Assembly (NCBI GenBank): GCA_903813345.2
Contig: CAIIXF020000012.1
Span: forward strand, 9,134,432-9,198,431
Reading direction: 5' to 3'
DNA length: 64,000 nt
From: Owenia fusiformis
Taxonomy: Eukaryota; Annelida; Polychaeta; Sabellida; Oweniidae
Made by a program: the position numbers and the translations under genes. The notes under the pieces were generated by a model, which worked only from the letters and a program-made list of their open reading frames with translations, searched no databases and was not told where the DNA came from. This document shows, piece after piece, positions 1 through 64,000 of this stretch; the first letter of the stretch is position 1; each line of letters starts with the position of its first letter.

Positions 1-620
1 GCTATCGGTCCTCCTTGAGCATATTTGATGAATGCAAGGCCAATCGAGAACTATAGTCTTCCTTGGGTCACAATGAGTCAAGCAATCGAGAACAATTGTT
101 CTTTTTCCAGGTACAATCAATCAAGCAAATACAGAAACTCTTCTTGACAAATTCAAAATGCTCGTTGTTGCATCCTCCGATCACAGGGCTTCAAAATCCA
201 GAATATTTTCTTTCTTTTTACCCCCTGGGGAGAAGGAGGTACGGATTCTGGACACCTGCTTAGGAGGATGTCGTTGTTGATCGAAAAACACACAATCACG
301 AATAACCGAGAGCAATAGATATTTCTTTGACACACTCGCTCGAGCACATTTAAGAACTATTTTCTTCCTTGAGCCACAAGTCAAGAAAAAATCGAGAAGA
401 ACTGTTCTTTCTTCAGGCACAATTAATTCAGCACATTTGAAAACTTTTCTACCTTCTTGACATATTGAAATTGGGTTTTCTTTGGCACACTCGCTCGAGC
501 ACAATTAAGAATTTCCCTTTGAATCCTTCTACTTGAGCCACAATGAGTCAACAATTGAGGAAAAGGTATTTTTGACGTCATACGAGGATTTTTAAATTCA
601 TTTTGAGAACCCATTTTCCT
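1..620. repeat. Degenerate tandem repeat block at left edge
   Basis: Diverged copies of the same phrases recur: a TTGAGCCACAA-type phrase near 370 and 533, and CACACTCGCTCGAGCACA near 331 and 486. The spacing is roughly 155-165 bases. Short open frames on both strands here look like repeat artefacts. The block probably continues beyond the left edge. Confidence 0.6.
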
Positions 621-1907
621 CAGGGCCACGTTATGAAAATGATAATTAATTCTGTTGATGTGTCTCTAAACTTGGCGCGCTTTTCTTCTATGAATGAAAA
701 GACTAACCAAATAGATTTGCGAGATCCCGTATTTTGGAATGTAGATAAATAGGATACGTTCTCGTAAAGTTACCTTTGTCAACTGGAAGTAATCAATTAA
801 TTACGTCGCATTTGCGAATGTAAACCATAGGTTCTCATCGCCAATGTTACTTATAATTACTGGGAATGGATTAGTCATATATGAATTATTAGACATTCAA
901 CTGTCATACAGTTGGAAACACTGACTTATTGTCTCAGCATGGTGTCAATTAAAGGTATCAGCGTCCGATTAAATTGTAATCTCAAAAAGGTGAAAAATTG
1001 CAATGAAAGCGCAAAAATCGATACCAATTATTAGTTAGTATCATGTTACGCTCGGATATCATTTATGAATTGGCATCTTTGTTTGTTGGAACGAGATGAT
1101 AGAATTATGTCTTATGTATGGCTCCCAAAAAAACTAGTTATGAAACATGTAATTTATAGGTAATATGTAGATGAACGCATATGTGTTCGACTGTATTACG
1201 TAGGCTATATACAAATTGCAATCCGAATTAAAACTCCAGGTCCCAATTAGCTAAATACATGAAATAGGCCTAGCTATAAATGTCAGTAGGCTTTGACATC
1301 CACAATAAAGTAAGTTATCGACGAGGTGGGTTCCCGATATAATGAATTGAAAACATAACCCTGTCAAAGTACAAAAATTCAGTTAAATGCAACTTATTAC
1401 AATGCAATGTACATACATCTTGCTTCATCAAGCCTCGGACCTATCCCCGTATCCTTATAGATATATATGTATGTATCTAGTATGTATGTATCTTGTATAT
1501 CTTATCTTCAAAGAAATCATTCATAAATGCCCCAATACGAAATCAACCTGACAGTCGCCAGTTTATCTTTTCTTATCCGTCCAATTGTTTTTAGATCTAG
1601 GTTTTTAAATTACATTCTATTGAAATTCAATCACTGTTAAATAATACATCTGCTTTAAAATGGGCTTATTAGCCTTTTGCAGATTATTGACATAGACATG
1701 ATATTCCTTTGAAAGGGTGTGAGTCGAGGAGGGACCCCGTCATTCGCTATATCGACTTTTATTATAGCGTGCATTTGTTTTTACTTTGGAAAGTTGTTTG
1801 CTAATAGATGGCAGCACGGCATTTTGACCTACCTGTAATCACCATTTTGAAAAACAAACGACATTATTTCCGGAATTACAAATGACTTTTCTCTCAGGAT
1901 AAGAAAC
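621..1907. other. Intergenic, upstream of claudin-like gene
   Basis: AT-rich with no supportable gene. A short TATG/TATC microsatellite lies near 1458-1500. The last few hundred bases should hold the promoter and 5' UTR of the gene starting at 1908, but no clear core promoter motif was found. Confidence 0.5.
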
Positions 1908-4900
1908 ATGTATTCAGCAAGTGTGGTTTACAAGAAGCTAGAAACATCATGGGTGATTATCGTGGCCATGGTATGTCTAGTATCGGCCAATATACTCAGT
2001 ATCGTAAGTTTTACAACGACGGGATGGCGAGTCACAAGTATGGAATTTTCTCCCGATACAGGTGAAAATGTCCAACTCTGGGAAGGCTTGTGGCAGGTAT
2101 GTCGGACACATGATTCGGACCTTCCATCCTCGTGTATCTACCAAGACAAAATAGTTGGAACTGGACTGACTGTGAGGGAGAAATATACTCCAACAAATAG
2201 GCGTAAGTTCATAAAGAATCAGGCCCTACCTTTCTGACCTACTTTAAGGTACAGCTGGAAAGTAACATTTTGGTAAAAAATTGCTACTGTATACCTGCAC
2301 ATGTTATTTTCTGGTACAAAATAAAGTATGAAGGCATGTGTCAATTTCCTTGCTTTTTTCAGGAAAGTATCATTACATTGTCTTCTTTTAGAATATCTGG
2401 TAGGGGTTCAATGGAAACTCCAGGAAATTCTAATATTTCACACTTTCTATTTTTCCAAATTTTCTTTCAAAGTTTCCAGACAACATAGGAGCTACCATTG
2501 ACCTGTTTCTAGATATTCTATAAGTAAACAGTGTAATGATACTTTCCTGAAAAAAGCAAGGAAATACACACACAACTTCATACTTAATTTTGTACCAGAA
2601 AATAACATGTGCAGGTATAGCAATTTTTTACCAAAATGTTACTTTCCAGCTGAACCTTAATTTTCAAGATTTATGTGACAATCTCTTTTCGCCAGAACAT
2701 TCTCTCTGACTGTGATTTTCATGTTTAATTATTACAGTAAAATTAAAATGTTAGTAACTACTTTGAATTTAAAAAATAAGCAATCAAAATGACTATATTG
2801 CAACAGGTATATAAAAAATAGAAACATACAGTTGGGGACAAAAATAAATGACAGGTTGATTTTCGATCACCATTTTCTAATTATGGTGGTCTGAAAGCCC
2901 ATAATTTCCAATATTGTCTAGATATATATCCCTTAAAATTTGTATATTTTACATTTTGTATAATCTCATCCACTGATGTATGGCCTCTTGTAAATTCTCT
3001 AATTTTTAACATGGGAAATCCTCACTTCAGCAAATCCACCTGTCATTTATTTATATCCCCAACTGTATGTACTTGTCCTAACTTTTGTATATTTGAGATA
3101 GTTATGTATAATGTGCAGTAAAGCTGTGGCCTTTTGTAATTTAGGGAGTTTCAGCCATGTTAATTTTTCCGAAAATATCATGGCGGAGAAGCATTGAAAT
3201 ATAAGAGGGCACAGACATGATAGCTAAACTACAAAACAAACTAAAATATACAAAAGTTGGGACATGTATAAATGTTTCTATTTATTGTATACTGCTTCAA
3301 TATGGTCCTTTGATTGCTTATTTTTTAAATTCAAAGTAGTTACTAACATTTAAATGGCAATACAGACGTTACCTGTATACCCCATTCAAACCTGAAAGAA
3401 GCAACATCCTTACTCGAGTCTCTAGAATTCATGGCTAGAAGTGACTACGATTTTATGGCTATTTTACAAAACATCCTCATAATGCTGGTCTCATCTCTGG
3501 AGGCTAATTTGAATGCACTGGTGAAATTGTTCTGACTACACGCTCACAGCTATCTTGTGTAATGGTAATAATCATCCTTCTTATCTATTGTTTAACTCTC
3601 TGATGCTTCTACAGAGACATAGCCAGGATTTACCAAGGAGGTGTTCTATTTTTTACCTACCCTTGGGTTTGTTTAATGAAAGGGCAAAAGGGAGGGTTGT
3701 AACTACAAGACAGAAAAGGTTTCAAGATTGGTTTCAATGAACCAATTAAATCACAGAATATAGTACATGCATCGTTAAATAGCAAGTTGTATAAACTTGC
3801 AATTCATTGTTCATGTAAAATAGTCATCTTTTTGAGAGTGAGGTTTATTCCCAGCCTAGAAAACAGGGTTGTTCCCAGCTGGGGGTCCATTTTATCACAA
3901 AAGGGGGGTTTTAGTGCTAGGCATGCTTCTAGAGTTGTAAGTGTGGGCAATATCTTTGAAATAGCTCCAAAGATAAAAGTTTCGGGATTCATAATGGGTG
4001 ATTTTGGCGTGTTTACGCATTTTGAGCATGTTTTGTAAAATGGCCATGAAATTGTGACCATTAAAAATAGACCAATAAAAGTTAAATGAAATGAAAGAAA
4101 ATTGAACAAGGTTCAATTGTGTCAAATATGATTTTAGATCTATGCTGAATGACAGAGTTAAGATATTTGTTTTGGGTTAACTTTTTGGCTCACCCTGTAT
4201 ATATGAGTCAGTATTTGTGGAGGAAGGGTGTCTATTAGGGACAGGTGTTCGCTAGAGAAGTGTTCAGGAAGACAGGTTTTACTTTACATGTAGGAAAGGC
4301 CTTTGTATGTATATACATATCAGAAACCCCAATGTGGTTTAGAGTAGCAAGGCTGATACCCTATGTAATCTCAAATATATGTATTTTCAGAGCCCCCAAT
4401 GTGGTTCAGAACCGTGCAAGGATTTGCTGTTATTGGCCTTCTGTGTTTAATTGTATCATTCCTCATATGTCTGGTCTACATGTGTCTTGTGAAGACGACA
4501 AAGAGGAAAGGTCCAGTTGTTGCCACAGCAATATTTTCCATATTTGGAGGTGAGTGTCTAAGTTTTACCATATTTGGGGGCAAGTGGCTAATTGCAGTTA
4601 TTTTGTCATATTTGGAGGTGAATGTCTTCAGTGAAATGTCTTATGTTTTGCTATATTTGGTAAATGTCACTTTGAAAGTGCAGTGAATTTTCAGAAAATC
4701 CAATTTTCTATTTCCATCCAAAGTTTACATAATGAGTATTGTTCTAGAGACCACATAAGAAGTTCTTAATAAGTGCTGTATACAGAGTGCAGATATATGG
4801 TATGGAAATTTCAGTTCCTGCATACATGAAAACAATGTGATTCATTTTTCCAGGTGGGGCATGGGCATTAGCCATAGTTATATTCGTGACCCATTTCAGC

Positions 4901-5038
4901 AATGACGTCATGTTCGCATACAGCCTTCACTATTCTTTCTTCTTGGCATGCATCAGTGTAGGTGCATCTGTTTGCGGGGCCGTCTTCTCTCTGATTGAGA
5001 TTCGTAACACAGGAGATGTCATACCAAATGTTATGTAG
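1908..5038 (+). CDS. Claudin/PMP22-like four-transmembrane protein
   Basis: Three exons, 1908-2202, 4391-4549 and 4854-5038, join in phase 1 at both junctions to give 212 residues, a typical claudin-superfamily length. Exon 1 encodes a short cytosolic start, TM1 (about residues 14-36) and the first extracellular loop with the family signature: W40, then GLW at 60-62, then cysteines 65 and 76. Exon 2 carries TM2 and a basic cytosolic turn (KTTKRK), then enters TM3. Exon 3 carries the end of TM3, the second loop and TM4, and ends at TAG. The W-GLW-C-C pattern and four hydrophobic segments support the PMP22/claudin/EMP superfamily. Whether it forms barriers or is another superfamily member cannot be told from sequence. 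Intron 1 is loaded with MITEs. Confidence 0.85.
2248..2656. mobile_element. MITE with TTAA target duplication
   Basis: Inverted arms of roughly 160 bases begin GGTACAGCTGGAAAGTAAC on the left, and the right end is the near-perfect complement. TTAA flanks both ends (2244-2247 and 2657-2660). TTAA duplication points to piggyBac or Kolobok type transposases. There is no coding content. It lies in intron 1 of the claudin-like gene. Confidence 0.8.
2748..3350. mobile_element. Foldback MITE interrupted by a mariner-type MITE
   Basis: The arms beginning ATGTTAGTAACTACTTTG at 2748 and ending as the complement at 3350 extend about 90 bases. TTAAA flanks both ends (2743-2747 and 3351-3355). The element is split by the smaller one at 2829-3065. 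Without that insert it is about 365 bases. Confidence 0.7.
2829..3065. mobile_element. Tc1/mariner-type MITE with TA duplication
   Basis: Terminal inverted repeats start CAGTTGGGGAC and extend about 28 bases with few mismatches. TA dinucleotides flank it at 2827-2828 and 3066-3067. The size (237 bases), CAGT start and TA target fit a non-autonomous Tc1/mariner derivative. It sits inside the left half of another foldback element, so it inserted later. Confidence 0.8.
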
Positions 5039-5736
5039 GCCTAAGTTGGTGGATTAGGACTTGTATTTGAACTTTGTAAGAATACTTGCTGTTGGAACAC
5101 CTGTAAATATGAGCATCTGAATAGGAACACTCATACAGTTATGTTCATTATGGGAACACCTGTATATGAACACTCATAGGGTTGTGTTTACAATAATGGG
5201 AACACCTGTTAATGTGAACACTTTGTATATTCATAATGAGGACAGTTGTGTGGTATGTTCATAATGTGAACATCTTTGAATATGCACACCTTCATGATAT
5301 ATCAAATATGGGAACACCTATTAATGTGAACACTTTGTATATTCATAATGAGAACAGATGTGTGGTATGTTCATAATGTGAACATCTTTGAATGTGCAAA
5401 CCTAGATGATATATCAAACATGAGAACACCTGTTAATGGCATTTTAGTTTCCCAATAACATTCCAAATGTGGATCGGATGGACATAATTATGTGAAAAAT
5501 AATGTAAATTATTATGCAGCTCACCTTAGTGATACATTCTCATTGGTTAATAAGTGTCCAATATTTAACAATATTGTGAGTCATGACACAATTTCTCACT
5601 AAATTCTACACATTATTACTTTAATATCTATGATGTGAGAATGAGGGCCTGTAGCATTTTAGTGAAATCTGTATAAAGGTATACTTTAGAATATATATAC
5701 ATGTACATGTATTTAAGAAATGTAGACTGAAGAGAA

Positions 5737-5827
5737 GGTGTTATATTGACAAATACATACCGCAGGGCTAGGCACAAACAAAGCTTTTGTTCCTAGCCCT
5801 AAGGTATGTATTTCTCGATATAACACC
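5737..5827. repeat. Short foldback element
   Basis: GGTGTTATATTGACAAATAC at the left end pairs with its near complement at the right. A second inner stem is built from AGGGCTAGG and CCTAGCCCT around an AAGCTTTTGTT loop. It can form a long two-step hairpin of about 90 bases. Confidence 0.7.
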
Positions 5828-8119
5828 TGCCCTGAGGGCTATATTACGATTTGAACATGAAAACTCACCAAATTTTGGGAATATTCATTATGGCCTGTCA
5901 TTGCTATGACGTCACACATAACTCGTATTACCTGGTGCAGTGTGAACGAATACATACTGGGCGAAATATTGACTTTGTTCACAGTTTATAGAAGGCGAAT
6001 TCAGATTATTCATAATATTGTATAAAGGAACAAACCAGTACAATTCTTAAGGAGTTACAATTTAAATTATCATTATTATTATTAAAATAATGCAGATATA
6101 CAAATCATGAACTCAAATTCAGTTCTCAAAAACTGTTTTGTAAAAATGTTGTAATTGTTCATTTTTGGCTTGAATATGTATCCACAATTAATCTGCCTGT
6201 GTTGGTAATTAACAAATAACAAAACAATGATTTTTATTTTTAGTTTGTAATTCTGAATGTATACATCTTATAACTTTGTGTTTAAATGTGCAACTTGTAG
6301 AGGTTTAATTTATATCCCAGGGATGATACAATATTTTGGTTAATCAAGTAAAATATGGTTCAAATGCATAAAAATTTAATTTATTTTAATTCACACTTCA
6401 TTGGAGATTCAAAAGAGAGATTCAAATGATATGCATTACTATGGGATGATATTTGTAGTATTTTATAATTACATGTACATAGGCTTTTAGTAAACTGTAT
6501 ATCATAAGACTTTGTCCTTAGACTTTAATGTACTTTACTACTTATATATTGTACTTTATTTTGGAATTCAGATCTGAAAAACACATACATGATAATGGTA
6601 TTTCATACTTCTATTTCAATTTATATTTGAGGAAGAAATGATCTGAGGTTTTAGTGTATTTAGTTTAGAATTTCATTTGTCATTTAAGATCTGATTTTGA
6701 TTTTTTTCACTGAGTATATCCTCTCCCCTCACAGGGTTACACTTCTTGATTTAAGATACATTGTACTTGTAATAAACCCTCCGTACAGGGGTGTATTTTC
6801 ATATTACATTCCATGTAGTCATTTTATATACGATAACATTGCTATTTTTATCAGAATACAAAACTTTTTATAAAACACAATCGTTATGTTTTGTTGATTA
6901 TTTGGTAACCTTGGTAACAGGTGCTCCATAGATGGGTCTGAGAATAATTATGCCACCACCAGAAGTGGTGACATATTGTTTAAGTCTCCAACTTTTTGTG
7001 TATGGTGTTTGGCAGTCACCATCTGTAAAAAATGGTAGGTGGTGACATTTTACATGTTAATGCCTTGTCTTTAAAATCAAATCTCACTCTAAATGAGCTT
7101 ACCTTTGAGTAAAATTCAAAGTAATTCATTCAAGGATGTAAAAGGGATAGAGCTGAATTGAAAATAAGTGGCAAGATCTGGCAAAAATGAAAAAGTGCAT
7201 GTCAATTAAAGTTAAATTGGACATCTCTGCATCTAAATGTTGTTCTAGATTAATGGAACCAATTATATTATTTTTTACTGTTCATTATCAGAAAACAATG
7301 AACAATTTTTGGTAAATAACTACTGTTCAAATGTGCAACACTTCAATGCCTGAATCCAGAGATCAATAAGTTGATATCCTCCCCACGTCAGGCTGATTCA
7401 AATTAATTTCTTAAATAATATCTGATACAGTTTTTTCAAAAATATTAAATTAGTGACCATTTACTAAAAAATGTATTAACAAATTGTGCCATTGGAAATA
7501 TTTTGTCTCCCCCTGTAAGTCAATTACAACGATAATGAATGACTTCAGTCTAATCTCAAAATAGTGAACAGAAAATACATTAATGTACATTCTCATATAC
7601 ATGTTAGTTTATTTATTTACAATATTTACAAATGATATATGTACATATGGGTGTCATGATTCCATCCTAAATACACAATAAAATTATTTTGAAGCTACAG
7701 GCATTGTGCTTTTATCACAATTTTTTTTGTTAGTGTACTAGAATTAAAAAAGTTTGCATGCAAAAACATGAACTTTTCCTTAATTGAAGGATTAAATTAT
7801 TAAATTAATTTGCAGAAGTTTTCAAATTCAATGTTATCAGTAAAATATTTGTATCTTGCCTATCACACTAATAATAAGGTCTTTGGTTCAATTTGTTCCT
7901 TTATAAATTTTTATCTTGTTTTTTGATATTGATTTTTTCTTCAATGAGTTTTTATGTAATCAAAATAACTCAATTCTCCACCATAATATTGTTTGTTCTA
8001 TCATAATGCAGTATAAACAAGTTTTGTAGATCATTGCTCTCATTATCAAGTGTGCTGGAATTTTGCTCCCTCATAATCAATGTCTTGCTCCTTCATGATC
8101 AAATATTGTTTCCTCTCTC

Positions 8120-8265
8120 TAATGCCTGGGTCACATTTGCTCCGATCCATCGGCCGACGCCCGGCCGATTGAGTGTTTTGTTCAATATTGTATTCAATTT
8201 TGAACAAAATACTCAATCGGCCGGGCGCCGTAATGAAAATCTGAGCAAATGTGACCAAGGCATTA
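8120..8265. mobile_element. Foldback MITE, GGTCACATTTGCTC family
   Basis: Near-perfect palindrome. The left arm TAATGCCTGGGTCACATTTG is matched by the complement of the right end, and an inner GGCCGATTGAGT stem adds more pairing. The GTCACATTTG(C/A)TC end also occurs in the elements at 13983 and 27962, so this is a family of at least three in the window. Confidence 0.7.
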
Positions 8266-8294
8266 ATACTTTTGCTCTCTCATAATCCAAGTTA

Positions 8295-11032
8295 TTAATC
8301 CTGTTCCTGAAGAAACTGATTCTCAGCACTAGCAACTACGCTCTCAGGGTTTAACAACTTTACCTGAAAAATAAATCATTCATTTTATGAATATAAATAA
8401 CTAAATAAATAAGTCAATAAATCATCGACCTACCAGATAATTATGTAGCTACAAGTGATGAAAGACGAAAGACCACAAACCATTACAATGCTTTAACAAG
8501 GCATTTACATGCAAAATGTCACCACCTGCCATTTGTTTTAGATGCCAAACACAGACCACTGAACACCATCCCTAACTTGAACATTATTTGATTAGAAGGG
8601 TTTTGGCATTTTGATTGTTTGACACTGTTTTGTTCAGTGACTTGCTATTGTTTTAAGACCTCATGTTTCAACCTAAATGCTACACATAATGACAACTACC
8701 AGACCCATCGTTGATGAAGATGCAAGCCCCATGTTTCAAACTAAATAGATCACTATTGTTGAAGATGCACGGTATATCAGAAATGGTGTGATATGAAATG
8801 TTTTTTAGTTTGCAAAATGCCTTTAACCACAAACCCAATAAACTCAAAAAGTGCACCTTTTTTAAGACACAAAAAGATGGTTAACTTACCTCTGGTATTG
8901 GGTACTGCGTTGGCTCTGGTGCACCTTCACGTCCAAAATCTTTCATTTCTCCACATTTTGGTATATCATCCACCCATACACCTTCATAAATCTGTCCTTT
9001 GTCTAAGTAAAAGAACTTTCCAGGTCCATTTTTCTTGTCATTTTTCCAACTCCCTTCATATCGGTTTTCAGTTGCTGAAGTTAGAATTTAATTTACTATA
9101 CAAATATACAGTTATGATAATATTTCTATTTTAAAGGGTCTTTACATGTATTTGTAGTTTTCATCCTGAATTATCCTAAAATATTTTTCAAAATGATTTA
9201 CTTGCCCCATCTAAAAACTTTGATATTAACCTTCATTTCTGTTACACTGTCAAGGCAAATAAAAAAAAATCATTTTAAAGTGAAACCTGTAATGTGGAAC
9301 ATTTCTGTAAGTGGAACACTGTTCAGAGTCCCAACACCAACTGATCAATGTTAAATGAACCTCTTTAAGTGGAACACCTCTCAAGAGGAACACTCTTTAG
9401 ATGAACAAAAGGTGTTCCATTTCGACAGGTTTTACTGTACTCTCTGTATGCTTAATACTGCCACTTTAAGCAGAGTACCAAACATATTTAATTCATGTGT
9501 GAAACTTCAAACAATACAATCCAAGTTTAGAAAATCTTCCAATTCTTGTCAAAATATGGGGCCTTCCATAGTTGGCCTATATTGACTAAATTCATGTCAT
9601 TTCGTTTGATAATATAACAGTTATTAGTTTAAAGCCTCAATTTTATACCAAAAATGGTTCTGATGCTGCTCAAACGTAAGTTGAGGATTTATGAATTATA
9701 CATACCTAATCTTAACATTCCCTGGCCATTGCGTTGATCATCATACCACTCTCCTTCATATATTGTACCATCTGCGTAATACATCCTTCCCCAACCACTG
9801 CGTTTATCTGCGTAAAATTCTCCCTCATAATATTCATCCTCCGAATAGAAGTGAGTCCCGTAACCCTGTTGAGATTGATACAAAAAATATTATTGGGAAT
9901 ATCAAAATAGGAACAAATATTAATATCAAAATAGGAACAAATATTAAAATATTAATTTCAAAATAGGAACAAATATCAAAATATTAATTTCAAAATAGGA
10001 ACAAATATCAAAATATTAATATCAAAATAGGAACAAATATTAGACAAACATAAAAATATTAACAAATAAGATTCATGTGATAGAATTTTATCTTTAATGA
10101 TTTATCTTAATTGACCATCTAGAAGTGTCACTTCCAAAACGAACAGTTACATAAACTTCTTTTTTTTGAGTTGAGATTAATCAAGCTGCTGGATAGAATT
10201 ATCAACGGATCATGTGACGTGATCTGACCAATCACAGTCCATCATTTTAGTTTGAGATGTTATAAATTTGAATGAATGTTGAGATAAATCCAGCTTACAT
10301 GTCTTTTGTCATTCTTCCAGCCTCCCGAGTATTGTTTCTGAAAGCCTCCATGCTGTTTGTCAGGGAGACTATAAGTGCCAAATCCGCATCTTTTACCTTC
10401 AGCCCAATCGCCATCATATATTGCACCAGTGTCTTTCCAGCGATATGTACCTTTGCCTAGAATCAATATTATTGTTTCCAAATGAGATGACCTACGTCTC
10501 TGAATGGTCAAAATTATGGGCTTTCAAGAGAAATCGACAAACAAAAATGGCAGCCTCACAATTTTTGAAATATGCTTCGAATAATATTATGTTCATTTCT
10601 GTCATGTTAACCAATATAACAACTTCTTATTTCATATCAAGATAAAGAAAGGTGTACTGAATATGCCTAGACCAATTAAAACATCACATCGAAGCGTAGT
10701 ATTTGGAAATTAGCCGTCAATGTGGTAACCTGATGCTATCAGGTGTCTGTAAGTTCACCGACTTTGGAGGTTTGTCTAATTTGAACAATTATATTAATAA
10801 GAACCATAGAAATAGTCTAAGGTCTAACATTATATTAGAAATTATTGTTAAAAGTGGGCGATAATAGGGGAATAGAAATTAACTCACCGTGTTTTTTATT
10901 ATCTAGCCACTCTCCGGTGTACTCATCCTTATTCACAGAATAAACAGTGCTCCTTATTCCTTTCTTCTGTGCTTTATAGTCCCAATCCTTCCAAAGAGGC
11001 TGTTTTTGTTTATGATCTTTGAGATGGGGCAT
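8295..11032 (-). CDS. MORN3: MORN repeat-containing protein 3
   Basis: Five minus-strand exons, 10888-11032, 10299-10456, 9706-9865, 8890-9074 and 8295-8363, join in frame to give 238 residues, close to the length of vertebrate MORN3. The N-terminus (LWKDWDYKAQKKG) and the string of MORN repeats (YTGEW, YDGDW, YEGEF, YEGEW, YEGSW, YEGVW) are in the order expected for MORN3. The C-terminal tail APEPTQYPIPEVKLLNPE is also diagnostic. MORN3 is a testis/flagellum-associated protein of ciliated cells; MORN repeats mediate lipid or protein contacts. The start is the first in-frame ATG, and no earlier one fits. An X-box-like motif lies about 230 bases upstream. Introns contain an AT-rich minisatellite (about 9888-10060) and mobile-element fragments. 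Confidence 0.95.
9280..9440. repeat. pogo/Tigger-like terminal fragment in MORN3 intron
   Basis: The left edge reads GTGAAACCTGTAATGTGGAAC and the right edge GACAGGTTTTACTGTAC, an imperfect inverted pair like the ends of the larger element at 29547-31644. GTGGAACACC phrases fill the middle. It is probably a short derivative of a pogo/Tigger-type transposon. Confidence 0.45.
9888..10060. repeat. AT-rich minisatellite in MORN3 intron 2
   Basis: Repeats of AAAATAGGAACAAATAT alternate with ATTAAT(A/T)TC spacers, with about six units of about 20-33 bases. It has no coding potential. Confidence 0.7.
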
Positions 11033-11523
11033 TTTTTATTTTTGTCAAAAATCGAGTTCTGTCAAACCTAATTTTGAAGTTATTCCATAAAGAAAAACTG
11101 TTGCAAATCAAATGATGTGTTTATTGTGTTGTTATCTTAAATTGAACATGCTGATTAAGTGTATGAATCTTTATTTATGTAAGAAAACAACCCATAAAAC
11201 TGTAAAAGTCCCAATAAAAAATGGCAATATTTCCACTGTAGTTTACATCCGGTTACTCGCCATAGCAACGAGGAAGTGCTTCGTCTAGTGCAATGAGCAT
11301 ATCCCGGGAAAAACATCAACAAAGGCACAGTAGTAGCAGATTCAGTGGATGTACACCTCACTCCTGGTGTTAAATCAATCCCTTCCATAATTTAGGACTG
11401 GTCTTTTTCCCCATTAAACTGCATGTTAATTAGGTATTCAAAAAAGTGAAAATGGGCTATCTTCAGTGATCGCGTTTAGGGCCTAGGCTACTCGAGTCTC
11501 TAGCTAGGCTTTGGACCTTCTTA
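11033..11523. promoter_or_regulatory. MORN3 upstream region with X-box-like motif
   Basis: At 11251-11269 the sequence contains GTTACTCGCCATAGCAAC. Read on the minus strand, GTTGCTATGGCGAG matches the RFX X-box (GTTGCCATGGCAAC type) at 11 of 14 positions, with one half-site near perfect. It lies about 230 bases upstream of the MORN3 start, a normal distance for X-boxes of ciliary genes. Function is inferred from motif and position only. Confidence 0.4.
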
Positions 11524-11966
11524 GGGGAGGCATCAAAAGATCAATGTCTGATAGAAAACTAAATAGGCTAAATCTAGTTTGGGGGAGGGGGTCAAAGCTA
11601 TTTCAGTTTGCTATCCGACAAATTTCAACATTTAAATTTTTCGCAATTTCGACTCGAAATGCCTTGGAATGGTTTAAAAATAAAGACTTTACCAGATGCC
11701 TTCTTCACCAAGATGCATGCAACATGAAATATTATGCCTATTGTTGTTGGCACCATGGGCTCTACCACCCCTTTAAGAATCATAAATACATGTAAGTTAT
11801 AGTACTGCCCCCATATGCCATGAAAGTCCAAATTGAGTAGCTAAAACATGTGAAAAGTCCGCTATCAACTTTCATTGTATTTAGTTTTGAGGGGGAGGGA
11901 GGGGGTCCAACTCAAAACTAGAATTATTTAGTTTCCTATCAGACATTGAACTTTTGATGCCTCCCC
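11524..11966. mobile_element. PIF/Harbinger-type MITE, TTA target duplication
   Basis: Inverted repeats begin GGGGAGGCATCAAAAG and continue for about 45 bases (TCAATGTCTGATAG then AAACTAAATA) with scattered mismatches. TTA flanks both ends (11521-11523 and 11967-11969). A G-rich TIR and TTA duplication are the Harbinger/Tourist signature. The ORFs inside are not conserved coding sequence. Confidence 0.8.
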
Positions 11967-12514
11967 TTAGCATGGCGTAGAATAATGGAAATAGCGTCAT
12001 GAATCATGGGACAATGAATCTCGGATCCAAGTACGTTCCTGGTCGAGAATCAAAATATTGACAAATTTATAACCTAAAGGCCGAAAGATTATGCGGCAAA
12101 TATTGAAACGGAGGTTGTCAACATATTGTATTAGCTTTGATTTCTTAGAAACCGTTGAATCCTAAGCGATTGGAGTTGTTTAGATCACTTAACGAATGAT
12201 ATGGAATGACGAGGATTTGAGTTTTTTCAAAGTTTATAATGGCGGCCAATGGGAGAAGTTTAGCAAAATATCCCGAAAATTAAATCATTAAAAGGCCCGA
12301 AAAGATCTATGGATGGATTTTGCTCATTTATATATCAAAACGAACACTTCGTTGGGTGTAACAAGGATCCGTTGAATCCTAAGAAAATAAATGATTTGCT
12401 AAAAAGTTATTAACATTCTAAATTTTGATGGAGACTGCTCCCCATTGAAATCTTTGGACCGTGAAATGTCGATTTACGCGCATGCGTTGTGACGTTATTT
12501 CCATTATTCTACGC

Positions 12515-12944
12515 AAGAGGAGGGAAACCCCATGATTCAATTGATGACATATGATTTCCTCCTTCGCGCACCTCCTTTTGTCGAAAACGTACCCTCCATC
12601 TTGGTTTTCGGCCAAGGAGGATTGGCTCCCAGAATGCACCACCGATATTCTGTCCCATATATGGTAGCGGTGACCTTTGACCTCACAGGTTTCAAAATGG
12701 TTTCAAACCTGTCACGTGTCAACAAGGTCAAAGGTCACGCTACCATATATGGGACAGAATATCGGTGGTGCACTCTGGGAGCCAATCCTCCTTGGTTTTC
12801 GGCAAAGTTTTCAAATTGACCTAGTTTTAAACCAATCAACGATCGACTCGCTAAACCAATCAGCGACGATGTCATCTCAATACAGGTTTACATTATAAGC
12901 GTAGGCCTATGTCATCTTTGAACCCTGGGGTTTCTCCCCCTCTT
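12515..12944. mobile_element. MULE-type MITE copy 1 (9-bp target duplication)
   Basis: The ends are AAGAGGAGGGAAACCCCA and, inverted, AAGAGGGGGAGAAACCCCA. The direct duplication ATTCTACGC flanks it at 12506-12514 and 12945-12953. Two related copies lie at 49225-49590 and 55232-55469. Nine-base duplications suggest a Mutator-like transposase. It is itself interrupted at 12613-12794. Confidence 0.8.
12613..12794. mobile_element. Innermost palindromic MITE (9-bp target duplication)
   Basis: The 182-base element is almost entirely two inverted arms of about 68 bases starting CAAGGAGGATTGGCTCCCAG. The direct duplication GTTTTCGGC flanks it at 12604-12612 and 12795-12803. The related element at 55232-55469 lacks it, showing the empty site. 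Long arms and a nine-base duplication fit a Mutator-like derivative. Confidence 0.85.
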
Positions 12945-12960
12945 ATTCTACGCCATGGTA

Positions 12961-13982
12961 AGATTGTGTAATTTACCCGGGGTAATTTACCGCCCATTTA
13001 CCGCCCCTACATGTAGTTGATTTTCACCTAGCCACTCACCATAAAGGGTCTGATTTTAACAAATTTAATAAACGCAGGAGAAAAATGGGCCTTTTTGGTC
13101 ATTACTGGACCTTTTAAGGCTTTATTTTTTAATTTCAGGCCAAAATTCGTAGAAAATTGGTCTCTAAATTTCAAAATTTGGGCCCACTTTTGGGTTAGAG
13201 AGGCCCAACATTTTTTTCCTCACAAGCGCGGAGGTTTTTTTCTCTGACCTAAAACTCCCCCCCCCCCTTATTGGTTCCCAGATCCGCCCCTGCGTAGCCA
13301 CGGTGGTATCAGCACGATAAAGTCATGGCATGTTTTGTGAAAATTCCAAGAAGCACAAAGCGTAATTGATAATCCATAGATTAACATCGACGTATCATAA
13401 AAATGATATACTGTAAGTTATACAAACTCAATGTCATTGTCTAATGCATTCTGTTAATATATAGATCTGCAGATAAAGCTTGTTTTGAATTTTCACAATA
13501 CAGGCTGTGAATACGATAACGGGAACAGTACAACAGAACACAATATTTATAATTAGTACACATATCCATTGTATATAAATTGCCTTAACGTACAGTGTCA
13601 TCCATGGCCCAAACAGTAATTCATTGCATTACATTAGACCCCTCCCCTCCCATTAGATATCAACAGTGAGTGCAGGGTGTCAAAAACTACAGCACCCCTC
13701 ACTTCCCCTCCCAAACCCTACAGCAAAAACTTCTTTTTCTAGATTTTTCTAAGAATTATATAAAAATCCCTGGCCTGGATGAAGAAAATTCATGATCTGC
13801 TTAGAAAGCAGTGAAGGACCGATTTTGAAGGATGGTACAGTGCCTTTTGGGAACTCAATGAAACCAGAATAGGCTATATAGTTTAGACTTATGGTATGAT
13901 ACTCATACTGTAAACAAAATATGATATCATACTCATACTGTAAACAATATTATAAGAAGTTTAGCAAATTTGCAGAATGTGA
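12961..13982. other. Intergenic repeats upstream of fucosyltransferase 3' end
   Basis: The stretch 13020-13310 ends in a poly-C tract followed by GATCCGCCCCTG, a hAT-like end, and resembles a diverged stretch at about 15640-15860. No gene seen. The remaining bases are AT-rich, with a short duplicated phrase (ATGATACTCATACTGTAAAC) at about 13893-13945. Confidence 0.4.
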
Positions 13983-14157
13983 GCCTCATTAACATTTGTT
14001 CTACGGCGGGCGTATGGCGACCGTAGCTTCAGAAAAATCGATGCGAAAATCTTTATCGTACTGCTTATCCCTTTATTTCATGCTATACTTTTCTCTCAAT
14101 TTTGGGAAGCATCTTACGGCTGCCGTGCGCTCGCCGTAGATCAAATGTGACTGAGGC
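13983..14157. mobile_element. MITE, GTCACATTTG family copy 2
   Basis: Ends GCCTCATTAACATTTGTTC and, inverted, GCCTCAGTCACATTTGATC, both running into CTACGGCG. They match the ends of the elements at 8120 and 27962. Length 175 bases, non-coding. Confidence 0.65.
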
Positions 14158-14916
14158 ATCGATCAATCTTATTTCTGCCAAGAAACTGGAAGAATGACGT
14201 CGACACAACGTATAAAAGACGGCGTGATTTGTTTGATTGGTATATTGCTAAGCAGGTATGATTTTTGGACCATAACCGAAGATAGCCGAAGATCAAAACC
14301 TAATCCTTCAAGGGATTTGATTGGTTACTTGAAGCATCTTCGGCAATCTTCGTGAAATAATTAACATATTTGATTGCGTTACATCGGTGCATCGATGCTC
14401 TTCCATTGCCAAGCCCGGGTGCCAAGCTTGTCTCAAGTCCCGGTGTAAAGGGAGGTCCTCTCAAATTATGGTCCTACTCTCCATTGATTTATATGGTGAC
14501 CTAAATACAACTCTTTCCCTCATTATCTTATACGCAATCAGGGCCAATAAGGGCCGTTTAGAAAGGGGACCATAATCCCTGGGGGACCATAATTTCTTTC
14601 ACACCGGTCTCAAGTACCACGCGTGGTGTGGCAAATGATTTAAATAAAACAGTCATATTTATGATATAAGTAGTTTCTGATCATAACCATGGGCTTCTAG
14701 TTGAAAGTCCATGTCATAACTAAGCCATTTGTCATAACAAATATGTATTCCTTCGAGTAAATTACCCGGGACCAATTCAGATTAGAACTTCCATTCTTCA
14801 GTTCTTATTGCGCAAAAATGTAAAGCATGATTTTTGCTCTTGGAAAAATAACATGATGTACTGTAATCATTGATTTAAACTTTTATCGCATTTTAACCCA
14901 TTTCTCCTATTTACTC
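14158..14916. other. Non-coding, 3' flank of fucosyltransferase
   Basis: No supportable gene. Inverted short phrases around AGCCGAAGATC / GATCTTCGG (about 14280-14355) suggest another small foldback relic. A 62-codon plus-strand ORF at 14387 has no recognisable features. The polyadenylation site of the minus-strand fucosyltransferase should lie here. Confidence 0.4.
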
Positions 14917-17900
14917 CTATTTGTCAAAGTCTTTTACTGCAATGTTACTATAATTATAACAATTATTTTTAAATGAATAAAAATCATTCCAAATATTTTT
15001 ATACGTTTTAACCTGTCCTTTAGTTTCATGTAACGTTTTACATAATTCGCACTCCTTGTTCCGTGTCCTGTCGTGCATGTATGTCAACTTCCACGAGAAA
15101 TATTCATTATACGCAGTATTGTTCTTGTCCAAGTATTTGAGGTATTTGGCCAGTGCTTTGGGATTTTTAAAATCGTTAGTGTGAATGTAGGAGCCTGGTG
15201 GAAGTATTGCCTTAAAGTTGTTATAGACTCCACGTACTATTGGGACTGCGTTTTTCAAAATAGCATTCCTCCAAACCTTCTCTGTGACGTAATCTCTACA
15301 GTCAGAGTTCTCAAACGCTATGTAGAACTTGTAGGTTGCACCTGAAAACAGATATGTGGTAATTAACGATGTGTTACGTTTTATCGAAAGTATTGAGGTT
15401 GATTTATTTCTTTTTACCATTTGGGTTAGTGGTGCGGCATTGCAAGTACGGAATACGAGGGGTAAACAATAAATACAAAAGTATATTGATTGTTTGGAGT
15501 AAAACCTGTGTAATAAGGATGGTGTCCAATTATCAACAGTTTTAGAATAGTTGTACAATAACGATGTTAGGCGAGGGGGTAAATAACGATTTCGTTTACG
15601 ATTTGTGTTGGTTATTTTAAAGATTGAAGTCAAAGACAAATCGTTAGGGGAGGGGGTCAAACCAAAACAAAATTTTGTAGGGCCTCAATAATGGGCCTTT
15701 TTGGGCAGAACGTGGCCTTTTTAGTCTTTTTGGCCAAGATATCTAAATGGGCTTTAAATTTTGAAAATTTGTGTACAAATTTGAGGCGTAGGGGAATATT
15801 TTTTCCTTAATTGAATGCGCCCCCCCCCCCCCTTTTGCTTCTGTATCAGCCAGTGCTGCGTGTATGGTAGTTGCACAAACATATTATTTGACAATGCTAT
15901 TTGAGCCTAGCCAAATTGTCATTTTAATCATTGTTGATTTGCGAAGTGAAATAAACTGTAAATAAAAAACTATACATACCTACATAATTCAGACATGCAT
16001 ACTGATTTTCAGGATTAGGACACTTCTTTGTTCCGCATTTACCATATATGTCTATTGGAACATGTTCTTGCAATCTCTTAACATAGACCTCTCGTCTGCT
16101 ATGTGTCCTACAATGCGATACAATCCAAGCAGCCAACTTGCTTTTTCCCTTTGCATAATCTGGCAGAACTTTAGGGGGATCAGGATTTCTCTGAAATGGA
16201 AAAATAGTTTTTTTTCAAAAATACTCGTTAGCTAGCCTTAAACCTCAACCTTCAGTTGGTTTAAAGCGAGCAAATGTATGCTATATCACCACCCCATGCA
16301 GACAGACATTATTAAAAAATAATTACATTCGTATGATGCGTGACTCGACATTCACCGCGAAATTAGAAAAATGTTGCTACCCATGAAGCAAATGAGAATA
16401 GCACAACATCTTGATATATCAAGGTAACTCGTTTGATTAGAGACGGTGGTGATTGGAATTACGATGTAAAGATAAAACCGCAACGAAATATTTGTAGATT
16501 TCTTTGAAAAAATAAGGAAAATACATCACATATTGAATTTTTCAAAACAGAAATAAACATGTATAAATAGTAAAGCCTGCAGGTCTGATTCCCTCTGGTA
16601 GCATTAACATTTGTCTCGTGTATGTCATACAATTAATATTTGAAACACAGCTTTTATTCAAACTTATGATCGGACATAAGTATGATGTGTACTTCAAGGT
16701 TATAAAGTAATACTAGTATCATACTAATGTCCGATCATAAGCTCGAATAATAGTTGCGTTTCAAATATTAATTGGGTGGCAAATACTAATATACGAGTCG
16801 AGACCAAAGTTAATGCTACCAGGGGGAATCGGACCTGCAAGCCTTACAATTTATACATGTTTTTGTGTTTCGGATAATTCGATATGTGATGTATATTTCT
16901 CAGTTCTTCAAAGAAATCTACAAATATTTCGTTGCTCCATGGGTAACAAATTATTTCAAGTTTCCTGGTGAATGTCGAGTCTCACATCATACGAATGTAA
17001 TTTAAGGCGATCTGTCTGCATGAGGTGATATAGTGATGGCCGTGATTGAAATTACGATGTAGAGATAAAACCGCAACGAAATATTTGTAGATTTCTTTGA
17101 AAAACTAAGAAAAAACACAACTAAGAAATACACATCGCTTATCGAATTTTTCAAAACAGAAAAACATGTATAGATAGTATTACCCGCAGATCCAATTCCC
17201 CCTGGTAGCATAAAGTTAACATTATTATCCTATGCCAAGTAGAGTTTTAGGGAGATAAGTTGGTAAGATATATCCCGTATCTTGATTTTGAGGTTTCCAT
17301 ATCCTGAACCTCCATATCTCCCGCCATATCTCCCGCTCCAGGGCATATCTTCCCGCTTCGAAAAAAATTGAAAAATAAGAAAAATTGAAAAAAAAGAAAA
17401 AATGTGAAAAAATGAAAAAAATAAAAAGTCAAAAAAAAGAAAAAAAATAGAAAAGAAAATTGAAAAAATTGAAAAATTGAAAAAATAAAAAAAATTGAAA
17501 GAAACTTAGAAAACTCTACTTGGTATAGGATAAAGCAGTTATGTACGGTCGGTTTGGATATGGGGTTCATCCCTCGTGAGATATGCACATCTACCTTCGG
17601 TCCCTACGGTCCCTCAGGTAGATATGCATATCTCACTCTTGATAAACCCCATATCCAAAACCTCCCAGTACATAACCCTTATTTATCCTACACTTAGTGT
17701 ACTAAATGTATAATAACATTAAAAATATATTTGATATTTATTGGCAAAATGAATAACCGGAGGATATCGTGATGATATACTCCGGGCGGAGGATATCGTG
17801 ACGATATACTCCGGAAAACCAAATACTGTATGCTGAGGATATTGTGACGATATACTCCGCTTGTTGATTTCCCGCCAAATTGACTCTTTTGGCATGAAAT

Positions 17901-20276
17901 TCATTTTGCAATGATATCAAACATTTAGTACACTCCTTGTAAGTGTAGGATAATAAGAACATCCTATGATTTTTTCAGAATATCATTTTAATCTACTCGG
18001 TGATATTGATATATGCACTCGTTCGCTTTGCTCTCTCGTGCAGATTTCAATATCACCTCGCAGATAAAAATGATATTCCTCAAAATCATAGGATATCCTA
18101 TAAGTATCTCATACTTAAGTGGGTTTGGGGTAGATATCACTCGGGAATATATATCATATCTGAGGAGCGGGCAGGATATATTGTATATGTCCCGCTCCAG
18201 GCCAAATGCGGGCAGATATAATATATCCATACCGCTCCCGGGAATTTTTCAAAAGTTTAAAAAAGTTTAAATATCAAAAGTTTTAATATTTTAATTTTAA
18301 AATTTACATTTTTCAAGTTTAAATGTTACAATTTCATTGTATTGAACAAAAAGAATATTACGAAAATGTTAAATATAAATATCTTGTCATTTGAAAAAGG
18401 TGGAAAAGGTTATATCTACCCTAAACCCACTCAAGTATGAGATACACCAGTTATGCACGGTCGGTTTGGATACATAGAATATCCCTTGGGATATACAATA
18501 CATCTTCCCTCGGTCCCTCGGGAAGATATATTGTATATCCCTCGGGATATTCCCTGTATCCAAAACCTCCCAGTGCATAACCCCTATATATTGGTCTCGT
18601 ATATGTCATACAATTGATATTTGAAACACAACTATTATTCGAACTTTTGATCGAACATTAGTATGATGTGTACTTCAAGGTAATAAAGTAATGATTATGT
18701 ATCATAATAATGTACATTATTCTATCGAGTCTATCGAAATAATCGATGATCCAAAATGCTTGCTTGTATAAATAACCTGTATGTGTAGATAATCGAAAAT
18801 TCCGAAAATAATCGAAATCATATGTAAAATAAACTTTGTATTATTCAAACCACCGCCCCCCTCCACATTTGAAATCTTAGGGTTGAAAAACGTTGGCAGT
18901 GATTTGCCACAAATCTCCGCAGTATACCGCAGTATTTCAATTTACAAGTAGTTGTGGGAGTAATTTGAAAAATAAACCCCACATTTATGAGGGTATCATC
19001 TACAGTTAGATGTGTATGAGCCGTTATCATATATTTTATGATACCAGTACTAGTTATAAATAAATAAGCAGTATATTTAGTTGTGATGTTCACCCGGCTG
19101 AAACGCACAACTGTTAGCTGTTGCAATTGGTTTTATAGGATATAAGCCAACAATGTTCGTTTCGTTTGAGCAGTTGAGGCAAATCATAAAGCCAGTATCT
19201 CAACTATCAATGTAATCACGGGTGTCGAACTCAGGTAAAAAACCTAAAGTATTCATATGTTGTATCCACAGCCTAAACTATCCCTTGGGATTCCTAACAA
19301 GCGCTAGATAAAGAGGGGCTCTGACAAATCAGAATTCAAAGTATATTTTAAGGTTCAGCAGGACATAGAAGAATAAACCCCTAGCATCTCAAACAGAAAA
19401 GGCGTTTGAATGATTTTTATTTATGAGATAGGGATGACAAACTGAATTTGTCATTTTACTCACCGTGTAAATACCATGATAGACATGGAAATCAGAGTCC
19501 AATCTCGTTGTCATGGTGAAATTAAACGCGTCCTTCAGTGTCTGGTGTTTAAACCATTTTAAAGAAGGCGCCTCCATACATCTGAAAATCCATCTTTGGC
19601 TGGGAGACCTGTACTTTGGGGGGTCTCCCGCTTCGACCAGGTCGCTCAATTTGCACGTGTGAAACAATACTACTTGAGCTTGTTTTAATTTGGAGCGATC
19701 AGTGATCGCCTCACACTGGTGGACACCGCAGTTTTTGAAAGCCTCATTAGGAAAGCAACTATGACCAAAGCACTTTGTCCATTCTAATATTTTGATCACA
19801 TCTGTTTTCTTTTTTGTTTTCTTTGATTTTCCATCCCTCTTTACATCTGTTTCATTCAGCTCATCTGTATCATTAATCACAGCTGCAGGGTTAAGATTCA
19901 CATCTATAGTATCATGATCTACAACTGATTCGTCGCTGATGCCGTCTCTCTTTTCGAGATATTTCCATTGGCTTTCAATCGATTTATTGTTCATTGGATA
20001 ATTCCTCGCATATTTGAAGAAAGCACTCTGAAAATTCCCATATTGCACCTTATCTGGAAATAAGGTCATTATTATCAAATTGCCGATGATTAATCCTGTT
20101 GCAATAAAAAATAGGTAGTACATACAGCGTTTCATCATTTTTAATATCAGTTTTATCATTTCAACTTTTGATAAATCATTCATTACTCTGTTTTTCTGTC
20201 TACATGCTATGTCCGTATTAAGTATGTTAAACATTAAGTAAACACTCTGGACTATATAACCTACTGTATGGGGCAT
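14917..20276 (-). CDS. Alpha-(1,3)-fucosyltransferase, GT10 family
   Basis: Three minus-strand exons, 19464-20276, 15980-16190 and 14917-15341, join in frame to 482 residues. The product is a type II Golgi membrane enzyme that transfers fucose from GDP-fucose to GlcNAc-containing glycans. A transmembrane anchor lies at about residues 52-72, followed by a polar stem, the catalytic N-part (SQRWIFRCMEAPS, FNFTMTTRLDSD) in exon 1, and the GDP-fucose binding motif YKFYIAFENS followed by DYVTEKVW (residues 345-365) in exon 3. N-glycosylation sites and a Cys-rich C-terminus (CELC) are as usual. The true start may be M32, M40 or M47, which place the anchor nearer the N-terminus. The subfamily is not assignable, so no symbol is given. 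The large first intron is a transposon trap. Confidence 0.93.
15640..15860. repeat. Diverged repeat with poly-C tract in fucosyltransferase intron 2
   Basis: Starts in a GGGGAGGGGGTCAAA run and ends in a run of about 14 C. The middle GGGCCTTTTTGG phrases resemble those at 13090-13260, so both are likely old copies of one element. Confidence 0.4.
16321..17002. mobile_element. Large palindromic (foldback) element in fucosyltransferase intron 1
   Basis: The left end AATTACATTCGTATGATG is matched by the complement of the right end. Pairing recurs across most of the 682 bases, including CAACGAAATATTTGTAGATT against its complement and an inner stem ATTAATATTTGAAACAC with GATCGGACAT. The centre is near 16690. 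There is no coding content. Parts of a second copy lie at 17030-17217 and 18592-18725. Confidence 0.75.
17218..18591. repeat. Cluster of nested and adjacent hairpin modules
   Basis: At least five inverted-repeat pairs are packed together: CCTATGCCAAGTAGAGTTT (17231) with its complement near 17511; CGGTCGGTTTGGATATGGGG (17537) with the complement near 17647; TCCTACACTTAGTGTAC (17686) with the complement near 17930; ATCCTATGATTTT (17962) with the complement near 18080; and TAAGTGGGTTTGGGGTAGAT (18115) with the complement near 18416. A second GCACGGTCGGTTTGGATA hairpin follows at 18456-18580. Loops are G/C-rich (for example CTTCGGTCCCTACGGTCCCT). Stretches of low-complexity A-rich DNA (17365-17510) separate some modules. 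Confidence 0.7.
17754..17857. repeat. Three tandem mini-hairpins with GATATCGTGACGATATACTC units
   Basis: Three copies of a self-complementary unit, roughly CGGAGGATATCGTGA followed by TGATATACTCCG, lie within 105 bases. They sit in the loop between the arms at 17686 and 17930. Confidence 0.75.
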
Positions 20277-22318
20277 GGGCCAAGCGCACTCAGCTGTGAA
20301 TCATTGACACACAAACTGGGTTGACCGCATCAGTGGTTTTGCTCTACATTTGATTGTACACTGAGTGTCACAGTTCAGTGGAATAGGAGGATAAATGTCT
20401 CTTTTAAAGTTCTCATGTAAAGTTTGAAAATGATCATTCACTCACTATTTTTCCTGACTTTAAAGTTATTTTAGAGATTTTTGAAAATATATTTTTTAAA
20501 GTTGTCAGCATTTCATTTCTCAAATATTCAAATTTCCCGCCATTTTTTCAAAAATAGTTGAATTATTTAAATATGTCAATCTTTTCTAAATATGCTTCAA
20601 ACTTCAAAAATAAAGCAATGTTGATTGTCTAACCAGGTAAAAGGAAGATTATAATATGTTTTAGAAATAATTGGTTTCTATGAGAACTAAAATTTTGAAA
20701 TGCATTTTTCTCTGAACCATTTTCATTCATTGATGACTTACATTTCTCGCTTATCTATGAACCACTTGCAATTTCCTTAATGTTTTCGACGAAATACATG
20801 TGATGATGAATACTATCATGGATTGGTATGAATTATCGCTTATCAAAAGATAGTTGTGACCTCTAAATCGTCTCCAATGTTTTCGGTTCGCTTTTGTCTT
20901 CAAATACAAATACTGTGAGGTCGAAATGATTTCCGAAGTACAGGGATTGTGCAATGCTTATGAGTATTGACATATTAAATATGAACTACTTTTCAAGTTA
21001 CAGGAAAAATCGTAAAATAGCGTGTAAGGGATGCCATTTTCAAGATGGCCTGCCATTTGTTTCTTAAATATGTACTTTGTTGATCAGTATTTATGTAAAG
21101 GCCAGCAAGTAATTGATAAGACCTCTTTCAAACCAATGAAGTGAAAGTCAATGGTTTGCTAAAGTGTGGCGAACCAATGGAAATTCAGGCCCAACAAGGT
21201 ATTATTTCAGACAGAACAATACTACCCACGGACCATTATTAGCATGGGACTTCCCGTTGGCCAATATTACCAGAGAATAATATTCCAAGGGGACCAATAT
21301 TCCTGGGACATCAATTATCAAAACAAAACTTATGATTTTAATAGATATTATGTACAACTTTTATTTAAAAAGTATTATATACATACAACAAAATAATTTA
21401 CATTTTAAACTTTAAATCGTGTATCTATTTTTATAAAATTCAAGCAACAATTCAAAAATGGACTTTCTATTAATACAGGGCTAATAGCTGAATAATTATC
21501 TTATCACTTATATAGTTATATGTATGTGGACGGAATATTTATGAGATCAGTTGTAAACATATTCAGTTCATGAGAAATGGTTACCAGAATTTCTTACTTG
21601 TTAGAAGATTGTAGGCCACTTTCTTGGGAGTGCATGTAATTTCTAAATGAATGCTCAGTCTTTTATTTCAAAGGAGATTAATGTATTTTGTTGACAAAAA
21701 GAACCCTAGATTGTTGACAAAATCAACTATGAAACAACCAGAATCTATTTCTATTTAAAGGGGCCATAAAGAAAAGACTTTAGAGTAGCTTTATAAAAAC
21801 AGAAAGTTTCACAATGTTTTTGCAATTTCCAACAGTTCTTCCCAATTTATTTCACACATTATGCAATTCTTTGATTTTTAATCTTTCAGGCAATACTTAA
21901 AATGTGGAAATTCGAGATCGTATGAACATTTCAAAAGTTGACATGTACGCATTTTAAATCTTAAATAACTACTATATTTTATCAGATATCTCAGTTGTTG
22001 TTTTTTTTCAAAGTAAAATCAAGATTGTTAAGCTAAGGAAGCAAGGGAAATAAAGACATGCCTTTTTAAAGGAACTGCCACTTTAAATGAAAAACTAACT
22101 GCTATGAGGAACAATTCTATGGACTGTACAGGCCCATAGCCAGGGGGGGGGGCTTCTGTGTGTTCGAGCGAACCAGCCCCTGATCAAAAATTCTTTCAAA
22201 AACATGCAGTTTTCACTCTTCTATGCACAATGTTGTCAAATGTAAACCTCCGCGGAATTTTTAAGATTGATTTTAAGGATGGCTGTATGCTTTTAGCTGT
22301 GCAGTTTAGCTGTATATT
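20277..22318. other. Intergenic between fucosyltransferase and CFAP251
   Basis: No gene supported. 21170-21315 holds degenerate direct phrases built on GGACCAATATT / CCAATATTACC. A run of G follows CATAGCC at 22135-22151, a motif common at ends of old repeats. It should contain the fucosyltransferase 5' UTR/promoter (near 20277-20500) and the CFAP251 3' UTR (just below 22319). Confidence 0.45.
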
Positions 22319-25300
22319 TTAGCTGTCTATAGTCAGGACTTGTGCCTTTTCTGTAATTCCATTAGTTAAGTTCGCTTGTGATACATCACTGTCCTTATAC
22401 ATAGAAAATCCAAGTACTTCATCTGAGAACATATCCACAGTAATATCTTGTGGGAGATTTTCATCAATAATATCCCCTGCCACAGTAGGGTCAAAGTCAT
22501 TCATTTCACTGGTCCCACCTTCCGCACTGAATCCCAACAGACAAACGAGATATTCCGCAAGTTCGTATTCAGTCATGTGCTCACCTAGAAGTAAATTGAT
22601 TACACATTATGTATTACATGTATGTATAAAATGAAATATCTTGAAAGTAATCATGTGGTTTTCTTCTATTTCTAAAAATAGATTCCTGCTCTCCCACTGT
22701 AGACTACCCTTAAAAGAGAGATTCATGGAGGGTAATAGGGTACAAATCCTTTATTACATCCCATACTCAGGGCAAAATTACAAGTTTCAAGAAGCCAAAA
22801 TTAATTTTTATAATTTTGGTTTTACAAATGTTTATGTGGAAGCTCAGTGTGAAATGGTAATGATATTGTTTACCATTCTATGTTTTGCATTAATTATTCC
22901 ATGTGCTTTTAACAGATTGAAAGCCCATGATTATTCTAATGATAGTTTCATCAAGGATGACCTTGGCTTGATGTATCTATACAATCATGAAATCTCTATG
23001 AGAGAAATATGAAATTATCTTACCCTTTCTTTGTAACATGTCTAGTAGTTCACCTCTATCTATGGTTGGACCATTTTCAGAGTTGAACCCAAGAGTTTCG
23101 AAAGCCCATTTAATTTTCTCAGGTTGTAATCCAAAAGCTGGCCTGTGGTTGATATATACTGAAACATATATACCCATAATGCAATAGCTCCAGCAGACGG
23201 ACATACAACTTAAATACCCATAATGCAATAATTTAGAAGAACTTTCTTTGTGCAGACATTGGTTTCTTTTGAAACAGATAAGAAGTAAAACATAAGTTGT
23301 AATAATGATTTAATGCTTTTGGAATTCTCTATTCTAATTGTACATCATATTTAGAAAACAAGTCGGAGAGGACATGGTAATATTAACACAAAATGAATGA
23401 TTACATCTCAAAATTAATAAAATTAGACATACGTTTTATAAAACCTCCAAGATCTATATCTTCTTGGTATTTCCCTGTCTCCACATATGAACTGAATTTC
23501 ACTTCATTCAGCATGTCTTGAATCTGAAAATACATTTCCCATAACGCAACAGTTACATAGCAGATGAAAAAAATCATTCTGATTAACTTCTGAAAAACAA
23601 AACAGTGTGAAATCAAAGGATGTATCAATCTGTTCCTTACAATTAAGATACATGCATGCTCATATATGAAAGTAATTGAAGAAATGTAAAGTTCCTTGAA
23701 AAAGTGATGAGACAAGAATGTCTTACTTAAAATTAACTGTAAAATTTAAGAAAAATTGAGGTTTTTGGGAAGACCAACCAACTGCTAAACATATAACTGA
23801 ATTGAAAAGACCTTACCATGTTCAACGCAATATTGCTTTCTTTTAACCTCTTGAATACCCAGAGTGACGGATATATCCGTCACAAATGAAATAAGACTGG
23901 TGCCCAGAGGGACGAGAAAATCCGTCACAAAATTTTTCACAAAAATTGCTCTCATTTGAACAATTTTCATCCAATTTACACAAAAATTGTTTTAAAACGT
24001 GTAGAAATGATCTCTGCCGTCCAATTTTACTAAGCTGAGCATCTAAAGTTGTATAGGTATGTAATAAAATGTCAAAAGGTGGCAAAAAATGAAAAATTCT
24101 CTGGTTTCATGCCAATTTTAGAGCCTGGGATTCAAGAGGTTAATTAGAATGACTGACAAAAATTAAATTAAATAAATAAAATTAAATGCAATTAAATGCA
24201 AAATCTTACCTCTTGTTCAGATGGATAAAATCCAAGTGCTCGCATCACAAATGGAACTTCAGTGAGAGGTATCCTTGTTGTGATTGATCGACCATCTGTT
24301 GTGTCTACCCCTTGACTGAAAAATAATGAATGCATAATTTATTTAATCTTTTCAAAAATGTTGACAAAAGAACATCCTCCAAAAAATATTTTCAGAGTCT
24401 CCTATGACATTAACTAAATGTTAAATGGGCCTTTGTAATGTAAGTGGAGCACCTACAAGAAATTTGCTCTTAAGAGATATGATCTGATATAAATGCACCA
24501 CCTCCCATACATTAACTACATGTAAATAAATGGGCCTCTGTAAGTGGAAGACCTACCAAGAGGGTTCACCTTTATAAGGTGGAATCTGATATAACCCCAA
24601 AGTAGAACACCTCCCATAAACGGAACACTTTCTACATTAACTACATGTAAATAAATGGGCCTCTGTAAGTGGAACACCTACCATGAGGGTTCACGTTTAA
24701 AAAGTGGAATCTGATATAACTCCAAAGTGGAACACCTCCCATAAATGGGACACTTTCCACATTAACTACATGTAAATAAATGGGCCTCTGTAAGTGGAAC
24801 ACCTACCATGAGGGTTCACGTTTAAAAAGTGGAATCTGATATAACTCAAAAGTGAAACACCTCCCATAAATGGAACACTTTCCACATTAACTACATGTAA
24901 ATAAACGGGCCTCTGTAAGTGGAACACCTACAAAGAGGGTTCACTTTTGAAAGGTGGAATCTGATATAACTCCCAAAGTGGAACACCTCCAATAAATGGA
25001 ACACTTTCCACATTAACAACATGCAAATAAATGGGCCTCTGTAAGTGGAACGCCTACCAAGAGGGTTCACTTTTGAAAGGTGGAATCTGATATAACTTCA
25101 AAGTGGAACACCTCCCATAAATGGAACATTTTCCACATTACCTACATGTAAATAAATGGGCCTCTGTAAGTGGAACACCTACCATGAGGGTTCACTTTTG
25201 AAAGGTACAGTTTGATATATATTCACCTTCTTATCTGAGCATAGTAGAAGTAATCCTCCAGTTCAGCAAAGAACTCCCCTTCTCGTCCCCCATCAAGGAG

Positions 25301-28300
25301 ACCGTAGAATGGCACAAGGTCATTACCCCCAAGTTGAGCCTGGACCTCCAAAGCTCTGTAATACAAACAATTACACAATGATACAAACAATTACAATTAT
25401 ACAAACAATTACAATAAAACAAACAATTACAATAAAACAAGCAATAACAATTAGAGTTACATACAAACAATTGCAATGGAAATAAATATAAACAAATGTT
25501 ATTAAGATTAATGCATTAATAAAGTATTTTGATTGATTAATTGGAGGATATCCCTTACGTGACGTTAATTTCCCACATGTGAGTGCTGCCATCTGGTCCA
25601 CCAGATGAGAACAAATACTTGCCATCCTTACTGCATACGATGTTAGATATCTATAATGAATAAAAATAATGAATAACACAGCATACCCTTAGTACCATAA
25701 TTCTAATATGAGAAGTTCATTTTTTGGAATTTCCCGCCAAAATAAAGACAGTGCATTATAAAAGGGGCATGAACATTGAAATTCTATTTCAAAATACTAT
25801 TTGGTGCAATCTCAGTCTAATCAACAATTTCAGGCATTCTTCCAATATATGTCCAAAAACTAAACAATTTTGATCTTGTCATGACGACAAATACTTTCTT
25901 TTGCCTATCTACCCCCTCATGTTAATCTTCCCCGTAATGTGAGACAATTAGCGCAAGACACATACCCCTCCAGGATGACCAATCATAGCCATTGAATTAT
26001 GTGGATTTCCATCTAGTGGCAGTTTGACAAAACCAATCTTGTCTGTGGTGATATAAGCCATGTAGCGTAAAGTGTCTGCAGTCTCGTCAACTGATGGAAT
26101 TACAACTGCTCTGTAAAATAAAGTGTTTACTTGTTATGGACTATGCCAATTGCATTATGGGAGAAAATGGTGCATTATGGGAAAACATCTGACAGAATTG
26201 TGTATTTTGGGCATTGTTATAATTTATATGACATGCTTATATCATGAGAAAGCATGTTTACACTGCTGCATTGTAGGAAAGTATCTCTTTTAGCTTTGGA
26301 ATCATAAACATCTAAATGCTATAGGTATTGCATAAATATTTTGGGAGATGCTAAATTACAAGCACAATCACATTATGGGAAAATATTTCCTTTTGCATTA
26401 TGGGAATTTACAACCTACCTCTGTGGGGGTGACCCATATGTTGGTCCTAATAGAGTTTTCCGGCACATCTTTGTGGTTGTGTTGTAAAGTTTGAATTTGT
26501 ACTGAAACATTATACAAGTCGTTAAATTTAAGGTTAACATCTGTTTAAAATGTGAGAAGTCAAATAAGGATTGACAAATATAATTGGAAAAGAAATATAT
26601 ACTTTGCTTGTTTGTTTATTTGTTTGAAGCCTTAATAAAGTTAAATTAAAATATAAATTAACTTATTTTACGAAACATTTAAGCTGTCGATAATATAACT
26701 GTATGACACTAGCTAGTCATTTATTGGAATCACAGTTATCTGTATATTTATAGAGTTGATTAATTAATGAAACCAAACTTCTGGCATATGTCTATACCTG
26801 GTTGTTCCCTGTGATTATAAAACTCTCTTTTGTAATTGAAGGATACCAAGCCATACAGAGTGGCACAGCACTTTGTTCTATTCTGTCTGAGCTGAGTAAG
26901 CGCAGATTGTCCTTGTCACTGTTTTCAAGGTCATATTCCACCTAAAATACCCATAATGCATTAGAAAAAGCAGACGTAAAGTAATGAAGAGTGCGTAATC
27001 TTTGTAGCAAGGTAAAATTCCATCAAAAATGCATTAGCAAAGGTAATAATAATATGTCACATTTAAGAGCTAAATAAGCAGACATATATCTGTCTCAAAC
27101 CATGAGCTTTCAAGAGGTTGAAAGCCCATGCTCAAACCAAAGTGAATTAGAAAATGGCAAAATACAGCTTTAGTTAATTCTAAATAATAGACAGGCTTGA
27201 TTTGCCAAGGGTTGAAAAACAAAAATCAGGTTACTTACTAAAACTCTATCTCGACCCAGAGTTAGTAGACGGGGTGCGTTGGTATCAAGCTGCACTCCGA
27301 ACATCATATCATGGATAAGTTTATAATGAGCCCGATTACGCCCCACATATACCCATGATTCCTCTTCTTGATCTTCTCCCGCACGGAATAATGTTGTCGT
27401 GAATTCCGCATCCTGTAATAATATTGAAATGATTTTTTCTTATATTGACAGCTAATTTTGTTCAGTGATATAAGTTAGTTAATTAATAACAGAAAATCTA
27501 ATAAAATGTTCCAAATGATCCCCACATACAGGATGACCCAAAAATAGGCCCTGAATACACTCAAATAACTTAAGATAAAAGATGAATCACTTCATGCATG
27601 AAGTTAACAACAAATTAAGCATCTTTATCAAGGATCATAAAAAATTTGTTTTTATTAAGTTATATTTATTTCATTTTCAAGAACTGTAAAATAAACCTCT
27701 TCAATCAATTAAAAGGTTTTAAAGTGAAAACTTCCACCTATCCATCTTTTTGCATCACATACAATAGAGGGAGAAATTCCTTACCGCTGTTGCCATAAAT
27801 TTGCAGTCATGACTGAAGGCGATATGTGTGACTGTGTCCCTGGCATAACGGAATGGTTCTTCAATGTCATCATCCAAAGTGAGGGCATCTAGGATGCTGA
27901 CACTGCCATTTGTGAAACCAACACCTGAAAAATATCAATCCCCTGATTCTTGATTGAATACTAATGCGTCAATCATATTTGATCTACAGCAAGAATACAG
28001 CAACTGTAGCTTCACAAGATCAAGAGAAATATGCAGCATAAAATATAGGGATAAGTAGTACAATGTAGATTTTCTTTTTCGATTTTGTGAAGATACGGCA
28101 GCTATGGGCCTGCCGTAGAGCAAATGTGACTGAGGGTTAAGTTAAAGTGTCTACAGGGTGGCTTGCAATTGAGCAATTGTGCATTATTAGCAATGAATTG
28201 ATTTAAAACTTTAATTTACTTAATTATCCAGTGTGCAAGAGCTCCAGCAGACAAACCTGCAGCTTTAAAAACACTTACCCAAATATTGTGCTTTGGGGTC

Positions 28301-31300
28301 AAATGCACAACAGCGAATCATCTGGCCTCTGTCAAAGTATCGAGATGCAATGACTCTCCTAGAATAAAAGGAATATATTTCTTAGAAAGGCCAGAGGGAA
28401 TCATTTGAAAACTGAAGTGATGTAAAGAAACTATTGTGTAATCAAATGAACTACTTTATTCTAAATTAATACGAGTTTCATTGTTTAAAGTAATAGCAAA
28501 AAGTGGAGAACACGATCAAAATAATAGGTGAGGTATAAGAACATTATAACGTTTATATCAAATATTTTTACTTACTTGGTTTCATAATCCCAGATCTGCA
28601 GCAGTCCAGAGTAACTCCCAATAACAACCTTGGTCCTGGAAAACATCAAAAATGACACTTAGTACAGTGAATCAAATCTCTAACACCAAAACTTTTTAAA
28701 TTACACTTAGTACAGTGACCAATTCAAATCTCTAACACCAAAACTTTTCAAATGACACTTTGTACAGTGAATCACATCTCTAATACCAAAACTTTTCAAA
28801 TGACAGTTAGTACAGTGAATCAAATCTCTAACACCAAAACTTTTCAAATGACACTTAGTACAGTGAATCACATCTCTAATACCAAAACTTTTCAATTTGA
28901 ATACATTTTCTTGCTTCAAATTTTGTCATCTCCCATTGACTCACATATCAAGAAAGCCTGAAATGTGAACACCTGCTAATATGAACACTTTTGGCCAGTC
29001 CCATTGGTGTTTGGATTAGACAGGTTTTACTGTATGTGGCATTAGGTACATAAAACAGGCTATTCACACTCCTTCCACTTTTTCATTTCTGCAGGGTATA
29101 GATGGAATTTGCCTTGGCCCAGAGATTTGCATAAATTATATTGACCAATTTTTCTTTCAAAATCTTGCAATTTTTCACCATTTTGAGCATTTTTAAGAGA
29201 TTTGAGCCAGGGTTGTCTAATTTGATTTCCACTGGAATTTTTTAAAAAATGTACCCAACTTGGCAAAAGGTGGCTAAGGGCCTGTTAAATATTGTTTTAT
29301 TAACCTGCATTAATTGAATTAAGTGTATGAATAAAAACTTCTTGAAGTATTCAGTTGCTTTTACCATGGACTTTCTTTTGAAAAACCACGCTTTTACTAA
29401 ATATGGGCTTTAAAGTATCTGTCCATTTTGAATAAATAATGAATCATAAATAACAATTTGACACAAAAGATTAATGAATAACAAATTAATTAAACCAAAT
29501 ATTAACGGATTAATTAAATCAATTATCTTCAGTATATATCATAGTACAGTAAAACCTGTCTAATCCGAACACCCATGGGACCAGCCAAAAGCGTTCAAAT
29601 TGGCAGGTGTTCAAGTTTCGAGGATATTGTTGGTTGGGGGGGATTTTCATTGTTCAGTCCACTATATTGAATACTTAATACTTAGTCAGAAAACAATACA
29701 TGTTGTTGATGAGTTTATTCTACAATAGGCCTATAGCCTGCATGTATATGCTATGTTTTATTTACATTTTGAACAATTTCATTATTTTTGGAAAAATAAC
29801 TCTTTAATTTTGGCAAAAACTTTGTAATACACTGAATAAGTATATGATAGTCTTGTATGAAATCTCATGCTTATTAAATGACTTATCTCATATTATGGTT
29901 ACATAGCACTGCTTTACTTTAGCTTGAAAAAGTCGTTCATTGTTGTTTGTTTGTTGGCACTTTTGGCATTAGCAATATTTGTGTAGATACCCTCTTCAAT
30001 TAATTTTTCACGAGTGCTCATTCGAGATGATGCATAATCTTTCAAAATATCAAGGGCATTCAGGATGTCAGATGTGCCTTTTTAGGAGGCATTTTAGTGA
30101 TAGGATATTACGAAGTTGAATTTTTTCTCTTTCTCGTGATATAATCTTGTCTGCAAATGTGTCTGTGTTGTCTTTGTGATTATAAAACATTTACTGATTG
30201 AATCCTAGCTATCATAACAGACCCATGGGATATAAAACAGTTAAGACTTGTTCATAATCCAAATCAAAAACATCCAGTTAATTTAAAATAAGGATAAACC
30301 AATTATCTACCAGATTCTCACCTTTCTCTTAATCCAAATCAAAAACATCCAGGTAATTTCTAATAATGATAAAACAATTATAATCTTGTCTGCAAATGTG
30401 TCTGTGTTGTCTCTGTAATTATAAATCACTAACTGATTGACTCCTAGCTATCATAACAGACCCATGGGATATAAAACAGTTAAGACTTGTTCATAATCCA
30501 AATCAAAAAAAAACATCCAATTAATTTAAAATAAGGATAAACCAATTATCTTCTTGATTCACACCTTTCTCTTAATCCAAATCAAAAACATCCAGGTAAT
30601 TTCTAATAATGATAAAACAATTATAATCTTGTCTGCAAATGTGTCTGTGTTGTCTCTGTGATTATAAAACATTTACTGATTGAATCCTAGCTATCATAAC
30701 AGACCCATGGGATATAAAACAGTTAAGACTTGTTCATAATCCAAATCAAAAACATCCAGTTAATTTAAAATAAGGATAAACCAATTATCTCCCAGATTCT
30801 CACCTTTCTCTTAATCCAAACATAAAACATTCAGTTCTTTTCTAATAGGATAAACCAATTAACTCCTGTATTCACACCTTTCCAAATCATCCTGTTGTTC
30901 TCCACAATTAGGGATGTCATTGAGACTTAAATAAGTTAATTAGGACAATATTGGTTCTTTGATTACATTGCATATACCAATATGTGGTTTTAATTGAAAT
31001 GTCCAGACATTTGATTTCTGATGAAATGTTCAGATTAGACAGGTCAGTTTTTCAAATCTGGTTGTTCACTGTTCAGATTAGGAGGTGTTCAGATTTCAAG
31101 GTTTTTTTAACATGGGAGTCAATGGGAGGAAAAAATGGGACCGAAAAAAAGTGTTCAAATAACCCAGATGCGAGTAGAAATAATCTTGATTTACGTCATT
31201 AAAAATTAAAAATTCAGTCAAAGTAATATCATATTTGAAATCTACATGTAAAATTACTTTTAGAAATGTGGTTTTAAAAATTGTTTATCAACTTTGAAAA

Positions 31301-34300
31301 ATTAATTTTCTTTGAAAGTGTGACTTCTAGCTCGGGGAGATTCCCCATAGACCCCATGCTATAAAATCACAAAAAATGAAATATCTTTTCTTTGAGTGGA
31401 CAGATAATATTTTGCTTTACTGGACATATTTTCATTAGTATAAGTATCAGACACATAAGGGTTATATGAAAATTGAGCCACTTAAATTGATAATATTCAA
31501 GTTTAAGGGAACTTTCTTATATACCTGCCATGTTAATTGACCCGAATCAGCCACCTGGTGGTGAAACTGGTAACTACCTACTCGCATTTGGGTAATTGGA
31601 AGGTGTTCGGATTAGCCAGGTGTTCAGATATACAGGTTTTACTGTATATAGATTATCTGTTAATTATTAATGTTTCAAGTGTCCTCTGATTATACTCTCA
31701 CCCTTACAAACATTTTCAGACTTTCTGAAAGTTTATCAATTTTGAGTTTGGACTTGCATTTGTAGAAAATGTCCACATTATACCTTCACTAATTTTACAC
31801 TACATATATTTTAAGACTTGCATTTCAACAAATAACCCAATAATAAAAATGGTTAATGCATTTGCATCAAGACTTATGATGGAAATTTATTTAAGGGCAT
31901 TTGTATCATATTTTACATTAAGTATGATGATAAGTTCAAGTTAGATAAGAAAAAACATCACAAGGTCACATAGACATATTAATACATGGTCTACATTCAA
32001 ACTTAAAAATATTTCAAGAGAATATGGAAATCTTTAAAAAGATTAATTGAAATAATAATCAAATAAAAAAATCAAAAAAATCATATGGTATATCAAGTAT
32101 GCAGTCAAATCAATAGAGGCATGATTTAAAATGACACATGATGTTGAGACTGAAAAAATGGACATGTTGTTGTTTTACATTGTTATGCTTTATGTTGATT
32201 TTCTTGTTAAAAACTCAGATGAGGACACCAGCAACCATTAGAACTACATTTCAATTAGAAAAAGAAATCAATTATCTCTGGAAAAAGGATGATAATATTA
32301 TACTTAAAGTTAAAAATGTCGAACAAAGTGCTCAGATTGTGAATCATACAGAAGGATATGTCAGAAGTTTAAATCGTGAACAGAGTTTATCAATACGTCT
32401 TTCTGATTTGAAAAATCAAGTAGAGAACTTGAGGAAGATAACACTACAGGAAGTGAAATATCACAATTTTTACGATTTTCCAGGAAAATTAGACCCAGGT
32501 GAAATGATTTATGCTGATGAGAAGAATTACTTTTCTAAAGTTTCTGAAATTAATCGAGTCAAAATAGCACACCTTCATCGAGTCAAAAGTTCGCTGAGTA
32601 AGAATTACGTGAGAACTGAAATATACGATGCAGCAATAACGCAACAATTTTGCCACAATTTTATGAAAAAATTTGGAATCAATAAGACATTTGAAGGAAA
32701 ATTCTGCCATATTGGCATTGAAAAATCGCTATGTCAAAGAGAACTTGAACGAAGACATTTTAATTTTTATGATGTCCATCCAAAAACAATTGATCAACAA
32801 GGAGATAGAAGAAGGTTTGGTCACCAAGGAGATGGAAAAACAAGGTTTGGTCACCAAGGAGATGGAATAACAAGCTTTGGTCACCAAGGAGATGGAGAAA
32901 CAAGCTTTGGTTACCAAGGAGATGAAAAAACAACTTTTGGACATTTTTATATTCAGGTTATACAGATGGGATATATTGAAACATTAGGACGTGTCACAGT
33001 ATACGACGAGGACACATTTGTGACCATATTTCCCGAAATGTGTCTCCCTGAGACCAATTTTGAATCAACTTACAAACAATTTTACAAAACAGAGGATGAA
33101 GTGTTCATTATTTCTCAATTTGGTGGCAATAATTTTTATCATACAATGGTGGAATTAATACCACGTTTGAGCCTTTTTATGGATCTTCTACAAAGTCATC
33201 CAAAAATCAAAATCCACATCATGGATATGAGCTTCACAAGAGATGTTTTAGGGTTACTTGGATTCGATTCAAATCGAATCGTATCAGGTTTTGTAAAAGC
33301 AAAGATAGCGTACCTTCCTAGGGGAACTAAGTGCGGCAATTCTGACCCTTTAACGCTACAGATTCTGTCTGATAAATATTTAGATGTACTCTCAAATAAA
33401 ATCAACTTCAACATACTCTCAAATAAAATGGATTTACACCACCAGCGCAAACATCGAAACTCCATTCTCCTTATCAAACGATCTGGAACCCGAAAATTCA
33501 AACAACATGGCCATATAAGAAACACAATCTCAAATATTGCATCAAGAAATAATCTTAACTTCCTAGAATTTTCTGATGTACCCCAGAAGAAAATACTTGC
33601 AACAGTCGCATATTTTAACAATGCCTTTTTAGTTATTGGAGCACATGGAGCGGGGTTATCAAATATTTTGTTCAGTCGCCCTGGGACTTTTATTATTGAA
33701 GTAGTCTGTCAGGGATACATAATTAACCCATGTTATTTAGACCTTAGTAGAAAACTAGGTCACAGATACTATGGTATAACATCAATGAATAAAGAAAAGA
33801 ACTGCTTTAACGGTGAACTTGAGGTTAATGTGACAGAATTAGTTGAAGCAGTAGAGTTTTTTGTGCAACAATTTATCCTCAATAAATCAGAATTATGAAT
33901 TTGTAGTTATGGAATCTGATATTTCTTAAATAATAGTTTCTGCAAAGCTCTACAGAAATGTCTAGCTACTACATTAATGTGTTTATGGAGTTACTCTGGC
34001 CATGTGTTTATGAGTTACTATGGCAACATGTTGTTGGAGCCACTACGATAATATGTTGATGTAGCTACTATGGTTATATGTTGATGGAGTTACTATGGTA
34101 ATATGTTGATGGAGCTACTATAGTAATATGTTGATGGAGCCACTACAATAATATGTTGATGGAGCTACTATGGCAATGTGTTTATGGAGTTACTCTGGCC
34201 ATGTGTTTATGAGTTACTATGGCAACATGTTGTTGGAGCCACTACGATAATATGTTGATGTAGCTACTATGGTTATATGTTGATGGAGTTACTATGGTAA

Positions 34301-37300
34301 TATGTTGATGGAGCTACTATGGTAATATGTTGATGGAGCCACTACAATAATATGTTGATGGAGCTACTATGGCAATGTGTTTATGAGTTACTATGGTAAT
34401 ATGTTGATGGAGCTACTATGGTAATATGTTGATGGATCAACTACAGTAATGTATTTATGAGTTAATCTGGTAACATGTTGATGGAACTACTATGGTAATA
34501 TGTTGATGAAGCTACTATGGTAATGTGTTTATTAGTTACTATGGTAACATGTTGATTGAAGTAATGTGGTAATATCTTGATGGAGCTATTCTGGTTGTTT
34601 ATTTAATTATGGCTATATGTTGATTATGTTACTATGGTAATATGTTGATGGAGCTACTATGGTAATATGTTGATGGATCAACTACAGTAATGTATTTATG
34701 AGTTACTCTGGTAACATGTTGATGGAACTGCTATGGTAATATGTTGATGGAGCTACTATGGTAATGTGTTTATGAGTTACTATGGTAATATGTTGATTGA
34801 GCTACTATAGTAATGTGTTTATGAGTTACTATGGTAACATGTTGATTGAAGTAATGTGGTAATATGTTGATGGAGCTATTCTAGTTGTTTATGTAATTAT
34901 GGCTATGTGTTGATTATGTGCTAAAATCACTTACTCTTCGGGATGTACTGCTAAAGCGTGCACAGCAGAATCGTGTTCTCTGTGTATCACTTCAGTGGTG
35001 CTGCCATCTGTAGTCACATGTGCACAAATTGCCGTCGTTGTGCCAATAATAAAATTCTTGACAATAAATTGTTTCGCTTTTATTGTGGCATCAGGCGGAT
35101 AATCACTATCAGGTTTTGTTCTGTAATAAAATTCAAAATGTCTCAATCCCATAATGCAATAGTAAATAAAGAAACAAGCAGATGTCACTGAAATAATTTA
35201 ATCCCATAATGCAAAAGTGATTTGAGAGAAAAGCAGACATCATTGAAAACGAAATATTTTACTACTATAATGCATCAGTAAATTGAAAGATGAGGAGACT
35301 TTGTTGAAAAATAAATATTTTCATCCCATAATGCAGTAGTATTAAGTTGAGACAAGCAGACGTCATCTGAAATCTCATCAGAAAAATGCATGTATCATAC
35401 AACTAAATTACACTCTACAAGAAATGCTAATGTAATATAAAGGAGTAGACTTAACTAGTAAGGATGAAATTTACATACTTCTGCAATACACTAAGACCAA
35501 GATTCTACAATGTAAAAAATATGAAAAAAATATTTTTTACATTGCATAATTTTAAAGACCAGTGAACACCTCTCTAGTAAACACATTGTGAATACCATTT
35601 CTCATAGCATACTCCAATGACTTCTGTATTAAAAATCTTCTGTGTTGACCTCTTAAATTACTATTTACTCATGAGACTGATCATCTTTTTTGGATCCAAG
35701 GGTGTTCATTGTACACATGGTTTATGATAGTACAGTACAATAACCCAGATGCGAGTAGAAATAATCTTGATTTACGTCATTTAAAATTCAGTCAAAGTAA
35801 TGTCATATTTGAAATCTACATGTAAAATTACATCTAGAAATGTGGTTTTAAAAAGTGTTTATCATATTTGAAAAATTAATTTTCTTTGAAAATGTGACTT
35901 CTAGCTCGGGGAGATTCCCCATAGACCCCATGCTATAAAATCACAAAAAATGAAATATCTTTTCTTTTAGTGAACAGATAATATTTTGCTTTACTGGACA
36001 TGTTTTCATTAGTATAAGTATCAGGCACATAAGGGTTATATGAAAATTGAGCCACTTAAATTGATAATATTCAAGTTTAAGGGAACTTTCTTATATACCT
36101 GCCATGTTAATTGACCCGAATCAGCCACCTGGTGGTGAAACTGGTAACTACCTACTCGCATTTGGGTAATTGGAATACATCACATAAATACTTTCATCTT
36201 TGTATGATTATCTAGTATGCTTTAGACATTTCATCTAGACTCAAAGTGATTATGTTAAAACAACAATGTTTGTCAGTGTATATTGTCTGGGGGAGAGTCA
36301 ATACAAGCTTTCTTTGGGAAAATGTACTTTAAAGCGGCTCTAAGGTCTGTGGAGAAAAAAATGGAGAAATTTTAACTTTTCTGAGCTATCGGGGCGAAGT
36401 TTGGTCTAACATCTTCTTCCTTATTCCTATTTTATACAAATGTATGCATATGGCAATATTCATCAACCAGTAGAACTGGCAAATCGTTTAGAATCTACAA
36501 TTCCATACAAGGAGTCCCACTCATAGATTTTTTCAAATTCTTTCCAAGTTGACGTCGAAACACCTAGCGATGAAATTGAAACTAATTTTTTTGGCCGCTC
36601 AAATCGATAAAATCTCTGACAGTGTGAGTCTTTTTATGAAAACTTTCTTATAGAAATCACTTGACGATTATTAGAAAGCATTAAAAGTTGAAACTGAAGC
36701 GTAATCTGAAATAAAAGTGAAAAAAAATTGCGCGGACGACAGAGAACAAACTTCCGGTTTAATAAAAAATGGCGGAGACGAAAGGAGAAAGGAAGACGAA
36801 AAATTGGAGGATTATCGATCGATATAAGGTATGTGCACAAATTCTAGTTACATACATGGAAAATAGATACATTTTTGAAGGCAACAACATATTCAAAGCT
36901 TTCATTTTACGATAGGCCCAGGATCATTGGATACGACTCGGCAGTCGATGTTCCCACTTTAACTTTTGACAAACATTGGTATTTTACCATGACTACTAAT
37001 ACTACAAGCAAGGTTCTATTACTAAGGCCATCTACAAAATAAACACATGGTATATTGAGGGTCTGGAACATACCCATGAAGGTACTATAATACAGTGCTC
37101 TAAGCAAGAATGGTATGATGGTATATCAATGGTCAGCATCAACCAAAAACAGGCCTTTACAAATTAATAATTATCAGTTTTTTTGAATTTTTTTAGCCTG
37201 TTCAGCCCTCACTAGTCAAACTTTTTGAAAGAATTTATACATTTTATTTTATTTGAAATAAAAAATTATTTTCCAAAATCCGCTCAACAGATAATTAACT

Positions 37301-40300
37301 TCTAAAGGCCTAACCAGCACCCACCCTTCTCTACTCTATAAGCAGTGGGGGAGACAGATTGGGCTAGAAGATACCACAAGGCCATGTTTATTAATGATAA
37401 TTCTCTCTCTCTCCATTGCAGTTTAGCTTAATAAAGTGACAGTGCCAATGTTTCAAAATTGTTTCAAATTGCAAAGATGTAACATTTAAGATTGCCCCAT
37501 TCCAAAATATAATTGAAGTCATTGATTTTTCCCGCAATTGAAACTTTATTCCTTTTGACTATTAATTAATAAAAGTCCCCATCAAAATGTAATGGACATT
37601 TTTGGAAATTAATGGCGTCCCTAATCCCCGACTTGATAGAGACATTGTCCTTATAGAAACTCAAATGTCATATTTTGAAGAAAGTTGCAAGTGGTTCAAC
37701 TACCACGTTTTAGGGTTAACAATTATGACTATTGACCTCAGAGAGAGAATTAGCATATAATAAACATGACCCATTTGGTATAATAATCCCAGAACCCATG
37801 AAGCTCAAACCTTGTTGTCTCCCGAGAAATTCCAGCTTTCGCTTTGAGAATTTCAAATTCATCGCTGTAAGACAAATAAATAATTAACAAAAATAAACAA
37901 TAACTTAATTACACTGTGCCAAACCAGAAAAATTAAAAATATTAGTTAAAGTGCAAAACCTTAGAAAGTTTATCCAATTGATGACATGTTGAAATTGAAA
38001 TATAAATGTCTTAAATGATAAAGGGGCTCCAACCATAACATGAATTAATATTTGTCAAAAAATTCCTCATGGGATTAATTCCAGAATAAGATAATGTTTG
38101 CAAAAATATATATCTGAAGTATTTGAAAGATGGGCTTCAAAACATTACATCCTTCAAGGAAAGTGAGATGTGTAAATTCTCAAAATATTATTTCAAATAT
38201 ATGTTTAAATATGCCCAGTGCTTCTTCAATGAAAAACGTGCAAAAATTAACAGTATCAAATAAAATTTGAAGATGCATATGCAATTTGTAAAAGTCAGTG
38301 AAAAAGGGTTGTGAGACACACATCATGATTTAGTACCATTTGTTAAGTGCTACTTAGTTTTATTCAGTGCTATTCAGTACCATTTGGAACCAATAAGTGC
38401 TACACAGTTTGATGCAGTGCTATTTGATAACATTTAATGCCACACAATACGATTCAGTGCTACTCAGTATTATTCAGTGCCATTTGGTACAAATTAGTGC
38501 CACTCAGTGTTCAATCGGTACCATTTTCAATTTTAAGCTTTTACAATAAAATAACTTACTCTTCCGGAGCCTCTTGAATGTAAGCAAATGAAAGTGAACT
38601 GATTGGCCCAAGCTGGAAGTCTTGATACCAGTTCGCAAGCTTTAGATTTTGGTCAAAGAACTTCACATCTCCCTTGGTGTCACCACATACCAAATATCTG
38701 GAAATATCAACGAATAAGTAAAATTAGAGATAAGAAGTCATGAAACTATAGAGAAAAGGAGAGAAATCAGCAAGGAATATAGTAAATGAGCATGTAGTGG
38801 ACACTGAATTAAAAAGAAATGCACATAGCCAGGCATGGCATAAGGCAAGGGATATGGAATTGCTCGAACCCCGCAATCTCTCCCCCTTGGATATGGGTCT
38901 GCATTTAAAAAAAATTACCTTTGTTCACCAGAGCTGGTTGTGGTTAGGACATTAATTGCTCGATCTTGAAGACGCACTAGTTTCAGTGCCCTCTTATTAG
39001 GTGTCGACCCTGGCGTAGCTGAAAATACAAGGGCATGAATTAAATAAGGCAATTAAATAAACAATGGCTAGGACATTATCACCCATGGAACTACAGGGTT
39101 TCCATAAAGTCTCCTACAATTACATGAACAATACAAAGTCTGTGTAAAGAATTAAGAGACTTTAAGGACACCCTGTATTTTTGATTTGAAACATTGCTAC
39201 ATTGAAACATTGTCATGACGTCATGAATTTAACTAATATATCTTGATGGAAAATGTGATTGCCACAATTTACCATGTTTGCATGCAGCTCATTGCCAAAA
39301 CGGTAACCAGTCGGAAAACGTGATTGCAATAATTTACCATGTTTGCATGCAGCTCATCGCCAAAATGGTAACCAGTCGGAAAACGTGATTGCAACAATTT
39401 ACCATGTTTGCATGCAGCTCATTGCCAAAACGGTAACCAGTCGGAAAATGTGATTGCAACAATTTACCATGTTTGCATGCAGCTCATCGCCAAAATGGTA
39501 ACCAGTCGGAAAACATGATTGCAACAATTAACCATATTTGCATGCAGCTCATCGCCAAAATGGTAACCAGTCCATTGCCAAGATTGAAACGTGATTGACA
39601 CACAATGAGGCAACTGTTAATTTTGACTCTCCCCTTAACTTTGTCTCTCCCTTTAATTTTGACTCTCCCCTAACTTTGACTCTCCCTTTAACTTTGACCC
39701 TCCCTTTAACTTTGTCTCTCCCTTTAATCTGCACTCCCTTTAAATAACAATTCATGCAGAGTTCAATTACCTTTCACCATGGGTTTGTTTTCATCCCACA
39801 CAACTAAATTGCCATACGCAGTTGCGGTTAGCGCCCGTGTACTCCCACTTTGGAATATCGACTGGCTGAACTTTCCAACAGGTTTGTTAAAATCGTCATC
39901 AGTCAAGGGTGGAGCAAAATACTGGATCACACCTCCTTTCTAAAAATAAGAGTGATGGAAAAATTTTATTAATATACAGTAGTTCAGAATTCAGAGAAAT
40001 GAGTAGAACTATTTTGAATTTTTTTCAGCAGTTCTTTTTCTATTTAACTTACAGGCCCCAGTATAATACAGTGATTTTATGAAAGAGGTTAATTATAGCA
40101 TATCAATAAAATAGGGCATATTTTCAAACATAGATAAAAATGATGACACAAAAATAGTTAATGACCCAACAGCTACTATTTGGCACAACCCGGGTGATAA
40201 GACACTTACCCAAGAGTAGAAAATGACCTGGCAGTCGCTATTTGTGACAACCTGTGTGACGTCCTCAGGGTTGAAATGTATGTAGTTCTGAACGCCATAG

Positions 40301-42875
40301 TTTGTATGAAGCTGAGCAGTACAAACTGGAGTATCCTCCTCAGAAGTCCAATCCCAGATGGCTACAGTCTAAAACATTGATTATTACAAATTGGAGTATC
40401 CTCCTCAGAGGTCCAGTCCCAAATATGTACAGTCTACAACATTGTAAGGAGCATTCTTTTGTTAAGATAAACCTTTTTAATGTTTAATTGTTTTATTTCC
40501 TTATTTGGAAAGGGTTCTTCAAGTTATGATGAACGAAATAAACCAAATATAGCTTAGGATGGGTGTATCATATATTGAACCTCTAACCTATGAAATCATA
40601 TTTGGTACCAATGTGCTAATTTGAATAAAATATGTATGGGTTAAATCATTCCATAATAATAATGGTGATATCTGGAAATGAGCCACATTCTTCAGAATAT
40701 TCATACTTTATTCTGTATAGAGAGCCCATGCTCCTATCCAATAATTATCATTTCATATCCCTCATTCATGCTGTATTTTAATATATACATATGTAATGCT
40801 GTGAATAATTAATAAATTTAAAATAGTGATTCCAGTATTTACACAGATCAATGAATTTTCAATGATTTACTTGCTTTATTTGTCTATCTGCTTTAAATGG
40901 ACATATTAGCCTTTTGCATATTATTGACATAGACATACCTGAGTTTCTGCAGCACTTATTGTGGCGATATATTTAGCATTAGGGGTCATAGCAATAGCTT
41001 GTACTCCACCATCCGGATGGGGGTCAAATATGGTCCGTACTGGAACCCTGCAAGGACAGCAGAGAAGTTATGTATATGCTCACTTTTTATTTAGATAAGG
41101 ATTGAAGTTATGGATGCTTGTCTTTACTAAAATATTTATTTTATAAGTTTTGACAAAAATACATAAAAAAATAAAATGTGATTAAATGCACAATAAAATG
41201 TGATTTAATGAAATAATAAAATATATTTGAATACATTTCAGATTGACTCCTCTGAAAAATGACCCGCAGTAATGTCTTTTATTTTAAATGATTCCAGTAA
41301 AGTAAATTAGACTAAAAGCAATACACACATACCCTGTGTATGTGTCCCAAATGATGATGATGTTATTTTTTCCTTTGTCTGCTGTGGCCAGCCAGCGTTT
41401 ATCTTCACTAGTACATGTAGCAGAGATAGCATTGGACTGAAAGGAAAAAGGATATAAAGTCAAACCAACTTCAAACAGTGTTCACTAAAGACAGATATCA
41501 CTCACCTTCCCTAATTTTTGTTTTATGTACAACTTGAAATGCAAGCCTATAATGCAAAGTGCGCTAGGCAGCGACTACTGCAACTACTGTAAACTTTTTG
41601 AATTGAATAAATATTTAATGAACTGAAAAAGATATTACTTGAGTTACATGTAACTTCTTTATTCAAAAATGCTAGTTGGTTGATTATATTGGTTAGATGG
41701 TGTGGAGTGGAGAATATTTTTGATTTTGTACTCTTGAGATTATACTCATGTGCATTTAGGATAGTTTCCAGCTTTAATCAATATTACACAAAATGCTACA
41801 GATTTATTTTATGTTGTTAGATTTAAGAGAGTCAAAGCAAATGAGGCAAGAGAGGCGGGAGCGCTGATAGAGGACCTGGCCTCATTCTAAAAGCCCAATA
41901 ATATTCAATTCAATCTGTAGAATTGTTGTTAGATAACTAACTGAGCCATTGTTTAACTTACATGTCCTTGTAACAGGTGCTGTAGATTGTTCTTAAAGTC
42001 ATAGAGGATGCCTGTGTGTGCACATGAGTACATTATCATATCTCGCTCTGAATCTGTCAGATTCAACACTGGGACATGCTTGTTAAGTCCAAAAGACCAG
42101 ACTTGGTTCTGAAATGAAGAAGAGAAATGATTCACTCTGTAGTTTATTTAGAAAAAATAAAATACAAAAATTTTGATCTTCCAGAATTGTTTTTTTTCGT
42201 ACAACTTAGGCTCATAAGTTAGGCTCAAAACATTATCTCTTACATCTCTGGTCCTAAGGGAAGAAGGTTTAATCCTGTTTGAATTCCATCTTTTTAATAA
42301 GTTATTGAATGATTTCAAGTGCAATACAGGATATATTCTGCTCGAGAAATTCCGTATTGGAACGAGACGAAGTCGAGTGCCAATACAGAATATTGAGACA
42401 GAATATATCTTTTTTGTATTGCACTTCAATTCATTCTATAACGTTTTTATCGTGTGATCCTCTGTATTGCTACTGAGAATGTCCCCTCTGTACCAATATT
42501 TTCTGTATTACGACAAATATCATATCATTGCGCGCTGTGATTAAATTCTCAAGATGAAGTAATTAAAATCATAGTACAATTTAGGAAATTCTGATGATGA
42601 TTCCCTAGCTTATACAGCTCAAATTTTAATATTAGTATCTTGATATCATAATCAGAATAGCAGAACAAATAAACATCAAACAAACCAATTGTTTTTAAAA
42701 AATAAATTAAACTTACCAAAGCATTGGGGTTGACATTTTTCTCTTCCTGTACATCTGTTTTCTCTTCATTTACATTTGGCGGAGGTTCAGGAATATTAGA
42801 TTCTCCTTCAGGTGGTTGTCGAACAACAGTGTCTCCCTCAGCTTCAACAGGGGGTGTCTCTTCATTATCAGCCAT
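22319..42875 (-). CDS. CFAP251: Cilia- and flagella-associated protein 251 (WD40 plus EF-hand-like C-terminus)
   Basis: Twenty-three minus-strand exons: 42717-42875, 41962-42108, 41333-41436, 40939-41047, 40210-40368, 39771-39939, 38919-39018, 38560-38697, 37811-37864, 34935-35120, 28576-28635, 28279-28358, 27785-27924, 27239-27412, 26798-26941, 26419-26501, 25966-26110, 25559-25650, 25227-25355, 24210-24315, 23433-23523, 23024-23158, 22319-22584. All phases agree; 2970 bases give 989 residues. CFAP251 (WDR66) is an axonemal protein of the calmodulin/radial-spoke-associated complex at the base of radial spoke 3. After a Pro/Glu-rich N-terminus come [15 protein letters not shown] and [10 protein letters not shown], many WD40 repeats ([35 protein letters not shown]), and two degenerate EF-hand-like units ([23 protein letters not shown]). 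The start follows the family pattern, though the acidic N-terminus is shorter than in vertebrates. Exon 9 uses an unusual donor (GTTTGAG). Intron 10 holds a nested gene. Confidence 0.95.
23847..24139. mobile_element. TTAA-flanked MITE with perfect palindrome
   Basis: TTAA at 23843-23846 and 24140-24143 flanks inverted ends CCTCTTGAAT. Inside is the perfect 20-base palindrome GTGACGGATATATCCGTCAC (23864-23883), with a related GACGAGAAAATCCGTCAC nearby. The CC start and TTAA target fit a piggyBac derivative. It lies in CFAP251 intron 20. Confidence 0.75.
24410..25215. repeat. Satellite of about 117-base units in CFAP251 intron 19
   Basis: About seven head-to-tail copies, each with TGGGCCTCTGTAAGTGGAAC, GAGGGTTCAC, GTGGAATCTGATATAA, GGAACACCTCCCATAAATGG and CATTAACTACATGTAAATAA. 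The left copies are more diverged. The GTGGAACACC phrases resemble the pogo-type terminal fragments at 9280 and 28968, so the unit may derive from such an element. Confidence 0.85.
25360..25485. repeat. ACAAACAATTACAAT short tandem repeat
   Basis: Six or more copies of a unit of about 15 bases (ACAAACAATTACAAT) lie next to the acceptor of CFAP251 exon 19. Confidence 0.8.
27962..28136. mobile_element. MITE, GTCACATTTG family copy 3
   Basis: Ends AATGCGTCAATCATATTTGA and, inverted, CCTCAGTCACATTTGCTCTA flank about 130 bases with inner pairing (TTGTGAAG, CTGTAGCTTCACAA). It lies in CFAP251 intron 12 and matches the ends of the copies at 8120 and 13983. Confidence 0.55.
28645..28905. repeat. 47-base minisatellite abutting CFAP251 exon 11
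   Basis: Five to six copies of a unit containing CTAACACCAAAACTTTTCAA, ATGACACTTAGTACAGTGAA and TCAAATCT. The array starts about 10 bases from the acceptor of exon 11, so it overlaps the probable branch-point region of that intron. Confidence 0.85.
28965..29035. repeat. pogo/Tigger-type terminal fragment
   Basis: GTGAACACCTGCTAATATGA at the left and TTGGATTAGACAGGTTTTAC followed by TGTA at the right match the ends of the element at 29547-31644. It is a solo or very short derivative. Confidence 0.6.
29914..30092 (-). pseudogene. Transposase remnant (N-terminal start plus C-terminal tail)
   Basis: An ATG at 30090-30092 starts a short MPPKK-like reading that stops after ten residues. An overlapping frame reads [20 protein letters not shown] and continues to [12 protein letters not shown] before TAA at 29914-29916. 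Basic MPPK starts and a QTTxxDFF tail are typical of Tigger/pogo transposases. The frame break and missing centre make it non-functional. Confidence 0.5.
30125..30880. repeat. Tandem of about 240-base units inside the Tigger relic
   Basis: About three copies of a block containing ATAATCTTGTCTGCAAATGT, CTAGCTATCATAACAGACCC, GTTAAGACTTGTTCATAATC and CACCTTTCTCTTAATCCAAA. The last copy is truncated. Copies are nearly identical, so the amplification is recent relative to the host element. Confidence 0.8.
31162..31593. mobile_element. ACCCAGATGCGAGTAG MITE, copy 1
   Basis: Inverted ends ACCCAGATGCGAGTAG and ACCCAAATGCGAGTAG bound about 430 bases. It is nearly identical to copy 2 at 35743-36167. 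It inserted into the right terminal region of the Tigger relic, splitting GTGTTCAAAT from TGGAAGGTGTTC. A 3-base target duplication (AAT or TAA) is possible but ambiguous. Confidence 0.75.
32138..33898 (+). CDS. GT61-family (DUF563) glycosyltransferase, intronless, nested
   Basis: A single open frame of 586 residues. Residues about 10-26 form a Cys/Phe/Leu-rich signal anchor, giving a type II Golgi or ER enzyme. The C-terminal half is a GT61 catalytic region: [17 protein letters not shown] (about 328-345), a Rossmann-like stretch with [15 protein letters not shown], and the hallmark [20 protein letters not shown] (about 501-520). GT61 includes EOGT, POMGNT2 and plant xylosyltransferases; the acceptor here is unknown. 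At residues 223-268 is an in-frame tandem of about five 10-residue units (FGHQGDGxTS). The gene lies within CFAP251 intron 10 on the opposite strand and has no intron, consistent with retroposition followed by long maintenance, though no poly-A tail was found. ATG 32138 is the first in-frame start. Confidence 0.9.
   Translation: MMLRLKKWTCCCFTLLCFMLIFLLKTQMRTPATIRTTFQLEKEINYLWKKDDNIILKVKNVEQSAQIVNHTEGYVRSLNREQSLSIRLSDLKNQVENLRKITLQEVKYHNFYDFPGKLDPGEMIYADEKNYFSKVSEINRVKIAHLHRVKSSLSKNYVRTEIYDAAITQQFCHNFMKKFGINKTFEGKFCHIGIEKSLCQRELERRHFNFYDVHPKTIDQQGDRRRFGHQGDGKTRFGHQGDGITSFGHQGDGETSFGYQGDEKTTFGHFYIQVIQMGYIETLGRVTVYDEDTFVTIFPEMCLPETNFESTYKQFYKTEDEVFIISQFGGNNFYHTMVELIPRLSLFMDLLQSHPKIKIHIMDMSFTRDVLGLLGFDSNRIVSGFVKAKIAYLPRGTKCGNSDPLTLQILSDKYLDVLSNKINFNILSNKMDLHHQRKHRNSILLIKRSGTRKFKQHGHIRNTISNIASRNNLNFLEFSDVPQKKILATVAYFNNAFLVIGAHGAGLSNILFSRPGTFIIEVVCQGYIINPCYLDLSRKLGHRYYGITSMNKEKNCFNGELEVNVTELVEAVEFFVQQFILNKSEL
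32805..32945 (+). repeat. In-frame 30-base minisatellite within the GT61 gene
   Basis: About five copies of a 30-base unit built on TTTGGTCACCAAGGAGATGG. It encodes FGHQGDG-x-T-(R/S/T) decapeptides between [11 protein letters not shown] and [10 protein letters not shown]. The length is a multiple of three, so the frame survives. Confidence 0.9.
33945..34920. repeat. Minisatellite carrying X-box (RFX) motifs, CFAP251 intron 10
   Basis: About 40 units of a 24-26 base repeat of the type GGAGCTACTATGGTAATATG followed by TTGAT, with a longer higher-order pattern (33985-34170 is repeated at 34185-34370). Variants GTTACTATGGCAAC (34014-34027, 34213-34226) and GTTACTATGGTAAC (34535-34548, 34825-34838) match the RFX X-box consensus GTHNYYATRRNAAC exactly. 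Several more differ only in the last base. It ends about 15 bases from exon 10 of the ciliary gene CFAP251. Confidence 0.85.
35743..36167. mobile_element. ACCCAGATGCGAGTAG MITE, copy 2
   Basis: Same ends and nearly the same body as 31162-31593 (shared phrases GACTTCTAGCTCGGGGAGAT and TCAGCCACCTGGTGGTGAAA). It lies in CFAP251 intron 9. High identity suggests recent activity of the family. Confidence 0.75.
36745..36828 (+). promoter_or_regulatory. Candidate antisense promoter and first exon in CFAP251 intron 9
   Basis: CTTCCGGTTT (ETS-like) is followed by AAAAATGGCGGAG (YY1-like, where ATGGCG often marks starts). From the ATG at 36769 an open frame of exactly 20 codons, [20 protein letters not shown], ends at a consensus donor (AAG|GTATGT, exon end 36828). 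This is the arrangement of a housekeeping first coding exon on the plus strand. No convincing second exon was found in the window, so it may be an orphan, a relic or an upstream exon of a non-coding transcript. Confidence 0.35.
38325..38520. repeat. CAGTGCTA-type degenerate minisatellite, CFAP251 intron 8
   Basis: Repeats of TTCAGTGCTA(T/C), AGTACCATTTGG and AATTAGTGCCACTCAG-like phrases, about 18-36 bases each. Confidence 0.6.
39249..39575. repeat. 65-base tandem repeat, five copies, CFAP251 intron 6
   Basis: Units start near 39249, 39315, 39380, 39445 and 39510, each with GTGATTGCAACAATTTACCA, TGTTTGCATGCAGCTCAT and GGTAACCAGTCGG. The last unit is truncated. Confidence 0.9.
39625..39745. 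repeat. TTTGACTCTCCCTTTAAC short tandem repeat
   Basis: Seven or so copies of an 18-base pyrimidine-rich unit just upstream (in transcription, downstream) of CFAP251 exon 6. Confidence 0.85.
42301..42442. mobile_element. Foldback MITE in CFAP251 intron 1
   Basis: GTTATTGAATGA at the left pairs with TCATTCTATAAC at the right. The stem AAGTGCAATACAGGATATAT pairs with its near complement. The loop has CGAGACGAAGTCGAGTGC, a self-complementary G/C-rich core. Confidence 0.7.
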
Positions 42876-45292
42876 TTTGTTCTGGAATGATAGGGGTCTT
42901 TACAGATGAGGCATGAGACAAAGAGCCCTGATATAAGAGATATACTATTCCCAATAAATTACTTTAAAACGTGTACAGGACAGGTGTATAAGTGAAACAA
43001 AATTGGTATTTTAAAATAGTGTTCCACTTACAGAAGTTCAGTTTAGTTAATTGTTCATACATGTCATAGGAATGGGGATCAAATAGTTTTTTTTTTATCT
43101 TCAGTAGAAGGTGGAGAGTGTGATGTTAATCTTCTTCTTTTAAACACCTCCATATTGAAAATATTTCAGAAGTTTTCAAATGAATATGACCGACTGGTCA
43201 ACAAGATACATGATGGGTTCCTGTTTGCCCTCTTTCACCGGACGGAAGTTCAGGATAACTCAAACGAAATTACTGTACAATGTACATCATAAAAAAATAG
43301 ATACTGAGTGAAGCATTTTACATTGTTTTTATGGATTGGAATTCAAACTAGATTTTTCTAAGCATATTTGATGTGTAGTCATATTTATACAATGTATTGA
43401 TAAATGATGGACAACAATTTTGTTCGGGTCAATTCCAGTTGTGAACTTCCAGTTAGAAAAATGAAACAAGTCGGGGACCAATCTGACGCAATTTATTTAT
43501 TTTCAGCCATATAATCACACGCAGACATCTATCGGAAAGAATACATCCAATTGGAAATTTTGGCAAAGATTGATCCGGTAAGTCTTCAGATACGTTCACA
43601 ATTGAAGGAAGTCGATACATTTTTGACCAGTGGCTTTTGGTTGATTTGTTTTAACATCAAAATTGGAGCTCATTTCATTTTAGGCGTATCTTAGTCCACA
43701 GTGAACCGAATGAGTTACTCCAGACTCTTTGCATCATTTTGACAGTTGGAATACCTGGAATAAATCTACAGGATATCAAAACTGGTCAACTGGGAGTAGG
43801 CCTAAGCTTAGATCTAATATTTTATTTTTTATTATTTTTTCGGAATATCTTCAAGCTATTGCCATTTTTATTTTTGAATCACCTTTCTGTCTTTCTTAGT
43901 TGCAGAGAAGCCCCACATTCTTATTACCCAGGGGGCAGAAGAAAGTGGGGAAGAAGAAAGTTAGTCATATAAATCTGACCCTCGTATGATGTTATTTGTT
44001 GTTATTTTTTCTGATTTGGATATTTATTTTTTCTTATTTTCTTGCATACAAGGGTCATACACACTCCGCGCATCTAAATTGCGGGAAATGCTTTCCTGGC
44101 CTGTCTACCCAACCAAATTCACACAAATGATAAATAAATGTCTTTGCTTCAACTATAAAGTATTTAATCTTACCTTAGACACGTAAAACGCTTGGTAATT
44201 GAAGAAATATAAGCATGCCGCTTGAATTTTAAAATTTTTTCATTTTGCCATGCCAAGGTCACTTCCGGGTTAATCTAAGTCTAGATGTAAAACTATATCA
44301 AACGAAATCATAAGTACTTGTTACACGAAGATTCAGTTGAAAGGGAAGCAGTGTCGTTAAGAAGGGAAGTTATTTGGAAAAGTTATTGTTTCAAAATGAG
44401 AAAAGTAATAAGTATAAGAGAACGGCTTTGGAATCGATCTCTGTGTAATAAATAATTATGATTCCGTTTCGATACATGTTTTACATTTAGACTACCGGAA
44501 ACAGCATTCAGCAACATGGCGGGCGATAATGAAAATATAATTCAATTGATCATGTTTCGTCAATTATCAAGCGTTTTACATGTCTAAGGTAAGATTTAAC
44601 ACTTTAATGTTGGAACTAAATAATTACTCGATAATTTGTGTGACTTTGGTTAGTATGGTAACTATGGTTACCGAGACAGGCCAGAAAAGCGTTTACCGCA
44701 ATTTGTTCCATATAATACCTACGACGGTGTATGCAAAGAAAATGATAAAAAATAAATATCCAAATAAGAACAAGGAATATCGAAGAACAGCATACAACGG
44801 TCGGATTTATATGACTAAAGAAAGTGGACGACGTTCAATTTTGGAAAATTGAAATTTATAATTTTCACAAGTCAAGGGCTCAAATTTTAGTAAAATCATA
44901 CCATATTGAAGCTAACGAAATTTCTATCAATCTCAGGTCGAAACTAAATTGAAATACTTACATTTCCAGTGTTAAATTCAATAATTATCTCCAAATTTTG
45001 TAAAAATTATTTTTGTCACCTTAGCGACAGCTATTGCGCATTCTTACTGCGCATCGGAAGTCAGTACTTTGTTATTGTTGTAAAATATAAATCTTCTAAA
45101 TCCAATGTTTTTAAACATATCAGGGTTTATAGATATTCTTATTGTTCCAAAGTATATGAATTACATGTAATTTATATTTTTCATTGATTGCATAAGGTGT
45201 AAAAACATGTTTTACTTTTGAATTTACGACATCTCTTGACAAAAATTGGAAGCAATGAAATTTTGAAAATTTATTTTGACTGGGATTTCAAA
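42876..45292. promoter_or_regulatory. Divergent intergenic region between CFAP251 and PIGL
   Basis: No confident gene. ETS-like sites occur at about 43240 (ACCGGACGGAAGTTC), 44263 (ACTTCCGGG) and 44494 (ACCGGAAAC). A YY1-like AACATGGCGG at 44514 starts a 23-codon ORF (44516-44587) that ends at its stop one base before a consensus donor (AAG|GTAAGA). This could be a 5' exon with an upstream ORF for PIGL. At 44648-44672 GGTTAGTATGGTAACTATGG and then TTACC contain two overlapping X-box-like sites, each with one mismatch. A 90-codon ORF at 44580 spans the putative donor and is unlikely to be real. Confidence 0.4.
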
Positions 45293-48200
45293 ATGTTTTT
45301 ATGGCTACTTGGGCCTGTTCTAGTCCTTATAGCAGTGATATTTGGTATTCACAGAAGTCTTAGTAGTACACTCGATACAAGAAATCCGTTTTCAACAGCA
45401 CCAAAAACTATCTTGGTTATCACAGCGCATCCAGATGATGAATGCATGTTTTTTGGACCAACAATTCAATATTTGACAAGGATTGGTCATGAAGTCTCCT
45501 TGCTTTGCTTATCTGTTGGTATGTATTTTACACGTAGTAATTCGCACAGCCTTGGCTGGTGATTTCAATTGTGAATATAGTCAATTTCAATTGGTTTGTG
45601 TGCACAGTGCAGTTCAGCAGTACGTAGCTAATCATCCCCCACTATTATATTGACCTAAAGTCTGTGTGTCAAATAATGTATTTTTGCAAATGATAAAGCA
45701 CTGTGGTCTTTTGATTGCTTGTCTTTTTACGTTTTATCGGTGCACAACCCAATGGAAAAGGACTTTACAATATGTAAATGAATTTTAAAAGTGATGAAGA
45801 TTGGTCGCAATGTCTCCTTGCTATGCTTTTCTGTTGGTATGTATTTTTCACGTAATAATTTGTACAGCCTTTGTTGGTGGTTTCGAAGATGAAAACATGT
45901 ACTTTATCAAACATTGGTCTATTATGAATAATAAGCTAACTCTTTGTTTCCAGGAAACTATTACGGCAAAGGAAAGGAACGTATCAAAGAATTTTATCTG
46001 AGTGCTAACATTCTTGGAGTCCCACATGACAAATGTGCAATAATCGATGACATGTATGTTATGTTTTCATTCAATTTAATTTTAGGACAAGAATATGATA
46101 TTGAGTTACTTCCGTCCCTCAAGCATCTTTAAACTCTGGTTGTGGGAGTACATGTAGGTTAATGTCCATGCAATAAAATTTGCAAGCGTAAAGTGATTTA
46201 GAAAAGGGAAAAATCAATATGTTTACTGAATGTGTTTAATCTGAAATGTAATCACATTTTAGAGTATAATTAAAATACTCATCTGCAATAACCTCCCACT
46301 CTGGGCTAATTTGGAAACTCATTTTAATTCTTTAAGAACCCCATCGTTGGTTCTACTACATTCTATGCTACGTTTGAGGATAGGTTCGAAGATTAAAGCA
46401 AGATGTAAGAACCCCACAATTGTGTTATTTGGGATCATAAAATTGAATAAATCTGTTATGTATATGATATTTTAAATATGCCTTGCTCAAATATGCTAAT
46501 ATAGGTGAATGATATCGATATCTATGAAATGGTAAGATTCCCAAAATATGAAGTGTAACAGTGTTATGAGTGCTTTAGATGTTACTGGTACTAAAGACTT
46601 ACTGTATGATCTTTTTTCCAGATCTCTACAGGATGGCCCAGGTGATTGGGATCTCACAGCTGCTTCAAACATCATAGAAAAACACCTTCATAAGTTAGGA
46701 GCCAATTCAGTAAGTTTAGATTGGATCTTTATATTCGATATACAGTTTTTTAGAATTGATTGTTGGTTGATCATACCTTATATAAACATTAATTTCTTCC
46801 TGACATTCTTCAAATTTTTTGTTTTCAATGATTGACTTTTTATCCAATTTTCATCTTGTTCATATTATTATAGAATTTGGATGTTTTTTTTTCAGATTAT
46901 CACATTTGATGAGCACGGAGTGAGTGGTCATCCAAACCATAAGGCCATCTATTGGGCAGTAAGGTAATATAACATTAAAAGATTCATATAAGGTTTCTAA
47001 TTTTTTTGATTTGCTGAAACTAATTAATTATGCAAAAATGTCTCCATTTAGAATTTTAATGATCAATTTTTACTTTTTTGAAGATGCCAAATAATTTAAA
47101 AATTTATGTTAAAAACTAAAAATCAAACATTTGCCAAAATTGCCAATTATTTGGGGGGGGGTGGATATACTTCACAGCTGCATGAAAAATAGATTTTCTT
47201 CACTGACAAATGCTATAAATTTATTTAATAGTTATTACCTCATTTATAAGTTCAGGTGCCAACTAGATGTTTACAGTTAATTTCATGTTGTGCACATATG
47301 GTTAATACAAATTGTCAATATTGGAAAAAAGATATTAGTTAATATTTTCCACATGCTTGTCCAAGCCTCTATAGCTCAGTGGCAGAGCACTGGTCTTGTA
47401 AACCAGGGGTCATGAGTTCAATCCTCATTGGAGGCTAGTGTCAATCAAAAAATTTTGTTACAATATTTTATTTTTGTTTTATTACAATATTTAAAAACCA
47501 TAAGGCCATCTATTGGGCAGTAAGGTAATATCACATTAAAAGATTTCATTTGTTTTAAGGTTTCTAATTTTTTGATTTGCTGAAACTAATTGATTATGCA
47601 AAAATGTCTCCATTTAGAATTTTAATGATCAATTTTTACTTTTTTGAAGATGCCAAATAATTTAAGAATTTATGAATTTTTGTTAAAAACTAAAAATCAA
47701 ACATTTGCCAAAATTGCCAATTATTTGGGGGGGGGTTGATATACTTCACAGCTGCATGAAAAATAGATTTTCTTCACTGACTAATGCTATAAATTGATTT
47801 AATAGTTATTACTTCATTTAAAAGTCCAGCTGCCAACTAGATGTTTACAGTTAGTTTCATGTTGTGCACATATGGTTAATACAAATTGTCAATATTGCAA
47901 AATAGATCTTATTTAATATTTTCCACATGCTTGTCCAAGCCTCTATAGCTCAGTGGCAGAGCACTGGTCTTGTAAACCAGGGGTTATGAGTTCAATCCTC
48001 ATTGGAGGCTAGTGTCCACCAAATTTTTTGTTCCAATTTTTTATTTTTGTTTTATTGCAATAGTTAAAAATGGTGAAAATAAATGTGTCCATTTTAATAA
48101 ATTTCTTTCAGAATAATTTTTATTGCATAATTATTTTGTATTGCATAATTATTTTGTATTGCAGATACATAATGATTTTGTGCATATCAAATTAACAAAT

Positions 48201-49134
48201 AACAGCTTTTTAACATTGAGTACTGATGTATATCAGGCGTTTCATTGGAATTTCACAACGGGCTAAATAAATGAAAACAACAGGCAAAATATTAATTGAA
48301 ATCATAAATTAATCATGGAAAAGTTGAAAAATCCTTAAAAACAACAGGCAATATTTTGAAAACAACAGGTGAAAATCGCCTGTTGCCTGCTGCTAATGAA
48401 ACCCCTGTATGTATATTTAAACTGCAATGAAAAAAATTTGATTTGACAATCTTTTTCTCCATATTCCAAATGATCACATTATCATGTCCATCCTGTATTT
48501 TCTTGAGAATTAAAATAAACGGCAGCGATTCTTGCATTTCTATACAATTTAGAGTGTTGACTTCATCCCTATTTACTCTATTCCTTGCTAATTCCACTCA
48601 TTTCTCTCTAAAATTTGAATAAAGTGTCTGGTATTCCTGCATTTCTATACAATTTAGAGTGTTGACTACATCCCTATTTTCTTTATTCCTTGCTAATTCC
48701 ACTCATTTCTCTCTAAAATTTGAATAAAGTGTCTGGTATTCCTGCATTTCTATACAATTTAGAGTGTTGACTACATCCCTATTTTCTTTATTCCTTGCTA
48801 ATTCCTCTCATACCTTTTCTATTCAAATTATGGCCTCACTTTATGAAATCAACTTTTTAATTTCAGGAACATTCACACAAAAGACAGCTATAAGGGGATA
48901 CCTGTGTATACACTCAAGACTACAAACACACTCAGGAAATACATCTCAATTTTTGACATTCCATATAGTTTTTTGACATCTAAAATTCTCTTCCTATCAA
49001 CCTGGACAGAGTTTTTAAAATCACAAAAGGCAATGTTATCTCATTGGAGTCAATTAGTGTGGTTTAGATGGCTGTATATAGCAACTTCTCGATATATGTT
49101 GATGAATACTTTAAATGAGTTGGAAATAACATGA
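45293..49134 (+). CDS. PIGL: N-acetylglucosaminyl-phosphatidylinositol de-N-acetylase
   Basis: Five exons, 45293-45518, 45954-46053, 46622-46709, 46896-46963 and 48867-49134, join in frame to 249 residues, matching the family's usual size. The enzyme removes acetate from GlcNAc-PI, the second step of GPI-anchor synthesis, on the cytosolic face of the ER. An N-terminal membrane anchor (residues 2-19) is followed by the metal-binding AHPDDE motif (45-50), GNYYGKGKERIKE in exon 2, a second metal-ligand motif GVSGHPNH (146-153), and the C-terminal NTLRKYISIFD and SHWSQLVWFRWLYI stretch. The start is the ATG at 45293. Partial copies of exon 1 and exon 4 lie in introns 1 and 4. Its last intron holds two tRNA genes. 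Confidence 0.95.
45785..45895 (+). pseudogene. Duplicated end of PIGL exon 1 in intron 1
   Basis: The sequence repeats, with several changes, the last ~30 bases of exon 1 (GTCTCCTTGCT, TCTGTTG|GTATGTATTTT) and about 60 bases of the following intron (GTACAGCC, GGTGGTTTCGA). It keeps the donor but has no upstream acceptor-linked frame, so it is probably inert. Confidence 0.7.
47365..47436 (+). tRNA. tRNA-Thr(UGU), copy A
   Basis: Full cloverleaf: acceptor GCCTCTA with TGGAGGC, D arm GCTC-AGTGGCA-GAGC, anticodon arm CTGGT-CTTGTAA-ACCAG with anticodon TGT, and T arm ATGAG-TTCAATC-CTCAT. Boxes A (TAGCTCAGTGGC) and B are intact, and T runs follow near 47453. No intron and no encoded CCA, as expected in animals. 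It lies in PIGL intron 4, same strand. Confidence 0.93.
47939..48010 (+). tRNA. tRNA-Thr(UGU), copy B
   Basis: Identical to copy A except one C to T change in the variable loop (GGGTT). All stems pair. A run of six T follows at about 48024, a good Pol III terminator. It arose with the 570-base duplication. Confidence 0.93.
48526..48812. repeat. Three tandem copies of a ~106-base unit, PIGL intron 4
   Basis: The phrases ATTTCTATACAATTTAGAGT, ATTCCTTGCTAATTCCACTC and AAATTTGAATAAAGTGTCTG recur at about 106-base spacing. The third copy is truncated about 50 bases before the exon 5 acceptor. Confidence 0.9.
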
Positions 49135-49224
49135 CGTAAAATTTTGGATTAGCCGAGAATGCCTTGAATGGATATAGGTGGAATAGGAGGGTCAACAAGA
49201 TTCTGTCAGCCATTGTACTGAAAA

Positions 49225-49590
49225 AGAGGAGGGAAAGCCCCATAGTTTAAAGATGACAGACATAGTTACCTCTCTTGCTTACCACCTTCGTTCGTTCGAA
49301 TTTTCATCGGCTAGTTATCAAATACTACACTTCGATGGGATGTTTTAATTGATATAGGTATATTCCGTACACCTTTCTTTATCTTGGTGTGAAATGAGAA
49401 GCTATGATATTGGTTAACACGCCAGAAATGAACATAATATTATTCGAAACGTATTTCGAAAATTTTAAAACCGCCATTGATGACGTCATTTGTTTATCGA
49501 CTTTTGACCAATCAGCGACGATGTCATCTCAATACAGATTTACATTATAAGCGTATGTCATCTTTGAACCCTGGTGTTTCTCCCCCTCTG
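49225..49590. mobile_element. MULE-type MITE copy 2 (9-bp target duplication)
   Basis: Ends AAGAGGAGGGAAAGCCCCA and (inverted) CAGAGGGGGAGAAACACCAG. GTACTGAAA is duplicated at 49216-49224 and 49591-49599. The right third (ACCAATCAGCGACGATGTCA, then TCTTTGAACCCTGG) matches copies at 12515 and 55232, while the left interior differs. Confidence 0.8.
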
Positions 49591-51928
49591 GTACTGAAAC
49601 TTGCTACAGAAGTTCATTGTCAGCCTGATAAGGGCTCCCATTAGGGGCTAGTAGACTTGCTTTAGTGACTTTATTCAATCTGATAGCTGGTTAGTATACA
49701 GGTTGGGCCAAAAAGGTGTCACCTTGTCAAAGACCCCTTGGGAACCCCTGATTACAAAGCAACTGTGTGATCACTGCCAAATGTATTGAGATGAAGAATT
49801 CAACTCTGACTGCATTTGAGCCACGATTTGTGCTCCAAATCTTTTGAATATGTATTTGACCTTTATTGTATTTTGTACCTTTTTTGAAAGAGCATGGCTC
49901 TTGAATACCAAATGAAATAAAAAAATATATATAAACATAAGATACTTAGATTTTTTCCATTTGCTATATAACAAAACAAAAGCAGATCTCAATTTCATGA
50001 ATAGACATTTATTTGCACATTGTTTGTCACATATTCCATTGTGTCACATATCTCATTGTGTCACATATTATGTCACATATTCTATATATATCAAGTATAA
50101 ACAGTTTAAACACTATACAATAATATTTTCAACATCAACCAGTATTTAACATTTGAATTTATTTTTCAGCAAATTCTCTCATTTTGCTATATTTTAAGAG
50201 AGACTGTGACTGATTGACCTTGATTCATACATGAAAAACAATGAATTTTTATAAATTATTTATATAAATGCACCTTGGATCTAAACTGAACTTTCCCATA
50301 GTTAAAATTTCACAATCTTAAAAATGTCTGATATAACATTTCCTAGCATATTTAAAGTCTAAATAATACGCTTACTTTGTGAATTTTCGCTGATTTCCCT
50401 ACTTTTGTCTAAAGGTAGTTTCATAGTTTCACAAAACAAAAAGTAGGAAAATGTCAGAACAACAATTTCAAATTATACATCTTACCATAATGCGTAACTA
50501 AATAGTCGCATAAAATGTGAATAATATTACACAATTCGTTTATTATCGGTAATCATAACCGTGAAAATTACACAAAAATTCTTATGCATATCCCCATTAA
50601 TTTACATTCTAAGACTTGATCACTGTGAAATTTTATCCATAGGTAGTTTGGCATCACCCTTAGTTCTTCATGACAAAACATTTTCTCATTTAAACATAAA
50701 ATATCCATATGTACATAATTTATTTAACATAACATGATTTTACCGCAAATCAGGTCCAATTTATCGACACTTTAATCAAGATATAAATGTTGCGTTTGAT
50801 AAAACACAAATTACTTGATTATGAATAAGGTCATATTTTGTAAAATAAATAACTGTGTCTAATGACACTGATGTATCACTTAATTATCATTGGCAGCTAT
50901 ATTTTCATTCACATTATTATTACAATCTTTTCAAATCTGGTTGACATGTTTGTCTTATTTTTCATTTATTTTCACTAAGCCCTGAGGCCTCGTATCTTGT
51001 CAAGGAAAGAGCCAAGATGTGACACAATATTCGACTCACACTGACTTTGATAAAATTATCAATTAAGTACATATTCTGTCCATTGTTTCGCTTGATAATC
51101 GAAAGAGATCTGGGGGTACATATACTTAACATACACATCTCTCATTAAAATATTCTATGTTATAAATGTCCTATCGGCAGATGAACCTGATCAAATGTCA
51201 TGCTCAGAAGCATCAACTTGACACTGTTTTTGTTGCTCTCTGCCTTCTGAGCCAATTTTTAGGTTCTGTCTCTTATATACTTATAATATATACATTTGTA
51301 CTAATTCTAAGTACATTTATTTGTGTACTATTAACTTATATTTTCATTCATTGTACTAAGTGTATTTACATAATAGAATACATGTACTGTACATTTTCTA
51401 CATTACATAATACATTTTGTACATTACACATTACATTATATAGTGTAATTTATCTGAACTATGTACAGTAATTTGATATATTTCGTATTTTACAATATAG
51501 TTCATATAATAGAAAAACTAGGTTCTTTGTTATAGCATATGACTTCATATTTTGTTTTTTACACATGTACAATAGCACTTGTTTTTTATTAATTATGTCT
51601 GATACATAGATTGAACATTACCTTATTCATCATATGTCAAACAACGATGTGATCATTCACAAAGTGTCTTTCAGTGAAGTGTCCTTTCACTATGTGTCTC
51701 ACAAAGTGTCCATTAATATATATTCATAGCTGAGATTCTCCAATTTAAAGCCTGATTGAAATTGCATGACACAACAACCGCTGTAAATCTTTTTCTGTCA
51801 CATTTCACATACAACCTTTAAATACTCTTGGTTCTGTGTTTGATTCAACTCGAATATGTTTACTGTAATTGCCATATTTCACGCCCACCCCCTAACACTA
51901 GACGCTTTTTATTAAAATGACTTTCCTG

Positions 51929-52257
51929 TAGTGTTGTCGCGATGTGCCATAATCGTACATCGATGCATCGGCAATTTTCAGGAGTAAACATTGATGCACA
52001 TCGCGATGTACATGGTACAATGGTTCATTTCGACTAGCTAAAACAGTTTTGAAGCGAAAGAATATCAGAAAACATTTGAAAATGAAATACGACATGAAAA
52101 AGGTAAGCAATTTGCGTCAAAATAAGATAAGAAAGGGCGATTTTTAGCAAATTAAATTTTTTAAAAACATCGATGTTTTGTTTCAGACATCGATGCATCG
52201 CCAGAACCAGCTTTGGCGATGTATATCGCGATGTATCGATTAATCGCGACAACACTA
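51929..52257. mobile_element. hAT-type MITE with 8-bp target duplication
   Basis: Inverted ends TAGTGTTGTCGCGAT are flanked by CTTTCCTG at 51921-51928 and 52258-52265. The size is 329 bases. Sub-terminal CGATGTA / ATCGATGCATCG motifs recur on both sides, as in hAT sub-terminal transposase sites. It has no coding capacity. Confidence 0.88.
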
Positions 52258-54145
52258 CTTTCCTGTTTTGGCAAACTTAGCATTTTATCTAAAATTAATA
52301 ATATCTGATTTTGCATTTTCCCAGTGTTGCGATTTGTATTTCCCAATAACCAGTGACATCCGCAACTGACAAATTCATTTGAATGAAACCATGGGAGGTT
52401 CACAAGGTTCAAAAGACAGGTTTGGAAAAAAAGACAAAAAAACGCTCACATTCTTTTTAGAAGCAAAAAGATTGAAATAACGCATGTTACTTTTCAGCAT
52501 GCATTTGATAAAGAAACAATCCCATTTTCTTGATATTCAATACCAGTAATTCACTTAGTTTTATTCAATTAAAGTGGCACATTGCAATTCATAAATTAAT
52601 GATTTTATATAAAGATTTGAAATTGGCACAAATAGAAACACGTTGGCAAATATTGAATAGCTGTCACAAATAATAATATCCAACCAGATGAAGGCATAGT
52701 TTGTATTGTTAGAATCAAATTCCTGTCAGGATTTCTGATTTCTGTCATGTTACTTCTGAAATGTCAGATTGGTTTCATAATGGCATATTAATGTCATAAT
52801 CTCTGAATTGTCATGTTATTTTAGATAATATGTCAAGATTCCTTTAATAATGTCATATTACAATGTATTGTCATTGTTACTGATTCTTGTCAGAGTCTCA
52901 TTTTCATCAAAGTGCTAGATTCCCGTTATATTATTAAAGTGCTAGTTTTCCTTCATGCCATGCCTGATAGGAATGCATCTCACAGGGATAATTTGTTTCA
53001 TATAAAACCTATCAATATGCTAGGAGATCAAATTACTAAAAATAACAAGAAATTATTTTCTAGAAACCTTAATTCCAATTTAAAATGTTTAAAATATTGT
53101 GGATATTTTTGCTCTTTCAATGACATTGACGGATGTAATTATGAAATAATGACGTAGTGAAGAAGGACTGTATTACAGTGGAGATCTAAAATTGTTTCAA
53201 TATAAAATAGAACTCAATAGTACCATACTTCAGTTTAGTTTACAGCATATTTGTCATTAATTTGGTGCTACTCTAATAACTTGACTTCTTGCAATTTGGA
53301 AACATTGGCATCTAATTAAATGTTTTTGCAAAGTAAATAAAAAGACAAAGTTGAAAGATATTGAATCTGCATAGCTGAAGCGAATCCTACCCATAGCAGT
53401 TCCAACAGGTAAAAATCATAATAGACTAATTGGCAGTTGGGTTTTCATTACATATGATCTATTCCCGGAGATATCACACTGGCATTGTTTGATTTGGCGA
53501 TTTCTCTTAGCATAAAAGACAATGAAAACAATATGAGATCGTTAAGCTTTTATCAGTACTCAAAAAAACATGAATATCACTTTTACCCTTTAACATGAAA
53601 CTATCACAAAAGTAAAGAAATCCTTAAGTTTCAATAGTTAGGGTAAGTTAAGGTATGGATTTAGAAAAATAGGGGATATTATTTTAAACACATCGTACAG
53701 TATCAGTGGATTAATAAAATTCACTAAAATTTGATGAGAATTCTCAAAATGCAGGTGACCACAATATTAATCATTTCGTTGTCATTGGTTAATTTTGGAG
53801 CTTATTCTGACAAGTCAGCACAATTTTAGTTACAATGGTGATTTTTAAAACATTTGACTGTTAAAATGTTGGTACTTGTACTGCTTTAATTTCAAACTGT
53901 ACCAAAGGTGAATAATATAATTTCTCGAGTTGATTTAATGCAAGTTCATTTGAGAGAAGTAAACACTAAAGGTTGTTAACCCCTGCAGTGAATCATTTAG
54001 TATTTAAAGCACATTCCTTTACCTTCTTGAATCAACTATCAGTTTCTGATTATCAAAATATCAGTTCTCGTAATATTGCAGTTTGGTTGTATCATCCATG
54101 AGTTTGACTATTGGCAATAAGAAATATAAAGTGTAGTATGTATAG

Positions 54146-54193
54146 TTCTCCCAACTATCTGTTGAATTACACATACGCCTCCATGGCATGGTA
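54146..54193 (-). pseudogene. Copy of the MED13 stop-codon region
   Basis: Forty-six of 48 bases by eye match 54951-54998, which spans the last MED13 codons, the stop and the first 3' UTR bases (GCCATGGAGGCxTATGTGTAA on the minus strand). It lies about 800 bases downstream of the real stop, beyond the TTACACA satellite. Confidence 0.75.
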
Positions 54194-54394
54194 AAATATA
54201 GGAAAACCCAATCATTTCTCTTCATAGTGGATATTCCAATGGTGTTAAAAATACAATGAAATCCATCAATACTTTCATTGTGACACAATTTTCAAGTTGT
54301 GTATTTTCGATTAAGTATTCAAAAGTACACGTGCTAATTATCCAAGGGCTCATTTTGTCATAGTCGGTGCTCCATTGGTGTGTTTTATAGGCCT

Positions 54395-54960
54395 AACACA
54401 TCCTTTTGTGTTCTATTGTACTACACATCTTTTTTCTATTGTATTACACATCTTGTCTTTTATTGTATTACACATCTTAATGTCTTCTATTGTATTACAC
54501 ATATTATTGTTTTCTATAGTGTACTCAAATGGATTAACTTTCAAGATGAGAATGTCTTCAGTTTAACAACTCCAAATATCATGCACAATTTCTTCATCTC
54601 ATTGCAATAATGCTTCACGATTTCTTGGGATCTAATGATTGATGTGTTGCGTTACACAAATCTTCAGTTGTGTACTGTATTATTACACAGTACTTAATCT
54701 CACATTATTACACAGAACCTCTTAACCCTGTTGCATTACACAAGAAGTTGGTTGAATCACACATGAATCCCTCGACTATATGTTGCATTACACAACAAAA
54801 AATAGACCAGTTGCATTACACATGAATCTCCAGACTAAATGTTGTTTTACACAAGAAACTGGTTGCATTACACAACAAACTGGTTGCATTACACATGAAT
54901 CCCCAGACTACATATTGCATTACACAACAAACTGGTCGCATTACACACAATTCTCCCAAC
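54395..54960. repeat. TTACACA-type satellite in the MED13 3' UTR region
   Basis: Two blocks: TCTATTGTATTACACATCTT units at 54400-54520, and ACTGGTTGCATTACACAACA / CATGAATCCCCAGACTA units at 54720-54950. The core resembles the stop-codon region itself (GTTGAATTACACATA at 54966), so the array may have grown from it. Confidence 0.75.
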
Positions 54961-54971
54961 CATCTGTTGAA

Positions 54972-57900
54972 TTACACATAAGCCTCCATGGCATGGTAGA
55001 GTTGCATAAGGACGACGAAATGAACAGGAAGGCAAGAACTTCGATCATTGGCCACCGCATCAAATGTCAACCATGATAGCGAGTTGTAGCCTTCGAGGAC
55101 ATACCTGAAAGAAAATGTATTTGTGATATTAGAACTCCTCTGAGGTTTCCCATAATGCAATGTAAAAAATCAAATGGTTTCCCATCATGCAGCATGAGTA
55201 AAGTTAGACAGATTTGCATAATGTAACAAGAAGAGGGAAAACCCCATGATTCAATTGATGACATACGAGTTCCTCCTTCGCGCACCTCCTTTCCCGGAAG
55301 TACGTATATTTGTTTACACTCCATCTTGGTTTTCAAAGTTTTCAAGTTGACCTAGTTTTAAACCAATCAACGATTGACTCGCTAAACCAATCAGCGACGA
55401 TGTCATCTCAATACAGATTTACATTATAAGCGTATGTCATCTTTGAACCCTGGGGTTTCTCCCCCTCTTCATAAGTACAATGTTGTAAATATGAATATCA
55501 GTAAAAAAAAAATATAGTAAATATATCAGTAAATGTAAATATCTGAGAATAAGAAAATTATAGCTACAGTCTACTGGGTGAGAATTTAATGTATTTAATC
55601 TTTACCCCCATAATGCAATGTAAAAAGCAGACGGACTCCCATAATGCACCATAATGCTGTTAAATGTAAATTGTAATTACCTGAGTACATCAGTGGTATA
55701 GCTTGAGTCTAAGGGGTGAGAATGTTTCTGTGCCTGGTTCAGAAGTTCATCTTGGTTTTGATGGACTAGGGGGCTATGAATGTGAAGAGCAGACTGAAAA
55801 ACAAAATCAACTAAGTTTAATAAGTACTACAGTATATGAATTAATCTAGTCAATAGCACAGCTTAAAGAAAGGCTTCGTGGTATTTTGTTTTCAAAGGTT
55901 TACATGCTGTTTTCAAAGGTTTACATGCTTATCATTCAATCACATCTCACATGTTTGCAACTATTGTTCAACTATGCGTGACTGAATAAGAGCATAAGAT
56001 TCAGAAATTACATGAAATATTCAAGCAGAAATAAGCCAAGATTTACTACAGTGAATCTTTTTTACATGTCAATATGTCTTCATAAATTTCAAAAACTGCT
56101 TCAAATGATGCCTTCATCCAAACTTAAATCAAATAAATTGGTTTCAAACATGATAGAAAGGCTCTAATCATTTACCTTGAAGAAAGTAGGGGTGGCACCC
56201 TCAGCCTGGGGGAAGGGTGACCAAAACCATTTTGGAAGAGGCCCCGTTTTAGCAGTGGACACATAATACCCCATGGCAAGAGGTTGCTGAAGAAGATTTG
56301 GTGCTTCTTCTCCATCTACAGATTCTCGTACACCTGATTTTGATGGTTGCTGATTAACAGCATTTCCATTGGTTGGTGATCCAGGAAGAATACCATCAGG
56401 ACGTGGTGAAGTCGGATCTTCTGCGATCGGAGATGGTGGCATATTGAAAAGTTCGTTGAGATTTAAATCTTGACCAATCATTTCCATGTTGTCTAGATCA
56501 TCTTTCAAATCAAAAATATCATCGTCAACTAGATCAGGAAATTGGTTGTTACTAAGTGGGTCCAAGTGGTTCTGAGGTGGTGCATTGGTGTTGGAGTTAC
56601 TCTGGAGAAACAAAATTGTTACATTCAATGAAAATAAATCAATACAATCACAAAATGTATTTTTCAAACATAAGAAGATTCTTCAAAGCACATGCTGTCA
56701 AAATATGCACATTTCACTACAAGTTAAATTCTGAAAAATTCCATTTGTTTCTTTTTCAAAACTCAATTCTTATATTTTATTTCATTTATACATGAATAGT
56801 ACTTCTTTTAAACAAGTTTCTTCAATTGAATAGGAGGGTTCCCAAAATGCAATGTAAAAAGCAGACGGCCTCCCATAATGCAACATACCTGAGCAGTAGC
56901 AGATGTTGGGAAGACAAGTATGTGTGTGGCAGAAGAATCTTGAGGGGTATTAATATCTAATCCACTACTTCGTTTATCTTCTGGCTTCACACTGTCAGAC
57001 ATAATCCGGAAGGAAGCCTGAAGCTCCATCGACACAAGACAGGCGCTATGAATGCTGGGAGTGTTTCCCGTTGCCAGGACGGCACACATATCACAGATTT
57101 CTCGGAGTTGCATGGATGATTTTAGCAGTGATTTTTTACTTAGAAAACCAGCCCAACCTAAAATAAATGAAAAAATTAAATAAGTATATGCAAAACTGTT
57201 GTCTATAGTAAGCACTCACTGTTTTCACTGTCATATTGAGAGGTGTTCACTTGAATTGTGTTTTCATTAGAGAAGTGTTCACATTAGAAATGTTCACATT
57301 CACCGCTACATTTTACAAGTTCATTATCCAGTGGCTTCATAATATAGTCACACTTACTTGACATCAAAGTAATCACTAATATATTTAACACTCTGCACTT
57401 ATATAGAAGAAAGTGAAAATTATCTTTTTTGATATTACTGTGTAGTATTACAAACTGAGAACCTATCATTTGATAGTTTACTTTTTTATTTTTGCTTCTT
57501 TAAAAAAAACTTTGTCTACACTCTCAATTTTGCTCTTTTTAAACAAAACTTATTTTTATAGAATTTATATTTATAACAATACAGGTAAAGGAAAAATGAA
57601 ATTCAAGCTTTTATCATTAAATAATGCACCTTTTAGTTCACCATGTCCCAGTCGTCCAAATCGACCAATCACAAGCCTCCAACTGGTTGTCGTTTTGGCG
57701 CAGACACCAAGTATGAAATCCCAAAGTTTTTGAAGACCAATCTTTCTTGCTGAAGCTTTCCTTCTTCGGTTCCTGTAAGTTAAATCAATTCATAAATAAG
57801 TTGAGAAAAATAAAATGTCAGGTGAAATCTGACAGCAAAGTTTGTTAATCCAAATCATGACATGTTAGATATTTATCCATACAATAATTCATTTTCTGTA

Positions 57901-60900
57901 AAATTGAATACTGTCTTTATAGTACGAAGGTATTAACATGACAATATATGTTCCTTCTTACTGGAAAAGTGTAAAAGTGTACAATTAGAAAAGTGTAAAA
58001 GTTGTTGCAGACACTGGCACCAATAGTGAACTTCAAACAAACTGTCTAAAATCTTTGAATTATGGGTTTGTGATATGCTTCACTACTAACCTATCGGGGA
58101 TCTCAATATTAATCGTCACAGTCTCAAGCAATTCTCCACGCTCATCTGTGCACACAGCGAGCAACCAGCGCTGATCTTCCGACAGACAATACCCACAATA
58201 CAGTACTGCAGTCACTGGAACTTCCTGTTGCTGTTCTCCCATTGTCGCCACGATGATTGATTGAGCGTCCGTCTGAGATGCCAGGATGTAAGGTGGGCTG
58301 AATATGTTGTAGTTATCATTCTGAAATATAGGTGGCTTCCTCTGATAGAGTTTCACCAAGACAAACAGACATTTAGTAGGGAGCAACGGCCATATATGTC
58401 CATAACAAAAATATGGCTGACCGCAAAGGAGGTTGAAGGCTGATTCAAAAGTTTCACACCAAAATATATTTCATAACAGTTCTCTTTATTATCAAAACAA
58501 GCATTTACAAGTCAACCACTGTACAAATGATTATGTGTAGAACTTCATCTGAAGATAATACCTAAATCTGATTTCAGCTTTTGTTTTTTCATCGTTTTTA
58601 CATGATTTTTATTTATATGCATGTTTAGTTTATAGCTTGTTAAGTCCAGTATATTTGAATCCACGTTCATTCTGTGCACAAATTTGGATAGTGTGAGAAA
58701 GCATGGCAATGGAAATTTCTGGGAAATTCCTTCTTTGAAGCAACAGCAAGAAAGTTGTAGTAGCAAGGGAGAGATAAACATCCCATTATGCATCACTATG
58801 AATTTGAGCTTCTACATGTGGCTTAATAGAAACCAATGAGAAATAAAGATGTAAATGTTAAGAAATTATAAAAATAAACAAAATCTAAAAACAGCTTACA
58901 ATTTTTCTTTGGAGCATCATTTCTGCCTTTGCACTTGGACCCATCCCTGTGAGAGATTTTCCGGGAGCTGCGTAGTGTAGTTGCCTCTTACATTGAGCAA
59001 ACACTGACATTGCCATTGATTTAATAAACTGACCCCTGATTTCAGAATTTTTCTGACTTAGTAGTGACTGAAGTGGCACAATCTGAAAATGGGCAGTTGC
59101 ATTATGGGTTATATGAAACCTAATGAATTGGAGTAAATGAAAATTACATATATACCAATTCTTCAATTTAGTTTTCACCAACATGGACAGTAATGGACTT
59201 AAAAAAAAAAGTGTTATAAAATCTGAGAATTTGTCTCTCTTTTTTATTTTTTTTATCCAGTTTAGATTTCTATTAATATTGTTCAACATTTAGCCATTAA
59301 AATATTATTTTAGTTGAAAATTTTATGGAAATATACTGAAACAGAAAACTTATATTTCACCAACCTGAAGTTGAATGTTATTTTTCGCTGCATCACCAGA
59401 CATACTTTTCACCATATGTTGAAAGCATCGCAATAGCCCCAATGTGGAAAGTCGATTAAGATCAGAAAATTCTGTTCCAAAATTGAATGGATCCACGATA
59501 TATACAACGATTGATGGGGTTGGCTCATTTGACTCTGAATCCTGGTTCTGGTCCTTATCATGACTGGTATCATCTTTATCTAAATAAATAAAGCAATATT
59601 TTTTTCAATTAAATTAGGTGATATCATTCTTGTCATGACCAAGAGAAATAGATTAATTCAATAAATAATTTTAGATGTAAATACTTTTTCGAAATGTTGC
59701 TGTAAATGGTAGTTTTAAATCAAATACATTTGCATCATTCTAAAATTTCCAGTTGTGCCTTTCGATTTCTCTAACTAATCAGCTCACCTTTTTCTTTCTC
59801 GTCGTGATTTTCTCTGTCACGGTTATCGGGAGTATGAGGGTGAGGCGAGTACTCAGGGAGGTTAGACCTCTGGTGGGGTTTTAGGGGACCCCCAGAGGTT
59901 TGTTCCTTCTTCACATCATCAAATACAGACTTATCAGACACTTGTTCTGTTATCAAAGCACCGAGATATTGCTGACAGACTTGAGCGTAGAGACGGAGTT
60001 TGGCTGCAACTGGCGAGTCACCTTGAAAAATAAAATTATTTTACTTTCAATTTCATAATACACCAGATTTTGTTTAGCATAAATTTTGGACCAAAAATTC
60101 AAATGTTTAACAGTGCGATATCTTCACTTTTGAGAATAAAATTATTTAAGTATTTACCTATATTGTCAAACCAGTCATCAATATTAGAATCTTTATTCGA
60201 TATGGATGAGGCCTCTTTAGTTCCGACACGCATAATACCATCACGTAGATGTTTGAACTGTCTGTGCTTCCCCAGCCGACACAGCTCATAGACAGTACTT
60301 AGTTCTTTGAAGAAACCTCGTACATGTTGCAAGATAATGTCATTGTCAGGAGCAACAACAGCATATGCAACATTGCGCTGTTTGCCATATGGTTCGAGTA
60401 ACAGCTTATCCTGAAATTACAGAACAAGAAAATTGAGCATGTGGTTTTCCTAAAATTGGAATGATCAAATTATCCAAGTAATTTATTTTCTTGAGGGAGC
60501 TGCCATTTATTTACAAATGTTCGAACAAATACCTCCAAAACTAAAGCCACTGATATGATAACAAGCCAAATAACATGCAAAATATCACCACCTCATATTC
60601 ATTCCAGATGCCGAGTGCCAACTGGTGGATGCCGTCAAAAAGTTGGAAACCATAACGAATGTCACAAGTTATGGTGGTGACATCAAAATCAAGAGTGTAC
60701 AGGCAATCACTCGAGGTCTAACTTACCCAATATCTCAAAGACTGCGGGGCAAGGGACAGCCACTCTTTATCAAAGCCCACCATTAGAGATGGTATCGGTT
60801 GCGGTTCGCTTGCCTCCTCATTGCCTCGCCCAGCCATTAAATGGAAATCCTTCCAAGATAATGGCCCAGCGATTTTGTACTTGTTTTCCCAAAGTTTTGT

Positions 60901-63900
60901 CTGGCGCTTGTCTTGGATTGCCTCTTGTAATTGTGGCTGAAGAGACTTAAGGAGTCGAACAACTTCGGCAGCATTTGTGGGGAGTTTGGCCATATCTGGA
61001 AATTAGTGTGAAATTGATATTTTGTAGGAAGCGCTGATGAATGGAATTATGGGTAAACCAAATAGGGCCTGACCAAATATCGATGGTTAATTTTTTTCTA
61101 AATCAAGTTTTGTTTACACAAACACTCCCCACTTCCTCAAGACCTGCCTGGCAGGTTGAAGTGGGATTGAGATTCTATAAATTAACATTAGGAACTGAAG
61201 GGTTAATATACCCTCCCTTTGGGTACTCACTGTACTTATTACAAGTACAATGTAATAAATTATTAATATACCCCCCCCAAGGGTGGAAAAAATTTGATAA
61301 TTTTATTTCAAATTTTTTTTAAATTTGCACTATCAGCTTTTAAATACTGATAAGCGCATATGCACTGCACATCACATAAACCCAATAGTTCCGGTTTATA
61401 AAATAGAATGGAAAGTTGAGAGGTTGTTAATGCGCATAATTTGATGAATTTTAATGAACTGGGGGTGAGCTCTCCTTGGGTTAGATTGATGTTTAGTTAA
61501 CTGATCGATGGGTCACATGATCCAACTTGGGACTCTACTATTGGATATAATTCACTTACTATGTAAATATGGCCATTTGTGTAAGCATTTTGATTTTTGT
61601 ATGACATCATCAAGTTTTGTTGGTGAGTTATCGTCAACACATTGACGTCCTTGTTCCAGCCCATTGTAACACACATCACATCCATCTGTAACAACCAATC
61701 AAATATAAGCTCCAATAATGCACTTGACATTTGCAAATTATTACATTTAAATTCAATTTAATTTTCCAAGATATAAAACACCTTCACTGAAAACATAAAA
61801 TGTAAATTGTACTTGTTTTTTATATGGTGGCCCCGAGGCTCATAAAAAAGCTATTTCTACTTGACCCCAATATAAAGGCCACTGTACTCTTGGAACAAAT
61901 TGAGAGTTATTTTCTCTAAATGAATGCCTAAATTGCAAAATTCTAAACCTTGTATTATTGTCTATATAGCATTAAATTTTTTTTCTTTAACTTTATATAA
62001 TGTATCATTATTGCTTTACATTGTATATTACTTTCACTTGTGTCATTGTACAATTTTATTAAATTGTATTTTTTGTAATATCATTCAAATATTTAATTCT
62101 ACTGAGGTGAATACCTGCACATCTTTCACAACATTCCTCAGTTGCCCACGACTTCCATTGAATATCGCCTGTTATTTTTAGTCACATGTAAGATACAGAC
62201 CAATAAGAGTGAGGAATATGACAGTGATACAATATTGTATAATACTTTACCTTGTATCTCCAAGATGTTCATTCTCTGTTGACTGTTCACTAAACTAAAG
62301 GTCTTCAGTCGATTGAAAACATTTAATACTGTCACAGATGGGAAAGGCGTCGTAAATTGACCCTGAAGTAAATTTAAAATCTCCTGCGGCATTTCCACAA
62401 TAGAGTTTTCCTTTTCTAAATCAGGTTTTAGTGTTAATAAACTAGGTTTGCGTCGCTCTAACCTATCGTCTCTGATTCCCGATATGTCCACTTCATCCTC
62501 ATAAAATAATCCGGCTCGATAGCCATACTTCCTGTTAGTCACTGCACTGAACCCACAAATACAATTCAACTGAGGCTCGTTAGTTTTATCTGCGAGATAT
62601 AATCCAGAATCGGAGCCTTTGATGTTCATATAACACACGCACATATTGCAGCTATCAAAATTATGATCCCGATATATGTTTAGCATAGAATCCATGAGTG
62701 TGATGTTTACTACTAGCCCATGGGCTTCTGGTATGGTACTGTTCGTTCCCTGAGGGTCGACAGAATTTAGATTTTTGATATATGATGATGCGTTAGATGC
62801 AGGTGATTGTAGCTCATAGCTCCCAGGGGTTCGTTGGGGTACTGACCCCCCTTGGTAGGCTGCGGGGGACGTTTGTTCCATAAGACCCCCTCGCTCTGCT
62901 ACTGGTGTGCGTTGCAGATTACCCAAGTTCTCTATTGAAGGTATATTGGCATATGTACTGGAAAAACAATTTCAATGTCATGTATGTGCCATAAAAATGT
63001 ATTTGTGAAGAATTTAAATAGAGAATAGCCATTACTATAACTCTTTGTTTTGTTTTATTTTCAAATGTCTTACTCAATTCCAACTTTTTAACCATACTTA
63101 AAATTCCCTTACACTACTTGATATTTCATACTTGATATTTGTCACACTTGTATTTACTATTAAAACCTTTGATGATGTTTTACTGAAATTATTTGAAAGA
63201 ACACTCATTCTTTCTGTTTCATTTTCTATTCTTGCATTCAACATATCAAAATATGATTACATGCTCTCATAAAAAATATGTTTTAACATTGACCATATAT
63301 TTTTACCTTGGTGGCTGTATTGGCGGTTTACTATCCACTAGGGGAAGGTTTGGTATGGGAGTCATGGGTCCAACAGGATACTGCCAGGAAGGCTTATAAG
63401 TACAGTCCATAGTACGTGCCACTTGGCCTTGGTTATTGCTAGGCAACTCAATTGGAGCATATCTTCCGGCACTGATAAACTTTGCCGTCATAGGTGGCTT
63501 GAAAACTGTACTGAGTTCCTGAAAATAAAGCAAAAGACTTTTAAATATGAACAAAACTTTTTCATGATTTTTTAAAATTGGATTTAAAAGACATTATTCA
63601 GCAAAAAATAGATATTTGTAGAAGAAATACCCTACTGAATCTATAGCGTTACTTATTAATTACATTTTTACATGCACTGCTAACGCTTGAGAGTATCATT
63701 GTGAAAAAACTTTGTAATCTAAATCACATGGAAATAAGAAAAATATTGCGATATATAAGGTTTTGAATCAAATAATGTCCAGAATACCAAAATATTTCTT
63801 TAAAAATCAACCAACATGAAAATATGTGACTTTTCCTACCTTTCTATGTTCTTCAGTGTTTGCTAGGTGACCATAATGATTGGGAGCTTCTGTGCGACCA

Positions 63901-64000
63901 ACTATTGCATCAAATCCCGTGGATTCAGAATGAGGCTCCACTCCCATCGAGGGTGAGAGGGCAGTTTCTTCATGAGATGGTGGCGTCGGGAACATGTGAG
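54972..64000 (-). CDS. MED13: Mediator complex subunit 13, C-terminal part (partial at window edge)
   Basis: Fifteen minus-strand exons in view: 63840-64000 (5' truncated by the window), 63307-63518, 62251-62957, 61560-61685, 60727-60995, 60158-60410, 59788-60021, 59365-59579, 58900-59082, 58091-58320, 57642-57772, 56889-57157, 56176-56601, 55681-55793, 54972-55104. Phases agree throughout, giving 1219 residues to TAA. MED13 links the CDK8 kinase module to core Mediator. Landmarks in order: [22 protein letters not shown] and [146 protein letters not shown] and [17 protein letters not shown]. The C-terminal PIWI/MID-like fold spans the last exons. Disordered linkers are shorter than in vertebrates. 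MED13 versus a MED13L-like paralogue is not separable here. Confidence 0.95.
55232..55469. mobile_element. MULE-type MITE copy 3 in the last MED13 intron
   Basis: Matches copy 1 (12515-12944) without its internal insert: CATGATTCAATTGATGACAT, CTCCTTCGCGCACCTCCTT, AAACCAATCAACGATTGACT and TGGGGTTTCTCCCCCTCTT. Target duplication is not clear. Length 238 bases. Confidence 0.75.

Follow-up and report, generated by a model that had tools for sequence, protein, structure and literature searches.

X-box variants in an intronic minisatellite of an annelid CFAP251 gene

A tandem array in an intron of CFAP251 contains sequences that match GTHNYYATRRNAAC, the X-box consensus of RFX factors, which raises the question of whether this repeat regulates its ciliary host gene or came by its matches in the course of repeat turnover. 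We addressed this question in a 64-kb window, the whole stretch of annelid DNA that was analysed, and the evidence as a whole points to an ordinary intronic minisatellite whose X-box variants probably arose by chance and were copied by block duplication. Coordinates are collected in Table 1.

Table 1. Features of the array, its X-box sites and its host gene (positions in the window)
Feature	Positions	Strand	Details
Minisatellite	33964-34914	+	39 units, consensus AGCTACTATGGTAATATGTTGATGG; Tandem Repeats Finder, wraparound alignment
Block A1	33964-34162	+	Copied as A2 at 34163-34361; 194/199 identical
Block B1	34386-34626	+	Copied as B2 at 34627-34914
Forkhead consensus RYMAAYA	33980-34914	-	ATMAACA on the minus strand, unit columns 17-23; 36/39 units
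Exact X-box GTTACTATGGCAAC, block A1	34014-34027	.	Consensus match; matrix score 17.08
Exact X-box GTTACTATGGCAAC, block A2	34213-34226	.	Copy of 34014; consensus match; matrix score 17.08
Exact X-box GTTACTATGGTAAC, block B1	34535-34548	.	Consensus match; matrix score 12.62
Exact X-box GTTACTATGGTAAC, block B2	34825-34838	.	Copy of 34535; consensus match; matrix score 12.62
Near X-box, last base T	34089-34102	.	Matrix score 4.25; likewise 34288, 34387, 34628, 34776
Near X-box GTTACTCTGGTAAC	34702-34715	.	Core mismatch only; half-sites as in 34535; matrix score 12.62
CFAP251 intron holding the array	28636-34934	-	Donor GTAAGTG at 34934, acceptor TTTTCCAG ending at 28636; read by eye
Antisense single-exon GT61 glycosyltransferase ORF	32135-33898	+	Within the CFAP251 intron; 587 aa stop to stop
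X-box candidate, CFAP251 coding exon 1	42815-42827	.	GTTGTTCGACAAC on the minus strand; matrix score 16.78

The array and its host gene

The array extends over 951 bp, and its 39 head-to-tail units, mostly of 25 or 24 bp with a few shorter, fall within the unit size of about 10-100 bp that characterizes a minisatellite. Two blocks of units have been duplicated, and the second pair, B1 and B2, differs by 9 substitutions over 239 aligned bases, with about two units extra in B2. In these tandem units of about 25 bp, in its copy number, block duplications and unit types, the array resembles minisatellites and intronic VNTRs; unlike them, it includes a forkhead consensus in its unit and an X-box consensus in 4 copies. 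Exact unit patterns were absent from viral and prokaryote collections, which are poor places to seek animal DNA. A coding role was rejected, with no stop-to-stop ORF of at least 70 codons overlapping the array, and so was a known RNA family, since the sole hits of an Rfam scan at gathering thresholds were two tRNAs at other places in the window.

The host intron measures 6.3 kb and separates an exon that ends at 34935 from one that starts at 28635, the two being joined in frame. Joined together, the exon pieces give a protein match to CFAP251 chains (E 6.2e-116), which backs the identification of the host as an axonemal gene. The original prediction had placed the array in intron 10 of CFAP251; the gene was confirmed and the number was not, since the exon model, built by eye from the ORF list, gives intron 9; the discrepancy would disappear if an exon had been missed. 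The array lies close to both of its neighbours, beginning 65 bp beyond the stop codon of the nested GT61 gene and lying 20 bp from the 5' splice site of the CFAP251 intron. By filling this gap it might serve or oppose the GT61 gene, for example as its 3' flank or as a transcription buffer against antisense CFAP251; position is the sole basis for such a role, and we consider it improbable.

X-box matches and their scores

All four exact matches that had been predicted are present, as are the five matches that miss only at the last base, one of them starting at 34387 instead of about 34386; the site at 34702, which differs in the core, brings the one-mismatch sites of the array to six. Each exact array site is matched on both strands. 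Across the window the consensus gives 12 strand-hits, corresponding to 7 distinct sites of which 4 lie within the array, against 0.63 strand-hits expected in the shuffled window, and the 3 exact sites outside the array (4 strand-hits) are somewhat more than in shuffles. The consensus string itself was found in none of the papers of the literature collection searched. The array sites resemble the RFX promoter motif in being imperfect inverted repeats with a 2-bp spacer that fit the consensus, and by reading they also fit the fly consensus GYTRYYN1-3RRHRAC (PMC2375033), whereas they are one base off the stricter GTNRCCN0-3RGYAAC (PMC10530576, PMC3414849), likewise by reading. Half by half, and again by reading, GTTACT on the left agrees with the RFX monomer GTTRCY, said to be conserved in fungi and animals (PMC10530576), and lacks the last C of GTNRCC, while the right half fits RGYAAC. 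The fit of the GTTACT half to the monomer, together with the fitting class of the host gene, is an observation that sits uneasily with an ordinary minisatellite.

The sites were scored with an RFX matrix derived from 28 X-boxes in Table 2 of PMC2375033, which cover 14 fly genes in two species each. These reference sites are non-independent and also served to train the matrix that scores them; their scores range from 14.15 to 24.21. Two of the 16 dRFX-dependent genes in which the X-box is conserved, CG12548 and CG13178, were left out of the matrix, along with two extra CG9595 sites and the second CG15161 row, omissions that should raise the reference range to the array's disadvantage. The result is carried by the half-site columns, the spacer bases being unscored. 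The GTTACTATGGCAAC type falls low within the reference range, with 5 of the 28 reference sites scoring no higher, and the GTTACTATGGTAAC type lies beneath every reference site (0/28 score no higher). The last-base misses, which have lost a C shared by all 56 reference half-sites, likewise fall beneath all 28. A single strong X-box half-site is, however, frequent among fly Fd3F/Rfx targets (PMC3414849), so the weaker array sites could still count, and this argues against reading them as chance variants.

Functional X-boxes concentrate near gene starts (PMC5838959, PMC1794439), and the permissive window in human extends from -2300 to +1400 around the TSS (PMC5838959). The array X-boxes lie outside this window and away from the gene start, at 8,037-8,861 bp downstream of the CFAP251 ATG at 42875 (a distance from the ATG, not the TSS). 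They differ from RFX promoter X-boxes both in their place deep in an intron and in matrix scores that are under those of most fly sites.

The scores also bear on the proposal that the array acts as a sink that titrates RFX. Half-sites are dense in it, 18 of them falling within its 951 bp and 72 within the remaining 63 kb of the window, but the reference range is reached by two sites only, which form one duplicated pair, and copies of the unit occur nowhere else in the 64-kb window at up to 3 mismatches. To our knowledge, the sinks that matter have far more sites each. Two to four good sites would not be expected to titrate the factor, and the sink, for which little speaks, was dropped as a main reading because its good sites are too few; we regard it as very improbable.

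Unit variation, duplication and chance

The description of the array as packed with X-box sites does not hold, in that only 4 of the 39 units match and these are two duplicated pairs. The unit consensus, with C at column 3 and T at column 15, misses the X-box at two positions. Conservation across units gives no sign of constraint on the X-box: columns 2-15 vary more than the rest of the unit (mean entropy 0.65 vs 0.38) and rank 22nd of 25 among 14-column windows by conservation. The variants at the two mismatched columns are nevertheless linked: T occupies column 3 in all six units that have C at column 15. This pairing is what selection for complete sites would give, and it counts against chance variants; by hand block assignment the six units represent 3 lineages.

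By comparing the array with randomized versions of itself, we found at least 4 exact matches in 11 of 20,000 column-permuted arrays, and a best matrix score of at least 17.0 in 1 of 5,000 column-permuted and 7 of 5,000 random-unit arrays. By the RFX matrix, the other 14 arrays of the window reach 5.84 at most; the 15 arrays compared, the studied one included, were hand-listed from the 54 Tandem Repeats Finder rows as those of about 100 bp or longer, with overlaps merged. Both score comparisons speak against chance variants. The original prediction had named matrix scores no higher than those of shuffled units as an outcome that would refute it, and this outcome did not occur. From the proposed connection between RFX and a ciliary gene, RFX-like sites that outscore permuted units and an axonemal host therefore survive, while the packing and the sink do not.

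The original prediction had itself allowed for chance, a caveat that stands as far as the sites are only two duplicated pairs and fails for the X-box motif in this array taken by itself, which occurs more than by chance. When the duplicates are set aside, on a manual assignment of the blocks, 21 units remain and 2 of them match, where column frequencies predict 0.48 or 0.56 (P 0.058 or 0.081); the expected count rises once all 15 arrays and the choice of motif are considered. When the consensus was scrambled with its dyad preserved, 5 of 20,160 motifs had at least 4 sites in the studied array and 15 of 20,160 had them in any listed array. Because of the latter figure, an equally strong match somewhere in the window should not be rare with a library of several hundred motifs.

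Overall, an ordinary intronic minisatellite with chance X-box variants is the likely explanation, because so few units fit the X-box while the unit consensus does not, because the four sites reduce to two pairs in duplicated blocks, because the X-box columns are variable, the near-misses score low and the sites lie far from the ATG, and because the window is tandem-repeat-rich overall (some of its Tandem Repeats Finder rows overlapping). Such an array would have grown by unit slippage or unequal exchange first and by the two block duplications later. Its 25-bp unit is by coincidence two substitutions away from an imperfect X-box palindrome, and unit variants that combine T at column 3 with C at column 15 are able to match the RFX consensus. 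Two X-box variants presumably arose, or share one ancestor, and each would have been copied once through block duplication. We infer that CFAP251 is not regulated by an RFX protein through the array sites. If the array is not an enhancer, it illustrates that a near-inverted-repeat unit readily gives several apparent sites from one or two events, and sites in tandem arrays should therefore be counted by lineage.

The forkhead motif and a possible enhancer

The forkhead motif, which was picked for testing after inspection of the sequence, occupies the best-conserved 7 columns of the unit and lies on one strand throughout the array, where 12 of its sites also fit the stricter RTAAAYA. TGTTTAT stands 2 bp upstream of each exact X-box (4/4), placing RYMAAYA next to all of them. 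The four exact X-boxes and 36 forkhead motifs never occurred jointly in randomized arrays, whether permuted (0 of 20,000) or built from random units (0 of 20,000), a result that weighs against chance variants, and the best RFX matrix scores of the window are those of array sites. Such a pattern could reflect an intronic CFAP251 enhancer of repeated Fox/RFX modules, in which a FoxJ1/Fd3F-type factor would sit on nearly every unit and RFX dimers on two to four good X-boxes, with RFX linking the array to the CFAP251 promoter. These observations are further strengthened by known systems, as Fox and RFX act as partners at ciliary genes, the fly targets of Fd3F/Rfx having closely spaced motifs, and CG9313 (WDR66), the fly CFAP251 homologue, is a named fd3F target shared with Foxj1 (PMC3414849). 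In Xenopus, Foxj1 binding is reduced after Rfx2 knock-down, and the authors propose that Rfx2 loops distal Foxj1-bound enhancers to promoters (PMC5245798).

The array shares with the Drosophila Fd3F/Rfx and Xenopus Foxj1/Rfx2 targets an RYMAAYA adjoining an X-box, in a motility gene with an fd3F/Foxj1-target homologue; unlike theirs, its motifs are tandemly multiplied, about 8 kb inside the gene, and known from sequence alone. Fly Fox/X-box pairs are usually within 50 bp of the start (PMC3414849), a distance that the array far exceeds, and the poor conservation of the X-box columns and the reduction of the exact sites to two duplicated pairs likewise count against an enhancer. RYMAAYA is moreover a short motif, 37% of random window positions having one within 50 bp, and its density of 37.9 per kb in the array is nearly equalled by the 35.0 of the array at 9898-10040. 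Worm FKH-8 peaks are reported not to match the canonical forkhead site (PMC10393296). The literature collection searched yielded no paper on RFX or X-box sites in minisatellites, tandem repeats or transposable elements, and none on a minisatellite and Foxj1. We consider an enhancer unlikely, and slightly less probable still is the fuller scenario in which a Fox/RFX module was amplified into an intronic enhancer, with the forkhead motif kept in 36 of 39 units and X-boxes made and copied by turnover, so tuning the strength of a motile-cilia gene. Were the array an enhancer, a minisatellite would have multiplied the two-factor code of motile cilia within one of the genes which that code targets, and a change in copy number would alter ciliary gene dosage.

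Outside the array, 5 matrix sites score at least 12.6, where shuffles of the whole window give 1.84 on average. The X-box candidate in coding exon 1 of CFAP251 lies 48-60 bp beyond the ATG.

A minisatellite inside a CFAP251 intron

The array at 33964-34914 is composed of 39 head-to-tail units with the consensus AGCTACTATGGTAATATGTTGATGG; most measure 25 bp, some 24 bp, and a few are shorter. Its last unit lies 20 bp from a CFAP251 splice donor (GTAAGTG, minus strand, starting at 34934), and its first unit lies 65 bp after the stop codon of a GT61 glycosyltransferase ORF (587 aa, stop to stop). The neighbouring CFAP251 exon on the far side of the array starts at 28635, and since the exons flanking the array join in frame, as read by eye from the sequence, the intron is 6,299 bp long. 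The joined exon pieces (434 residues) match CFAP251 chains in solved axoneme structures (8j07, E 6.2e-116) as well as a 9fqr chain labelled adenylate kinase 7 (E 4.4e-117). The original prediction had named intron 10 of CFAP251 as host; the gene stands, while the number differs by one, the piece count giving intron 9, though an exon may have been missed. A second minisatellite, with a 48-bp unit, stops 14 bp short of the intron's acceptor, so that a minisatellite lies beside each splice site. The GT61 gene and the array are also flanked by two copies of a dispersed repeat in the same orientation (96% identity over 444 aligned bases).

Features in and around the array intron and elsewhere in the window
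Feature	Position	Strand	Remark
MORN-repeat exon	10260-10523	-	
Fucosyltransferase exons	14917-20300	-	Pfam Glyco_tran_10_N, Glyco_transf_10
Minisatellite, 48-bp unit	28650-28895		
Dispersed repeat, two copies	31158-31601 / 35739-36175		
GT61 glycosyltransferase ORF, single-exon	32135-33898	+	Antisense in CFAP251 intron; Pfam E 7.6e-10
In-frame 30-bp tandem repeat within GT61 ORF	32812-32937		Codes for units resembling one 10-residue sequence
Partial copy of CFAP251 WD-repeat exon	40365-40433	-	Immediately upstream of full exon
PIG-L de-N-acetylase gene, start	45203-45562	+	
tRNA genes, two	47365-47436 and 47939-48010	+	
Piece matching Med13_C	56167-56682	-	Below cut-off

X-box matches, duplications and controls

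Four sites in the array match the X-box consensus GTHNYYATRRNAAC exactly, at the positions originally predicted (34014, 34213, 34535 and 34825), and the five sites that miss only the last base were recovered, one of them shifted by one base to 34387; an extra X-box-like site at 34702 is mismatched in the core only. The four exact X-boxes are not independent sites because two block duplications pair them, every one being a member of a duplicated pair: block 33964-34162 is duplicated as 34163-34361 (identity 194/199) and block 34386-34626 as 34627-34914 (9 substitutions in 239 aligned bases), the latter copy being longer by a stretch of about two units. With one copy per block kept, 2 of 21 units (19 of them complete over the motif columns) hold an exact X-box, where column frequencies predict 0.48 or 0.56 (P 0.058 or 0.081, by choice of copies kept); the test on all units, which ignores duplication and has 35 of 39 units complete, gives P 0.005. 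Column 15 of the unit, the last base of the X-box, is C in six units, all of which have T at column 3 (T there in 13 of 39 units) and which represent three lineages under the analyst's block assignment.

An RFX half-site matrix was derived from 28 X-boxes given for RFX-dependent fly genes in Table 2 of PMC2375033. On this matrix GTTACTATGGCAAC scored 17.08, the window's top, with 5 of the 28 reference sites no higher, whereas GTTACTATGGTAAC, at 12.62, fell under every reference site. The sites missing the last base scored 4.25, and the unit consensus -3.17. Set against control repeats, the array's X-box match is unusual: a top score of 17.0 or more appeared in 1 of 5,000 arrays of column-permuted units, in 7 of 5,000 arrays whose random units kept the variation pattern and in 7 of 5,000 dinucleotide shuffles of the array (20, 55 and 81, each out of 5,000, at a threshold of 12.6), and none of the 14 other listed arrays of the window exceeded 5.84. 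At least one site scoring 17 or more occurs in 43 of 200 shuffled windows; therefore, a lone such site in 64 kb is not rare, and the rarity is the concentration of RFX-like sites within the array. These shuffles appear to understate chance in this window, because even without the array it holds more RFX-like sites than shuffling gives: 5 sites scoring at least 12.6, against a whole-window shuffle mean of 1.84, along with 3 exact consensus sites. Scrambled dyad motifs reached four sites in this array in 5 of 20,160 cases, and in at least one of the listed arrays in 15 of 20,160, suggesting that occasional matches as strong as the array's X-box would be expected from a motif library with several hundred entries.

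A forkhead motif in the repeat unit

The array also carries a forkhead motif, a feature absent from the original prediction. Unit columns 17-23 read ATMAACA on the minus strand, and 36 of the 39 units fit the RYMAAYA consensus of forkhead factors there; the stricter form RTAAAYA has 12 sites, and TGTTTAT precedes each exact X-box with a gap of 2 bp. RYMAAYA density is 37.9 per kb in the array versus 5.0 per kb in the rest of the window, and another array (9898-10040) has 35.0 per kb. This motif was tested post hoc, with the array sequence already seen. Counts of 36 or more arose in 100 of 20,000 permuted and 105 of 20,000 random-unit arrays, four or more exact X-boxes in 11 and 14, respectively, and both jointly in 0 of 20,000 of either kind.

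Fly Fd3F and Rfx are described as working via RYMAAYA closely spaced with an X-box that often has just one strong half-site, and fd3F targets with Foxj1-dependent homologues include WDR66 (PMC3414849). In Xenopus, Foxj1 binding is reported to be lowered by Rfx2 knock-down, and looping between distal sites and promoters is proposed by the authors (PMC5245798); by contrast, worm FKH-8 peaks near X-boxes are described as being without a canonical forkhead site (PMC10393296). Judged from its motifs, the array could be a candidate enhancer, although we consider this unlikely. Its X-box columns show no sign of constraint (conservation rank 22 of 25 among the unit's 14-column windows). Columns 17-23 are the top conserved 7-column window, whether duplicates are kept or removed. 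Within minisatellites, homogenisation contributes as much as selection to conservation.

Distance from the gene start

Human X-boxes are placed in a robust window of -500 to +500 around the TSS and a permissive one of -2300 to +1400, distal sites being termed an exception (PMC5838959), and the preferred region in worm is given as -50 to -200 from the ATG (PMC1794439). The array X-boxes lie 8.0-8.9 kb past the CFAP251 ATG (42875), a distance from the ATG, not the TSS. With the most degenerate consensus, an upstream X-box in fly genes is reported as not predictive of RFX dependence (PMC2375033). A candidate X-box in CFAP251 coding exon 1, GTTGTTCGACAAC (42815-42827; score 16.78), lies 48-60 bp past the ATG and so is better placed than the array sites, though it sits inside coding sequence, with no forkhead motif within 60 bp.

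The array is probably a plain, ordinary minisatellite. This reading is favoured because the forkhead motif was tested post hoc, homogenisation also yields conservation and the X-box columns are without constraint, functional X-boxes lie near gene starts, matches to the most degenerate consensus upstream of fly genes are reported not to predict RFX dependence, the exon-1 candidate is better located and a motif library would produce occasional equals. Elsewhere in CFAP251, the partial copy of the WD-repeat exon falls in a 65-bp tandem duplication.
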